Source: Collybia mongolica | Lineage: Eukaryota; Basidiomycota; Agaricomycetes; Agaricales; Clitocybaceae | Length of the DNA stretch: 64,000 nt | Assembly (NCBI GenBank): GCA_013420905.1 | Contig: JAAXNY010000001.1 | Coordinates: forward strand, 2,046,001-2,110,000 | Direction: 5' to 3' | Part shown: positions 1 through 64,000 of the stretch, in pieces | How positions within the stretch are numbered: the stretch's first letter is position 1 | Layout of the letters: the number at the start of each line of letters is the position of its first letter | Program-made: the position numbers and the translations under genes | The notes under the pieces: generated by a model | What the model saw: the letters and a program-made list of their open reading frames with translations, nothing else | The model's database searches: none | What the model was told of the DNA's origin: nothing

Positions 1-2201
1 TAGACCAGTGTTCTAAGACGGAGTTTGGCCGCCTTTTGAACAGGGTGCTCTGGGATACTTAGGCAACCGTTGCGCCCAACGATAGCTCGGATGGAAGTTG
101 TAGCAACGAACAGCTCACTCGTATTTCCCTTCTTTTGTGACGCGTCACAGCGTGACAACATATCCAGATTAGGGATTGTGTGTCGTAAACAGCATGGGAA
201 GTTGGAAGAAGAGGCTGGGCACTCGGAACAGTATTCAGTATTTGGGCTTCGCTCTGTGAATTTAGTATGATCACACTTGCACATCGGTGCTTGGTCCGTA
301 GTGTAGGAATTAATTTTATTTCTATAATATACTAATATAGTGATTTTCGTTCCGAGGGATCGATCATGACTGTCATCAATTAAAAAAGTGAGAGGTCCTT
401 GGCACAATAAAACCACAAAATGGAACGGATGTAGGCATATCGCGTTGTCGAGACCGAAGCTCACCACTATGTATCATTGATTTTCAGGGAATTGGTTGTA
501 GTCAGAATCGTTGTCGTGAGGCTCGGAGGTCCGATGTGACCATTATTGTCGCTAATTAGCATAAATTGCTGTCGCCTTACCGCGTTGCAATCAATAATGA
601 AGGCGCAGTGAGTCCGCGAGATCTAGAAAATCTGGCGGTTAGATCGGAGGTTGTGTTTCTCGACGAGTCATGACTCTATAATTATTTTCGGCCTATACCA
701 GTATTTCAGCCTTCGTCGAATAGCCTCACAGGAAAAAGCACATGTTTTAGGACTAAAAGTCAGCGGTACAGCCCGCGGTTCAATTTCACAGAATAAGACG
801 ACCGCGAGGTGTCGAGGAAAATCACGCGTATTTTTGGGTCACTGGCATCAGGAATGTACGTGAATCATTGTATGAGGCAGTACGATGCATGCGGCCAAAA
901 TTACGACGAGATGGGCGCAGGTATCTAATCATGATTGACGACTTGCGTGGTCCACAGATCCCATCAGGTGGTCCGTAGTAGTGTTTTCACCGCGGAGAAA
1001 CATGGGCGGGTTGAGTAGCCTGACTAAAGAGAATCTGGTGATCTCAGAGATGGGCGAAGACAATGAGGCAGGGAAACATGATATTCTTACCAAATCAGCC
1101 ATGGTGAGTGGGACTCCTTTTGGAGTTACAATTCAGACGCGCTTGGTGGGTTTTAGAGCATAGAATCATCGTCACGCCTTCACTTCAAGTAGTTAAAAAA
1201 GCAATCCAGTACGACCCTCCATACTTGGCTGGCGCAAAAAAAAAAAAAAGGAGGGGGCCACGCCCCCGTTTGGAAGCCGGTAACACTCGTTATAATTTTG
1301 TCAGCTCATAGGGTTTACAATACAGGATAGATCGGCGAAGATCCTTTAGAAATATAGAGTTTGATGCGTTTAGTCGGTTGAACCTAGACTCAAATAAGAT
1401 GCTGCGAGCGGCGACTACTAACCTGACGTCCTCAGGACTGGAATTTGTGATGTCACTTATCAAAAGGAGAAAACCGAGATTTTGTGGTTCGCGTGGCGCT
1501 GATGGACCCATAACCATGCTTCTGATATAGCCCGGTGGTAATTGTGTGGAGAATGTAGGATCTGGAGGGCTTCTCCCAGTACTTCCTGCTCAAATAAATG
1601 GAACATATCGGAGGTAGATGTGGCGGAGCCACGGATTCCTATGCTTCGGCAGTTGGTTGTGGGAACAGCTGGATATCCACATACCCCAAGCCCGAACAAG
1701 CCAAAGAGCCCGTACGGCTGGTTATTGTGCGGGCACAGCGGATCCGAGGTCGTCATCAAAAGGGGGTTTTCCATGAGATACCCTACCTAGATGAGCCTGA
1801 AGTGGCCCGTCGCGTCGCTTGTACCGACATCCATGGTGACATGTTGCCTCTTTTCCCTAGACCCCCATATTGCCTGTGATGGCAATCTCTTATGCTTCTG
1901 GTGGAAAAGGATAGGGACGCGCGGTAGCCGAAAATCACCGTCAACAAATTCGATGAGATGCCCATTTTGTTGTGCCAGGTTGTGTCACGGTGGAATCAAG
2001 AAGATTATTTGTTGACTTGCATCGCATGACGAGGGGAAACATAAAACAGGTACGAAATTCAAGGAATTCGAGCGCTGAGTGCGACCAAACTGGTTTGATT
2101 TGCACTGATCCGTGACACGTGATCGTTTCCGCTTCTTAACACCGAACGGCTGAGCTTACCACCGACAGGCGGTATCAGGTCACACAACTCGAATTTTTGA
2201 G
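1..2201. other. No recognisable gene
   Basis: I see only short unrelated open frames and no recognisable protein, splice pattern or RNA gene here. The one structural mark is a run of 13 A near 1238-1250 followed by a GC-rich inverted motif (GGGGG...CCCCC). The last part may hold the promoter or an unrecognised first exon of the bromodomain gene that follows. Confidence 0.4.
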
Positions 2202-5009
2202 ATGCAAGTTTCTGAATCGCTTTCTCCTGACTATCACGGTCCAGAAGGCTCGCAGGCGGGAATATCAAGACCAGGCCCCGGTTCCTCGGGACTCAAACTC
2301 GTATTGCCTGCGTTGAAGAACCTGAAAACGATCAAAGCCGGGAAGAAGTCGAAGCGGAATGGGAGCGCGGTACAAGGAGAATATGGGCTTCAAGAGGAGG
2401 AGAGAAAGGTGCCTCGGCCAGTCAAATTAAAACCCCTCAAAGAGGTTTTAACAAAGCTTATCGCTCAAATTAAAAAGTACGTGACTGTGTCTGTTACTTG
2501 GTATGCGACTCATTATTACTAGGAAGGACGACTATGCCTTCTTCCTAAAGCCAGTAGATGTATCACACACGCCTGGGTACTCGGATATCGTCAAACGCCC
2601 AATGGATTTTGGAACGATGACGCTCAAAGTCAACAAAGGGAAATACCGTTCATTGGAAGAGTTCGCAGTGAGTTCTACCAATCAATAACGGAGGTGACTC
2701 CTAATACCTCAGATACTTTCAGTCAGATTTGCGTCTGGTTACATCTAATGCTAAAATATTCAATCCTCCTGGCACTATCTATTATACGGAAGCGGAGAAG
2801 ATTGAAGCATGGGCTCTGGATCACATAGCAAAGGCTGCCTCAACTGTTATCCAGTATGAGACAGACTGGAATATAGAAATAGAAAAAGACGAGGAGGGCC
2901 AAAATATTAATATCGATGATGACGACGACGACCCCAACCCTGGTACACCCATGGACGTCGATGATTCAGGACCGGGCGCGCGCTCTCCGTCAGTAGCTTC
3001 AGAAATACGACCTGGCACCCACAGGAGAGGCGCGCGCGGCCCTTACAAGAAAAGCGTCACAACCGCTACCACGTCAAGCACTCTTTCTGAATCGATTGAT
3101 GCCGAGGGAAGACTCCCCGGTTCCAGAGATGGCCTCGCTGCTTTTCCTCCAGGCTCGGATTGGGCAAAAACCATGGTTGCGTTAAAGTTGAAAGGTATAT
3201 TCATTCGGTAATACTCCAAGCGCTGTCTCATCTCAAGGGTCGTTCCTTTTCTAGGCAAACGATATCGTACGAAGAAGGAAAGGATGCGAGTTGAAAAGGA
3301 AGGGCCACCTCTCTTAGCCGATGGTAGTTTAGACTACACGGAAAGTGAGTCACAACTTCAATGTCAAATACGCTTCCTCGTTTATTTAACTCGACAACAG
3401 TGGAGGATCCCTTCTCTGTTCTTTCCGCCTTAGCACCCGATACGTTGTCACGACCTTATCTTGCCCCTCTACACCCGCCATTATTCCGCCCTGTTGACAC
3501 AATATATGATCCATCTTCATCACTGTCGCAACCACCGCAGCCGCCAACGTCGTATCCCACGTCAATCAACCTCCCCCTTGATCATTCAATTCCCACAATA
3601 CCACCCACCACATCCGCTCCTTCAGTGTCCAAGCAGCGACGGCATTGGGTCATCACACGGAATGTCGCGCGAAGCAAAGCAAGGGACAAAGAGGACGACC
3701 AGGAACCCCCCGACGTCCCATCATGGAAAAACCCACGCGAGGCCCACGCAACGGACTTTGGTTCTTTCGCTTTCTTGGCAGGCGCGATTGAGGACGAGAT
3801 GCGTCGGAGACAGGTCGTTGGGCACGAAGGAGAAGAGGAAGAGAAAGTGCTTGAAAATATCAGGGAAAGTCTCGATCCGGACGCCGCTACCGGCAACGCT
3901 CCGATTTCAGATCATGGCGTCGGGAAATCTGAATACTGGAACACCGAGCGTGCAGCCGACGCTGAAGGGTACATCCGGGATGTGGTATATGGTGGCGTAG
4001 CGGGTTTGGCATATGTCAGAAGTTTAGCTGAGTTTGTGACCGTTGAGCAACGACAGGTCGGTGTTTATCGGTGTGCTTTTAATGTTGTTATTGATTGGCG
4101 ATATGGTTGCAGCAATCTGGGCCATGTTCAGGTTCGGAGTCAGGTTCGGGTCTTGGGATGCCGCTCGCCACATGGGTAGAAAAGAACCTCGTTGATACAC
4201 TCACAGATGGCCGGCATACACTTCTCCGTGAAACCGCCCAAGAACTTATCGCTCAACAGTCTTCAAGTAGCAAACCACTTGACAGTGTTAAACAGGAGAC
4301 TCAACTCAAGGGCGTCTCTGCCCAGGTCGCGAAATCCCTGCATGTCTACCCCCCTACGACAGTCGCCTTGTCAGCATTGCGTCAGATCAGGACGCACAAG
4401 ATTGATATGGGTGCATTGATCAAAACACCAGAGGAGTTGTTCCTGAGCGAAGAGGAGTGGTTTGGAAAGATATTCAGGGAAAGGGGAAAACCACATGGAG
4501 AGGAACCGCGTAAAGTGCCTGAGGCATTCGAGGTGGAAGAACCGGAGAAAACTTGGATGGACATCGACCACAGCACCAAGGACGCGAATCGGGCGGGCCA
4601 AGACAGTGACTACGAGCTTGAAGGTCCTGAAGAACTCAACGAGGTTTTGGAGTACGTCGCCGGCGTCATTGTCAACCTCGACAGGGTAATTCGAGACAAG
4701 AGGCCTTCGTCGACACCGGTAACCAAGGGAATGGTGCAAGAATTTCGGGGTATCTCGACCTCTCCCAAGGCTTTGGGATCTGATTTCGAGGGTCAGGAGA
4801 AGGCTGGGGATGGAAAGATGGATATTGCTGATCGTGACGGCACATTCTCGGTGTCAGAAACGCTTGAAGACCCTGTCTTGCGCAATCTTCGACTGAACCT
4901 ATTGGCTCTCGCCAAACGAGCACCTCTGGATACCATCGCACGGCTGCCCAAAGACCTGGTGCCAGAGCATATTCGTCATTTCGTCCCGACGCTCGGCGCG
5001 TCGGGCTGA
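2202..5009 (+). CDS. Bromodomain protein, BRD7/BRD9-like
   Basis: Six exons close in phase: 2202-2476, 2523-2667, 2723-3194, 3255-3344, 3401-4056 and 4113-5009, giving about 844 residues. A bromodomain lies at about residues 75-200, with PMDFGTM in the ZA region and NAKIFNPPGT, whose second Asn (about residue 154) is the expected acetyl-lysine-binding residue. An acidic and Ser-rich stretch follows, then a motif reading DYTEMEDPFSVL. That order (bromodomain, then a conserved C-terminal region) resembles the BRD7/BRD9 type, which reads acetylated histones in SWI/SNF-class remodellers; the complex is inferred from the family. The ATG at 2202 is the first in frame, but an unrecognised upstream exon is possible. 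The long open frame at 3461-4000 is a shadow. Confidence 0.85.
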
Positions 5010-6010
5010 CCCGAACCTTTCAAGGCCATTTTGAGACTCAGGGGGTGGCCTGGCAAAAGTTTACCCGAAGATTATAATTGGTAGTTATCGGGACTATCGG
5101 AGTACTTGATACCTACATCTGCCGATGTAACATCCGATGCATGGCGTTGGTCCTTGGAGGCCTCCCAGGAGGACCAATAGTTGGCGGCTTGGATTAGATT
5201 AGATTCACCCCTTGCTTACCAATCATCCGCTCATCAAATATGTTTTTGCCCACCATGAAGAGTGTTAAATGGTAAGAACATTAAAATGAGTCTGATGCAT
5301 GACGAGCAGCCCAGGAATTACCTATCACCCAGCACACATGCGTATGTCCAGAAAGCCCGAGAGTCAAGGCCCTGCGCTTGGAACATGATGCCAGATCGAT
5401 AAGAGTCTAGAGGTTGAAGTTTGAAATACCAGTTTTTGCACCCATTTTAGATGGTTCCACATCAAATTTCTTGGGGTGAAGCCATGCGATCCATTATCCT
5501 GGCGTCAATTTCCCCCGCTCCCAAGGCAAGACCAGGTGGTCGGCAACCGTCGTGGCCTGTTACTTGTTCGATGGAGAGACTTAGGATATATTCTGGGCTA
5601 TCCAACCGTTGCCAAAAGTCTGAAAGCGAATTCCTCTCCTCTAAAATCACGAGCCTCCCCAGTGTGCGAGATGTATCACAAGGTCAAGCCGCCAACCTAT
5701 CTAGGAGCCCGATGTTATTTCCCAGCCCACAAATTCAATGATCGGTTGCGCCACATTGCCGAAAACATCTGATCACGCCGATCGCCCACCCATCTGCACC
5801 ATACCCCCAGAGCTATTTCAATTTTTTTTAAGGTTCTTTCCACCGGTGCCATGCTGATTGTGCCTTTTTATCAGATCCCCAAGTTACGCTGCGTCGGTGC
5901 TTTCTTGCCTACAACCTTATTCCATGTCGACAACCAGAAACTGAGAATCTACTTATACTTGGTTTCGATACACATTCTCATCCCTTTTTCTGGCCCTTCC
6001 GATCGCTACA
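5010..6010. other. Intergenic, nothing recognised
   Basis: About 1 kb between two + strand genes. The short open frames at 5451-5772 overlap in several frames and match nothing I know. It presumably holds the 3' UTR of the bromodomain gene and the promoter of the 7-TM gene. Confidence 0.5.
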
Positions 6011-7402
6011 ATGCCGACAGAGAAGTTCCCGATAGACACTGCTCAGATTGTGGGGTTGTTCATGGCGAGTGTGTTCTATGGGTACGTGAATGACACACTC
6101 TCAGCGTTGTATCATCTCAAGTGAACTTTTTCTTTTGTTTCGCAGTAAACATCTTAAAGCGCCATTGAATTGGGTTTCCTCATACTAACGAACAACCCTT
6201 ACCAGGGATGTTCTTGATCACCTTCGTTAGCTGTGTGCGGGTTCTGGTTTGGTCAGATGGGCGCTTGAAGCCGACCAGCAAAATTAATTTTAAAATGCTG
6301 GTCGCCGCTATACTCATGTTCATATTTGCTTCTATGGATGTCGCCTTTGGATTGCGGCATAACATCGACGCCTTTATTTATTTCGAGGGGGACCCTATTG
6401 ATGAATTCAGCGATACATCTAACTGGATTAACGTCATGAAGATGGTCAACTATGTCGTGCAGACATTCATTGGTGACTGTATCCTTGTGAGTAACATACT
6501 TCCTGTCGACTCCTATCATGATAACTAATACCAATCAACAACAAAGTTATACAGGTGTTGGATCATATATAGCAAAAACTATTACGTTATAATATTCCCG
6601 GGTCTCATGTGGCTGGCTGGAACTGGTGAGTCGCATTTGGGGTCCGTAGTCAATTCTTCCGCACTAAACGGTGTATCAAGTTTGCGGCATCATGACATGC
6701 TACATCGAAGCAACGCTCACTGGCAACATGGCGCTCCTAAACGCCAAAAACCTGATACCGTTTATCACGAGTATGTTGACACTGACGCTCGCGATGAACG
6801 TTGTTACCACATGTGAGTTCCTGCCGTGGCCCGTTGCAGCAATCCCGTCTCATCAATGTATCTTCGACAGCATTGATTGTTTATCGAATCTGGAAAATCC
6901 AGAGAGCACTAAAATACAGAGCGACGACGTCGTCCGAAAAGGGTCCTCTATCTCGCGTCATGCGCCTCCTCATCGAGTCTGGACTAATGTATACTATGTC
7001 CATCGTCGTTCTTTTCGGCCTATATATGGCATCCAATAATGGTCAATTCGGAGTTTCTAATGCTGTATGTCAAATCGCGTCTCTCCTATTCCCCCTGGCT
7101 GACAAATATCATCCCCGTTTCAGGTCGTTCAAATTATTGTGAGCATTCTCACTCCTTTTGTCTCATCCGTTCTGACCTGAACATAACAGGGAATTACTTT
7201 CAACCTTATCATCACCGGCGTAGATCGCGGAGAAGCTACACAACCCATGTCCCAGACGTTTCGGTCCAACCACGCGAACGGATCAGTTCCACTCCACACG
7301 ATCCACATTCAGACGACTATCTCGCGATACCCACCTGAGGGCGGAGAACGGTCTGATTCCTCAGTAGCTGAACCAGAAATTAAGCAACCGGAATGGAAAT
7401 AG
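6011..7402 (+). CDS. Seven-transmembrane Agaricomycete membrane protein
   Basis: Seven exons: 6011-6081, about 6206-6486, 6547-6625, 6681-6812, 6871-7064, 7124-7138 and 7190-7402, giving about 327 residues. Hydrophobic segments alternate with short loops in a seven-helix layout, and the C-terminal tail is hydrophilic (SRYPPEGGERSDSS). It resembles a large Agaricomycete family of plasma-membrane-like proteins of unknown function; motifs include DVAFGLRHN and YRCWIIYSKNY. Exon 6 is only 15 nt (VVQII). All junctions close in phase except the first: with donor GTACGTG at 6082 and acceptor CAG ending at 6205, one base is left over. This is a real frame break, an assembly error, or a sign that translation starts at the ATG at 6208. 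Confidence 0.75.
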
Positions 7403-7709
7403 ACTTGGGGACATTAATATCTTGCCCAGCGGATTCGCAAATCCACGAACCGCATTTCGTTCCACTCCTTTCCCTTTGTCAGTCTCAGGTTTTGGTCATT
7501 TTGGGTTGTAATATTACAGTTTCTTGTGTGTACCACCTTCTATACTAACAAAACTTCTGGGTGACGGTTGGGGTGTATACCCACGATATTTCGCGTTGTG
7601 ATCACGATGAGTTCCATCCTCAACTGGTAAGAGTCAATCATCGAATAGATTAGGGTTTCATGTGATTAGTAGGTGTATAATTGGAAATATCCTGTATAAA
7701 GTCGAAAAA
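7403..7709. other. Convergent intergenic spacer
   Basis: Just over 300 bp between the stop of the + strand 7-TM gene and the stop of the - strand MON2 gene. It must hold both 3' ends; no terminator-like structure or other feature is evident. Confidence 0.6.
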
Positions 7710-10700
7710 TCACTGGGTGACCCCCATTTCCTTGCCCACCTCCTTCAAGCAAGCACGAGCGAGAACCCGCGCATCCAGCTCCACAGCTTTTTGTTCGATC
7801 GGGTCCAAAGTCCCAGATGATAGACCGGAACCTGCATTTCCATTCACACCATTTGCAGCCGAGGGCTGCGATGGCGACGCTGGGAACCATCCTGAGGGCG
7901 TTTTCCGCGGGATGGAAGCAATCTCGCATAGCACGGGATAAAAATGGAATAGGTGGGCGACCGATGATCGCTTGACGGCATCTGATATTAGCAGTTGCGG
8001 GGAAAGCGAGGCATTGATAGCTGCAGAAAGGAGGATCGGTAAACGTTATGCTAGGGCGATTGGAAGGATCGATAATCACCTGGTTGTTCAAGGCAGTATT
8101 TCGATGGGTCATCGGATATTGCCGCCCATAAGGATCCAGACCATAACCTCAGTTTCAGGAGCTTTCGGAGCACATACAACAATTCATGTTCGCGGGCTCT
8201 GGGAAAGGAGCAGGGTAAGTGTAGGTTTGGAAACAGGTGATGATTTTCAACCTTGGGAAAGGCAGGTTTCCACGTAGGGACTCGTCAGCCACGTATCCAA
8301 GCAAAGTCGTCCGACAGCGAGTGAGTAAAGAAGGCAGGCTCAAGGCAGCCAAGCGCCTTCTGGAATGCTCTTGGTCTATTCCCATGTTGAGAAGCAAGTC
8401 CCCTGAGACAAACCGGAAACATACCGTTGGTGATATTGGAACAAACCAAGAATAGCAGATCGAAACTCCAATACGAAAATCGTTCACGAGGTAGAAGAGA
8501 TCCCGATTCTGTACTTCCAAGATCAGAGTATTTCTGTACATCAACTGTATCCAGCCGTTGTCCTTTGACCGGAGAGGATGGTGGCATGGCAGGGTCGACA
8601 TCGGATTCGTACAAGCGGCTGCCTTGCTGTAATATTTTTGCTAGCTGACTAACCAAGTCATCAGGCACGCGTTTATCTCCAAGGTGAGGTGCGACGTCGA
8701 TTTCAAAGGAAGCGATGAGAGAGAGGTCGAAATTCTCCTCGTCTTCTTGGACCTCCAAAGGAAGTGCTTCAGTGGCTGAGCTATATGCGACGAATGAGTG
8801 GGTTCAACAAATGCTAGCTTCGTAAGACCTACCAATCAGCAAGAATGCCGCCCCGGAAAACATCAAGAACTTGTCGCCAAATCCCTTCGACGCGATCGTC
8901 TGGGATTTCTGAAGAGCAATTCCTGAGTTTTTTCTGATGGGTGCATAATTGACAGATTTATCTGACCTGTATCTAACAGTTTTATTTGCACTGAACATTC
9001 TCTGACGATCCGCAAGAAATTGGTTGTGGCGGTTTTCCATAAAGGAGGATCTTTGCCATGTTTCGAAGGTAGAGGACAATCATACTTCAACTTGACGGGT
9101 ATCGAGTACGCCTAAAATCAATGTATTGGTCAATGTATGCGCTCCAAAGGTAAATTCTCACCGAAAGAACCGCTTCCAGAGTTCCATCCCCGTAAATCTC
9201 CGCGTTTCCCCTGAATCTCAAAAATAGCTCGACAAGCATTGGCATGGCCTTCTTAGAAACCGCGATATACGTGATTCTCTTCTGAGGAGTTTGCGATCTG
9301 GGCAACGCCTGTACATCAAAGGCCGCAAGGAATGGAAGGGTAGCATATTCCGAAAGATCTTTCATGATGAGCGACGGTGAGCCTGGTATAGACAAATCAA
9401 TATCTCCGATGGTTTCCATAATCACAGCCTTGAAGCGTTGCATCAGTGGGGTGACCAGTCAATTAGGGCTAGACATACTTGTAAGGGAGACAATGCATCA
9501 ATATCTGGCCTGTAGTCAGGGGAGTTGGGGTAAGTAACAACACCTGAGATGGGGTGTAAGCATAAGAGTCAGTGTCGAAGCATAACTTTCTTTACCTTTG
9601 AGGATAGCCATCAAACGAGTCAAGCGCTCTATGGGCCATTCGTTTCCATCGAGCGTGCGACTGGCCTTCCTGGTGCTCTGAATAACATCAACAAAGGCGA
9701 CGAGACTTTCTTGCGTGAATGGTGTATAATTCCAGTGTTCTGATGACGGAGACTCTGGGCTTTGTGCATTTGCACGCCGTAGTACTGCGCTTCCAAGAGT
9801 GTCGATTGCTTGCCAAACGCGAAGGAGCACCTCTGCCACAATTGGATGAAGGTCCAAAGTGGGCGAGACCTTGACGGCTTTTTCTAGGCAGTGCAAAGCA
9901 GGTGCACTGATGATGCGGTTATCGAGGAGGACAACATCTTGTATATGCGTGACAAATACATCCCAGGCTTTAGAAAATGAGTTGAGTTGCATGATTTTGG
10001 GGGTCAAGAATTCGTGAAAGATCGACCCGATGGAGTGGAGGGCCAAGATTTTAGATTCGTCCCAAGCTTGCTCAGGGGGGATATCCTGGGTTGGGGTGTG
10101 TGGTTCGGAGGCAGCTAGATGTCGTATCTCCGCGGTGAGGGAATCCAAGAGCGGAAACGTTACTTTCCAGATACATTGGTCCCACGTTTCCAAACTCAGA
10201 GTCGATCCATACAACTGCATCGTTCGAAAAAGCGTTTGTATAGCACCGTCCCGTACCTCTTGTCGAGTGTCGCTACACAGACCTAGAACCTCAAGCAGGA
10301 GGAACATCCATAATTCGCTATACCTCGGTTCCTCGTCTGCGTCCTTGCGCTTCGATTGGATAGCATCAGAGACGCTCCAAAGAAGGCTCGCTGCCGCTGT
10401 CAAGGCTATGTTCGTATCCGCCTGCCGTCCAAATTGGCCCAGAGTAGTGATACAGAGCCGGAGATGGTCGGGGGAAAGGGACGATACAGAGTCACACACT
10501 AACGTAAGTGACTGGAAAGCGATTTTGACAAGAGCTGTGTAGCTTCTTTCACTTGGGTTCCCAAGTCCAAGTAGCAGATTCTTACCCCGACCAGATGTAG
10601 GCGATGGTGGGGCACTCAAGGCTGAGACGGAGTCGAATGATGAAGACCTGGCAGGCGGAGCGGGTCTGCAGACACTGCCTAACATTTGGAAGATAGTCTC

Positions 10701-13700
10701 CCATCCAATGACCAGTGTATGACCTGATGCTTGTAAGATTTGGTGTAGAGTCTCCAATCCCATCCTGCGTAGTTCCACACTGGTGGCATTTTGACCAGAA
10801 ACAGCGGGTACAACTTGTTGAGCGAGAACATCAATGACTCGTCTTTGGACTGGTGCTTGGAGGTCGCCGGTGGTTGTCAAGTTGCGAGGGACGATAACCA
10901 AAATCTCATCCAACACACTTGCGGCTTGAACACGGATCGATTGAGGGGCATATGGGATATGGATGATGGACAGGAGATGGCTCGTTATCGCGTCCCAAGC
11001 GACATCCGGGGAGCGGTAAATAAGTCGGTGGATGTTGAGCAGAGCGACACCTCCAAGTTTGGTAATCCCGAAGTCACCTGTCCGCTGAAGCATACATGTT
11101 AATTAGTGGTACTTGGAAGAACGCATTTACTTACCAGTGTACGCGGTATGTGGATCCCACTAACGCGTCTACGATGAGCAGTTTGCGCTCTCGGAGAAAG
11201 TCCAATGGTGCCCGCAAGATCATCATGACTGTCGGAATCAATCGCAAAGCTCCCGCTCCCAGATTGCATTTCTACCATTTCAGAGCTCAGCTTGCACAGC
11301 GCATTGATAAAATAGGTAAATGCGGAATCTTCAAGGTTTTTGGACGCGTCGAATAAGCGGTGAATGGAAGTCTGGAGGGTTTCCGCATCAAGGTCCGTCA
11401 ATAGGGGATGTCGAGGTGGCCCTGCCTGTGACGCAGAGGCGGACATGGATACTGTGCGACTTCCAGGTGTGCTGGTAGTGCCTGGACTGAACAAATTTCG
11501 TTTGCTCGGATTCGCTCCTTGCGCACCTTTGGACGTCAAGACATAATCTGCATTCTGAAGGACCTCCAGGACGCTAAACCAGCTGTCGCCTAGACTGCCC
11601 GATAGAAACATGGCGCTAGATATCAAAACCTTCAGGCATGCCATGTTCCTCTCCGACAATCCTGGAGCTTGGGCTGGCCCACTTAGCCCTAGGTTCTCGG
11701 AGAACGACGCTGCAGACCTGGGTGTTTGGGATTCGACATAAGAATCTAAACTGGACACGACTCGTGTAGGAACTGCAAATTTGGACAAGCTGGTGAAAAA
11801 AGCGTCTCTTGGTGTCGTCAACCCAAGCATTCCCGAGACGTTGGTCATCGCCTGATAGCTCGCCAAGACCTCGACAAAGAGTTCGTCCGAGAGGTTGGTG
11901 GAGATGACGAACGAAAGAGCTGCCAGAAGGGCAGGCCAGCCACTTTCGATGATATCTTGTACTATGCCCAGCTGTTTAGTAGATGGATCTTCCGGCGATA
12001 GTGAAGCCAGATCAAGGGCAGGTGGGGCACGAATAACGGGCTCCCCTGCAGCTCTGGGTCGTTGGATGATTATTGTGGTGTACAATGGCCCTGTGAAAGA
12101 CGCCAAACCCTCGCAAAGCGACACCAGGCATTGCACCGCCAGAAGGTAGATGTATGATTCGGGGATGGGAGGCGAGTCGGCTTTGTCAAGTTGGTCGATG
12201 CTACAACAAACTCATCATAAGACGTATGAAGGAGGAAAAGAATTGCATCCCGTACCATTGGAGTTTCATGGCAGAACCATGCAAACTCAGCCCACCACTA
12301 GAGTGCATCATTCCAACGACTCCAGAAACGGTAGCACTAGCCACGTTGGCAACTCTACCAGCCATTCCTCCGGCATCCAACCCATATGTAGATCCCGATG
12401 GTTCGACCTGGACTCCAATCCCGAACATTTGGGAACTGACTCCGAGAAGGGCGGGTTTTTCTGTGACCAATCTTTTTAGTGCGGTGATTAGCGAGCCGAA
12501 GACCTTGGACCCCGAGTCTTGAGAGTCATAGCGATCCCAAACATTCCGCATGAGTTCTGCATCGCTGCACAGTCTATGTCCGTTTGATCATTAATCATGG
12601 ACCGACGACGCTCGGCGGAAAAGGACGCACCCTCGCATAATTTCCATCGCCAGAACTCTCATCCATTGTGGTCTGGAGGTGTGGTGACCATGGTCTCCGT
12701 GATGCCCTCCGGAGGCAGCATCGGAATCTTCAGCGAATATTTTAATTAAAAGCATCAAAAACACCTCAGCCTCCGTCGCGAGCTCGAGGGAAAACTGTTT
12801 CAGTAGAAGAAACACGACCCTAGTACATCGAAGCGTAAGGGGGAACACGGGGCGATCAGACAAGGCTTTCAGGAGAAGTGGACATAGATGATGTTGAAGT
12901 AACAAGATAAGCTCTGGGTGCTGGTCATGAATGAGGCTCGGGAATGACTGATTGAGAAAGAAGTACAGTACCTTGCGAAAAAGGGCATGATAATTCGTCA
13001 ATACACTCTCTATGAGCTCCAATGCAAAGGTCTTGTGCAGAAATTCCAACTTCAAGAAATTGGGCTTTTCGGAATTGGCAAGTAGGCAAAGGTCCTCGAA
13101 TACTGAAAATGCATCGCGTGCGGAGGGGCCGAGCAATTTTGTGGTGCCATCGGGGAGTTGAACATCGAATAAATCTTCCTGTGCGATCTCTTCTTCCCCA
13201 TCTTCAACCACCATCTTGTCCACTACAAACATGACAAGTTGCCGAAGCGTAGCAGCGGCTGTGGATGACACAACGGCAATTTTTGACTCTTGTAACTTGA
13301 AGCATAACAGGAGGGCCTGGATTAGTCGTTAGAGGTGAGATAACGGAAGGTTGAATAAGTCTACACGTACATCACCCAAAAGGGGCCCATGTATGGCCGG
13401 GAAATTCGTGATGAGGGATACGAGGGTTTGTAGAATGCGTAGCTGGATGTCGACACCTTGGCTCATGGCGTCACTCATCGTGTTGATGATCATCGACACA
13501 GCAGATTGCGGCACAGCTTTGAGTGCAATTAGTCGTTGGAGTGAACCCAACGAGATCGCGACTACTTTAGCATTTTTCGTCGCACATCCCATAAACACTG
13601 GTCGTAGCAAATCATCCGATTGGGGCCCATCTATCCCCGGAGCTCAGTAAGAGTTCAAAGAGTCGATATCGTAGCACCCACCAGATGCTAAACTGGCTGT

Positions 13701-13944
13701 TGCTTGCTCTGGTGAAGCCCTCAGAATCGCCAGAGACTTCTCGGCTGCCTTTCCTTAAGATGTTTAGTACCAGAATGAGCGCGCGGTGAAACGCTACATA
13801 CCTCACGGATGTCGGGATGCTTTCTCCTCGTCTCGCTTGCTAGGGACTTCCTCGTGAATGCGGGTAATTAGTCCGGTCCCTTGATATGGGCCTGTCATGG
13901 CCACGCACCTGGAGTTCCGTCACAAGAAAAGCGAGCGAACTCAT
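7710..13944 (-). CDS. MON2: MON2 endosome-to-Golgi trafficking protein
   Basis: Sixteen exons close in phase: 13944-13909, 13846-13802, 13748-13682, 13630-13371, 13316-12631, 12573-12256, 12200-11135, 11084-9596, 9543-9479, 9428-9162, 9111-8967, 8908-8833, 8780-8425, 8375-8252, 8198-8080 and 8020-7710, giving 1809 residues (human MON2 is about 1720, yeast about 1640). The N-terminus (MSSLAFLVTELQ, then SDDLLRPVFMGCATKNAK) is the DCB-like start of the Sec7-related scaffold. The middle matches the HUS-like region, and the C-terminal half has the MON2-specific signature SDTRQEVRDGAIQTLFRT. MON2 is a large Arf-GEF-like scaffold without the catalytic Sec7 domain; it acts at the trans-Golgi and endosomes with Dop1 and a P4-ATPase flippase. 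No breaks were seen, so it is probably functional. Confidence 0.93.
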
Positions 13945-15484
13945 GATGATGCCCAATCCTCCTCCAAGTTAATGCGAGGTTCCAGAGGTCACTGTGTAGG
14001 ATAGTGAATATACGAATGGGTTTGACGGTGTCAAGATTGGCTCGGTCGGTAGAAGCTTGTCTAAGATTCAGGATAGATTGTGGACTGATCACGTGACAGT
14101 ACACGTCGCGTCGTTGTTGACAACGGCGAGCGACTCGTAAAAAACACTTTCAGGTATTGCAGCTATTCTAATGTAAAACCGAAGTTCAAAGCGACACGTC
14201 CCTGGGACTTACCAAGCCCATGACCAGCCTCGGTAGCAACAATCTCCCATCGACACTCCCACACTGAATCCCACATTTGAAATCTCTAGATATGAATATG
14301 ATATTTGCAATGTACAAAAATCAATAACACAGACCACCCGCAGTGGCATAACAAAGCCTTTTCCCAAGGCTTAAGGAGGACTGATGATTCCACCATCGTG
14401 TATCGCATACGTCGTAGTCTTTATCGCTCTGGCTTTCAGATACATCCTGATCGAGCGTTCTGCCTTGTCTGAATCGTCCCGTGCACCTCGGGGCGGCGAG
14501 ATGCTGGTAGCGGGATGAAGAAAGTACGAAAACGAGAATCCTATGGCGTCGGGGTGGCAAGCATCCTGCGGTCTGGGTAGAATGGGACTAGCTGAAGTGG
14601 AAGGGGGGAAGGGGCGAGTGAGGTATGAAAGGCGCATCTGAGGCACTGCGCTTGTACCTCACATGGCCACGCTTCTTGCGAAGATGTCGCGGAAGAGGGG
14701 AAGGTGGGCGTTTCGGGGCTAAATGCAACTCCAAGACGACGCCTATCGACTCGACACTCGGAAAATACAGGAGAGGATTTCGTGTAAGATTCCTCGCTGT
14801 ACATGCTCGCACTTGACTTCGGCCCAGCTGTTAATGTCCAGTGGGATGAAGGGACGGCCAATAAGTTGCTCGGTAGACAGATATATCATGGCACCAGCCA
14901 GAACTGAAATCATAACGATTCAATTCACGCACCCCTTTGCCAGCAGAGAGAAGTAAGACCACGTAAGTTGAGGAATCATGGATGACCAGCGGCAGGCGCA
15001 AGTGCTGGGTACCTGGCCTAGAAATTCCGTTCCTGGTTCGGGCTCCCATCGTTTACTAAAACATCGAGTCGGAGATCCCGGGGGCCAATGTAGGCGCACA
15101 GCATCCAGATTCAACTAACGAGAGTCGCCTGCAGCTTCGTGAATAGAGGTGAGCGACTGGCTAATTGCCTGGTCGGCAGCAAATCATCGTGTCTCAAGAT
15201 GCGTTTCAATCACGATGGGGCTGATGATAGACGGTGCTAGTGCTGATGCGCTGATGGCCCGTCGCCTTCCGAAGTTTCATTACATTTTTTGGGCGAAGCC
15301 ATGGTGATCATCAGGCCTGGGCACCGCCTTGTTCGATCCCGCTATACATAATGCATGGGTTAGCCCCAAAATGCTACTCAACATCCTTTCGAAGATTACA
15401 AAGGTATATCTAACACTTCATGAATAAGGTATTACTCGATAGTAGAGGTAAATATGGTGTCTATTGTCATGTCCGAGTCTATAA
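13945..15484. other. Intergenic, nothing recognised
   Basis: About 1.5 kb upstream of MON2 and downstream of the first GT15 gene. Overlapping short open frames at 14321-15114 on both strands show no family motif and no consistent exon chain. Confidence 0.45.
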
Positions 15485-17257
15485 TCATGCTCTTCCCGTC
15501 AATTTATCCCAGTGCCTCATACATGAATATCCGTGGTAATCTGTGGCGAATAAGTCGGCTATGATCCAAATAGATGAAAGGACGACATACCAAAACTTTG
15601 CTGCTGGTCACAATTACACCTTCCTTTCTTATACATATTCTCATCCCTAGGACAGTGCGTAAATGGGTGGTGGCCGTATCCAATCTCATCAAAAAAGTGT
15701 ATCTCGTCCTTTCGAGCAAACATCGCAGCAGCAAGGCTGTGGACAGGAGCATCGCCCCATCGCTGTCGCGAATGATGAGTAAGAAAAAAAGTATCCTGGG
15801 AAACAACAGACCTCATAGTAGAACCCTCCTGTTGAATCAAGGTAATCGAAGAACGCGGTATATGCTGGCGCCCGCCAGAACTCCATGTCCGCAACTTCGA
15901 AATTACTCCAAACTAAAAATTGAAAAAGAGTATTATCAGTTCCTGGCGGAATCAAAACAGGGATAGTTTTTACATACAGTGGCATAGATTATAGTGCTCT
16001 CCACCATCATCCGACATGAAGCCCATTGCATTATCCTGCGCGATAAATTCTGGGTGTTTTTTCATGAAGTCTACACAACAATGTTAGCAATGTAGGTTTG
16101 AAGACTCCTGATTGAACACACGGATATACTTACCTTGAACATGGCCCCAGAGACTGGGAATCGTTGCCTCGAATTCGTATGGGGTGATTGTGAACCCTGC
16201 AGAGTAAAGAGTTCTACCCTCGAGCTTAAATGATAAACACGAGTGCCCAGAACCTACCATAAACCTTGTTGTTGTCCTCCATGAAGGCAAAAGGATCGAA
16301 ATCGACATCACAATGGAAACTGACATCAGGCCTAAGGACGAAACACTAGATCATTGACCAGTACAGATACACGAGATCGTTACTCACTCTATTCGCCAGT
16401 ACCATCGATACTTTTGCATAAGTTCTTGTTTGAAGAAGAACTATCGTAAAAGTGTTAGTTCAAATGGAGGAGCAAGTGAAACCGTACCACCCACGCCAGA
16501 ATTGAATCTACACATATTCCTGTAACTGCGCCAGAGTCAGTAAGCCGGTCTCAAAATATTTATAGTACTCACGGTACGCTGCCTAAATCGCGGATTAAGA
16601 TTATTTTTTGGGGGATTGAAAGAAACACTCACCTCCGTAGATGATATCCTGCTCCACCAGCTTATCCCTGAACCTTTTCGCCTTTTCCTCATCGATCCAG
16701 TCGGGTTGATTCCAGTGTTGGCTCGGGATTACACCAAATTCCGTTAGTGAACTAGTCATCAAAGAGATACGTCTGTACCGAATCCATCATGATGTAGCCC
16801 AGTCACGATCAACCGTAAAACCCACTGTTTAAATTCCTCAGTAAATGGTTCATCATTTAAGAACACGTAAGGGTAGCGATGTTTTTTGTTGAAACGCTCT
16901 TCTATTTGGTATACACTCTGCACCGTTCCATTGAGGTCCGAATTTCTGGCCAAAATCACGAAAGTCGCGTTTGCACGTCGCTTGGCTAGTAGGGCCAAGC
17001 TTGAATTTACGTCCAAGTGATAGTATGTTTCGGGTTCTGAATGCGCCCCCGGCGCGCCCCTCGTGCCTGCCTTTATGTGTGAAGCAATATTCTCGAGGGA
17101 AGTGGCTTGACTATAGCCCTCCTGGGTGAGACGTAAGACGTAATGGAGAGCTGTCTAGCTCAGAGAAGGGTGTCGGTTGGAAACACCACGAGGAATGGTA
17201 TGGATAACGCACAAATAATCCCAGCACCAGAATGAGGTATCTCGCCCATAAGTGCAT
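15485..17257 (-). CDS. GT15 alpha-1,2-mannosyltransferase (KTR/MNT family), copy 1
   Basis: Twelve exons close in phase: 17257-17213, 17154-16826, 16772-16633, 16582-16573, 16525-16495, 16440-16388, 16331-16258, 16196-16134, 16070-15978, 15912-15812, 15762-15591 and 15540-15485, giving 388 residues. An N-terminal signal anchor ([15 protein letters not shown]) precedes a stem and a GT15 catalytic domain beginning at [14 protein letters not shown]. Family landmarks are EPDVSF (metal/donor site, about residue 203), YNLCHFWSNFE with the candidate catalytic Glu near 285, and [16 protein letters not shown]. Such type II Golgi enzymes add alpha-1,2-mannose from GDP-mannose to N- and O-glycans. Exon 4 is a 10-nt micro-exon. 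The acceptor at 17155 was chosen over one six bases downstream because only it keeps the frame. A paralogue lies at 31885-33663. Confidence 0.9.
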
Positions 17258-18301
17258 TTTTCCGCCCCGTGAGCGAACGACTGCGAGTACAAACAACTCT
17301 GTGCCAGTACCTACTCTCTTGCGTTCCTGTATGGCGGCTGAGAGAGGGAGTAGTTCTAACCTCAAACCCGCGGGAAAATAGCCTCCGCAGTCAGAGACCT
17401 CATGATGAGATAAATGGGGATGGGGACATCAACCCCGCCGAAGCCCGTAGAAGGGGCAAGTACATGGATGATGGATACTGGTTCGGTGATCGCATCGTAA
17501 TGCTCACCAGATCTTACCAAACGTCATGACCCCTGCTTGTTGGTATGTTATGGATATGTTTAAGCGGGACAACCGTGGATTCCGACAAAGACGTTGAGTT
17601 TATAATCCAAGTATGGGTAGGTGTTCCTGATGGAAGGACTGGGCAATTTCCCAAAAATCTCTACGACGAACAACCCGAAAAATTAGGCTTGAAATAGGAC
17701 TATTACAATTAATTGAACCAAAGAGGTCTTACAAACGGTTGTATATTTAGATGGTGGGTGTCATAGGCATAGGGAGTGAAATGTGAACTTGCGTAATGCG
17801 GAGGCAATTGCAGGGCTTTGTTTGAGGAAGCGCGATCATGTTGATGTGACAGGCCTACGCTTTGGTGTGAGGTTCAATGACCTGCATGAATGCCACTTCA
17901 CCAAGCAGTTGCGGTAACATACCTACATTGAGTCATTGACACCAACAGCTTTGAAGAGAAAATGCCAGTCCTGGGCCATTTAACGAATGCTTGACATTGC
18001 AACGAGGTGTGGTGGTCTTGTTGGTCATAAAAGTACGACGTGGGGGACTCCGAACTTGGAATGTCAAAAGATCACGTGTCACTGACGCGTCGCGTCTTTG
18101 AAGCACTGCACTTATTACATGTTGCATATATTCAGGTATTACGGAATTGCACAGTAGATGCGACCGGCAGCTGCATATATACTTTTACATCCACAGACCA
18201 CGTATAAGGAGGGGAGAGCGAACTAGGATATGCAGTGAACAGTCTGCAAGATATCGACCGAAACAACAACAGAAAGCATATAAAACGACGAAAAAGTCCA
18301 A
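17258..18301. other. Intergenic, nothing recognised
   Basis: About 1 kb between the start of GT15 copy 1 and the end of the xylulokinase-like gene, both on the - strand. No supported coding or RNA feature. Confidence 0.5.
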
Positions 18302-21103
18302 TTAAACGATCCCTTTTATCAGCATGCTCTCTAATCGGCAGTACTCTGGGACGATTGCCGCGTAGGTCATGAAAGCATCCAGATCCGGTTCGGCGACCTT
18401 GGCAAGGCCGACTTGTGCTTCCGGGTCCGCAGTGGGCAGGGCGACGACGGGGGTGAGTGGTGTAGGCGTCGTGGGGGTAGTAGCACTACCATTAGTTCCT
18501 AGTCCTGGGCTGATGATTCCAGTATTACCGAGGCCCAAGTCGGGGGTGGTGTACGCTGTAGACGGGACAGGACCACTGGTGCTGCTAGCGAGAGAGTCCG
18601 CTGTCGAGCCCGTCTGCGTCCTCATCCGTGTCAAGCCATAACCCAGTTCTCCAAAGGACCCCGAGCTGTACATTCCGCCTCCAATGATGCCAGGACTCAA
18701 GCTCGATCCCGCATTTCTCTCCCTTTCTAATTCCTCATCCTCATCTTCTTCCACGAATATCGTCGTGCCCAAGCCGGATCTCGAACCAGGATGGCCATAT
18801 GGTGTACTCGAGCCGCTATTCGCACCGCTACTGCCGCCAACCGTGAGTCCAGCAGTGATGGACGTGGCACCGTTCACGTTAGTTCTCAATGGCACGCCAC
18901 CGGTCGAAACCCATCTCTTCCCTAAGAGCCTCTTCATCTCATCCTCAAACACAGACAAGCCTCCTGCCCCCCATTCCCTTCCCCAGACCCATCTCGCAAC
19001 ATATGATCCACCGAGCGCTGCACGTCCTGGGTAACCCTGTGCCGGAGCATTGCGGTGTGGCACGACCTGGGCAGAATCGACCTGTGTGTTTGGCACGAAT
19101 ACGGGAGCGTTGAAGATATCACCAACAAGATTGGCAACGCTGGGGAAGTTTGCGGCAGCACCAGTAGCCAAGACGCGCGATGGAAGTGGTGTGTAGTCGT
19201 AAGGGTCAAACGGAAGACCCAGGCTTGACATTACAGAATTGGACCGCCCTGGTACGGGCGGAGCTGGGCTAATTCTGCCTTTCCTCGCCGAGCCAAGGAG
19301 GCCCGTTGCAATCATCTGAGACCATTTGGTGCGGAAAGCGAGGACTTGGCTCTCAAGTAGACATCGCGGGTTCGCACGCAAGTCGCGGAACTCGTTGACT
19401 TTTATGCCAGTTTCGAACCTGAATATGCCTTTGACGTGTGAGAATGGGTAACTATCTCCCTGGAGGTGCCAAAAGCTGAAAAGTTTATCGTCGAGCCTGA
19501 ACAAGTATGAAGGTGACCGATAGTAAGTATAGGACAATGAGTTGCCAGAAAAAGTGCTCACCCAATAGAACCGCCTGGGGGAACAATGGCTACAAGGCGA
19601 TCAAATGCACTCCAACTTTTGGTGTACATATCCCGCACAAGAGCCCGAGGTACGTCGGCATTTCTGTTTGCTATTTAGCCCAGAGCATCGTCACCATAGA
19701 TGACAACTTACCGGCTGGCTAGGACAGCGATGTATTTCCTTTTTTCTCCGGCATCCTGTGCAGGGTGAGGGTATAGACTGTAAAGACGTGTTGGGATATA
19801 ATGTTGAGCGGGGGTCATCAAGGTGTCCATCGGTCCGAAAGATAAAACCGCGTCGTTTGGGGAGGGGCAAAGCGACAGATAAGATGAGAGAGAATCTGAT
19901 GTAAAAGGTGCCACAATGGTATCTTGGAAGTTGCTTAGTCGAACCAAACAAACATGTGATTCCTAACAAGCTCACCTGGATCAAACCCATACCGTTCAAC
20001 CAAGTATCTTGAGACATTACCAGCACGTCTCCCACCACCAGATACATCTACGTCTCCGAGCCAACCTCGAACTCGCCTTCCTTCCTCTCGACTACCACCA
20101 ACAATATCAAGAACGCCCTCGTCCCAGTACCCTGGCGTTCCTCCTGAAATAGCATTACCATTATTAGGGTTACCACCATGAACCCAGAGTCCTGTAGCAC
20201 AAGCCTCTGCCTCCCCCATGCCCATCCATTTTCCTGCAATCAAGCTTCCCAAGAAGGCACTGGCAAGTTGCACTCTGCCTGTCCTTGCCCAGACTTCTTG
20301 AGGCCAGCTCTCGCGAACTCGTAAGAGTTGTGCTGCAACGAGAGATGCATTTGCACAAGTGCCGACTCTGGCGGCCATGAGATCCGGCCCTCCAAGGAGA
20401 TTTTCTATCGCAAGGGCATGGGTATGCGAAGACGTGTCTTGGGCAATGGGTGTATTCGGAAGGGAAAAAGTGTGCGCCGGAAAGTGATTGTGTAAGAGTG
20501 TGTGGGGGTCCAGGGAAGAAAGTGAAGGAACGGTAGTTGATTTCCACCAGACGAGGGCATGCTATCGGAAAAAGGGTATATTAGCAGTGCTTTGACGGGT
20601 GACAGAGGCAGTACCTGCGCAGCCCCTCCGATCGATTTGATTCTCGTCAAGTCATAATTTCTATGGAGTTTCTCTAAGAGCGCGTCTAATCACGTGGTGA
20701 GAACAACCGATCGCGATCGAGCACGTGCAAGGGGGAAATGGATAAATCAGTAAATATATTCGCATGACACCGAGGAACCGCCAAAAAAATTTGGTTCCGC
20801 CCAAGGACTGGAAAGAGGGAACTTACCAAGTCCTTTTATCCACATATCTATTGGTGTCGTATACGCATCCCCAGGCGTTGTGAATATACCGCCTTGGGTT
20901 CTACAATGTACAGCATTGGGTACAACGATCAGAAAAAGAACAAAGCAACGGACGCACTGGTATTCTGATAGCTCCGTGTCAAAATCCACAGACTCCACGC
21001 CGACAAGCTCAAGGCTCTCATCAACAATCGTTGCTCGCAACTGGTCCGTGGCCAATTCGAGCCCCAGGAAGAGCGCCTGTCCATTTTTCGGTACGGCAGG
21101 CAT
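18302..21103 (-). CDS. D-xylulokinase-like FGGY carbohydrate kinase
   Basis: Seven exons close in phase: 21103-20958, 20900-20827, 20685-20615, 20561-19976, 19922-19712, 19663-19562 and 19496-18302, giving 794 residues (yeast xylulokinase is 600). Landmarks of the eukaryotic xylulokinase branch are LFLGLELATDQLRA at the N-terminus, GGAAQHALVWWKS, RVGTCANASLVAAQLL, and the conserved C-terminal half with HVKGIFRFETGIKVNEFRD. Family members phosphorylate D-xylulose for entry into the pentose phosphate pathway. Oddities: the N-terminal motif has Glu where bacterial and yeast enzymes have Asp; the second catalytic Asp motif reads GEAEACATGL; and a roughly 150-residue Gly/Ser/Thr/Pro-rich, partly acidic insertion lies at about residues 600-753. 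Intron 2 is long (141 nt). Activity is therefore uncertain. Confidence 0.85.
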
Positions 21104-21774
21104 TTATTTTGAGTGATATAGGTTATATGAAGCTTGGTATCGTCGACAAGGTATTTGAAGTAAGATAAAAGCGTAGAGAAGACGGGGTCGGTGCGTGTGT
21201 GTGACGTGGATAGCCCGACTCAAATTATTGAGTGGATATAAGGAATGATATGCCGCAAGCAAGATAGTGTAGTAGTATTGCAGTGGAGTTGACGGTGGTT
21301 CGTGGTCCTGGTGGGTGGGGTCGTGAGTTTACCAAGGAAAGAACGAAGCCAACACGTCCAACACAAAAAAGATGGATCTTCGCGATGTTCGATTCTCAGG
21401 CTCTCGCGTCGCCCTCCATCACAAACAGTTCAATTATGTAAGCAATTCTACCGTTCTCACGCCCTTCAATACCCGGCATTGGCCGATCCTCTTTGCCCAC
21501 CACGACGACGTCCTCAAATGACCCAACTATTATCAAACATCTCTGTCTTGCAAAAAAAAAAAAAACATTATACCTTGTTAGATTACACAACTCTTGCCGT
21601 CAACTCGCACAAGAACAACTTATCTCGCGAGCCTGGGTAGTTGGGCGCTTATACGGAGCTATCCGCTTCTGTGTCAACGCTCCTCTGCTCGCCGCCCATG
21701 TGGGGTGATACGTTGAAATAGCCTGTCATGAGATCTTCAGACAAGCATGATGGAAGACCCAGTGGGCAATCCAT

Positions 21775-21900
21775 CATCTCGTGGATCATCTGAGTCAACC
21801 ATTTCGGGCTGTGAACTCGGCCGTTACAAGATACAGCCGGGAGTGTCACACAGAATGGAACCTGTCGGTAGAGCTCGAACGTATGCATAGGCGCTACCCA
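21775..21900 (+). repeat. Diverged upstream repeat, copy 1
   Basis: This stretch resembles 24640-24740. Both contain TTCGGGCTGTGAA, then a GTTACAAG motif, then GAGTGTCACAC, then a GCTCGAACG motif, in the same order and spacing. They lie about 1 kb and 0.5 kb upstream of the two tandem lectin genes, so the duplication unit probably included promoter DNA. Confidence 0.6.
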
Positions 21901-22768
21901 CAAATCGCCGGCCCTAACAACCAGCGCGCCGACAGTCCGATATACGGGCGCCTCAGACTATATAGGTAAACAAAGTACCGACGACCATATTTTATAATTC
22001 CCCCCTGGCACGCCTCACCCCGAGTAAGTCACGTATTTAGTGTTTAAATATGCTGAATCTTATCTCCCACTCCATCAAGCTCACTTCCCTGACCTACCTA
22101 CAACTCAGATCAAGTTTTTGCGTTGACGATATCGCGGTGCATTAAGGCATCATCAATTGGGGTGCCGGGTCATCAGTAGTCATATTATCTGCATTAGGCT
22201 ACATGCAGCATATACGACGTTCTCGACATGCCATTATTGAATAAGTCATGATGTGCTGTATCCCTGTGGCTCTTTCTTTCCAGTCTACCAGGCTGCGATA
22301 ACAGCCCTAGTGGGTCCTGCTAAACCTCGGTATCATTGGAAATTGCGATATCGCAGATTAAACCAAATTTCTGGTAAAGCCATCAACAACCGCTGAACGC
22401 GCAAGTCCAGAGACTACTAAATCATGGCAACATTGCAACTACTGCAGTTATTCAAGCCATAAACCTCATACACATGCGTTTATGTTATGCATCTGTGTAC
22501 ACGGCCAGGGTGACGACCAAGTGGATCCTAAGGTTTTACTGTGATCAGTTGACCCAAGTCTGCAAATCGGTCCAGATTGCAGCCAACCACGATCTTGTAG
22601 ATTGCCTCGCGCACTCCACGTCGTTTCTGCTTCCATTTCACTGCAACGAGTTGCCATTATCACCGTGGATGACCCTACAACGACCGCGTGTAGGAGGCAT
22701 TGTCTCGGACCATTGACTCATGGGTGATTTTTGAGGGAGATTGGACGCCATTGCGTACTGGGTCGGCA

Positions 22769-22777
22769 CATTTAAAC
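22769..22777 (+). promoter_or_regulatory. TATA-like motif of lectin gene A
   Basis: CATTTAAAC lies about 50 bp upstream of the chosen ATG at 22824, at the place where lectin genes B and C have clear TATA boxes. Weak by itself. Confidence 0.35.
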
Positions 22778-22823
22778 CTCATTCCCCTCATCTCAATCCT
22801 ACTGTCCTCCCCCTTCAATGCCA

Positions 22824-24370
22824 ATGGCATATCAGAACCTGCACCACCAACTCGCCCAAGGAGTGTACCAAATTTTCAACTTGGCTGGCGGGACTGTGAT
22901 TGACGTATCCTTCGAAGATCGCAAAAGTGTGAAAGGTATGCGGTATAACCACATCACCAGGTTGCAAAACAAAGTTCAGCTCGCACCCGTAGGTCACCCA
23001 GCACATGGAATGTTAAACCAGCAGGTACAGTCACGACCGTTGTATTCGCCCGCGCGCCTCCTTATAATATTCACCTCAAGTGGGAGGTGGAGCCGCTAGG
23101 CAGTGGATATTCCATCCGCAGCATTCTCAATGGACATTATTTGACCGTGGAGAAGGGCGCCAACGACGGTGCCCACATCATAGCAACCCCGTACCCTATA
23201 AGCTGGTCCGTGGAACCGTTTTACTTGGAACGTGAATCCTGGGTGTACGGAATAATGGCGTTCACGAACCTCCCAAGCTAGACTCATTTGTCTTGACAGG
23301 ATCGCCTGGCCAAATGCTCCGTTCGTATTTGATCTGCATTGCGGTAGCAACAAGCCTAGTGAAACAGTACGTTCTCACTCCAACCAAACGAACTTCCGCG
23401 ACTTGACATCGACCTCGCTGGCAGATCCATCTACGCCCGCGACGACCTGCAGAATTTTGTCAACGTTGGCGTTTCGTGCCATGGCAAGGCAGATATCCCG
23501 TAGATCCAAATGCGGAGGCGGTGAACGTCACTACACGTTCCCCAACACTGATGACAGAAACAAAAATCCATGCGACGGATCCAAGCGCGCAAGCCGAGGC
23601 GAAGAACTCGAGCTCTTCCCCCACAACCTCCACCGTGGAAACCATCGTCGAATCGGAGGGGTCGGGTGTTGCAGGTGACGATGATCTGAAAATCACAACG
23701 ATTACCACCTCTGTCATAAAGGTAATACGACGCTTGACAAAACTTGAGAGTGGAAAAACATATAGGATTGTCAACGTCAAGGGTAAAACTGTTATTGACC
23801 TCAATGGGATTGATAAAGTAACCAGTACGTATCGTGGTGTATGTCCGTTACTATTAGGATTCACACAATAATTTCGATAGTAATGGGATTCGATGCTCAT
23901 GATGGCCCGAACCAGAAGGTGATTTGTAACGGAGAAGCCGATAAGCATCACTCACGCTCCTCTAGTGGTTGCTTGAATGGACTGGCCAACATTGGACCTT
24001 CAAAAGCGCCTGGAACGGCCGTTACATTGGCATCGACGGTCAACCAACAGACGGAACCCGGTTGATAGCCGTCGACCACCGAGTCGAATGGGATATCTGG
24101 CCAGACGAACGAGATAAAAGCACCTACAGGTATGACATTTGGGGACACAGTCGTCGACGATGCTCATATACGCTTAACAGAATTTTCGTTCCTGGTGCAC
24201 CGGCCCCCGGTATCAACTTTGATCTTTCCGATTACGGCAATCCAAACAAGGGGACCCCCATCAAACTCTACGGAAAATGGGAGGGTGAGCACCAGACTTG
24301 GAGATTTGAAAAGGGTAAATTTGTTTTTGTGTTCGCTAATTTGTTGTTGAACTAACCTGTACAAGTCTAA
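22824..24370 (+). CDS. Two-domain ricin-B-type beta-trefoil lectin A
   Basis: Nine exons close in phase: 22824-22935, 22993-23024, 23081-23244, 23300-23366, 23425-23824, 23881-23918, 23966-24129, 24181-24314 and 24366-24370, giving about 371 residues. Two ricin-B-like trefoil domains are joined by a Thr/Ser-rich linker (ITTITTSVIK). Each has the pattern GxYxIxN..GTVIDxS, then N-Q-(Q/K)-W, then HYLTVEKG or YIGIDGQP, and ends in a WRF-type motif (CQRWRFVP, QTWRFEK). No ribosome-inactivating A chain or signal peptide is visible, so this is a sugar-binding protein, probably cytoplasmic. The last coding exon is only TC plus TAA. An alternative acceptor at 24375 would extend the protein to 24563. 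An in-frame ATG lies six bases upstream at 22818; 22824 is chosen because it aligns with gene B. Confidence 0.85.
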
Positions 24371-24639
24371 TTTAGTGGTCTCCCACTGGAAGTCGGGTCG
24401 GCCCTCTGCGCTGAAAGCTAAAGCTACACGGTCATGGCTCAATCAATTTTATCAACTTTTTTCAATGCCACAATCAAGGTGTTTCCACCTCAATTCAAAT
24501 TTACGAATAAACCTACATAAGACCGTTCGAGGTTCTGCAGCCGCTCGTGCGGGGAGGTTGTAGAGGCTGGCTGTCATTAGGTCTTCCAACGCGTAGGGCA
24601 GAAAACCTAATACACCATCCATCATTCCATGGAGAATCA

Positions 24640-24740
24640 GAGCCAGTAATTCGGGCTGTGAATTCGTCGGTTACAAGGTGCATTCGAGAGTGTCACACGT
24701 AGACCTGTCGATAGAGGGCTCGAACGCATATATAAATGCA
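24640..24740 (+). repeat. Diverged upstream repeat, copy 2
   Basis: Partner of 21775-21900 in the same orientation. Shared blocks include TTCGGGCTGTGAA, GTTACAAG, GAGTGTCACAC and GCTCGAACG. It marks the tandem duplication that produced lectins A and B. Confidence 0.6.
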
Positions 24741-25113
24741 ATTCCCAAAAAGGACGTTATCTTCTGTTCCAGTAGGGACCGTCAACAAACATGGTATTGT
24801 GGGGAGCCTCTCTCATTGCGTAGGTAATTCTCCATCGGATCCGCTGGTGCGCGTTGCTTCTATTGCCATGCAGTAACAACGTGTAGGTGTTTCCAGCTTA
24901 CTGCAGAGCGTGGAAGGTCTTGTTTTTACGCCACTTCGTGATAAGATCACGGCGGCAACACGACGACTACGAAAGCACGAACGGCAACTCACCGGCGAAG
25001 AAGCCGCAAGGCAAATCACCTTTTGGTGGAGAAGGGATAAACTTGTACTCGCGGAGATTCAAAGCTGTTGCATAATTATGGTTAATTATGGTTTGAAACT
25101 TTTCAGGTTGGTA

Positions 25114-25121
25114 CATATAAA
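25114..25121 (+). promoter_or_regulatory. TATA box of lectin gene B
   Basis: CATATAAA ends 29 bp before the ATG at 25150, a plausible core promoter distance with a very short 5' UTR. Confidence 0.5.
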
Positions 25122-25149
25122 CGCCGGCCAACCTCCTCTACCCATATCG

Positions 25150-26729
25150 ATGGCCCACCAAAATCTCCATCACCAACTCGCCCAAGGAGTATACCAAATT
25201 TTCAACGTGGTTAGTGGCACTGTAATAGATGTATCTCTAGATGATCGTAAGAGTGTAAAAGGTGCGTGCTGCGGTTACACCACTTGGCTGCGGAAAGCAG
25301 CTGAACTCGGGCTCGTAGGTCACCCAGCACATGCAATGTTGAACCAACAGGTATAGTCACGGCCATTGTGTTGGCGCGCTCAATCCTTGACGATTCTTAC
25401 TGCAAGTGGGTGGTGAGGCCGCTGGGAAACGGATATTCCATCTGCAACGTCCTCAATGGACACTATCTGACCGTGGAGAAAGGCGCCAACGACGGCGCCC
25501 ACATCATAGCGACCCCATATCCCGTAAGTTGGTCTGTGGAACCCTTTTACGCAGAATGTGAATCCTGGGTGTGCGAAATAGTGATGTTCGTGAGCCTTTG
25601 AGTTGTGCTAATTCGCCTTCATAGAATCGCATGGCCGAATGCTTCATTTGTGTTTGATTTGCATCGCGGAAACAATAAGCCTGGCGAATCAGTACGTTTT
25701 CATTGCAATCAAGTGGGGTTTTGTGATTTGTGATGTAATGTTGTGTCCATTGATAGATCCATCTGCGCCCACGACGTCCGGCGGAATTTTGCCAACGTTG
25801 GCGCTTCGTTCCATGTGAAACCAAACTCCCCCCGAATCCAAATGTAGGCTCAGTGATCGCTCCTATGACCTCACCAATATCAACAACAGAAACAAAAATA
25901 CATGCAACAGATCCCGGCGCACAAGCAGAGTTGAAAAGCGCTATCTCTTTCCCCACAACGTCTACCGTAGAGACAATCGTGGACTCGTCAGATTGGTCAG
26001 GTATTAGAGGCGGTGGCGAACTAACAATCACGACCATTACCACCTCCGCCACAAACCTAACAGCAAGGCGCTCGACAAAGCCCGAGAGTGGAAAAACGTA
26101 CAAGATCATCAATGTCAAGGCTAGGAACGTCATTGACCTCAATGGGTCCGATGGCATCTCCAGTACGTCGCATTGTGCAACGTCTTTTGTTACTATCGGC
26201 GTTCACATATTTTCTTCGATAGTTATTGGACACGGCGCTCACGGCGGTTCCAACCAAAAGGTAGCCTATTCGCAAGTGAGAAGCCGATACTAGTACTTAT
26301 GGTTCTTAAGTGGCTAACTGAGTGGACCGATGGACATTGGACCTTGAGGAGCGCGTGGGACGGCAGCTACATTGGAGTTGACGCCCAACCGGAAGGGGGT
26401 ACCTGCTTGATAGCCGTTGACCGCCCATTTAAATGGGACATCTGGCCAGACGAAAGAGATAACAGCGCCTATAGGTAGAGCATGGGGCGATGCGCAAACG
26501 TCCTTTATACTCATGGAGGGTTACAGAATCTTTGTTCCTGGTGCGCCGGAGCCTGGAATTAACTTTGATTTGTCTCAAGAGTATGGCAATCCAAACTCGG
26601 GGATCCCCATCATCCTCTGGAAAAAAAGCGAAGCTGAATTAGGCCAGGTGTGGAAGTTCGAGGAGGGTAAGCTGACTGGTCCTTCACTCCTTGGCATTGA
26701 TGTATCATTTCTGACCTGTACAAGTTTAG
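25150..26729 (+). CDS. Two-domain ricin-B-type beta-trefoil lectin B
   Basis: Nine exons mirror gene A: 25150-25261, 25319-25350, 25407-25570, 25625-25691, 25757-26162, 26223-26260, 26311-26474, 26527-26666 and 26725-26729, giving about 375 residues. Six of the nine exon lengths outside the linker and domain-2 end are identical to gene A. The N-terminus (MAHQNLHHQLAQGVYQIFN) is nearly the same as in A. Domain 1 ends in CQRWRFVP, the linker is Thr-rich, and domain 2 ends in QVWKFEE. The final exon is TT plus TAG. The coding frame is intact, so both tandem copies are probably expressed. Function is carbohydrate binding by family; the sugar and role are unknown. Confidence 0.85.
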
Positions 26730-26881
26730 TTTAGTCCTCGATGGTCAAAATTCGGATGATTGTTCGGTAATACGATTTTCACTTGATTCAAATGGTGCAA
26801 TGCTACATATTCATTACAACCCAAATGTACAAGTACAGTTAAGATATCGCGCCTTTACGCGTATGATCGAGCCAAGTCATG

Positions 26882-27517
26882 TTAAACTTGTACACGAATC
26901 AGGTGAACGACAATAAAGGAAGGATAAAGGTTACGTACCCTCTTGGAACCTCCACGTCTGATGCTTGCCTTCCCATTTTCCCCAAAGGGTGATAGGAGTT
27001 CCCGGGTTTGCATTACCATGATCGGATAGATCGATGTTGATGGGCGTTGGGTGGCCGGGAACGAAAATCCTTTGGAATCTTCGTGAGGAATGTCTTGAAC
27101 GATGTGCCACAGGGAGTACTTACCTATAAACACTTTGGTCCTTATCATCCCGATAGATGTCCCACTTGACGGATTCGTCGACAGCCACCAAGCGGGTACC
27201 ATCTCCAGGCCGACCGTCGAGACCAAGGTAACGTCCATTGCCTACGTTCCTGAAAGTCCACTGGTTTCCGATCCGTCCAAGGATCCACTTGGTAAGGGGT
27301 CAGCGAAGGCAATAGGTTTCACCGTCATCGATTACCTTTTGGTTGTCGCCATCATGAGGACCCCATCCGATGACTAGAGTACGCACTCTAAGGATGTGCC
27401 AAGAACACGGATGACATTGAACCTACCGGAACTGTTATCGGTGCCAGAGAGGTCAAGGGCGGTCCCTGCCTTGACGTTCGTGATCTTGTATGTTTTTCCA
27501 GCTTCGAGTTCGGCCAT
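26882..27517 (-). CDS. Single-domain ricin-B-type lectin C
   Basis: Five exons close in phase: 27517-27427, 27373-27336, 27287-27124, 27069-26939 and 26886-26882, giving 142 residues, one trefoil domain. The N-terminus is MAELEAGKTYKITNV, then DNQKW, LGLDGRPGDGT and QTWRFQE. The exon pattern matches domain 2 of lectins A and B (38 nt, 164 nt, about 131 nt, then a 5-nt final exon of TT plus TAA). It is convergent with lectin B (about 150 bp apart) and shares no linker, so it is either the ancestral one-domain form or a split copy. Confidence 0.85.
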
Positions 27518-28043
27518 AGTAGTTGAGAGGAGAAACCATGGGGAGGAGTTGCGTTTATATAGGGACTCCGACTCTAGGCTCCAGTCACGCACTGACGTCG
27601 TATATTCTCTTAGTCTTGGTCACTTGGTGGCACTATAAATGTAGGGGCCCTTATCGTCATCGATAGTGCCTTCATCTTAATCAAATGCTCACCTTTCGGG
27701 AACTACCATTGGTCACCGTTCACGTTTTGTGGATATTAAACTGAATCGAGGCCGGCCCACCCTTCATATCGATGCGAACATGTGGTGGTGTGCAGAGTGC
27801 ATCAAGAAGCAGCGAACTTGTGCCTGTATTCGTCACCCCAGAAGTTTTAAGAATCACGAGCGAATCATATCACACTGTCAAGTACCAGAGATTCAAGAAG
27901 ATGCTGCAACATAGGCGGGTATAATGATATCAAGCAAGAGTACAATAAAAACACAACATGCCCAAGAAGGGTTACACACAAATTACATCCGAAATCCGAA
28001 CCTAAACTAGAATATGACGCGATCACTTTAGCTCAGGGAGGAT
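27518..28043. other. Intergenic between lectins C and D
   Basis: About 0.5 kb. Apart from the lectin C promoter nothing is supported. The 61-residue frame at 27729-27914 has no recognisable motif. Confidence 0.5.
27554..27561 (-). promoter_or_regulatory. TATA box of lectin gene C
   Basis: TATATAAA on the - strand, 36 bp upstream of the ATG at 27517. Confidence 0.55.
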
Positions 28044-28660
28044 TCAGGTGAGATAGTAAGCCTTACCTAGTTCAAACCTCCAGGTTTGGTGGATACCCTT
28101 CCAAGTATACCAAGTTGTGATGGGGGTACCAGGGACAGCACTACCTTGTGCGTAAAGGTCCATGTTGAATGTGGTGAAAGGTACAAAAATACTTCAAGCA
28201 ACGCTTTATTACGAATTACAAGGATGTAATGTGCGAGCGACTCACCGATAAGTTGAAGGGTCTACCTCGTCGTGCCAGATGTGCCATTCAACAGGACTGG
28301 TCACGGCTACTAGTTTGGTTCCATCAGACGGCGAGCCATTAAGGCCAAGATACAGCCCAGAAGAAACGGAGCGGAAAGTCCAGCTTTTTCCCGTCCAACT
28401 GAGCGTCCACTGTTGAAGAAAACTGGTAAGAACCATGTGGGTGGTACATGTCTCGAGACTGACCCTCTGGTTTGTTCCTCCATGCTTAGGGAATCCGATT
28501 ACTGGAAAATAAAAATCGTTAGCAAAAACTAATAAAAATCAGACAGGAGCAGGAGCGGGTTACTAGATTTGTTGTCTTCGCCCGAAAGATCGACGACTGT
28601 GCCAGATTTGGCGTTGGTGAGAATGTAGGTTTGCCCTGACTGTACAATTTCCTGGGACAT
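28044..28660 (-). CDS. Single-domain ricin-B-type lectin D
   Basis: Exons 28660-28564, 28501-28464, 28409-28246 and 28191-28044, giving about 148 residues, one trefoil domain. Motifs: GQTYILTNAKSGTVVDLSG, NQR-W, YLGLNGSPSDGT, and QTWRFEL at the end. Exon lengths 38 and 164 nt match the other lectins. The 3' end differs: the usual donor (GTAAGG, 28066) is present, but the acceptor-plus-stop arrangement seen in A, B and C is not obvious, so I read through to TGA at 28046-28044. A spliced, longer C-terminus is possible. Confidence 0.8.
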
Positions 28661-29608
28661 GGTGAAAAGCTGGAAGAGAAGACTTGTAGGAGGGGCGAGA
28701 AAACGAGGCAGAAGGTTCAAGGTGGGCGGACACAGGGTTTTTATAGGGCTCCGAAGTTAATTTAAAGATATATTACCATTTCAGACCCAGAAGCTGTTCG
28801 GACGTCATCCGATATGCTTATCCGCGGCTCTAGAACGAGGATATGGAACGACAGGGCAGTGGGCGGAACAATGCAGGCGTGGCGCTGTGCCAACTCAGAA
28901 CACGAGTATGTTCGCGTTACGAGAAAAACAAGGACGATGCTCGGCACCTAACGCCAACCCTTGGCCTTGCCCATAATTCGCCTTTTCACGTCCCTAAATC
29001 GTAGAAACGAGGCCGAATAAACCAATTATGAGTCATGTTTGATGAATTTCAGATTCAGGGCGTGCGCCTTCATTCTGCCTGCCAGACGCCAGCAGCCACG
29101 ATGGGGGCTCCCCTATCCTTTACGGGAAATACTAAAGCATATTCATTCGTGTAGACCATGGGGGTGCGACTTGAGGAGAGTTGGGGGATATGGCGACTTC
29201 AATTTCGGTGTCTCGGTGATAGTGGTGACGAAGGACCAACGTTAAATCGGTAGCCGATCATAGGGTCTTGCAACACGTGCGCTACACATGTCCACATTCG
29301 GTGATTTCGGATCCTCAGAACGACAGCACTCCAGGGTGACCCACATAACTGTAGAAGTCCACAAGACACGTTTTGAATATATCATAATATAAAGCGTCGT
29401 TTTTTTTGGCGTTAGGTCCATCGATATAGATATAACTGGAACTGTGTGGCCTTCGCCTATTGTAAGCCCATGCGCCAAAGGCGGGAGAAAAAAATTGAGT
29501 TCAGTTATAGGTATTACACTAACGGTGTCACTTATTGGCCTTGAATCCTCGCGAGAGATGAGGTATACCCTTTGTGATATCGCATCCATGGAGAGCAATT
29601 CACTCCCT
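28661..29608. other. Intergenic or decayed, nothing recognised
   Basis: About 0.95 kb. The - strand open frame at 29242-29892 reaches 216 codons, but the more protein-like reading of its right part is in another frame (see 29609-30470), so I do not accept it as a gene. The rest shows nothing supported. Confidence 0.35.
28738..28745 (-). promoter_or_regulatory. TATA box of lectin gene D
   Basis: TATAAAAA on the - strand, about 78 bp upstream of the ATG at 28660. Confidence 0.45.
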
Positions 29609-30470
29609 CTATGATGATTTCTTGTAGTCTTCCACTCCGCGATATTCAATGACGTCCATACGCAAACGAGGGATAGGGCCCATTTCATCGTAAATCTCGA
29701 CGACAGTCTTAGCGAAGCAGTGATGCTGGAATTGAACAGCCTCCCAAAAAGGTGGAGGCCCACGTAATATGGGTTTCCCTCCTGGTCCATGGGCCTCATG
29801 CGAAAAGCGGCGACCTCAGCTAGTCCTTTCCAAGTGGGACCACCGCGCAGGTATAGGTGGCATGGTACATATAGCGAAGTGGCGCGACCCACTCGGCACG
29901 GGGTATTCCGGGATCTTACCAGCCTCGTCTGAATCGACTAGTGTCCTAATGACTGAATTCTATGGCAGTGATTTCACCCAAAATCACGTAGACGCCTTCG
30001 GTTTCAGAGAGGTAACGAATGTTGTCGTGATGCCAAGTGGCTATATGCGCTCTTTCCTTAGTAGCCCCCGTGCGAGATTGAACCGTCACTTTAGGTCAAC
30101 GATTCCTGGCCGCACTGAAGCCGAAGTTGACGAACTGTGCATAACGGGCTTCAAACTAGTTGTAGATGAGATGGTACTCTTCACGGACCCATGTCTTTTA
30201 ACGATCGATCATGGAGTATCGTAACCAGCGCAAAAGCATTTGAGTCGTCCACGCTCTTGCCCAAAAGACCTGTGTATAGCTTTTGTAGGGGTCCATTGTC
30301 TTCAACCTTGGTGAATGATTCTATGTAGGCCGGGTGGAGGCAACTCGGTTGTAAATCGACATGGGTGGTCACTTGTTAATCCAAAACTCCAGCCTTGGTT
30401 TCGTTGAATGATCACATGACCCGTTCTCTCTGAACATGGTTCTCCTGTCACAGTCAGATGCCCTTCACCA
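29609..30470 (-). pseudogene. Unidentified decayed protein-coding gene
   Basis: On the - strand, protein-like segments occur in order but in different frames. One includes RNQGWSFGLTSDHPCRF (about 30410-30340), then MDPYKSYTQVFWARAW (about 30295-30245), then DSDEAGKIPEYPVPSG (about 29935-29890), then GPPPFWEAVQFQHHCFAKT and EIYDEMGPIPRLRMDVIEYR, ending at TAG 29611-29609. I could not link them with clean introns and do not recognise the family. A gene with many introns or a frameshifted relic would both fit. A 151-codon + strand frame (29769-30224) overlaps and looks like a shadow. Confidence 0.35.
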
Positions 30471-30586
30471 TGAATAAGATTGCATTGGAGTTCATATTGG
30501 GGTATCCAGCGACCAGATATAAATGAAAGCAGATACCAAGTCAGTCTCGAGGTCCCTTATCCAATACTTCTCCATCAACACGATTT

Positions 30587-31513
30587 CTACTGTTGGCCAG
30601 AATGCCTCTTCCTCCAAGCTTCAAGCCCATTCTCGAACTCAGCATTGTTCAGCCCCCGTGGTACGAGCCAAAATGTAACTCCTTGAGTGATGGCGTTAAC
30701 ATTATCGCCACGGCCGATTTGAGACTATACATACCAAGGGCTTGTACCTCGCGATTCCTTGCCTCGTCGTCAAAGAACAGCTGTAAATGATAGCATATAA
30801 GAATATCTGGCGCTAGGCTCGGAGCCGAACCGCACCATTTCAGAGTACGGAATTCCAGTCGCCTCGTGTAGTTTCTTGAAATGAGTCAATTTAGATCCTA
30901 CGTGTGTAGAAGTAAGTAGGCCGCTCGGGAATAAACCACTGGGAATAGGGAATGTACCGGGGTATATCTCCAGGTGATTAAAGAAATTGATGGCAGGGGT
31001 CGGTTCGTCATCTTTGGTTTCTGGAGGGACGAGCAAGAGCCCGAGGGCTTGACGGGCACTACGTGGGTGAGTCGGGAGAAAGACGGAGGGGTCGACGAGG
31101 ACTCTCACAGCCTGGGTGCATCTGTCCGCGAACACGCCGCAATCGTCACTTGGCCATGGGTCCCACGAAGACGATGTAGGATCTGAGGAACGTCCTTATA
31201 GAATTTGATAGGCTCGTTATACCTACGTTTGGTCATCAGCTGGAGGAACGAACCTGGCCGAGTACACATACTTGTCTAGCACTTCGTTGACTGTGTTTTT
31301 GTTGCGATGGAAGGGACCTGGGATTATTTTAGTCTTGCTTCATAACCTCCATGGCCGCCAAAACTAGTCCGAAGACTCACCAGTCACATGTGTGTCGATC
31401 CACAGGTCCCAAAGCGTATAACTAACGAAAACTCAATGATAGTTCGAAGTTAAGGTGGTGTGCAAAACGCACTCGAGATCAAATGCGACGAGTTTGGGCA
31501 GTCTTGCTGTCAT
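30587..31513 (-). CDS. Magnesium-dependent phosphatase 1 (HAD family)
   Basis: Eight exons close in phase: 31513-31473, 31421-31381, 31317-31272, 31222-31109, 31058-30958, 30897-30836, 30780-30735 and 30678-30587, giving 180 residues, a normal length for MDP-1. The HAD nucleophile motif DLDYT (Asp12, Asp14) is split by intron 1 and followed by LWDLWIDTHVTGPFHR, a family signature. AACSRT supplies the motif II Ser/Thr and FFDDEARN the motif III acidic pair. The family dephosphorylates phosphotyrosine or small sugar phosphates; its proposed role is repair of glycation by-products. The gene is divergent from GT15 copy 2, with 371 bp between the starts. Confidence 0.9.
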
Positions 31514-31884
31514 TTATCACCCCTGTTTCTCGCGTGCCCGATGATAAGAGTTACTGTCAGAGGAATAAGCGCCCATGGGCCAAACTATTGATCCTTGGTC
31601 AATCATGATCATGATTAAGGAGGCCCGAGGTCCTGTCGGCATCTTGACCCCTTGTTCAAAAAAAACTTATGTCACCAAGGTGATCGTACGCGCATCGCCG
31701 GGCTTCACTGCCCAAACCACTGTGGAGCCGCGCAGCAATCTTAACTTCAACCACTCCCTCCTTCTCATCCAAGCCTAACTACATCCCACCATCCTCTACA
31801 TTCACCACCCACACGATAATAAGAAAAAGACTAGCGCAAGGCACTAGTACATTCAGGGACATCTGCTTCACGGAAGCAAATAAG
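31514..31884. promoter_or_regulatory. Divergent promoter region of MDP-1 and GT15 copy 2
   Basis: 371 bp between two opposite start codons, so it must contain both promoters. No clear TATA box was found. A short dyad around ATCATGATCATGAT (31602-31615) could be a protein-binding site, but this is speculative. Confidence 0.45.
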
Positions 31885-33663
31885 ATGAACAAGTGGGGAC
31901 GTTATCTCTTGCTTTCCTTATGTCTAATAGTGAGTATCTCGGGCCTAGGGGTCTCGTACTGCGGCAGCTGCTAACATCCCACAGATAAGTCTTCATTTTG
32001 TCCTGAAATTCACACATGAAGAATACGGCCGAGTCACTTCTCTCCAAAACATCACCTCAAAACTCGGAGCCTCGAAACAAAACCAAAACCCCTCGCCAGT
32101 TCCGGACGAGTACTATCAGCCGACAGGAGATGGCAACAACACACTAGTCGTCGACCGACGAGCCAACGCGACCTTTGTCATTCTCGCACGAAATTCGGAT
32201 ATTACGGGGACCGTGCACAGCGTACGGGAGATTGAGGATCGGTTTAACAGGAATTATGGGTATCCATACGTCTTCCTGAACGAGGAGCCATTTTCGGACG
32301 AGTTCAAGAGGTTTGTACTCGCATAGTATTGCTGCTTTTCAACTGACACCCTTGCTGGTAAAGACGGGTGTCCGTGTTGTCCGCCGCTCCCATGGAATTT
32401 GGCCTCATCCCTAAAGACCACTGGTTTCAGCCTGATTGGATCGACGAAACGAAGGCAACAGAGGAGCGCGAAAGGATGAAGGCAGAGAACATCATTTATG
32501 GAGGTATGTTACAAGGTCGATGTCTTTCCGGCTCCCACTTACGATACTCTTAATCATAGGTAGTGTATCGTGAGTCGAATGTTTCAGGTGTGTTGTACTA
32601 GCTTACGAATGCCCTTCCGTAGATATCGAAATATGTGTCGATTTAACTCCGGGGCAAGTGAATCCATATTCTCTTCAATACTCTCTACTCATCGTTTCTA
32701 TCTAGTTTTTCTTCAAACACCCGCTCATGCAAAAATACCGCTGGTATTGGCGGATCGAGTAAAGTCCCAACCATTCCAATCTTCAATCCCGTCCTAACCT
32801 CTGCCGATTCCAGACCAGACGTTCATTTCCACTGTAACATTGAATTCGATCCCTTTGTATTTATGGAAGACCACAACAAAGTTTACGGTAAGCGCATGTA
32901 TCATCTGGAGCTCTTTGTCGTGGTTCTTACCACTTTGTCCAGCATTCACGATAACCATGTATGAGTATGAGAAAACCATTCCTACACTATGGGGTCACGT
33001 TCGAGGTATGGTTCTCTCAGCATATACTTATGCTCTGTTAAGACTGATGTTTGTTTAAATAGACTTCATGGAGCTTCATCCGGAATTTGTAGCAAAAGAC
33101 AACGCGATGGGATTCATGTCTCAGAATGGTGGCGACAAATACAACCTCTGCCACTGTGCGTGTGCTTTCCCTGTCTAAATTTCCTGATATCAACCTCACG
33201 CACGCCGCGCAGTCTGGAGTAACTTTGAAGTCGCAGACATGAATTTCTGGCGTGGACCAGCGTACACTGCGTTTTTCGAATACCTGGATTCGAAAGGCGG
33301 GTTTTACTATGAGGTTAGTCGCTTCCTTAACACCTTGTCTTGTCCCGCCATGTGCCGATGTCACCTTACTCGCAGCGATGGGGTGACGCACCCGTACACA
33401 GCATCGCCGCAGCCATCTTCGCAAGCAAAGATCAGATCCAATTCTTCGACGAGATCGGATACGAGCACAACCCCTACACACACTGTCCGCGAACAAAGGA
33501 GGGCTGGGAGCGCGGACGGTGCACGTGCGATCAGGCTAGGAGTTTCGGTACGTTAATTATATAATGGGCATCGTCCACTGTGTCAAGGAGGATGCTGACG
33601 CATGCCGCAGATTATGATGGCTACTCGTGTATGTCAAAGTGGGACAAGTTCATAGCGGGCTAG
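31885..33663 (+). CDS. GT15 alpha-1,2-mannosyltransferase (KTR/MNT family), copy 2
   Basis: Twelve exons close in phase: 31885-31929, 31985-32310, 32364-32503, 32560-32569, 32623-32653, 32706-32758, 32814-32887, 32943-33005, 33063-33155, 33213-33313, 33376-33547 and 33611-33663, giving 386 residues. Signal anchor [15 protein letters not shown], then catalytic landmarks [20 protein letters not shown] (about 202), YNLCHFWSNFE with the candidate catalytic Glu near 284, and [16 protein letters not shown]. It is a Golgi type II mannosyltransferase by family. It shares all intron positions with copy 1 and differs in length only in exons 2 and 12. Intron 5 starts with GC rather than GT. Confidence 0.9.
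32654..32705 (+). other. GC-AG intron in GT15 copy 2
   Basis: The exon end GGG is followed by GCAAGT, the usual consensus of rare GC donors. The intron ends in TCTAG before the FFFKHP codons. The frame closes only with this donor. The matching intron in copy 1 starts GTGGGT. Confidence 0.8.
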
Positions 33664-34147
33664 AGGGGCGCATGCTTTCTGGCCGATGATATTGTAGATG
33701 CTTTCTTGCTTTGCTTCTCTCCTGTCATAATGTGTAGCCTATCCATCTGATACCTTTCTTTGTATTTAACGCTACCTTTTTTCGAGTTTGGCAATTAGGT
33801 GAGACAATTAAGGCTATGCCAACCTGAATTATGCCATACCTACACTTCAACCAGCTGTCCAGTGCCGGATGAATATGAACCTAGAGTTCAGTCGCCGAAC
33901 AAGATCGAAGCGATGAGCTGCCAGAAGGGCCATCAGGAAAATCACTTAGGCTTGCGACCACCATACTTGGATTGTACTTGTTTTGTCTGACAGATGAAAT
34001 CATCTGTAATAGGCTGTAGACCTATGTCAGGGTGCTACTGAAAAACAAAAATAATGACGCAGTTATAATGGCTAGGTAACCTCCGAGCTAAATGACTTGC
34101 ACACGGTAAAACATACATGTACTTTCTAGAATAACGTAATCACCTGC
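33664..34147. other. Intergenic boundary to the transposon region
   Basis: The 3' flank of GT15 copy 2. No gene was recognised; CpG density falls from here to the right. Confidence 0.5.
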
Positions 34148-34696
34148 TGTTGGGATACAAGCCTGACACAATCAGCCATAGATTTATTATTAGTACAAGA
34201 CATGGCATGTACAAGTATATAAGCACTAAGGGTGCATATGAGACAAATAATTGATAGCTCTCTCTTATCATCATTGCACATTCTCCCTCTCTCCAATCCC
34301 TATAGGTTATGGGCCCTGGACCTGTAACTTATTGAAGAAGTACTGCACATCAAAGCTTATACTTGATTCTCCTCCACTTAACTCTCCCTTCTTGACAACA
34401 CTATCAGCCCCTATATATTACCTCCCATTCACCAACATGTCCAACACCCAGCCTGCACCAAATACTGAACAATCAGGTGATGGCAAACATCCTAGCTTAT
34501 TCATGCAAGTCAATATGAAATTAGCAATGTCAATTTTGAAGCTAAGCAAACCTCTCAATGCCAAAAACTGGATCACTTGGTGCAAGTACATGAAGCATGT
34601 CTTACAGATGTGCAAAGTCAAAGGGTATGTGAATGGGAATATTATTGAACCTGATGAAGGACCAAGTGCTGAGAATTGGACTTACAATGACAATTA
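34148..34696 (+). mobile_element. Copia-type retrotransposon relic, left part (LTR-like plus gag start)
   Basis: A sequence starting TGTTGGGATACAAGCC looks like the left edge of a copia LTR. A gag-like frame begins near 34438 (MSNTQPAPN) and contains the copia gag pattern KLSKPLNAKNWITWCKYMK and NWTYNDN. It is cut at 34696 by the Plavaka element; the continuation is at 45949. No pol is present. The LTR end is not defined. Confidence 0.6.
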
Positions 34697-34711
34697 CATC
34701 AGCAAATCCTG
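34697..34711 (+). repeat. Left terminal inverted repeat of the Plavaka element
   Basis: CATCAGCAAATCCTG, one mismatch to the right end. The preceding TA at 34695-34696 is the target duplication. Confidence 0.85.
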
Positions 34712-35109
34712 GGTCCCCTGTGGAGATCTGCTAGCAGCCCTGCATAGATACCCATAGACACCCATAGTGCCATAGATGCCATAGAGTAGGTTCTGTTGCT
34801 GTACAATTCTGTGCAGACCTCCACAGCTCTCAGCAGTCATAGTTCAATTTATGCCCTCCTGTAAAGTGCTACAAGGTTCTGAATAGCTCCACTTATTACT
34901 GGGCAGAGCATAGGAGATTACACCTATTACTGTGCAGAGCATAAGAGAATACAGTTCTAGTCTGCAGATACACCCCTTGCTTTTGAGATTTGTACAGCCT
35001 GGAAGAATAGGGCAAACAGTATTCCATTACATTGCCATATTTTTGGTGTGGTGGGCCATTGTCTACGAATTTAATGGGTAACAAGGATTCTAGTAGCTAA
35101 GTCCAACAA

Positions 35110-37843
35110 TCAATCAAGAACATTACAAAAACCGAGGTCAATCTTGTTAGAATCTTTCCCTGATTGTACCCTAAATACCATATCAGCACCACTAAATGAT
35201 TGATCAAAAACTACATACCCTCCTGCCCAAGCGATGTCCTCCAATAACTGAGTAATTCGGGAACTATGATAGGTATGGTTATCGAGCTCATGGATCAGGT
35301 CAAGCATTGAAGTCTGTACTGGTCCAAACACCTTGCCTTCGAAGCTGATGGAAATGTGTATTCCTGTCACATACTCGCGGAGGCAGTTAACAAGCTGCAA
35401 GGTGTTTTTAGGGTTAGTGAGGCAAGGCTGAGGCTCAAATACTAAACATACACAAGCACATGCCATGGCTAAACATGGGCGCGGGAGCTCCGAGCAGAAA
35501 TGATTTGGAAATAAAATACCCAGACTATCTTTATTTCCGTAATAAAATTGTTGACATAGGTCTGCAAGGACGGCATGTCCAAAGTTCTTTGTCTTTCCCT
35601 GGTATAGAGGAAGGTTAATATATATTTTCAAACCCGAAGAAAATATCCGATACATTTTTATCAAGACCACCTCGCAAAAATGACCCATGGTGCAGCAAGG
35701 CCTCGACATCACTAACAATTTTTGCAAGGCGCACTGATTTGTTTTTGAAGGTCTTCTTGTCTAGACGGGGCCGTAGAACATCTTGGAAGTGGGCGAGCAA
35801 AATCTCGCGGCCCATAGTTTTCATTTTACCACGGTAGGATGCACCATCCTCAAATATCTTGAAATCGCACGAGATTAGAAATACAAGGGGGAGATGTTAA
35901 TATGACATACAAGAATTGACAAAGCATGTTTATCAAAGTAATCTAACGAAAAGCATGATTCAGCATGAAGTGGTGTGAAATTCAAATACTCACAGTCATC
36001 GAGAGGCTCAGAGTCAGGATCACTCTCATGAATCAAGATACCTTGCATAATACTTTTTAATGCAATACCCAAGGTGGCTGCTGCACGTTCAGGGAAACTG
36101 TTCTTGCTGGTATAGAGATGTAGGCGGTGGTGATTCTTCGCGAACTCAATAAGGTTCATCCACACAGGACTGTCGCTGTAGAAACCCAACTGTGTACGTG
36201 TTGGGGATTTGTCAGTAATATTTTGAGAATTCCGTGGCATGCGGGTCTTCGAGGGGGGCAGTATGGGATCATCCCCATCATCAGCATCCTCGTCACTGGC
36301 ATCCTCATTGTTGACATCCTCATCATCAACGTCCTCATTGTTGGCACCCTTAGTGCCATGTGAATGATTGCGGCGGTGCCTTGAAGGGTTGGTGATAGGG
36401 TTTCGGTGGCTGTTAGGATGATCAAGATCAATGGGATCTGGGGCACGGATTTTTCGGTTCGTTGCATGGTGCAAAGCCAGCACAGAGTATGCGTCAGGCG
36501 ATTGGGGTGCATCAGCTATAGAAGTATAATACTGCTGTGAAATTGATGCAACCGACTAAACTTTATGCTTACCTGGGATGGAATGCCGGTGAAGTTCCCG
36601 AGCATAATGTTCATCCTCTTCGCCTGGTGATTCTTCATCAATATCCATATTTTCTATGTTAAAGTTGATGTCAGAAATGTAGTTGTCAACAAGAAACTCA
36701 CGGTTTTCATTGTATGCATCATTTGCGTTCGGATCTTGTTGCATTTCTATCATGTCATCTGGGTCATGTTTATCAACCAAATCAAGGAGATTAACTATTG
36801 TATCACCTTGGCCTTCATCAAAAGGGTTCTCTCTGTCCCCCCCACTGTCGCTGCGAACTGAGCCTTTGGAACCTCCATCCTCCTCCCCACTACAGCTGTC
36901 ACTCTTGTCTTTTTGACTCTGTTCCGAATCACTGTGGGAGCTTTGATGCTCTTCTTCAGAGTCTGGAATAACCTCAGAAAGTGCACGGTCTGGTTGAGGT
37001 GTCAGTATACAGTCCAGAATTTGGGCTTTTGTTGATAGAAGAGTTGGGCAATGTTTTTCACCTGCGGCAACCCTAGACGTGGCTTGCTTGAGTTTCTTTT
37101 GTTCTACTTGGCTTTGATGGTCCGCGTGCAAGTTGGAATTTGGGCAGTAGCACAGGTCTTCGATGTACTATTGAGGCTGGCACGTGAGTGGCTGGAATGG
37201 GTATGTGAGATCCCAGGGCTTTTGAATGTGATGTACGTGTACCACGTGGACCAGCTCGGAACCCGAAGCGAGTGTCTGTGTTGTCAATGTGGTTTTGGGC
37301 AATAGGCTGTGGAGCACCTGATCCAAGGGGAGGGTCTTCCTTACGCAAGGGGATAATCGTGGGCTATTGATGTCAGTTGTGATTGAGATGAAAAGCCAAG
37401 TACTCACAATGCTTTCCATGCCTTTTCTAACCCTGGTTTTCACTACTGGCGGAGCCATTATGTTCGGAGTTACTTCTTTAGGCATATTATTTCCCAATTT
37501 TGTTGTGATTGGTTTCTTCTTGCGTGTTTGAGTTATCTGTTCGCCCACCTTTAGAAGTTGGGCGACTACTCCTCCTTTGCCGCGGTTAGCCCGTTTTGGT
37601 CGTTTGTCACTGTGGCCTGGATGGGAATGTCTCATAATGCAAAAGGTAATAAATAAAACAAAGCTTACCCTCGTGACCTTGGGATGGTCATATCAACTGA
37701 GTTTCTAAAGATTAACTTGATAACGTGAATATGACAGGAGTATGTGAATGCTCACCTTCAATGTCTGCTGTCCTCTGTGACTTGTTCACCGGTTGCTGAC
37801 ACTCATCCTCATCCTCCGATAGTATATGTTTGCCTTGCACCAT
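35110..37843 (-). CDS. DUF6532-like protein, passenger of the Plavaka element
   Basis: A - strand exon chain. It starts near 37843 (MVQGKHILSEDEDE) or upstream, passes through a 9-nt micro-exon (37677-37669) and a basic region (SDKRPKRANRGKGG), then a long acidic, Ser-rich segment (36900-36600) and a tract rich in NED repeats (about 36340-36280). The C-terminal conserved region has LGFYSDSPVWMNLIEFAKN, REILLAHFQDVLRPRL and LCQQFYYGNKDSLGILFP, ending at 35110. Overall it resembles the Agaricomycete DUF6532 family of unknown function. Some junctions (near 37130 and 35690) do not close cleanly in my reading, so the gene may be damaged. It is not the element's transposase and its role is unknown. 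Confidence 0.55.
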
Positions 37844-37973
37844 GAGTGGGAGAGTTACAGAAGGATGGTCAATGAGACGATGTTTTGAGTGTTGTGCATA
37901 GGCTCCAGGTGAGTAGGACGTGGCAGTGTGACTGGTGAATTTGGTTCAGTATGCAATCACATGTCAAATAATA

Positions 37974-38535
37974 TTATACAACCCTAAATGCACGAAGTTG
38001 CAGCCACTCCGCCCCCAGAGCTGTCACGACATATTTGGACACCACCAGATCTGCACGCGACGTTGTTACTTCCGCCTGGGAGGACTCGACCATTTTTGCT
38101 TGGGCCACTCCCAGTCCTTCTTTAGTGGTCTCCAACTCTGTCCGCATGGTGAGTCAAACAAATTGCAAGTCGAAACAGGTAGATTAAGACGAACATATAC
38201 ACCTTTTGTTATACTCCAATGACTCTTCCATACAGGTTGACCTTGTGCACATGTGTCAGTATCTATAGTGACATAGAGCTTGTGGAGGTGTTATTACTTC
38301 TTCACGTAAACTGATGAGGTAGTCATATCTGACATGATATTAGACACGAACTGTCCCGATTCGAGGTTTAAATTATTTGACGAACATGAGCAAAGTCAAC
38401 GAGGCAACTTTGAAATATATCAGTGTCAGAAAGGTCATACGAGCCAACCTACTCACCTACGAAATAGTTGGTATTGTTCGCGTCCCACATCAATTCACGA
38501 AGGTTGAAGCCTCCATCGGGTTCCATGAATTCGGT
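37974..38535 (-). pseudogene. Unidentified gene fragments inside the Plavaka element
   Basis: Two protein-like pieces on the - strand. One at about 38531-38459 reads MEPDGGFNLRELMWDANN and ends at a good donor (GTGAGTAGG). The other is a 57-codon frame at 38147-37974 with a coiled-coil-like start (MRTELETTKEGLGVAQAK). I do not recognise either family. Their base composition is like the gene-rich half. Confidence 0.35.
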
Positions 38536-39125
38536 TAATTACAAGATACGGTGTTGACGGTTGCTTTGATTGGCTTGAAGAGTGGTTTTACTGGAAGAGC
38601 CGTTGTGTATTGCTAGCCCAATGGACAGAAAGCCAAGTGTGACACGGTCGAATACAACAGTTCTACACACAAGCTTCACCAAGCACCGGTTTCAGCGGAC
38701 TCCAAGCCGTCAACGGGCCAAGGCCAACAAGTGCGACGAGAGATCAGAGAGCACCAGAGTCGTCAAGCTCAGTAAAAAAAAATAGTCACAAATTTCGACA
38801 TTAGTCAAAAAAAAAAAATATATAAATTTCGGCTAACTTTGAGCTGATTTTTTAACACAACTTTTCCCCGGCTATGTCGAAATTTCGGACTAGGAACCGT
38901 CTAACACAATTTTTTTTCACTGAGCGTCACGGCCGTCCGACTCATCTCAAGGAACTGACTGATTCTGTACATGATTATCGGCTTGACCGGGCTGGCAGTT
39001 GATTACGTGATATGGAACTGTACAGTTCCACAGCCACCCTACACAGCCACCCCTTCGTCCAACAATCAGAGATGGTAGCTTATGTAAAGTAGCCTTCAGG
39101 CAAGTTCTCCTCCTCCCTCTAAGCC

Positions 39126-39971
39126 ATGGCCACGACAACAAAATCGACCATTGTGTTACCGCAGCACCAAGGACTAAAAACGAAATTATGATCAGCCAAA
39201 ACTTCGCCCAAGGAGAGCAAGGCTAGGGCAGCGAAAAAGGCCGCGCTGCAGGGGGCCCATGCTCATGCCTCCAGGAAGACGAGGACATCCATATCATTCC
39301 ACCGACTGAACACCTTGAGGCTTGCGCGTGCACTGAAGTACCCCCGCAAGTCAATTCCTCACGCACCCCGGATGGATCAGTTTAGGACAATTGTTTCGTG
39401 AGTCTATTCCTGCTATCGACTGGAGAGAGAGAAAAGAATGCGTTAGGTTAGAAGGGGCTGGGAAGTTTAAGGCTGTCAGAAGGTGTCTAATTGAACGTGT
39501 ACGGAGGGATGAGACCGTTGACTGGACCATGGGAGGGCCGTTTCGGTCGAGCACAGCTTCCCAGTCTTGCTTCACCCACTTGTACGCTTGCGACCCGAGA
39601 CTAACAGAGTAACCCCGTACCCAGGCCTTTGAACACCGAATCAGCCATGATGAATATTGAAGAGCACAACACTCTTGTCTTTATCGTCGACCTCTGATCA
39701 AACAAACGCCAGATCAAGGATGCCGTGAAGAAGTTGTACGATGTTCAGGCTGCTAAAATTAACACACCCATTCGGTATGTTCCTTTTCCGCGCGTCCCAC
39801 AAAGGTTTGTCTAACAATGAGGTGAAGACCTGATGGCAAGAAGAAGGCATACGTGCGATTGACGCCTGACCACGACGCTCTGGACGTCGCTAACAAGGTT
39901 TGCATACACTCTCCCCTTTAGTTTATTATCGGACTAAAAAAAATCTTCGTTCTCAGATCGGCTTCATCTAA
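39126..39971 (+). pseudogene. Ribosomal protein uL23 (RPL25/L23a) pseudogene with introns
   Basis: Exons 39196-39397, 39625-39774, 39828-39897 and 39957-39971 splice in phase and give the uL23 C-terminal body: [77 protein letters not shown] and IGFI-stop. One in-frame TGA (about 39695-39697) follows VDL, where intact uL23 has a sense codon. The first exon with the ATG (possibly 39126) is not resolved. Introns are kept, so this is a DNA-level copy, not a reverse-transcribed one. uL23 is a large-subunit protein at the tunnel exit; this copy could at most give a truncated product. Confidence 0.85.
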
Positions 39972-40628
39972 ACGTCTCGTTTGTATGTGGGGAGAGGGAC
40001 ACGCCACCACACTATCTACGCTGCTGTCCGAACTATACATATGATTAATGTGAAACATCATGCCGCGCCCCCGTCCTCGGGCTATGAAATCGCCATTGAG
40101 AAACCAAAGTATTTGAACTATGTAACTGAACAGCTGTCATCAGTGACATTCTACTAGATGGGTCCTTTTTGTGAGTATTGTGAACATTTGTTCGTCCGAG
40201 TTGCCCCTAAAGGGAGCTTCATGAGAACATCAATTCCAAGGTTTCAGTCCAATACACGTCGCCATATATAACGTACGTGTCTCATACAAGGTAAATAGAT
40301 CCCCGACAGGACAAGAAACGTCGAGAGAAAAGCTTAACAATAATGTACAACTGAAATACTGGTTATCGGCGATGTGTGCTGTTTCATACAAGCTAATTTT
40401 ATTTCAGATCGTGAGACTGATTTACACGGGTATATAACTGGCTTTTGCGTTGACTGTGTCATTGCTGTCGTTTGTTCCGTTTACTTGACTCAGTGCTGCA
40501 TCTGCCTTCTTCAGGTCCCCTTCGCTGAGACTTCTGAACGCGCCACCACCAGGTGTGCTGGCCCCGCTTATGACGGATTCAGAGCGTGAGCGCACTTTCA
40601 TGACGAGACATGAGAAGGGTGTTTGGAT
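39972..40628. other. Captured or internal DNA, nothing recognised
   Basis: About 0.65 kb after the uL23 copy. Composition is like host gene DNA, but no protein motif or exon chain could be supported. Confidence 0.35.
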
Positions 40629-41850
40629 TCACGTCCCGGGCAGGCCAGCGCGGATGTCCAGGGGCGCTGGATTGTGAAGATTGGTGGACAAGTGAACCAT
40701 GAAAATATCTTCTTGTATGACGCTGTTCAAAGACTTGCACAAGACCTGATATGGTGACCGTGCCTCATTATCCTTATCTGCCTTTGTGATGGAAGGGGAA
40801 ATGACGTACTCCGTGAATTTGTTCACCAAGCAACTTTGCGCGGTCGATTTGTTTCACGTCAGTTGTAGCCGCGACCAAAGCCTCTGTCAGGTTCTGGACA
40901 GTGAGTTTCCGGACTCCCGATCCAACACCTAAAGCTTCAACACGATCTGCCCAGAAGAGTTGATCCCCAAAAAAGGGCCGTATAATAGTAGGAATCCCAG
41001 CTATGCACGTTTTAACTTAAGTAAAGAGGCGATAAATTCTAAACTTCACCTCTCAAACTGGCCCCAGTGGTTCCTGCCCCTCCATGATGGCAAGCAGCGC
41101 ATCAAGCCGCTCAAAGTATTCACTGATTTCGAGGACAAACTGCTCCGATCTTTCTTCACCTTGTGGGAGACCGTCGTCCGGGCTATCGGTTTGAGAAAGG
41201 GTGAGCAATGAGATAGATGATGCAGCCAAGGAGAGCAGACGGGTAATGTCCTGTACGCATTGTTCATGAGCGGACTTGTACACAAGTTCATGCGACTCAT
41301 TGAAATAGAGCATCATTTTCACTGGACGCTTATGCTGGCCTCTTCCTTCTGTTTGATCAGACCCGCTTAATGCAGACTTTGCGTCGATAGTAGCGATAAG
41401 CTTTTGAGCCGATGTCTTTACTGACATTTACATTAGACCGTGGTACCAGACAAAGACAGCCGATACAACCTACCCACTGTTCCGCTATTGTCCAAAGTGT
41501 CTTCAACGAAAGGCTTAGTATCCAGCTCATCTAACGCTGTCTCGTAGAAGGTCAAGAGAGTTTATAAAGAATCATCAAGGGCATTCACCTCCACCACTTC
41601 ATGGTATATTTCATTTTGTGCTGTTTCGCTAAAATTGCTGTGCCAAGTTGAGGCAAGTTTGTTGTACGTCTCGCAGATCATGACTTTTGAAACTTCAGCG
41701 TTGACATGTCGAATAGCTGCTTGAAGAAGTGAAGGTATTGATACTCGAGCTGGTCTTTCAAAAATCTCACCAAGGCCAAGAGAATCAAAAATCGTTTCTG
41801 CAGGATTGATATTGCAAAAGCTCTTTTTATGGGACTCTTGGTAGGACTTT
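40629..41850 (-). pseudogene. Fragment of an Agaricomycete NTPase-like protein
   Basis: Collinear - strand pieces in different frames: GEIFERPARVSIPSLLQAAI and HSNFSETAQNEIYHEVVEV (about 41790-41600), VKMMLYFNESHELV (about 41330-41290), then SPYQVLCKSLNSVIQ and DIFMVHLSTN (about 40760-40690). The pattern hhLYFDEAHxL followed by hhFLSTNS is one I associate with large Agaricomycete-specific NTPase-like proteins; here the acidic motif reads YFNESHEL. In-frame stops separate the pieces, so it is a relic. Family naming is tentative. Confidence 0.45.
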
Positions 41851-42077
41851 GGGTTCTCCTCGATGATTCCCCAGACTCGTCTCGCAGAGGTTCAGAGTCA
41901 GGGACAATGTCCATTGGATTGTCAGAGAGAAGTAGTAGTGGTTGTGGTACGCATTGCATTGACTGTCGCAATCTTTGATGTGCAAGGATAGGAAAAGGCA
42001 CCGCTGACTTTGGTTATAAAAGCACATGAGCTTTGAAGGGGGAGTAACAGCAAGAGTACCTTTGTGACGCATGGAAC

Positions 42078-42437
42078 TCAGTGCGGTGACAACCCAGACA
42101 ACTGATCTTCAACCAAACTGGTGCAATGTTTGCGCTGCTGGCACTGTTGGACTTTTCGTATGAGGAAGAGTAGAGAAGAGGTGGAATACACTGCAGCAGA
42201 TTTGATGAGCATCGACACAATCATCATGTACTGCGTTCTGTGGGCACTGCCCAGCATGGACATGATGTGATGGCGGTAGTAGAGGAGTCGCAAAACAATG
42301 GCGATGGTGGAGATGATGTTGAGTGCGAGAGAGATACAGAAGTATGGGAGAATGAAGTTGACACTGGTCATTGCCCAGATAGATGACAGGGTTTGCGGCG
42401 CAGTTAACAGGATTGTTGGGTGGTAGGATGTTCCCAC
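42078..42437 (-). pseudogene. Fragment of a 7-TM Agaricomycete membrane protein
   Basis: The frame includes VNFILPYFCISLALNIISTI, a basic loop (RLLYYRHHIMSMLG) and MIVSMLIKSAAVYSTSSLLF, matching the C-terminal helices of the Agaricomycete 7-TM family, to which the gene at 6011-7402 also appears related. Upstream helices are missing, and it abuts the transposase start. It is a captured piece, not a working gene. Confidence 0.6.
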
Positions 42438-42451
42438 GACCTCACTTCATC

Positions 42452-45400
42452 ATGCCTTCATGTTTACAGTGCGGCCGGAAGTTCATTGACAGAAGGGCAG
42501 TCCTTTCGCATGTGAACCAACCTTCTGGATCTTGCCAAAACCATTTCAATATAGTTTCCAACATTGCAGAAGAACTTGAACACTATCGTCGTCAGCAAGA
42601 ACATTCTAATACCAAAATCCCAACTGATGCACCTGCATTTGAGGATCTGGATCAACAATGGTCACAACAAGGTGGACCAATGGATGTGGATGAAAATGAA
42701 GACTCAGCTTCAGGTTCTGAGGATGAAGATGAGGAGTTTGTTGAGAGATTCAGTGGAGCAGCTGCAAAACAGGATGGTGGAACCACATTTATGGACAACT
42801 TTGATAGTGATGATCATGCATCAAAACGCACAGAAAATGTCTACTATCCATTTGCATCCAGAGACGAGTGGGAATTAGCATCATACCTCCTTCGTTCAAA
42901 CCTGAGTGTAGCATCTATAAACAAATTCCTTTCTCTTTCTCTTGTATGTTCTATCATCCTTCACTCATGCCAGGTTTCTGATATGTAATACCTTAGATTA
43001 AACAACTAGGCCTATCATTTCACTCTGCCAAGCAGCTTCGTGGACGAGCCGAAATGCTCCCAACAGGTCCAGAGTGGCTATGCAAGCCATGGACAACAAA
43101 CATACCAACAAAAGCTGATCTTAAACTCTTCTACCGAGACCCACTAGAATGTATACAGTCACTTCTCCATAACCCACTACTTAAGGACCACTTACACTTT
43201 ACCCCAATGCGTATTTATAAAACAGCAGCAAGGGCAATGCGTGTCTACACAGAGTGGATGACAGGCAATGTTGCATGGAGAATGCAGGTATGACCTCTCA
43301 CTTCTATTATCATACCCATCTAACCTCTTGATAGGAACAACTGCCAGTCGGGGGAACCCTTCTTGGAACTGTTCTTTCTTCAGACAAAACTAACATCTCT
43401 GCAATGACTGGTGGACAGATGGCTCACCCACTCCTTTTAAGCCTTGCTAATATTGATATGGGATTTCGTATGAAAGCTTCAAACCATGCCTTTCTCCTTC
43501 TTGCCCTCCTCCCAGTACCAAAATTTATCCACTCAGATAGCAAAATCCATGGGGTACTGGAATCTCGGCTTATTCATGAATGTCTTGACTTTATTCTACA
43601 GCCACTGAAAAAAGCTGCTGAGCTTGGCATAATGATGTCAGACCCACTTGGAAACCTTCGATATACATTTCCTGTGCTGGCTGCATACATCGTTGACACT
43701 CCTGAATCAGCTGTTTTGTCTGGGGTAGCTGGTAAAACCTCATCTGTCACAATGGCAACCTTCAAGCAATTTGGTGATCCATTTCAACATGAGCCACGTA
43801 CTGCATCAACTACTCTTGCACAGTTACATGCTCTTGAGGAGACTACTGATCCTTGGGATCTTGTTGCATACAAAACTCTTGCATTGGAAAAGTTTCGCTT
43901 AAATGGTGTTCACCGACCATTCTGGAGAGATTGGCCAATGGCAGAACCTTATCAATTTCTCACCCCTGAACCTCTCCACCACTGGCACAAGATGTTCTGG
44001 GATCATGATGCAAAGTGGTGCATTCATGCAGTTGGCCATGCCGAAATTGATTTTCGGTTCTCTGTCCTTCATCCCCACACAGGATATCGACATTTCAGAG
44101 GGGGAATATCCAAACTCAAGCAGGTCACAGGTCATGAACATCGTGACATTCAACGATTTATTGTAGCTCTTATTGATGGAGCTGTTCCAAAGAACTTTCT
44201 CATTGCAATTCGTGCTCTCATGGACTTCCGTTATCTGGCACAAACACCTGAAATCAGTGAAGATACATGTCAGCAAATCCAATCAGCCTTAAAAGAGTTT
44301 CATGATAACAAGGAAGCTATTGTTCAAGCTGGGGCTCGCACAGGGAAGAAGAAAGTTGCTAAAGCTTGGTCCATTCCAAAGCTTGAATTCCTGCAAAGTG
44401 TTGTCCCAAACATTTGCAACAATGGTGTTGCCATCCAGTGGTCTGCAGATATCACAGAGCGTGCTCATATTACTGAAATGAAAAACCCATCAGCCTCAAG
44501 CAACAATCAGAATCTTGAATCACAAATCTGCCGCTACCTGGACCGTGAAGATAAATGCCGTCGGTTTGATCTTGCCACTGCTGTTCGTGAGGCTCGGCTT
44601 GATTTCCATGACCTGCCTGACCACTCATTGGACATTAACAATGATGATGATGAAGAGAATGAACAACTTGAGACAGTCAATACAACAGCCTCTCTCTTAT
44701 CAAACATAGATCCAACTCATCCATTGGCTGGTGCTACTCGTATCAATGCTGATTATTTCCAGTTAGCTGCTGATCTTGAAAATATGCCCTCATCTGAGAC
44801 CCCCTACCTCCAACGAACCTTCTTGGCTGCTAACACAGCCCTCCATCTCGCACGTGATCCAAGTTTCAAACGCATGAGTGTCAATGAAACAGCCAATATG
44901 TTCCATCTCCCAGATCTCCACTGTGCTCTTATTGACTATCTAAATCTTGGAAACAATTACAATCCTGTGGTTGGTACCCACCGCATAGCAACAACTGGAT
45001 CTCCAATGCCAATCAATGTCAAGGCTCTTGAGGTTTGGACCAAAGTTCGGCTCCAAAACTATACATATCATCAGCCACATGATGCACTCCCAGCACAAAC
45101 TGTCAATGCTTCACCACCTTCTTCTGCATGGCCAGTGGGACATGCTGATACAGTCTTGATCAATATTGATCAGGACAAGGTCTGGCCAGATAGTGGCTTA
45201 GAAGGTATGTAGTTGGCTAATTATTATGTTCAAAATGCTTACTATATATTATCTATCCTAGGTCACTGTCCTGTACAACTTCGACTTATCTTCCGTGTTG
45301 TCAGTGGTAATCATACTGAGACTTTGGCAGGAACAGACCACTTCCTTGCCTATGTTCAACGCTTTAATGTTATTTCTCAAATCAACCAAGGGATGTCAGA

Positions 45401-45647
45401 ATCAGCAGGGCCATATCCAGATCCAACAACAGGAATGTTTATCTTAAAACGTGCACAAAGAAGGGACAACACAATGATGGGTGACATCATCCATTTGTCT
45501 CAATTGCGAACCCCTGTGGACCTAATCCCACGGTTTGGTAAAAAGGCTGACCCAAGATTGACAAAAGAAACAACCCTTGAATACAGCACAGACTTTTTAT
45601 TGAACAAGTATTTTGATAAGGAAACATTTTATGCCCTTGATCAGTAG
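42452..45647 (+). CDS. Plavaka transposase
   Basis: Four exons close in phase: 42452-42943, 42997-43287, 43335-45204 and 45262-45647, giving 1012 residues with no stop. The N-terminus has a zinc-finger-like CLQCGRKFIDRRAVLSHV...C motif, then an acidic linker. The large middle domain has Plavaka family blocks such as GVHRPFWRDWPMAEPYQFL, HAEIDFRFSVLHPHTGYRHF and IQWSADITERAHI. The frame at 42383 has extra codons upstream, but the Met at 42452 directly precedes the zinc finger. It should cut and paste the element using the inverted repeats at 34697 and 45946. Intact coding suggests recent activity. Confidence 0.85.
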
Positions 45648-45931
45648 AAAATGACCAATCCTAGTAGTATTTTGCATACATATAATCATGTTGAATTATG
45701 AAGTCATTTGAATAAGTTCTACCCAATTCTGCACAGCCAATCAAATCAAGCATACCCCTGGGCAGATGAGGTGGTAAATATACAGAACTGTATAGAAGGT
45801 ATGAGCCACTATGGATATCAGGACAGACATGGTGGATTCTACACATAACTGCAAAGCACTGCAGAGTTCAGTACAACATCTATGGATGACTATGGGCACT
45901 ACAGGGTCTGTCAGCTGATTGTGAGAAAAAT

Positions 45932-45946
45932 CAGGGTTTGCTGATG
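45932..45946 (-). repeat. Right terminal inverted repeat of the Plavaka element
   Basis: On the - strand CATCAGCAAACCCTG, followed on the + strand by TA (45947-45948), the second copy of the target duplication. Confidence 0.85.
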
Positions 45947-45948
45947 TA

Positions 45949-46424
45949 TGCCCAAGTTCTCATCACCACAAACATATCCACATCTGAAATGATGCATGTC
46001 TCAAGGTGCAAGGTGCAACACCTTGAAAGCCATGTGGGATGGTCTCAAACAGGTACATGATTCCAAAGGACATCAGACCATCATTTCTATCATACACAGC
46101 CTCTTTCAAACATAAGCCAATGATAATACAAATATCAGCAAATACCTCCAGAAGTTAAAGGGGTACTGGGAGTGCATTAACCTCTTGGACAACAATGACT
46201 TCAAAATATGAGATCCCCTCTTCAAGGTCATCATCTTACCATCACTCCCACTCTCCTGGGACATGTTCACTGAGTCATATGTTGGAGGCAGAAAAGGGGT
46301 TACTGAGCTTGATCCTAAGAAGCTCATGAGCTCTCAGTAGTTCATAGGCATCCTCATAGAGGAATACCATCAACACAAGACCAGACCTTCTGTCAGCAAT
46401 GCAACAACAACAGTCACTGCAGAA
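45949..46424 (+). mobile_element. Copia gag relic, right part
   Basis: Continues the gag frame cut at 34696: AQVLITTNISTSEMMHVSRC, then, after a frameshift, MWDGLKQVHDSKGHQTIIS, YLQKLKGYWECINLLDNNDF and VIILPSLPLSWDMFTESYVG. Several in-frame stops are present. No protease, integrase or RT follows, so the element lost its pol before or after the Plavaka insertion. Confidence 0.7.
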
Positions 46425-46768
46425 TGTTAAAGAGTAGAAAGAGAGAGAGAGAGCACAAGAGATAGAGAGCTGAGAAGACCTGTCTGTATTGCAGAGAATA
46501 GATGAGATCAAGACTACAGAACAATTAGCTAGAGGTGCAGTATATATACAACTACCCAAGGGGGACCAGAGTAGAATAAATATGGAGAGAGGTAAACCAA
46601 ACATAACCAGAGTAATATACAGCATCAATCAAACAATGAAATGGAATGATGGGAGTGATGGGGGAATTGTAACTACTGGGGATAGATGGATTAACAGCTG
46701 ATCATACTAGATAAAAGATAAGATAAGATCAAAAGATGGAGATAAGATTGAAATGTAATTTCATAACA
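46425..46768. repeat. LTR-like segment
   Basis: 344 bp bounded by TGTTA at the left and TAACA at the right, with GA-rich and GATAAGAT motifs inside. No matching target duplication was found at the edges, so it may be one LTR of a larger deleted element, or chance. Confidence 0.3.
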
Positions 46769-46796
46769 CTATGGTGTTGCCTATATTGTTTGTGAA

Positions 46797-47105
46797 ATGA
46801 ACAGATCAGTTTGGCAACATGAAGTGGGAGCATTTAGGGTTATTCCTTATTTTGCTAGGAGCACAATTAAGCTGCCAGAGAACCTGCAAGATCTAATAGA
46901 CATCTCTAGTGAAACATTGAATGCCTTGATGGAATCTAAAGATCCTGCTAATAGACAGGTTTACAAGGAGTGTGACTATACCTTTGATAAGATTCAGTTG
47001 GATCAGTCTGAGACTGAGTCAAGTAGTAGTAATGAAGATGAGACAGGGATAGCTCCAGCACTACCATGGACTACTAAGTCACACAAAGAATTGCCTCACA
47101 AGTGA
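46797..47105 (+). pseudogene. Unidentified coding remnant
   Basis: A 102-codon frame with a Ser/acidic stretch (LDQSETESSSSNEDETG). No recognisable family. It lies directly after the LTR-like segment in CpG-free DNA and is probably part of an old transposon. Confidence 0.25.
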
Positions 47106-47220
47106 GATAAGAAATAAGTCTTCATAACCTTTGAATTTGACTTGGAAGGAAATGACAGTATGGGCTATGAAGATAAACAGTAATGACAGTGTGTAAGCAA
47201 GTAATGACAGTAATGTAGAG

Positions 47221-47465
47221 AGCTTTACACTCCCCCACCTATCCTGCTGGAGTCCAGTGGAATCTAAGGGAGTCTAGTGGACTCCAGAGGGAGTGCAGAG
47301 GGACTTTTGCATAACATAAACCCAGTCTAGTAGGCATAAAGTCCATGTGGAGTCCACTGGAGTCTAGTGAACTCCATGTCTAGTTACACCTATTCTCTGG
47401 AGTCCAGAGGGAGTCCAGATAATATTTTTTACTAGAGTCTACTGAACTCCAGAAGGACTTGACTA
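47221..47465. repeat. Clustered GGAGTCCA/TGGACTCC motifs
   Basis: At least eight variants of the near-palindrome GAGTCCAGTGGACTCCA in both orientations within 245 bp, which could form multiple hairpins. Related GACTCC-type motifs recur at 54920-55010. Confidence 0.6.
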
Positions 47466-47869
47466 GACTGGATCTACAGTACAATAAGCAAGCTAAAAAA
47501 AAGTGACTACAGTATTAATTGAACTAAGACCTTATAGGTAAGTCATTAAATTATCTATTAGCCAACTGGACTATGGAAAGATTGTAGAAAATAATGCAGT
47601 GTGTCCTTTATAGAAATGTGATTATGTGCATGGACCATTCTGGCAAGTGCTAATATTCAATCATGCCACTTTTTTTTTTGCCATCCTTACTTTCTTTTCC
47701 CCCCACTCCCAATCCCTTCATTACAGGGATGTGCCAAGGTAAGCACAAACTGGCTAGAAGCAAAGGTGAGTATGGCCCCCAATTGCAGACAGCCAGGTGC
47801 TAACAATGATGAGGGCCAACACCATGTCAGCCCACCAGCACCATGTCACAATGCCTAGCACCCAACCAC

Positions 47870-48200
47870 CAACCAGGTCACCAGTAGAGTACAGCCACCC
47901 ACACCAACTACAGCCACCTATGCCAACATCATTGCTTGGCCCCCACAACCCACTATGGCCACCAACACCAATGCCAGTGCTTGGCCCCCACAACCTACCA
48001 TGGCCACCAATGCCAACTACAGCCACCAATACCAATGCCAGTGCTTGGCCCCCACAACCCACTATGGCCACCAACACCAACTGTGACCACCAATGCCAAC
48101 TACAGCCACCAATGCCAATGCCAGCACTTGGCCCCCATGACCCACTATGGCCCCCATGTCCTATTACAACCACCAATGCCAACTACACCAACACCAGCAC
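47870..48200 (+). repeat. Minisatellite
   Basis: Imperfect units of about 40-60 bp built from CCACCAACACCAATGCCA, TGCTTGGCCCCCACAACC and CACTATGG. All reading frames give low-complexity Pro/His/Thr strings, so the open frames here on both strands are not genes. Confidence 0.8.
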
Positions 48201-48313
48201 TGTGCACCTGGTGGAGGTGGTTTTTCCACCACTTAATGGATGAAAAGGGTTTTTCCTAAGTTCAGTGGATGAAATTAAGGGGTATGAAAATAGGATGAAA
48301 TTTCATCCTACAT

Positions 48314-48992
48314 ACTTGAGGTAGAGGGCCATTACTGGCAGATATGAGTCCTTATGTTTTTTTTTGATTAACTTTTCTTTATATTTCTAGAACCAGGTTG
48401 TTGCAATAGAACTAGCTATCCAGAATCTCTTCAACTTTATATTACTTTTTGTTGTTGATAAGTTTGGTTCTGGAACACTTGTCAGGCATTGTCCTAGAAT
48501 TAGATTGTAGGGTACAGGGAGTAGCTTGACATCATGGAAGGCCTGATGGATACACAACATAAAGATATAATATAACCACACATTTGAGCTTACCAAATAC
48601 TTATTACACTTCTATAAGGGGTCATGTTACCAAGAGGCTCAGACAGGGAGCAGTATACACAGTATGAATAACCATGCAGGGAAGGGATGAGCATAGAGCA
48701 CTAGAGGCTTGACTATGAGTAGAGAACACAGCCCATATATCTTTATGTTGTGTATCCATCAGGCCTTCCATGATGTCAAGCTACTCCCTGTACCCTACAA
48801 TCTAATTCTAGGACAATGCCTGACAAGTGTTCCAGAACCAACTTATCAACAACAAAAAGTAATATAAAGTTGAAGAGATTCTGGATAGCTAGTTCTATTG
48901 CAACAACCTGGTTCTAGAAATATAAAGAAAAGTTAATCAAAAAAAAAAACATAAGGACTTGTATCTGCCAGTAATGGCCCTCTACCTCAAGT
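48314..48992. mobile_element. Fold-back (long inverted repeat) element
   Basis: The left arm (48314-48571) and right arm (48735-48992) are inverted copies of each other with few differences, starting ACTTGAGGTAGAGGGCC and ending in its complement. The loop is about 160 bp. No coding capacity. It looks like a non-autonomous fold-back or MITE-like element. Confidence 0.8.
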
Positions 48993-51660
48993 CTATTGCA
49001 AAGGTGCCCTTCCATGGAGAGGAAGGGACACCTTATATACAGTACATTGTACCTATGTCTCAAATAACAACAGAATCTGATATCAGTAACTCTACTGATG
49101 CAACAATACATCTGTGATATGTTAGTCCAGAGTAAACTACTATCTGTCAAGGGGTTAAAGCAGTGTGTGTCAGAATAATAGGTATAACAGTGAGGCTATG
49201 CAAGCTGTGCAATAGTGATTCTGATGACTAGATGTGGACAAACAAATGATCCCCTTACAACTTCACCCATATCCATGGTGTATGATATAAGAAACTGCAT
49301 ATGAATTGCCAATAGAAGTTGGTGTTTATAGATCCTATACAAATATCCACCAATAAAAGGTAACAATATATATCTAGGCATTTTCCTTAAAAACAAGTCA
49401 GCTGGTAAAGTGGGAACTCAGACTCTCAGAGATGGACTGTGTGAAAAGATTAACAAACTTGAAAATGTAGATCCATATTTGTATATTCCAAATATACAAC
49501 CAACTCAGTAGCTTCTCTGGAGACTTTATACTGAGCCACATGAGCCACACAGACCACACAGACAAATGCAGATGTCTGCAGACTGAGCTCAGACCCTGTT
49601 TGGCAGGAAGCCCTGCTTAATTGGCAGTCTGCATCTGAGCCAAGTCAACCAGCTTGGAACAACTCCTCATGAAGTCCATGCAGACTGTCCAGATTGCTTA
49701 CTTAATTATAGTTACCATTGCTTATTTAATGCACAAAAATGCAATAATTTGGAGAGTCAAATACAAGGCCTCAAGGTTACATGTCATGTGCATAAAGTAT
49801 GCAGATTAACCTTTTGGTAATATGAGCTTGTCAGTCCAAGGTGCTTGTTTTTATAATGACCCCTGCTGCCTACTCTTGGCCATTACTGGCAATGGCTGAA
49901 TATTGTTGATAGGTACTACACATCACCTGTCAGCCTTGTTGTCAACCTCCACCACTACATTCCCAGCTGCCCCACCCATCACCTCCCTGCCATATGATTG
50001 TGCACAATACTGCCAAGTACAATGCCAGGTCCCACTGCCATGGATACCACCACCTGAGCAGCTAGCATGGTGGACATGGGTGGTGCAGTGGTGTATTCCA
50101 TATGGTAGAACCATCACCTGGTGGCTGGGTGTGCACCCCTGGATGTGCTGTCTAGACCAAGTAGTGCCAACCACCCCAGTGCCCAAACCAGATGTGTGTC
50201 AGGTGAGTACATATGTGCCCCACATCTAGTTGCTCAGATATTCTATTGTATATACACCTATATGCTGCTGTTTACCTTGAGACTACCTTGGTGTAATTCT
50301 ATCTACCTTGTGATATGTTCTTATTCCTTTTACTAATATTAGTTTACTTCTTACTGATACTTTACCCCTGTACTATTTACACCCACAGTATTTATCCAAT
50401 GTACCTATTTATAGATTGGACTACCCAATTGTGAAACTTAAACCAATTGTTTAAATTTTAAGACAATTAATAAATAAAGAATATACCAAATAGTTAAATT
50501 ACTAAGTAAGTAATATTGATCCAAATGCCTACTTGGGTGGAGTGGGCCAACACACTGTGTGGCAGGTACTCATTCTTTATTTCTTTTCTTAGGAGAAATA
50601 AGTCCATTCCACATTCAGGAAATTGTAAATGAGTAGAAACAATGTAGATGATAGTTTACAGAGGTCATGTGACCGTGGGAAAATGTTACCAAGTAAACAA
50701 GCAATGCCTGTGCACAAAACCCAATGCCATAGCTTGCCTGGTTATGGAGAAAACACAAAAACCATCAGAACTAACTTTTCCCAGGATCATGGACACTAAA
50801 AAAGCATTCAGATTGTTGTCATGTATTTGGTATACTTATGTGGTGGAATAGACCATGTGACATGTGTCAATAAATAGAGAAATCAATCTTATTTGTATTT
50901 CAGGCAAATATAGTAGTAGTTGTTGATTATTCCAATGTTTAGTGTAATTTCCCACAAGGGTCATGTTTGGTAAGGGTCATTGTTGTTATAAGATGTTTGT
51001 TCACCCCTGACATAACACACAGACCTTCAAAACTAGCTGAATCTGGACATTTCTAATATTTTGCTCAAAATGGACTGTGGGAAAAATATGCTCAACAAGG
51101 AAATTGTAGAGCCATGTTTGTACATTCCAAATATATAAAAACAAAGTTAATAGTTTTACTGCTTATGGAGAAACACACAAAATAAATTTTCAAACGCAAT
51201 GCTTTGAAATATTAGATATGCATAATTTTGATGGCATCATCAAAGCATTATGTAAGCATCCCAAATACATGCAAATTATGTCACAATACTTTGTATTTGT
51301 GGAGAGATGCTGTAAAAAGCCATAAGAGAAGAAAAAACCCATTATGGAAATATTTTCCCATGGTGTTGAAATATGAATGGTTGAATGAATCAACTTTTTG
51401 CCCAAAACCTGGGTTGATAAAGAACTTGTATTAATAGAAATAAGTTCCCACAGTATTGAAATGTATATTGACCATTCAACATTTAACAATTTATTTCTAG
51501 CCTTACATCCTAATCAAGAACTTATCAGATATGCTTAAAATAGAAATATCATCATCAAAGACAAACTTCAAATCAATATACATATGCCTGTTAAGTGTTT
51601 TTTGTTGTATTATCACATACTATATTTGACCATACTCATATAGCTAGCCATTGTCAAGAT
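48993..51660. other. CpG-poor repeat-like DNA, no gene
   Basis: About 2.7 kb of AT-rich DNA. It contains scattered similar blocks, for example the GGACTGTG...AAATATA segments near 49430-49500 and 51070-51140, and CACAGAC/CTGCAGAC-rich DNA near 49540-49680. No protein or RNA gene is supported. Confidence 0.45.
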
Positions 51661-52127
51661 ATTAAGTATTATAGATTCCAGGAGCATTCACATTGACTTG
51701 TTTGGCTATGCTTATGGCCAAGTAATATATAAATGTGATATTAAAACAGATATAACAAGAGATTATAATCAAATTTGGAAAGGTACAAACAAATATAAAT
51801 ACACATTTCCTGGTGTACCCCCTCCATAGGTCTAGGAGTAGTAGCAATTTCAATTGTCTCTGTTAGCCTTGTATTTGCTGAGATACATATGCATCATCTA
51901 CATTGTGGGAACTTCATTAATATTGTTTGTTTGGCTAGATGTTGGCAAAGTGATATACAGATCATATTCATTTGTAATATGCAGTCAGAAATTTGTTGTT
52001 AATAATGTGATTTGGGAGGGTACAAGCAACTACAAATACATATAAACATACACATAATGTAATCCTTTACAATGTCTAGTAGTAGCATGTCCATCAGCTT
52101 TGTATTTGCTGAGATATACATCATCTA

Positions 52128-53755
52128 CAGTAGGTCAAAAAACTGTCCCAATATTTGGTCATTTTATAATGATTTACTTATAACAGAGTACTGGAGATTA
52201 ATATCATTCTGAGAAATATATATATGATACTACACTATATTAGCTTTGAAATGAGCCCCTACTTTCCTTATTTGAATTAAAAACTCATTTCATAACAAAT
52301 TGAACAAAATAATTACTCATTGGGACAGCTTTTTGATCTACATCTCCAAAGTCTCTATTTACACAATTAATACTTGGTATGACCACCTTTTGCCTTAATA
52401 ACTGCTTGAACCCTTCTAGGCATGCTTTCTATAAGTGTCTGGCATGTTTCTGGTGGAATTCCATTCCATTCCACTACCACCCTATCCCGCAACTTATGTA
52501 CTCCTTTGGGGGCTGTTGGGTACTTCTTAAGTGCCTTCTTCAACATTACCCAGAGATGTTCAATGGGGTTGATGTCAGGGGATTATGCTGGCCAGACTAT
52601 AACATCAATGTTGTTGTCTTCAAACCACTTGGTTGCCTTGTTGGATGCATGTTTGGGGTCATTGTCCTGCTGAAACATCCTCTCTCCCTCTGGCATCTCC
52701 AGCTTTTCAAAGCTTTCCACTACTCCCCCATCCAAAATCTGGCAGTATTGGTCTGCATTCATAATCCCCTGGACCTCTGTAAGCACTCCTACTCCATTCC
52801 ACCCCATACAACCCCACACCATAAGATTATTTCCTCCTCCATGTTTGACAGTAGGAGTGGTGGTTCTGTCAGAAAGTGGTTCTCCCTTCTTCTTCCAAGT
52901 ATAAGTCCTTCCATCTGACCCAATCCTGTTGATTTTAACCTCATCTAACCATAAGATCCTTTTCCAATCCTCCACTGTCCAGTTTTCATGGTATCTTGCC
53001 CATTGAAGATGTTGCAGTTGATGAGCCTTTTTGAGAAGAGGACGTTTTCTCTTGACAACACTACAAAAGTCATTCTTTTTGAGTGCATTCCTGACTGTTT
53101 GGGGTGTGACAGGGTTGGGAAGAGTTTGGTTGATGAAATGGGTGGCCTCTACAGCATTATCAAGCCTTCCAGTGGTGATTTGTCGAATAATTGACCATTT
53201 GTCACCAGGAGAGAGCTTAGAAGGACGTCCCCCCCTGTGGTTTTCCTTGTCCATATCCAGTTCCTTCTTGATTCTCCCAATGGTAGACTTTCCCAGAGTG
53301 GTTTTGGACTGGATCTGACACAAGGTATAGCCTTCTTGAAGAAGGGAGATCACAGAAAGGTGTTGGGTAGAAGATGTAGGTCTCATGGGATGATGGGGGA
53401 AGGAAAGAATGATTGTAATGATGGAAACATGTTGAATTTATATCAACATGGTCACATGACTTTGTTTATTGTTCCCACAATACATCACATGATGTTAAAG
53501 CTTGCTGCAGTAAAGATCTTGCCAAAATTAAGCATAGGTCAAAAAACTGTCCCAATGAGTAATTATTTTGTTCAATTTGTTATGAAATGAGTTTTTATTC
53601 AAATAAGGAAGGTAAGGGCTCATTTCAAAGCTAATATGGTGTAGTATCATATATATTTTTCTCAGAATGATATTAATGATATTAATCCCCAGTACTCTGT
53701 TATAAGTAAATCATTATAAAATGACCAAACATTGGGACAGTTTTTTGAGCTACTG
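52128..53755 (-). mobile_element. Tc1/mariner transposon with long inverted repeats
   Basis: 1628 bp flanked by TA (52126-52127 and 53756-53757). Inverted repeats of about 214 bp (52128-52341) and 221 bp (53535-53755). Each repeat has the motif AGGTCAAAAAACTGTCCCAAT at its outer end and an inverted copy at its inner end. The transposase lies between them on the - strand. Confidence 0.88.
52367..53386 (-). pseudogene. Tc1-type DD34E transposase with one internal stop
   Basis: An intronless 340-codon frame from ATG 53386 to TAA 52369-52367, interrupted only by TAA at 52585-52583. It has an N-terminal helix-turn-helix pair (GYTLCQIQSKT, then GGRPSKLSPGDKWSIIRQ) and the DDE triad in WLDEVKI, QQDNDPKHAS and NPIEHLW, with 34 residues between the second Asp and the Glu. 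The stop follows WPA, just before SPDINPIEHLW, where the family has Gln (CAA to TAA). The truncated product lacks the catalytic Glu. Confidence 0.88.
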
Positions 53756-54283
53756 TATATTGTGGGAAATTTCTTTAGTATTATTGTTTGTTTGGTCAGA
53801 TGTGTGGTGAAATGATATACAGACAGTATTCATTTACAATATGTAGCAAGAAAATTGTTGTTGATGAGGTTTAGAAAAATAAAAACAAATACAAACACCT
53901 ACAGACATATACATGAGGTACTACTTCACCATATCTAACACTAGCAATTTAAATTACATCCATAGGCCTTGTTGTTGTTGAGATATGCAATGATTTATAT
54001 TGTGGGAACTTTGATGGTATTGTTTGTTTGGCTAGCTGTGGCAAAGTCATACACAAACTTGATATTCATTTGTGACATGCTTGTAGTGAGAGAGCTGCTT
54101 TTGACCATGATGTTTGAAGGTGTACAAACAAATACAAATACATATAAATATCTACATTGGGTAGCCCCTCACCATATCTAATAGTAGCAATTTAAATTGC
54201 ATCCATAGGTCTTGTCATTCTTGAGATATGCAATGTTTTGTATTGTGGGAAAAGTTTGACCCAAAGTGGAACAAGCCTCTTGT

Positions 54284-54351
54284 AATCGTGCTTACGTTTG
54301 TCAACTACGCTGTTAGAGCTAACAGCGTAGTTGACAAACGTAAGCATGATT
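54284..54351. repeat. Near-perfect hairpin with 33-bp arms
   Basis: The left arm (54284-54316) and right arm (54319-54351) are complementary at 32 of 33 positions around a 2-base centre (AG). The arms contain several CpG in otherwise CpG-poor DNA. No gene lies next to it. Confidence 0.85.
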
Positions 54352-55320
54352 ATGCAGTGGACAGTTATTAATTAATTCTTGAGATATCCCAAGAAAAAGA
54401 CCAATTAACTCGAATTTATATTATTAAATGCAGCCCATGTTAGCAGTTGCCTTTTTTGCTCGAAATCCGCGCGTCGGCTAATTTGGATTCCCACAGTTAG
54501 AAAAATATTTCCACGACTACAAAGTCTTACTGATGTACTTCAAAATGTTTACTGATCATGTTCTAATGAAATCTCGGAACACTTCAAACTTACTAACCGT
54601 GGGAAAAACAACACTGGATCTTGTTGGGTACACTGAATTTTCCCCACAAACCCAGGATGATGAATGAGTTACTTATGTAAACATAAGAACTTGTAAAAGG
54701 AACCAGGACTCAGTATGTCAATCTACCCACTTAAATTCAAAGCACATTAACACTAACCCATTTTACAGATGACTTCATTGATGATGAGGTCAATGAGGAC
54801 AATGGGCAGTCTGGCAGTGCACCAAGACTGTCAACTTCTGCCAACAGCCCTCTCAATGATGATGATGAATTTGATAAATTTATTCATGGGATAATGCTGT
54901 ACTTTACACTGAGCCACATGTCCTTGTGGACTCCGCACAGACTGCACGCACATGTCTGCAAGGACTCTGCACAGGCTCGCGCGGACTCCACATGGACTCC
55001 ACAGAGTCCATGCAGACTCACTTACTTTCTTTTGCTATTAGTGTACTTACTATCTTTCTTATAACATGATAACAATACTATATATTGATAATAAATACAA
55101 CATTATAGTAATCTAATATGGGCAGGGGCCCCGCCACCCCCGCCATCCCCATTGCCCTTGTCACCATTGTTTTCTGCTCCAGGTTGTGTGGGATGGGCCC
55201 CTGTGGCATTGTCAGTGGCCTGGGTAGCAGTGGTGGCAGCACTGGCATGGGTAGCAGTGGTGGTGGCAGTGGCACAGGCATGATCTAGTGCTGGCCATTT
55301 TTCTTGCTGTTGTCCCCATT
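54352..55320. other. Mixed repeat DNA with a short acidic coding remnant
   Basis: No complete gene. At 54769-54900 a short + strand stretch reads DDFIDDEVNEDNGQSG, an acidic segment that could be a transposase tail. GACTCC-rich motifs follow at 54920-55010, then GGTGGCAGTGG-type low complexity at 55200-55290. Confidence 0.3.
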
Positions 55321-55560
55321 GTTCTTAGTTGTTGTCTTTGTTGTTCTTAGTTGTTGTCTTCATTGTTCTTAGTTGTTGTCTTCATCATCCTTGTGGTGGT
55401 GGTGGTCATCTTTGTCCCCATTCTAGTTGTCGTCCTTCGTCATTGTTGTTGTGCCATTGTTGGTATGGCTGCTGCTGCTGTTGCCATTGTGGCCGCAGGC
55501 CTTGTTGTCATGGTTGCTGCTGCTGCCTTTGTTGTTGTTGTTGTTGTTGTTGTCTTCCAG
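55320..55560 (+). repeat. Short tandem repeats
   Basis: Three copies of a 22-bp unit built on TTCTTAGTTGTTGTCTT (about 55322-55385), then TTG/GCTGCTG trinucleotide runs to 55556. The Val/Leu/Cys-rich open frames here are translation of repeats. Confidence 0.7.
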
Positions 55561-58500
55561 GTGTGCTGGGGCACCCTGGGTGTTGGCAGCCGTGTCCTTC
55601 TTGTCTCAGGTTCCTGAAGTGGGAGGCTGCATGGTGAGCGCATAGGTGAGCAGCAGTGTGGGACTCACCCCCCTTTGCCCCTTGGGGTGCCCTTTCCTTG
55701 TTATCGCCTCGTTCCACGTCCGGTTCTACCCTTCACCCCACATCATCTCATGTGTCATTATGTTGCTGTTGATTGGTGTTCGGTGCATTGGCATTGGCAG
55801 TGTGGATGTGTTGGTGTTGGTGTTGGTGTTGGTGGTTTGGTTGATGTGGTTGAAGAGAACCAACAAAGACGTGGCAACAATAATGTGCTTTGTAGTCATG
55901 TGACCTAAGTCTGTTGACTTGAGGCCAGTGTAGCCTGTGGCTAGGAATGCCCATCTTGCCCAATGGTTATGAATGCCAAACATATTATGTAATGTTTGTG
56001 CCTGTATGCATTCGAACCTAGTTGGATGCAAGTTTTTCAGCACTGTTATGGTATGTTATTAATAACAAATAGTATATATAATTTGGGTAAATAAAATTAT
56101 ATTAGTAATCTGATTAGTAATAGACTGGCTGTGCAAACTCTGCAAGCTATCCATCCGTGCTTGTCCATATGTCCGCATAAAATTACGTGGATTGATGTGG
56201 ACTTGGCATGGATGTGGATTGTCACTTGGCTGAGTGTCCTGCCAAATGAGTCCACACAGGTTATGTGGCTTAGTGTAAAGACCTCCATTTTGGGTGTCCT
56301 TCAACAACCAGATAGTGACAGATTCCTCCACCCAGTTGCTTTCTACTCCTGGAAACTCTCACCAAGTGAAATCAACTACAACATGCATGATAAAGAACTC
56401 CTTGCAGTCATTGATTCATTCCACAACATGCATGCTTGGGTCCTTGGTTTGCCATCTTCAATTTTGGTCATTTGTGACCACAAAAACCTTGAGTATTTCA
56501 TGTCTTCTCAAATTTTCAACTGTTGTCAAGCATGATGGGCTATGTTTCTCTCTGATTTCGATTTTTGTCTAACTTGGGGTCTGGGTCATTCAAACGTTGC
56601 TGATGCCCCATCACGACACCCAGATTTTGTCCCTCAAAAGGGGGATGAGCACCTTGAAGCTCAATGTTGAGTGTTACTGACCAAGTCTCACACCAAGCAA
56701 CTTTTTCCCTCAGATTCTACCACTTTGACACCTATCCCATCCCTCAGCTCCATCACCACACTCTCAATTGACAACTCTCACTTACTAGATCGCTTCAAGT
56801 GCGCTTTCCAGGAAGACATGGAATGGCGCAAAGCAATAGTGAGAGGTGACTCAAGTTTCACAATGGAAGGTGGTCTGGTGTTTCACCAAGGCTGTCTTTA
56901 TGTTCTGCCACCTCTTCCAGCTGATATCCTCTACACCCAACATGACTCCATCATTGGAGGTCACCCAGGTCGAAATTGCACAATGGGTCTGGTTTCATGT
57001 GACTACTCATGGCCCGGCATGAACACATACATTTGACACTATGTTGAAGCTTGTGAAACATGTCCAAGCATCAAAACACCTTGTCACAAACCATTTGGCC
57101 TCCTCCAGCCCCTCGACATCCCTTTGCACCCATGGCAGTCCATTTCAATGGATTTCATTGTGAAACTTCCCAACTCACATGGATATGATTCCATCTGGGT
57201 CATTTGTGACTGTCTAACATGTGCCACCCATTTTGTGCCATGCAACGAGACACTTACCACCCCCAACCTCGCATGGTTATTCCTCGATCGCATTTTTCAT
57301 CTTCATGGATTGCCCCACTCAATAATCTCTGACCATGGTTCTGTCTTTGTTTTGCACTTTTGGCAAGCTCTCACCTCTCATTTAAATATTGACACTTGTA
57401 CTTCCACAGCTTACCACCCACAAATGGACGGTCTCACCAAGCATACCAACCAGACACTTGAGACTTACCTTTGCGCATACTGTTCATACCAGCAGGACAA
57501 CTGGGTTGATTACCTCCCTCTTGCAGAGTTTGCATTCAACAACCTTGAGAATGCATCCACTCAACAAACTCCATTTTTTGCCAACCTTGTGTTTCACCCC
57601 ACATTTGAACCACAGATCACTGAATGTTCAACTGTTCCTGCCACCAAAATCCTTGCACAACAGCTTGCTCAAATCCACAAAGAACTTTGTGCTGAGCTGG
57701 AACACACACAGAAGACTCAAGCTCATCACTACAACCAACGGCACCTAGCAGCCCCGGAGCTCAAGAAGGACCAGTTTGTTTGGTTGCTCTGTCAAAACAT
57801 CAAGATGACACAACCTTCTGACAAGCTCGACCACCATCACTTGGGCCCTACTGCGTTGTCAAGAAAATTGGCTCCTCCTCCTATCATCTCAACCTTCCTT
57901 CCTACCTCTCTTGTTTACACCCCATATTCCACAGTTCCCTCCTCAAACCCTATCACAATCCCTCCTTATTCCATCCTCATGCTATCCCTGAACCATTCAA
58001 CCTCACCAACAATCCCACACTCACCATCCAATCCATTCATGATGCTCGCAAGATTGGTCACCACTACGAATATTTTGTACAATGGAAAAACCTTCCAGAG
58101 TCCAAAAATTCATGGGTTCCCCTCTCTGACATCCCTACATCAAGCAACAAACTTGTCAACCACTTCCATCATCAAAATCCTCATGCACTGCATCCTCATA
58201 CACCTGTTATGAACCAAAATTTCTCCATTCCTATGTCTACCAACATTCCTTCCATTTTTACTGAACTAACTCCTCGTCCCTCTTCCCCTCACACAGATCC
58301 TGTGCCCATTGTACCTCCAAATGCTCCAACACCACTCACTGCCCAGCCCTCGCCCAGCCTCGCACCCCCCACTGTTCTGCTCATTCCTGTAATCCCAGTC
58401 ACTGCTACTCGCCCCACTTCTCCTCCAATCGTACATCAGAGGTTGAGATCTGAGTATGAACTGCCCACGCAGACCATGATGCGATCCGGTCATGTGTCAA

Positions 58501-58563
58501 AAACCACTGAGCACTATGACCCCAGAATACCCGGTTGGTAATTTGAGCATGCATTTCCACCTA

Positions 58564-58575
58564 AAAAGGGGGATA
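58564..58575 (+). other. Polypurine tract of the chromovirus relic
   Basis: AAAAAGGGGGATAA lies directly before the TG of the 3' LTR at 58577, the expected place for plus-strand priming. Confidence 0.6.
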
Positions 58576-58576
58576 A

Positions 58577-58860
58577 TGTAAGGGTCAGGTCCTTGGACCA
58601 TGGTCTACAGTATTAGCACAGTACAGTCTTTCTTAGCTACTGAACATTTACTTACCTTTTCAATGGGCTCTGACGGACTCTTGCTTGCTCTCGATGTAGT
58701 CAAACAGATGCTGTTTATATGTATTTACATCCGACCATATCTGGTGGCCGGTTAGCGTTTGTACAACTTCGTCAAATCAACACCAGTTTTGGGTCTCATT
58801 TCCTTCGCAAACCCTCTCACTTGCTTGTTTAATGGCCTGGACTGTGCCTTGCCCATTACA
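58577..58860 (+). repeat. 3' LTR of the chromovirus relic
   Basis: 284 bp from TGTAAGGGTC to ...CCCATTACA, with matching ends TGTAA and TTACA. It follows the polypurine tract. No 5' LTR lies in the window. Confidence 0.55.
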
Positions 58861-60300
58861 CCTAGCTACATCACCTCTTGGCTCCCCACTTACTATTTCA
58901 TTCTTGTTATTATGCAGGTCAATGTTGACACCATACGCAGTCTGCAGCTGAATGACCCACCCCTCCTTGTGCACAGATTTCACTTATCACCTCACAACCA
59001 ACATGCCTTCCCACCATCTGCTACATCACCACTCACCATGTCTGGTGACATTCAAAGTCAACCGAGACCTGTCTACCACAATTTGCACATGAAACACTGC
59101 TTGTGTTCGAGCATGGCAAGTCACCTTATTTAGAGGTCCGATGCTAAGGTTGACTCAAATGGACGGTATCAAAGATTACTTGCCCCTGGACCATAGGCAA
59201 TAGGTATTCACTATTAGTATTAGCAGTATCTAGTTTTTTGTTGTTTGAAGGGATTTACCAGCTAACACACACAGCTCCACTGTGTTCCAACACAGCCACT
59301 TGATAGGCAGAGGTTGACCTGCCAATGTCTTAGCTCATGCTGAAGGTAAGTATAGAAGCTCCCTACTCTCTATTGGTGGCCGTGTTGTCATTACCATAGT
59401 CTTATATGTAGTCCATAATTAATTTCATGTCATATTTTATTGTGATAAGGCCTCAGAATACCAGGCAATGAGCTTGTTGTCGAGCACAGTGGGGACAGTC
59501 AGATTGATCATTGCCCAGCTGGCTGGAGCAATCTCCGAAATGGCCTAGGCTTGGCAGAGACTGAACTTTGAACCAAACATTGGAATTTTGAACCATGTAG
59601 CTCTTGTCTACCATACCCTAGGCCCGAGCTTGGCAAAGAACAATGGTATCAGCAATGTGAACAATGGGTGACTTCCTGTAAGGTCTGTGGACAATCTATG
59701 GTGCCATAGATTTCTAAATTTCCATCAGCCAAGATGCCATGTCCAAATTAGGATGAATTTGATTGCTTTTGATGAAAACAAGCCTCCTCAGATTTTGTCA
59801 TTGTCAAGGCGAGGTGAGTTGTCTACAGAGGCCCCCTGACCCCTCTGTAGTGTGCACCAGACCGCAAACACACTGCCAAGTATGATCACCATGGCCAAAT
59901 CAAGCAATCCAGTGCTTGGCACATCCCAACTTGGAGAATGCTCCAAAAAGCCAAGCCAGTTATCTTCAAGTACATCTCCTGTTGTTTCTCCCTCACACAT
60001 CTCCATTTTTCACTTCATCATCACACAGTAGTATTGTTTCACTGCCCAGCTTTGTTCACTGAAAGCCAAGGGACAAGGAAATTGGAAGAACTTCTGCTGC
60101 TGGCAGCCCAAATGGACCTGAATCCCAAAATGGCGCACACCCTGTCTCCAACTCATCCAGCCGCACTGGATTCATCTTTCCTCATAATTCTTCATTCATA
60201 TTCAACGCTCCCTACCCCAATACCCCAGGTCATATAAATCAAAATAATGTATGTTAGATACCTCTCATCTTTTAGCCCCATCTGACCAGTTCTTACCTAG
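58861..60300. other. Transposon-derived DNA, nothing recognised
   Basis: About 1.4 kb between the chromovirus LTR and the DUF6818-like relic. Short frames only; none supported. Confidence 0.4.
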
Positions 60301-61375
60301 TTTATCAGCTATGGAACACCAGGCCCAGCACAGCACCCACTGCCCTATACCTCTGGCTCCCCTGCATTCATTCCTAATCAACATATCCCACCCCCACAGC
60401 TACACAGTCCTGGAAGTTTACAATCCACCAGACCATGACCTTGAGCGATTTTCAATGCATCAAGCTCACAAACTCAAACAATGATCCCACTACAATCCCC
60501 AGGAATTGGTATCAGCACTGATAGATGCTGATGCATCACTGACTTCTTACCCACCCATCATGAAAACTCATCCAGCCAACCTCAGCCTCAATATCAGCCT
60601 CCACCAAGCCCCCCACATCTGATGTTGGAATCTGACAATCTTCCTGAAGCACCAGGCTATGAAACCCAGCACAAGAGTCATCATGCCTTTCCTAGTCAGA
60701 AGGGTCATGGAAAGCAGAGAGCACACAACTCAGATGACAATAATATAGACCCACCACCTAAACAGAAGCAGAAGACACTTGGAAATGTGAAGGCTGGACC
60801 CAGCAAACCATGAACAAAAGCTGAGGTGAAGGTGAAGACTGAGAAAAGGGAACATACAAGCAAGGGGTGTGTATTGGGATCCAAGAACTATGGCGAGGAA
60901 GAGATGGCAACTATGTTGTGGCTAATTAATAGCAGCCTTCCAATTGGTGGGATGGGATGGGATAGTGTCACAAAAACATATAATAAGTGGGCAAATGAGA
61001 GGGGTTACCATGAATGAGACCAGAAATCAAAGGAAAATTTGATACTGTGAGTTGTGTTTCATGCAATACTTCTTATGTGGATTGGTCAACTAATAATATT
61101 GAAGCTCGTCAAGGCTGCAAAAGACAAGCCAACTGGGGACCCTAATCGGAGTGATCTTCTCAAGGCAGCACTCAAGGTAGAGGATGCCATTGCTGAAAAG
61201 TCTGGCACCATGGTTCTGGGTGTTGACAACTGGGAATTGGATGAGGGGTCAGATGATGAACAATCCATGATTGAAATACCCAGCTCAGAAGACAATGAGA
61301 ACCAAAGGCAGGAGAAGAAAGGAGGAAAGCAAAAGAGGGAGGTGCAAGCAGGGATGGTGATTGTTACGGCTGTTT
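60301..61375 (+). pseudogene. DUF6818-like (Myb/SANT-like) protein relic
   Basis: The core at about 60868-61014 reads VLGSKNYGEEEMATMLWLIN, then LPIGGMGWDSVTKTYNKWA, the layout of the basidiomycete Myb/SANT-like DUF6818 domain. After a stop (TGA at 61017-61019) and frameshifts, KAAKDKPTGDPNRSDLLKAA and an acidic tail follow. Upstream Pro/His-rich frames (60301-60813) may be its N-terminal part. Such domains occur in transposon-associated basidiomycete genes; this copy is broken. Its end overlaps the LTR that starts at 61362. Confidence 0.5.
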
Positions 61376-61847
61376 AGGCCTTATCCTCTAGATCAGTCTG
61401 GTTTATCGTTCGTTTGTTCTAGACCATCGACTCTGTAAGTCCCACATCTAATGACTCCCTCAATAGGGCTAAGTCAGATTGTCTGTATCAAAGATGCACT
61501 ACTCCCTTCGTAAGGCGAGTAGGATCGAGTTCGCATTGAGGAGTCAAGAGTAGATGAATAAGGTGAATTCAGCTAGGTCAAGCTAAAGAACTAACTAAGC
61601 TAGAATGTCCCTATATATATGTAGGAGTCCGATAAGCATAGATAAGTGTGGTTTACGCTATTGGTTGTATAGATAAGAGGGATTAATGCTGTTGGCTATA
61701 TAGATAAAGGGAATGAGTAAGCATGGGATAAATGGGACTAATGGAGAATTGTCTGGGTAATGCAGACTGATATTAGTAAGTATGAGTAAGCAACAGTGAG
61801 TAAGAAGAAAAAGATAGATAGGACACATGATAAGGGAATTTGTAACA
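61362..61847 (-). repeat. LTR of a - strand chromovirus
   Basis: 486 bp with inverted ends TGTTAC and GTAACA. On the - strand it follows a purine-rich AGAACAGGGGTAA tract, so it is the 3' LTR of the element to its right. Confidence 0.6.
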
Positions 61848-61864
61848 TTACCCCTGTTCTATGA

Positions 61865-62837
61865 TTGAAGTGCCCCAGCTTCAATGACTGTTCCAAGATT
61901 TCCCAGAGTGATGTTCCTCGTCTTCAGAAAATCCATAGACATCTTGATAACCATCATAGTTCCGTGCTTGCTTCTTTGGGGACGAATTGGTATGACCTTT
62001 CCCTGAGTATTGGAGGATTACTTTTGGGCAAAAGGAATATACATGTCCAGGTTTCTTTTCTTTACATCCTGGGCATTTGTAGTTTGGGCAGTCTAGTCTC
62101 ATATGATCTTTAGACCAGCAGTGTGTGCATTTGAAGCTATAAATTGAGTCGCATGGATCGGGTGTAGAATTGGTTAAGTCAATGGGATTTTGAATGTCTC
62201 CTTTTTGATTGAAGGAGTTTGGTGGTAATTTTGCTGGTCTTCTTTTTGGTTTCTTTTTGATTATGGATTTTGTTGCTTTCTGTCTTTTGGTTCATGTCAT
62301 AATGAGTGATGGGTCTATAGATGGTATAGGTGTTTTTGTGGTATATGGTGATATATTTGATTCAGGAGATGTTGAGCAATAACTTGGTGGTTCTGGCATT
62401 TCGGGAATGGGGAATAATGTTCTTCTTCCAGAGGATGTGGTCTGAAGAGCCAATGATGTGTTGAAGGGAATTGACGTAGTGGGTGTTTCATAGATTTGTT
62501 CTTTGTTTTATACAATGATTTGTAGTGCTTCAAATTCTAGAGTGGAGCTGAGGTTTCCTGCAACCTGATCCATGAAACTTGTGATTTTGGCAGTTTGGTT
62601 AAACAGCGTATCTCGTATCTGTTTATATCTTCCATACTGTTCCAAAAGGTCTTGACTGGGGGTTTTATCCCAAATTTCTGTTATCGTTGATTGGAGGGTT
62701 TCTTGTGCAAACCAATTTTGGAATTTGTTGCGTCGACGAATGCAATTGGCATAGTCAAGTCTTTCTCCCGTAGTGTTGGAGTAGTGAGAGGAATGTGTGT
62801 CGGCAGATTTGGCTGATGTGAAAAAGGAGGAAGTCAT
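61865..62837 (-). pseudogene. Gag-like/zinc-knuckle ORF downstream of the chromodomain
   Basis: The - strand frame at 62837-62508 starts MTSSFFTSAKSADTHSS and has a helical gag-like segment (IRRRNKFQNWFAQETLQS, EQYGRYKQIRDTLFNQTAK). It is followed in other frames by a Pro/His-rich part and, at 62102-61881, by a Cys/His knuckle (CPNYKCPGCKEKKPGHVYSF, then C). The order (pol end, then gag-like protein, then 3' LTR) is unusual. Stops and frameshifts separate the parts, so it is decayed. Confidence 0.5.
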
Positions 62838-62856
62838 CGTTTGTTCGAAAGTTTGT

Positions 62857-63120
62857 TTAGAGGCGGTGTTGCTTCTGGTAAGATTGTAGTATTGTTTGAG
62901 CTCCTTTTAAATGGTTTTCGGGTTCCCACGTGTTGTGAGCTGATGAGTAGCCTTTCCATTTCACAAGGTATTGGAAGCCTCGGCCTCGTTGTCGGTGATT
63001 GATAATTCCTTCTACTTCATACTCTTCATTTTGATCCACGAGGTCTGGTGGAGGTTCTAAGAAATTGGGTCCGTGGGTGTTGGTTTCCTTGTATGGTGTA
63101 AGAAGGGAAGCATGAAACAT
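62857..63120 (-). pseudogene. Integrase C-terminus with chromodomain, second chromovirus
   Basis: An 87-codon frame: MFHASLLTPYKETNTHGPNF, then PPPDLVDQNEEYEVEGIINH, then the chromodomain core FQYLVKWKGYSSAHNTWEPE. This is the usual end of Ty3/chromovirus integrase. The rest of pol, which should lie at higher coordinates, is missing beyond about 63130. Confidence 0.8.
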
Positions 63121-64000
63121 GGTGAAAGGGGGCTCCTGGGCTATAAGTGTGCTGATGCTATGTAATGTAATCTCTTACACACACACACACCAAACCTAAC
63201 AATCAACACATGAACAGTAGGAATCGCCTGTTTTGAGTTTGGGTTCAAGTGCTTAGAAGCACTAAGCTTTGAATAGTACTAGCCAAAGCTCTTTCCAATG
63301 ATCTCTCGATGGGTTTGATTCAGACAAAGCTTCAACACAAGTTTAAAACTTGCTAGGTATATTTATAATATCTCTCGATCCAATAGACTGAGTACCAAGT
63401 GTATGTTCAATTATTAATGATCCCAAGTGGATCTATAAGTCCAAGTGACTTATTAAACAAACAGTGCCAAGTGCACTAAGGCCAAGTGCCTAGTAATTCC
63501 AATCGACAATGCGGTACTAAGTTCCAAGTGAACTAAGACTCTTCAATTCTATGATCTCTTCAAACAATTCCAATCAAGACAACTTTGAAGCAATCTGAGC
63601 CTTAATTCGGGCACACAATAGTGTTTAACAAATGTGATTTGTATACTCTATAGTAGTGCAGAGTGGGGGCAAGATTCCTTACCTTTGCGCTACTCATCTA
63701 CAGTCTATTTATAGTGTACAAACTAAATATCATACGGAATTGTAATTTTTATACGGAACCGCACTCCCCCGTGCCAAGGATCTGTATTTAATGCTGACGT
63801 GTCCTCTATGACTTGGCACGTGCGCCATACGTGCCAATTATGCCATTTACTGGTTACTTATCAAATATTGAAAGAGCTGGCTAAACTCTTATCAAGTCCC
63901 GACCACACACTTTGTTATTTAAAACAGTGCAGCGCTGTCATTTACTTCTCCTGATCATCCCAGTTGTTATTTACGGTGTCCCGTCTCTTCTGGTAGTTAA
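63121..64000. other. Possible LTR or other insertion, with (AC)n microsatellite
   Basis: Pol sequence stops near 63130 and TGTAATGTAATC starts near 63163, which could be the edge of another LTR. An (AC) run lies at about 63177-63191. CCAAGTG motifs recur at 63390-63540, and a CACGTG/GGCACGT-rich part follows near 63820. No coding gene. Confidence 0.3.

Follow-up and report, generated by a model that had tools for sequence, protein, structure and literature searches.

Gene capture by cut-and-paste transposons is still debated. The soybean CACTA element Tgm-Express1 carries five unrelated host gene fragments (PMC1947982), a hybrid-element model has been proposed for Arabidopsis Pack-CACTA elements (PMC13317346, PMC8903248), and animal Pack-TIRs showed microhomology at one or both breakpoints in 190 cases (67.6 %), with a median of 2 bp (PMC8277862). 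Plavaka is among the dominant DNA transposon groups in Marasmius oreades (PMC8290104), and a PlavakaB element with a captured TET/JBP dioxygenase has already been described (Kojima 2025, PMC12730594), together with C(2)C and H(3-4)H motifs between the catalytic residues as a PlavakaB feature; all of these papers are cited from partial texts. No description of a fragment patchwork in Plavaka was found in the partial texts of PMC12730594, PMC8290104 and PMC9674265 (open-access literature). A preliminary description of the DNA considered here, made from the sequence alone, had regarded gene capture by Plavaka as undescribed; in that general form the statement does not stand, the TET/JBP case being in print (PMC12730594), although that case concerns a single gene retained as such and no patchwork.

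The stretch analysed (the window, 64,000 nucleotides in length) contains at 34697-45946, on the plus strand, a complete PlavakaB transposon of 11,250 bp, its bounds being the points at which the homology of four copies starts and stops. One genome assembly was covered, and locus labels such as C1:3474790 give contig and position within it. The element's own features were:

34697-34711, plus strand: left terminal inverted repeat (TIR), CATCAGCAAATCCTG
35113-37635, minus strand: left Plavaka gene(s), with a DUF6532 domain within the frame 35113-35727 (PF20149, E=4e-15)
42452-45209, plus strand: Plavaka transposase gene, three exon frames (PF18759, E=2.1e-60; PF20722, E=1e-50)
45932-45946, minus strand: right TIR, CATCAGCAAACCCTG (as read on the minus strand)

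The CATCA..TGATG termini were found in 6 of 6 copies, and a 2-bp target duplication, TA/TA on both sides of the window element, in seven of the eight copies inspected, the exception being C9:2977209, which reads as a deletion derivative. Four full-length copies lie on four contigs and are ~99.5 % alike end to end, a likeness that suggests recent movement and nothing beyond it; each has different flanks and a different target duplication (TA, TC, GA, AG), and all four hold the element and its cargo as one block. The cargo has moved as one unit with its element, and the four places, with their different 2-bp duplications and flanks, exclude the plain host locus and the assembly chimera that the preliminary description had weighed. 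Genome matches to the left gene(s) (35113-37635) were at Plavaka loci only. PF18759 and PF20722 were present in all 120 listed of the 1345 transposase homologues, the closest named one among the matches listed being that of Collybia nuda (79 %). The third exon frame of the transposase gene is followed by a stop at 45210 that is common to all four copies; as GTATGT lies directly before it, this stop was read as intronic, and the gene probably continues past an intron at 45204. Helitrons are rolling-circle elements with a Rep/helicase and have neither TIRs nor target duplication; a Helitron identity was ruled out by the TIRs, target duplication and Plavaka transposase present here. The lack of target duplication has been described for Pleurotus Helitrons (PMC4289320).

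Host DNA occupies 37991-42421, between the element's two divergently transcribed genes, and stops 30 bp upstream of the transposase start codon; the patchwork had earlier been placed at 37974-42437 between the two Plavaka genes, which was near-exact. When 37974-42437 was searched against the genome, 54 matches were obtained (40 of 61 candidates scored), arranged as end-to-end pieces, whereas the one match of a 4,401-bp control block of host DNA was to itself, so the patchwork is not due to chance. Break-up into donor pieces was not seen in the genome search for two Plavaka backbone stretches: the first gave seven matches, six at known Plavaka copies and the remaining one at C12:771457 (70 %), and the second gave eight, every one at loci also matched by the left-end search. 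The parent loci that had been expected were located in the same genome; donor tiling covers 4,414 of the 4,431 cargo bases and draws on ten host loci, spread over seven contigs, with present pieces of 29 bp to 2.5 kb. At least three host genes had been claimed, and all three named ones were recovered: an intron-containing uL23 piece on the plus strand (donor on C1, introns retained), a 7-TM fragment on the minus strand (donor on C16) and an NTPase-like fragment, also on the minus strand. Seven further donor loci bring the total to ten:

37991-38146, minus strand: capture 1, coiled-coil protein gene piece (donor C18:219464; 85-87 %)
38147-40604, plus strand: capture 2, intron-bearing uL23 gene locus (donor C1:3474790-3477403; BLAST 91.5-93.5 %)
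40605-40678, minus strand: capture 3, 74 bp, no gene assigned (donor C1:2892657-2892730; 90.5 %)
40680-40789, minus strand: capture 4, first half, multi-copy NTPase-like gene (donor C9:93187 or C16 cluster; 96-97 %)
40790-41099, minus strand: capture 5, UDP-glycosyltransferase gene piece with intron, inside capture 4 (donor C6:1309153-1309462; 97.7 %)
41100-41273, minus strand: capture 6, Med11 gene piece, inside capture 4 (donor C6:3913256-3913429; 98.9 %)
41274-41768, minus strand: capture 4, second half, NTPase-like gene (96.2 %)
41770-41928, minus strand: capture 7a, Rad9/Crb2-like gene piece (donor C9:2097950-2098109; 93.8 %)
41929-42076, minus strand: capture 7b, second piece of the Rad9/Crb2-like gene, 1.25 kb apart in the donor (94.0 %)
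42077-42105, plus strand: capture 8, remnant of a GH7 cellobiohydrolase gene (donor C10:898217; PF00840, E=1.7e-113 in donor)
42106-42161, plus strand: capture 9, first part, carboxylesterase-family gene (donor C4:3809427-3809601; 91 % over 57 bp)
42162-42387, minus strand: capture 10, 7-TM protein gene, inside capture 9 (donor C16:115100-115325; 90.3 %)
42388-42421, plus strand: capture 9, second part, carboxylesterase sequence again (local score 52, maximum 34 in 500 base shuffles)

The Rad9/Crb2-like donor carries PF18115 and PF08605. Pfam matches of the Med11 (spliced by hand; PF10280, E=8e-4), glycosyltransferase (PF00201, E=1e-3) and carboxylesterase (PF00135, E=5.5e-4) donors were below the cut-off, and the 7-TM donor, a 402-codon stop-to-stop frame, had no Pfam match. 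For the NTPase-like gene no Pfam family was found above the cut-off and there was one irrelevant weak match; it may resemble Crinkler/RHS-type NTPases. The family has several copies, with a cluster on C16, and more than one of them fits as donor. Within capture 2, 15 bp at 38730-38744 were assigned to no donor. The coiled-coil donor, being only 85-87 % alike, is a weak point of the donor assignment. Six donors code on the minus strand and three on the plus strand and one has no gene assigned, with no bias in orientation. Given that only fragments are present and that the uL23 copy in the window has an in-frame stop, the cargo is most likely dead weight.

Besides the four full copies, the elements on C2 and C8 share subsets of the cargo, which the preliminary description had proposed to look for in other Plavaka copies. 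The C8 element holds 372 bp of the coiled-coil gene, and the C2 element has 264 bp of the GH7 piece left (90.5 % to the donor over 264 bp), a longer 7-TM piece than the window and a second part of the carboxylesterase piece that is better seen there (local score 84). The relative at C8:808693 has no match to the transposase and fits the Pack-TYPE definition, a third Plavaka, without transposase, carries uL23, and a 22.5-kb relative has element ends and a 2-bp target duplication. A second Plavaka, known from its right end and transposase side only, is 92 % alike at the start of the transposase gene and carries other host pieces upstream of it (P450, acyl-CoA oxidase and TPP enzyme). No match to the donors compared was found in the copies at C9:2977209, which has no cargo, and C8:91789, which reads as a short element, or within 4 kb in the truncated copy at C11:2019373; an element with an intact, empty capture slot was not found in this genome. 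These relatives bear on the idea that a scrambled host pseudogene locus was taken up whole. Such loci may exist, the NTPase family being multi-copy and C16-clustered, but among the 54 matches (40 of 61 candidates scored) two-donor joins occurred in Plavaka elements only, the C2, C8 and window elements differ in the subset and extent of their pieces, and the captures are of unequal age; we consider this origin very unlikely.

The CpG observed/expected ratio was 0.83 in the cargo and 0.93 in the host half of the window, compared with 0.53 in the left and 0.32 in the right Plavaka part and 0.19 in the TE-rich 46000-64000, which bears out the earlier remark that the cargo is CpG-rich like the gene-rich half and differs from the surrounding transposon DNA (0.19-0.53). 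Over ten aligned pieces, CpG losses by C>T numbered 63 in the element and 14 in the donors, and this polarised decay gives the direction of capture as donor to element. The reading frames indicate that the uL23 and glycosyltransferase pieces still have their introns, and capture was therefore at the DNA level. The parent loci elsewhere in the genome, the introns, the CpG decay and the four mobilised copies together confirm the DNA-level transduplication suggested previously: the host-gene pieces in Plavaka were taken up as DNA. The joining of Rad9-like pieces over 1.25 kb might hint at splicing and hence at RNA-mediated (cDNA) capture, but that gap lies mostly within one long open frame; the uL23 and glycosyltransferase pieces have introns, as does, apparently in part, the TPP piece, and cDNA capture is refuted for the intron-bearing pieces. 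Against an assembly error, four copies in different places agree. Either explanation is extremely improbable.

Two captures are nested in earlier captures. The glycosyltransferase and Med11 pieces (484 bp) split the NTPase sequence between two neighbouring bases without loss of any, the halves of capture 4 (ending at 40789 and resuming at 41274) being contiguous in the donor, and the 7-TM piece lies within the esterase piece. Donor likeness ranges from 98.9 % (Med11) down to 90.3 % (7-TM), similarity being a rough clock because the alleles captured need not be those in the assembly. The uL23, Rad9-like, GH7, esterase and 7-TM pieces have a match in the C2 relative, and for the Med11, glycosyltransferase and NTPase pieces none was found there; the graded donor likeness and the different piece sets in C2 point to separate capture episodes. 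Since the C2 element still has a 15-bp remnant of Rad9, loss of the NTPase piece may explain why C2 lacks a match to it, and the piece need not have entered after the split from C2.

Microhomology at the junctions, for which a test had been proposed earlier, did not exceed chance. Of 11 joins where pieces of different donors meet, inspected by eye, six had 0 bp and five at most 1 bp, chance expectation for random joins being 0.67 bp on average; an excess over chance was not found at these few joins, five of which may share one base, and microhomology was dropped as a joining guide. Three joins (37990/37991, 42105/42106 and 42387/42388) are later deletion scars rather than capture joins. Joins as exon borders or spliced products were also dropped, the placeable ones falling within exons or introns; one end of the Med11 piece is at most 1 base from an exon end.

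These joins bear on template switching in gap repair (SDSA or fork stalling), in which the repair copy jumps among loci and back, writing filler. The pieces are colinear copies whose donor loci are still present, insertion into an already captured piece was lossless, and the literature explains single-copy Pack-TIRs by gap filling (PMC8277862, partial text). However, unlike in animal Pack-TIRs, microhomology at the 11 joins is not above chance, and the donors lie on seven contigs, with no sign of the cis bias described for those elements, so that template switching is possible but, in our view, doubtful. The hybrid-element model, in which two adjacent elements merge through aberrant excision and carry off the intervening DNA, could explain the larger uL23 piece, and the Plavaka transposase is a relative of that of EnSpm/CACTA (PMC12730594, partial text); yet no Plavaka end or backbone was found between the pieces, later pieces are nested within earlier captured ones and the donors are scattered across seven contigs, and we give this model hardly any credence.

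We favour, as the rather more probable course, capture of short genomic pieces into PlavakaB in several episodes, with breaks sealed by end-joining. A double-strand break within the element, from aborted transposase action or replication trouble, would be sealed by end-joining, in the course of which stray or copied bits of the genome are trapped; new breaks inside captured DNA would trap further fragments and so give nested pieces; trimming deletions would come next, and a version with functional ends would spread by cut-and-paste. We infer both the transposase as break maker and end-joining rather than template switching. End-joining and low-homology template switching leave similar scars. 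A more far-reaching proposal, rather unlikely in our judgement, is that Plavaka keeps a capture slot in the transposase promoter region, where breaks linked to the CACTA/RAG-related transposase are closed by blunt joining of genomic DNA acquired in trans, leaving in each lineage a nested, datable log of fragments; the CpG-rich, gene-like insert may also give promoter sequence or shield the transposase from methylation-based silencing.

The window element is a clear stepwise record of gene capture by a transposon, and the near-complete donor set in one genome, the related states and the base-level joins make template switching versus end-joining directly testable. Fragments of housekeeping genes, among them uL23 and a Mediator subunit, can be shuffled by Plavaka; such pieces will mislead annotation and may give rise to chimeric genes.

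Among known systems, again as given in partial texts, the TET/JBP PlavakaB is alike in its CATCA..TGATG ends, 2 or 3-bp duplications and captured gene between the ends, but it keeps one gene whole, thought to aid escape from methylation-based silencing (PMC12730594), whereas the window element has fragments of ten loci, for which no use is evident. Tgm-Express1 is CACTA-related and also has several host gene fragments with introns (PMC1947982); the window element differs from this plant element in its transposase gene, its ten loci and its nested captures, which can be ordered against relatives. Plant Pack-TYPE elements likewise hold coding DNA of several loci within transposon ends but are non-autonomous by definition (PMC8903248), whereas the window element, with its transposase gene on board, is not a Pack-TYPE element in the strict sense. 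Animal Pack-TIRs resemble it in host DNA within TIR elements, multi-copy once transposed, but show microhomology and, when single-copy, a cis bias, neither of which is seen in the window element (PMC8277862). Fungal hAT transduplication of histone H3 also joins a fungal DNA transposon to a host gene copy, but in another superfamily, with a single gene and no patchwork (PMC3538342, PMC6710886), and maize Helitrons have captured several fragments in successive steps (PMC3288121). Transduplication is known from plant CACTA and MULE elements and fungal hAT elements; here it took place in steps, with nesting, in a Plavaka that carries a transposase gene.

Window 37974-42437, which the preliminary description had read as a patchwork of captured uL23, 7-TM and NTPase-like gene pieces, was searched as DNA against the whole genome (46 Mb, 26 contigs, the window included), giving 54 matches with 40 of 61 candidates scored. 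Four copies matched over the full length (99-100 % alike); the many remaining matches were partial, each covering one part and lying on different contigs, and the predicted parents were located elsewhere in the genome. A control host block of nearly equal size (9500-13900) matched only itself. Two transposon backbone stretches gave 7 and 8 matches; apart from one of the 7 (C12:771457, 70 %), these showed none of the splitting by donor that marks the cargo (the host DNA between the two divergent genes of the element). The whole analysis covered one genome in one assembly, from sequence only.

Alignment of the four copies with their flanks gave a common unit, window 34697-45946. It starts with CATCAGCAAATCCTG, ends with a near-perfect inverse of that sequence, and has on either side a 2-bp duplication that differs between the copies (TA, TC, GA and AG). 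Both features fit the PlavakaB ends and target duplication described by Kojima (PMC12730594). Domain searches gave PF18759 (Plavaka transposase, E=2e-60) and PF20722 in the right-hand gene, and PF20149/DUF6532 in the left gene. Substitution differences among the copies were 0.2-0.7 % per segment, and 62 of the 90 private substitutions were C>T or G>A at CpG, against a CpG share of 694 of 5,075 C+G positions. Transposase exon frames 1 and 2 were open in all four copies; frame 3 ran for 625 codons to a stop common to all four, which is read as probably falling in an intron.

The apparent insertion site of the element is an open frame (window 34251-34757, interrupted at 34696) that we take to be retrotransposon gag-like. 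Window 48314-48992 holds a near-perfect foldback of ~680 bp (arms ~256 bp, 96-100 % complementary; loop ~166 bp), and 100 bp of the arm sequence recur close to the NTPase donor (L025, a locus from the same genome, 7511-7605). The TE-rich half presumably holds, at window 52583-53386 and 56131-58212, open frames resembling a Tc1/mariner transposase and Gypsy polymerase/integrase.

Host-derived cargo occupied window 37991-42421, and tiling assigned 4,414 of its 4,431 bases, the remainder being 38730-38744 (15 bp), 40679 and 41769.

Cargo pieces from left to right, with donor contigs of the same genome
1 (leftmost): coiled-coil protein gene, donor C18
2: uL23 locus, donor C1
3: 74 bp, donor C1:2892657
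4, first half: NTPase-like multi-copy gene, donor C9 or C16
5: UDP-glycosyltransferase gene, donor C6
6: Med11 gene, donor C6
4, second half: the same NTPase-like piece, after Med11
7a, 7b: two parts of a Rad9/Crb2-like gene, donor C9
8: GH7 cellobiohydrolase, 29 bp, donor C10
9, first part: carboxylesterase-family gene, donor C4
10: 7-TM gene, donor C16
9, second part: esterase again (rightmost)

The short GH7 and esterase assignments lean on a related element on C2, where these pieces measure 264 and 178 bp. Labels scored above Pfam cut-offs for GH7, P450, acyl-CoA oxidase, the Crb2-type Tudor domain and two of three TPP-enzyme domains, and below them for the glycosyltransferase, Med11 and carboxylesterase; '7-TM' and 'NTPase-like' follow the look of the sequence. 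PF00276 had eight matches in the genome: the C1 uL23 locus (the best), six Plavaka copies or relatives and one distant gene. The NTPase-like piece has six copies within ~133 kb (C16:1083542-1216577), and window 38768-38930, inside the uL23 piece, is a dispersed repeat with 16 further matches (74-83 %) in the whole-genome search with 37974-42437, present also in the donor locus. The cargo is unlikely to be functional.

The donor loci examined had long open frames, the 74-bp piece excepted, and the uL23 and glycosyltransferase pieces of the element retained introns, judging from their frames. CpG loss by C>T across ten aligned pieces was 63 in the element versus 14 in the donors, a sum that omits a second row, in which the first half of the NTPase piece was compared with the C16 donor, and with GH7, esterase and the 74-bp piece outside the alignment. 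Together these observations show that the pieces moved from host to transposon as DNA, in agreement with the DNA-level capture proposed earlier, and have since decayed in the manner of methylated transposon DNA.

Similarity to the donors was 98.9 % for Med11, 97.7 % for the glycosyltransferase, 96.4 % for the NTPase, ~95 % for uL23 (gaps excluded), 94-95 % for Rad9-like and 90.3 % for 7-TM. The cargo seen whole in the four copies recurred as subsets in the C2 element and in a relative at C8:808693, both with a TG duplication. The C2 relative (backbone identity to the window element 95.7-97.3 %) holds coiled-coil, uL23, Rad9-like, GH7, esterase and 7-TM pieces; window 40258-41913 had no match in it, nor did the donors of the glycosyltransferase and Med11 pieces, and the NTPase donor locus matched it over no more than 21 bp, outside the captured piece. 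The C8 relative has both ends and carries coiled-coil (372 bp) and uL23 pieces; apart from that right end, nothing in it matched the transposase gene. Losses by deletion came after capture, because piece extents differ between relatives. Glycosyltransferase and Med11 sit between two adjoining NTPase bases with zero bases lost, and the 7-TM piece is nested within the esterase piece; the cargo is a nested record of separate capture episodes. Within its 7-TM piece the C2 relative carries a 10.8-kb LTR retrotransposon (loci L023/L024, C2:136558-147367; 475-bp repeats 97 % alike, 5-bp duplication).

A second Plavaka element, with its right end at C5:1472882 (its left end was not found), was 92 % alike over window 42422-43400, the transposase gene start. 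Backbone homology begins at 42422, where the window cargo ends, and different host pieces precede its transposase, with donor assignments stopping ~117 bp short of the transposase homology.

Cargo of the C5:1472882 element
Cytochrome P450 gene piece, donor C11
Acyl-CoA oxidase gene piece, donor C11
TPP enzyme gene piece, donor C10

Two findings count against generality of capture: C9:2977209 is a cargo-free deletion derivative, and C8:91789, the sampled member of a short Plavaka-ended family (~1.36-1.38 kb; C8:91789-93169 plus roughly a dozen similar elements), matched none of the donors it was compared with. The middle part of this family (~690 bp) had no donor among those compared.

Eleven joins between different donors were read base by base in the aligned donors: six shared no base and five at most one, against an average of 0.67 expected for random joins, and junction microhomology, suggested earlier as a check, did not exceed chance. 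The count does not take in the join of P450 to acyl-CoA oxidase, where 14 bases are unassigned, or that of 7-TM to esterase, where ~five are uncertain; junctions with the Plavaka backbone lie outside it too, as do joins and deletion scars internal to a single donor. Of animal Pack-TIRs, 67.6 % have microhomology at one breakpoint or both (median 2 bp), and their donors are biased toward nearby loci (PMC8277862); neither feature was seen here. Homology-guided template switching is therefore the less favoured route, though a real contender, and end-joining, in which genomic fragments would be joined into breaks in the element, is preferred as reasonably probable.

In the open-access literature searched, no description was found of a Plavaka that carries a transposase gene of its own and a nested, orderable cargo from ten donors; the only Plavaka capture found there was that of TET/JBP genes (PMC12730594). 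Among plant elements, Pack-MULE and Pack-CACTA are established cases of multi-locus capture (PMC8903248), as is soybean Tgm-Express1, which holds five captured fragments (PMC1947982), maize Helitrons capture stepwise (PMC3288121), and fungal hAT and Tc1/Mariner elements have captured single genes (PMC3538342; PMC6710886); gene capture by transposons is thus already known as a kind.
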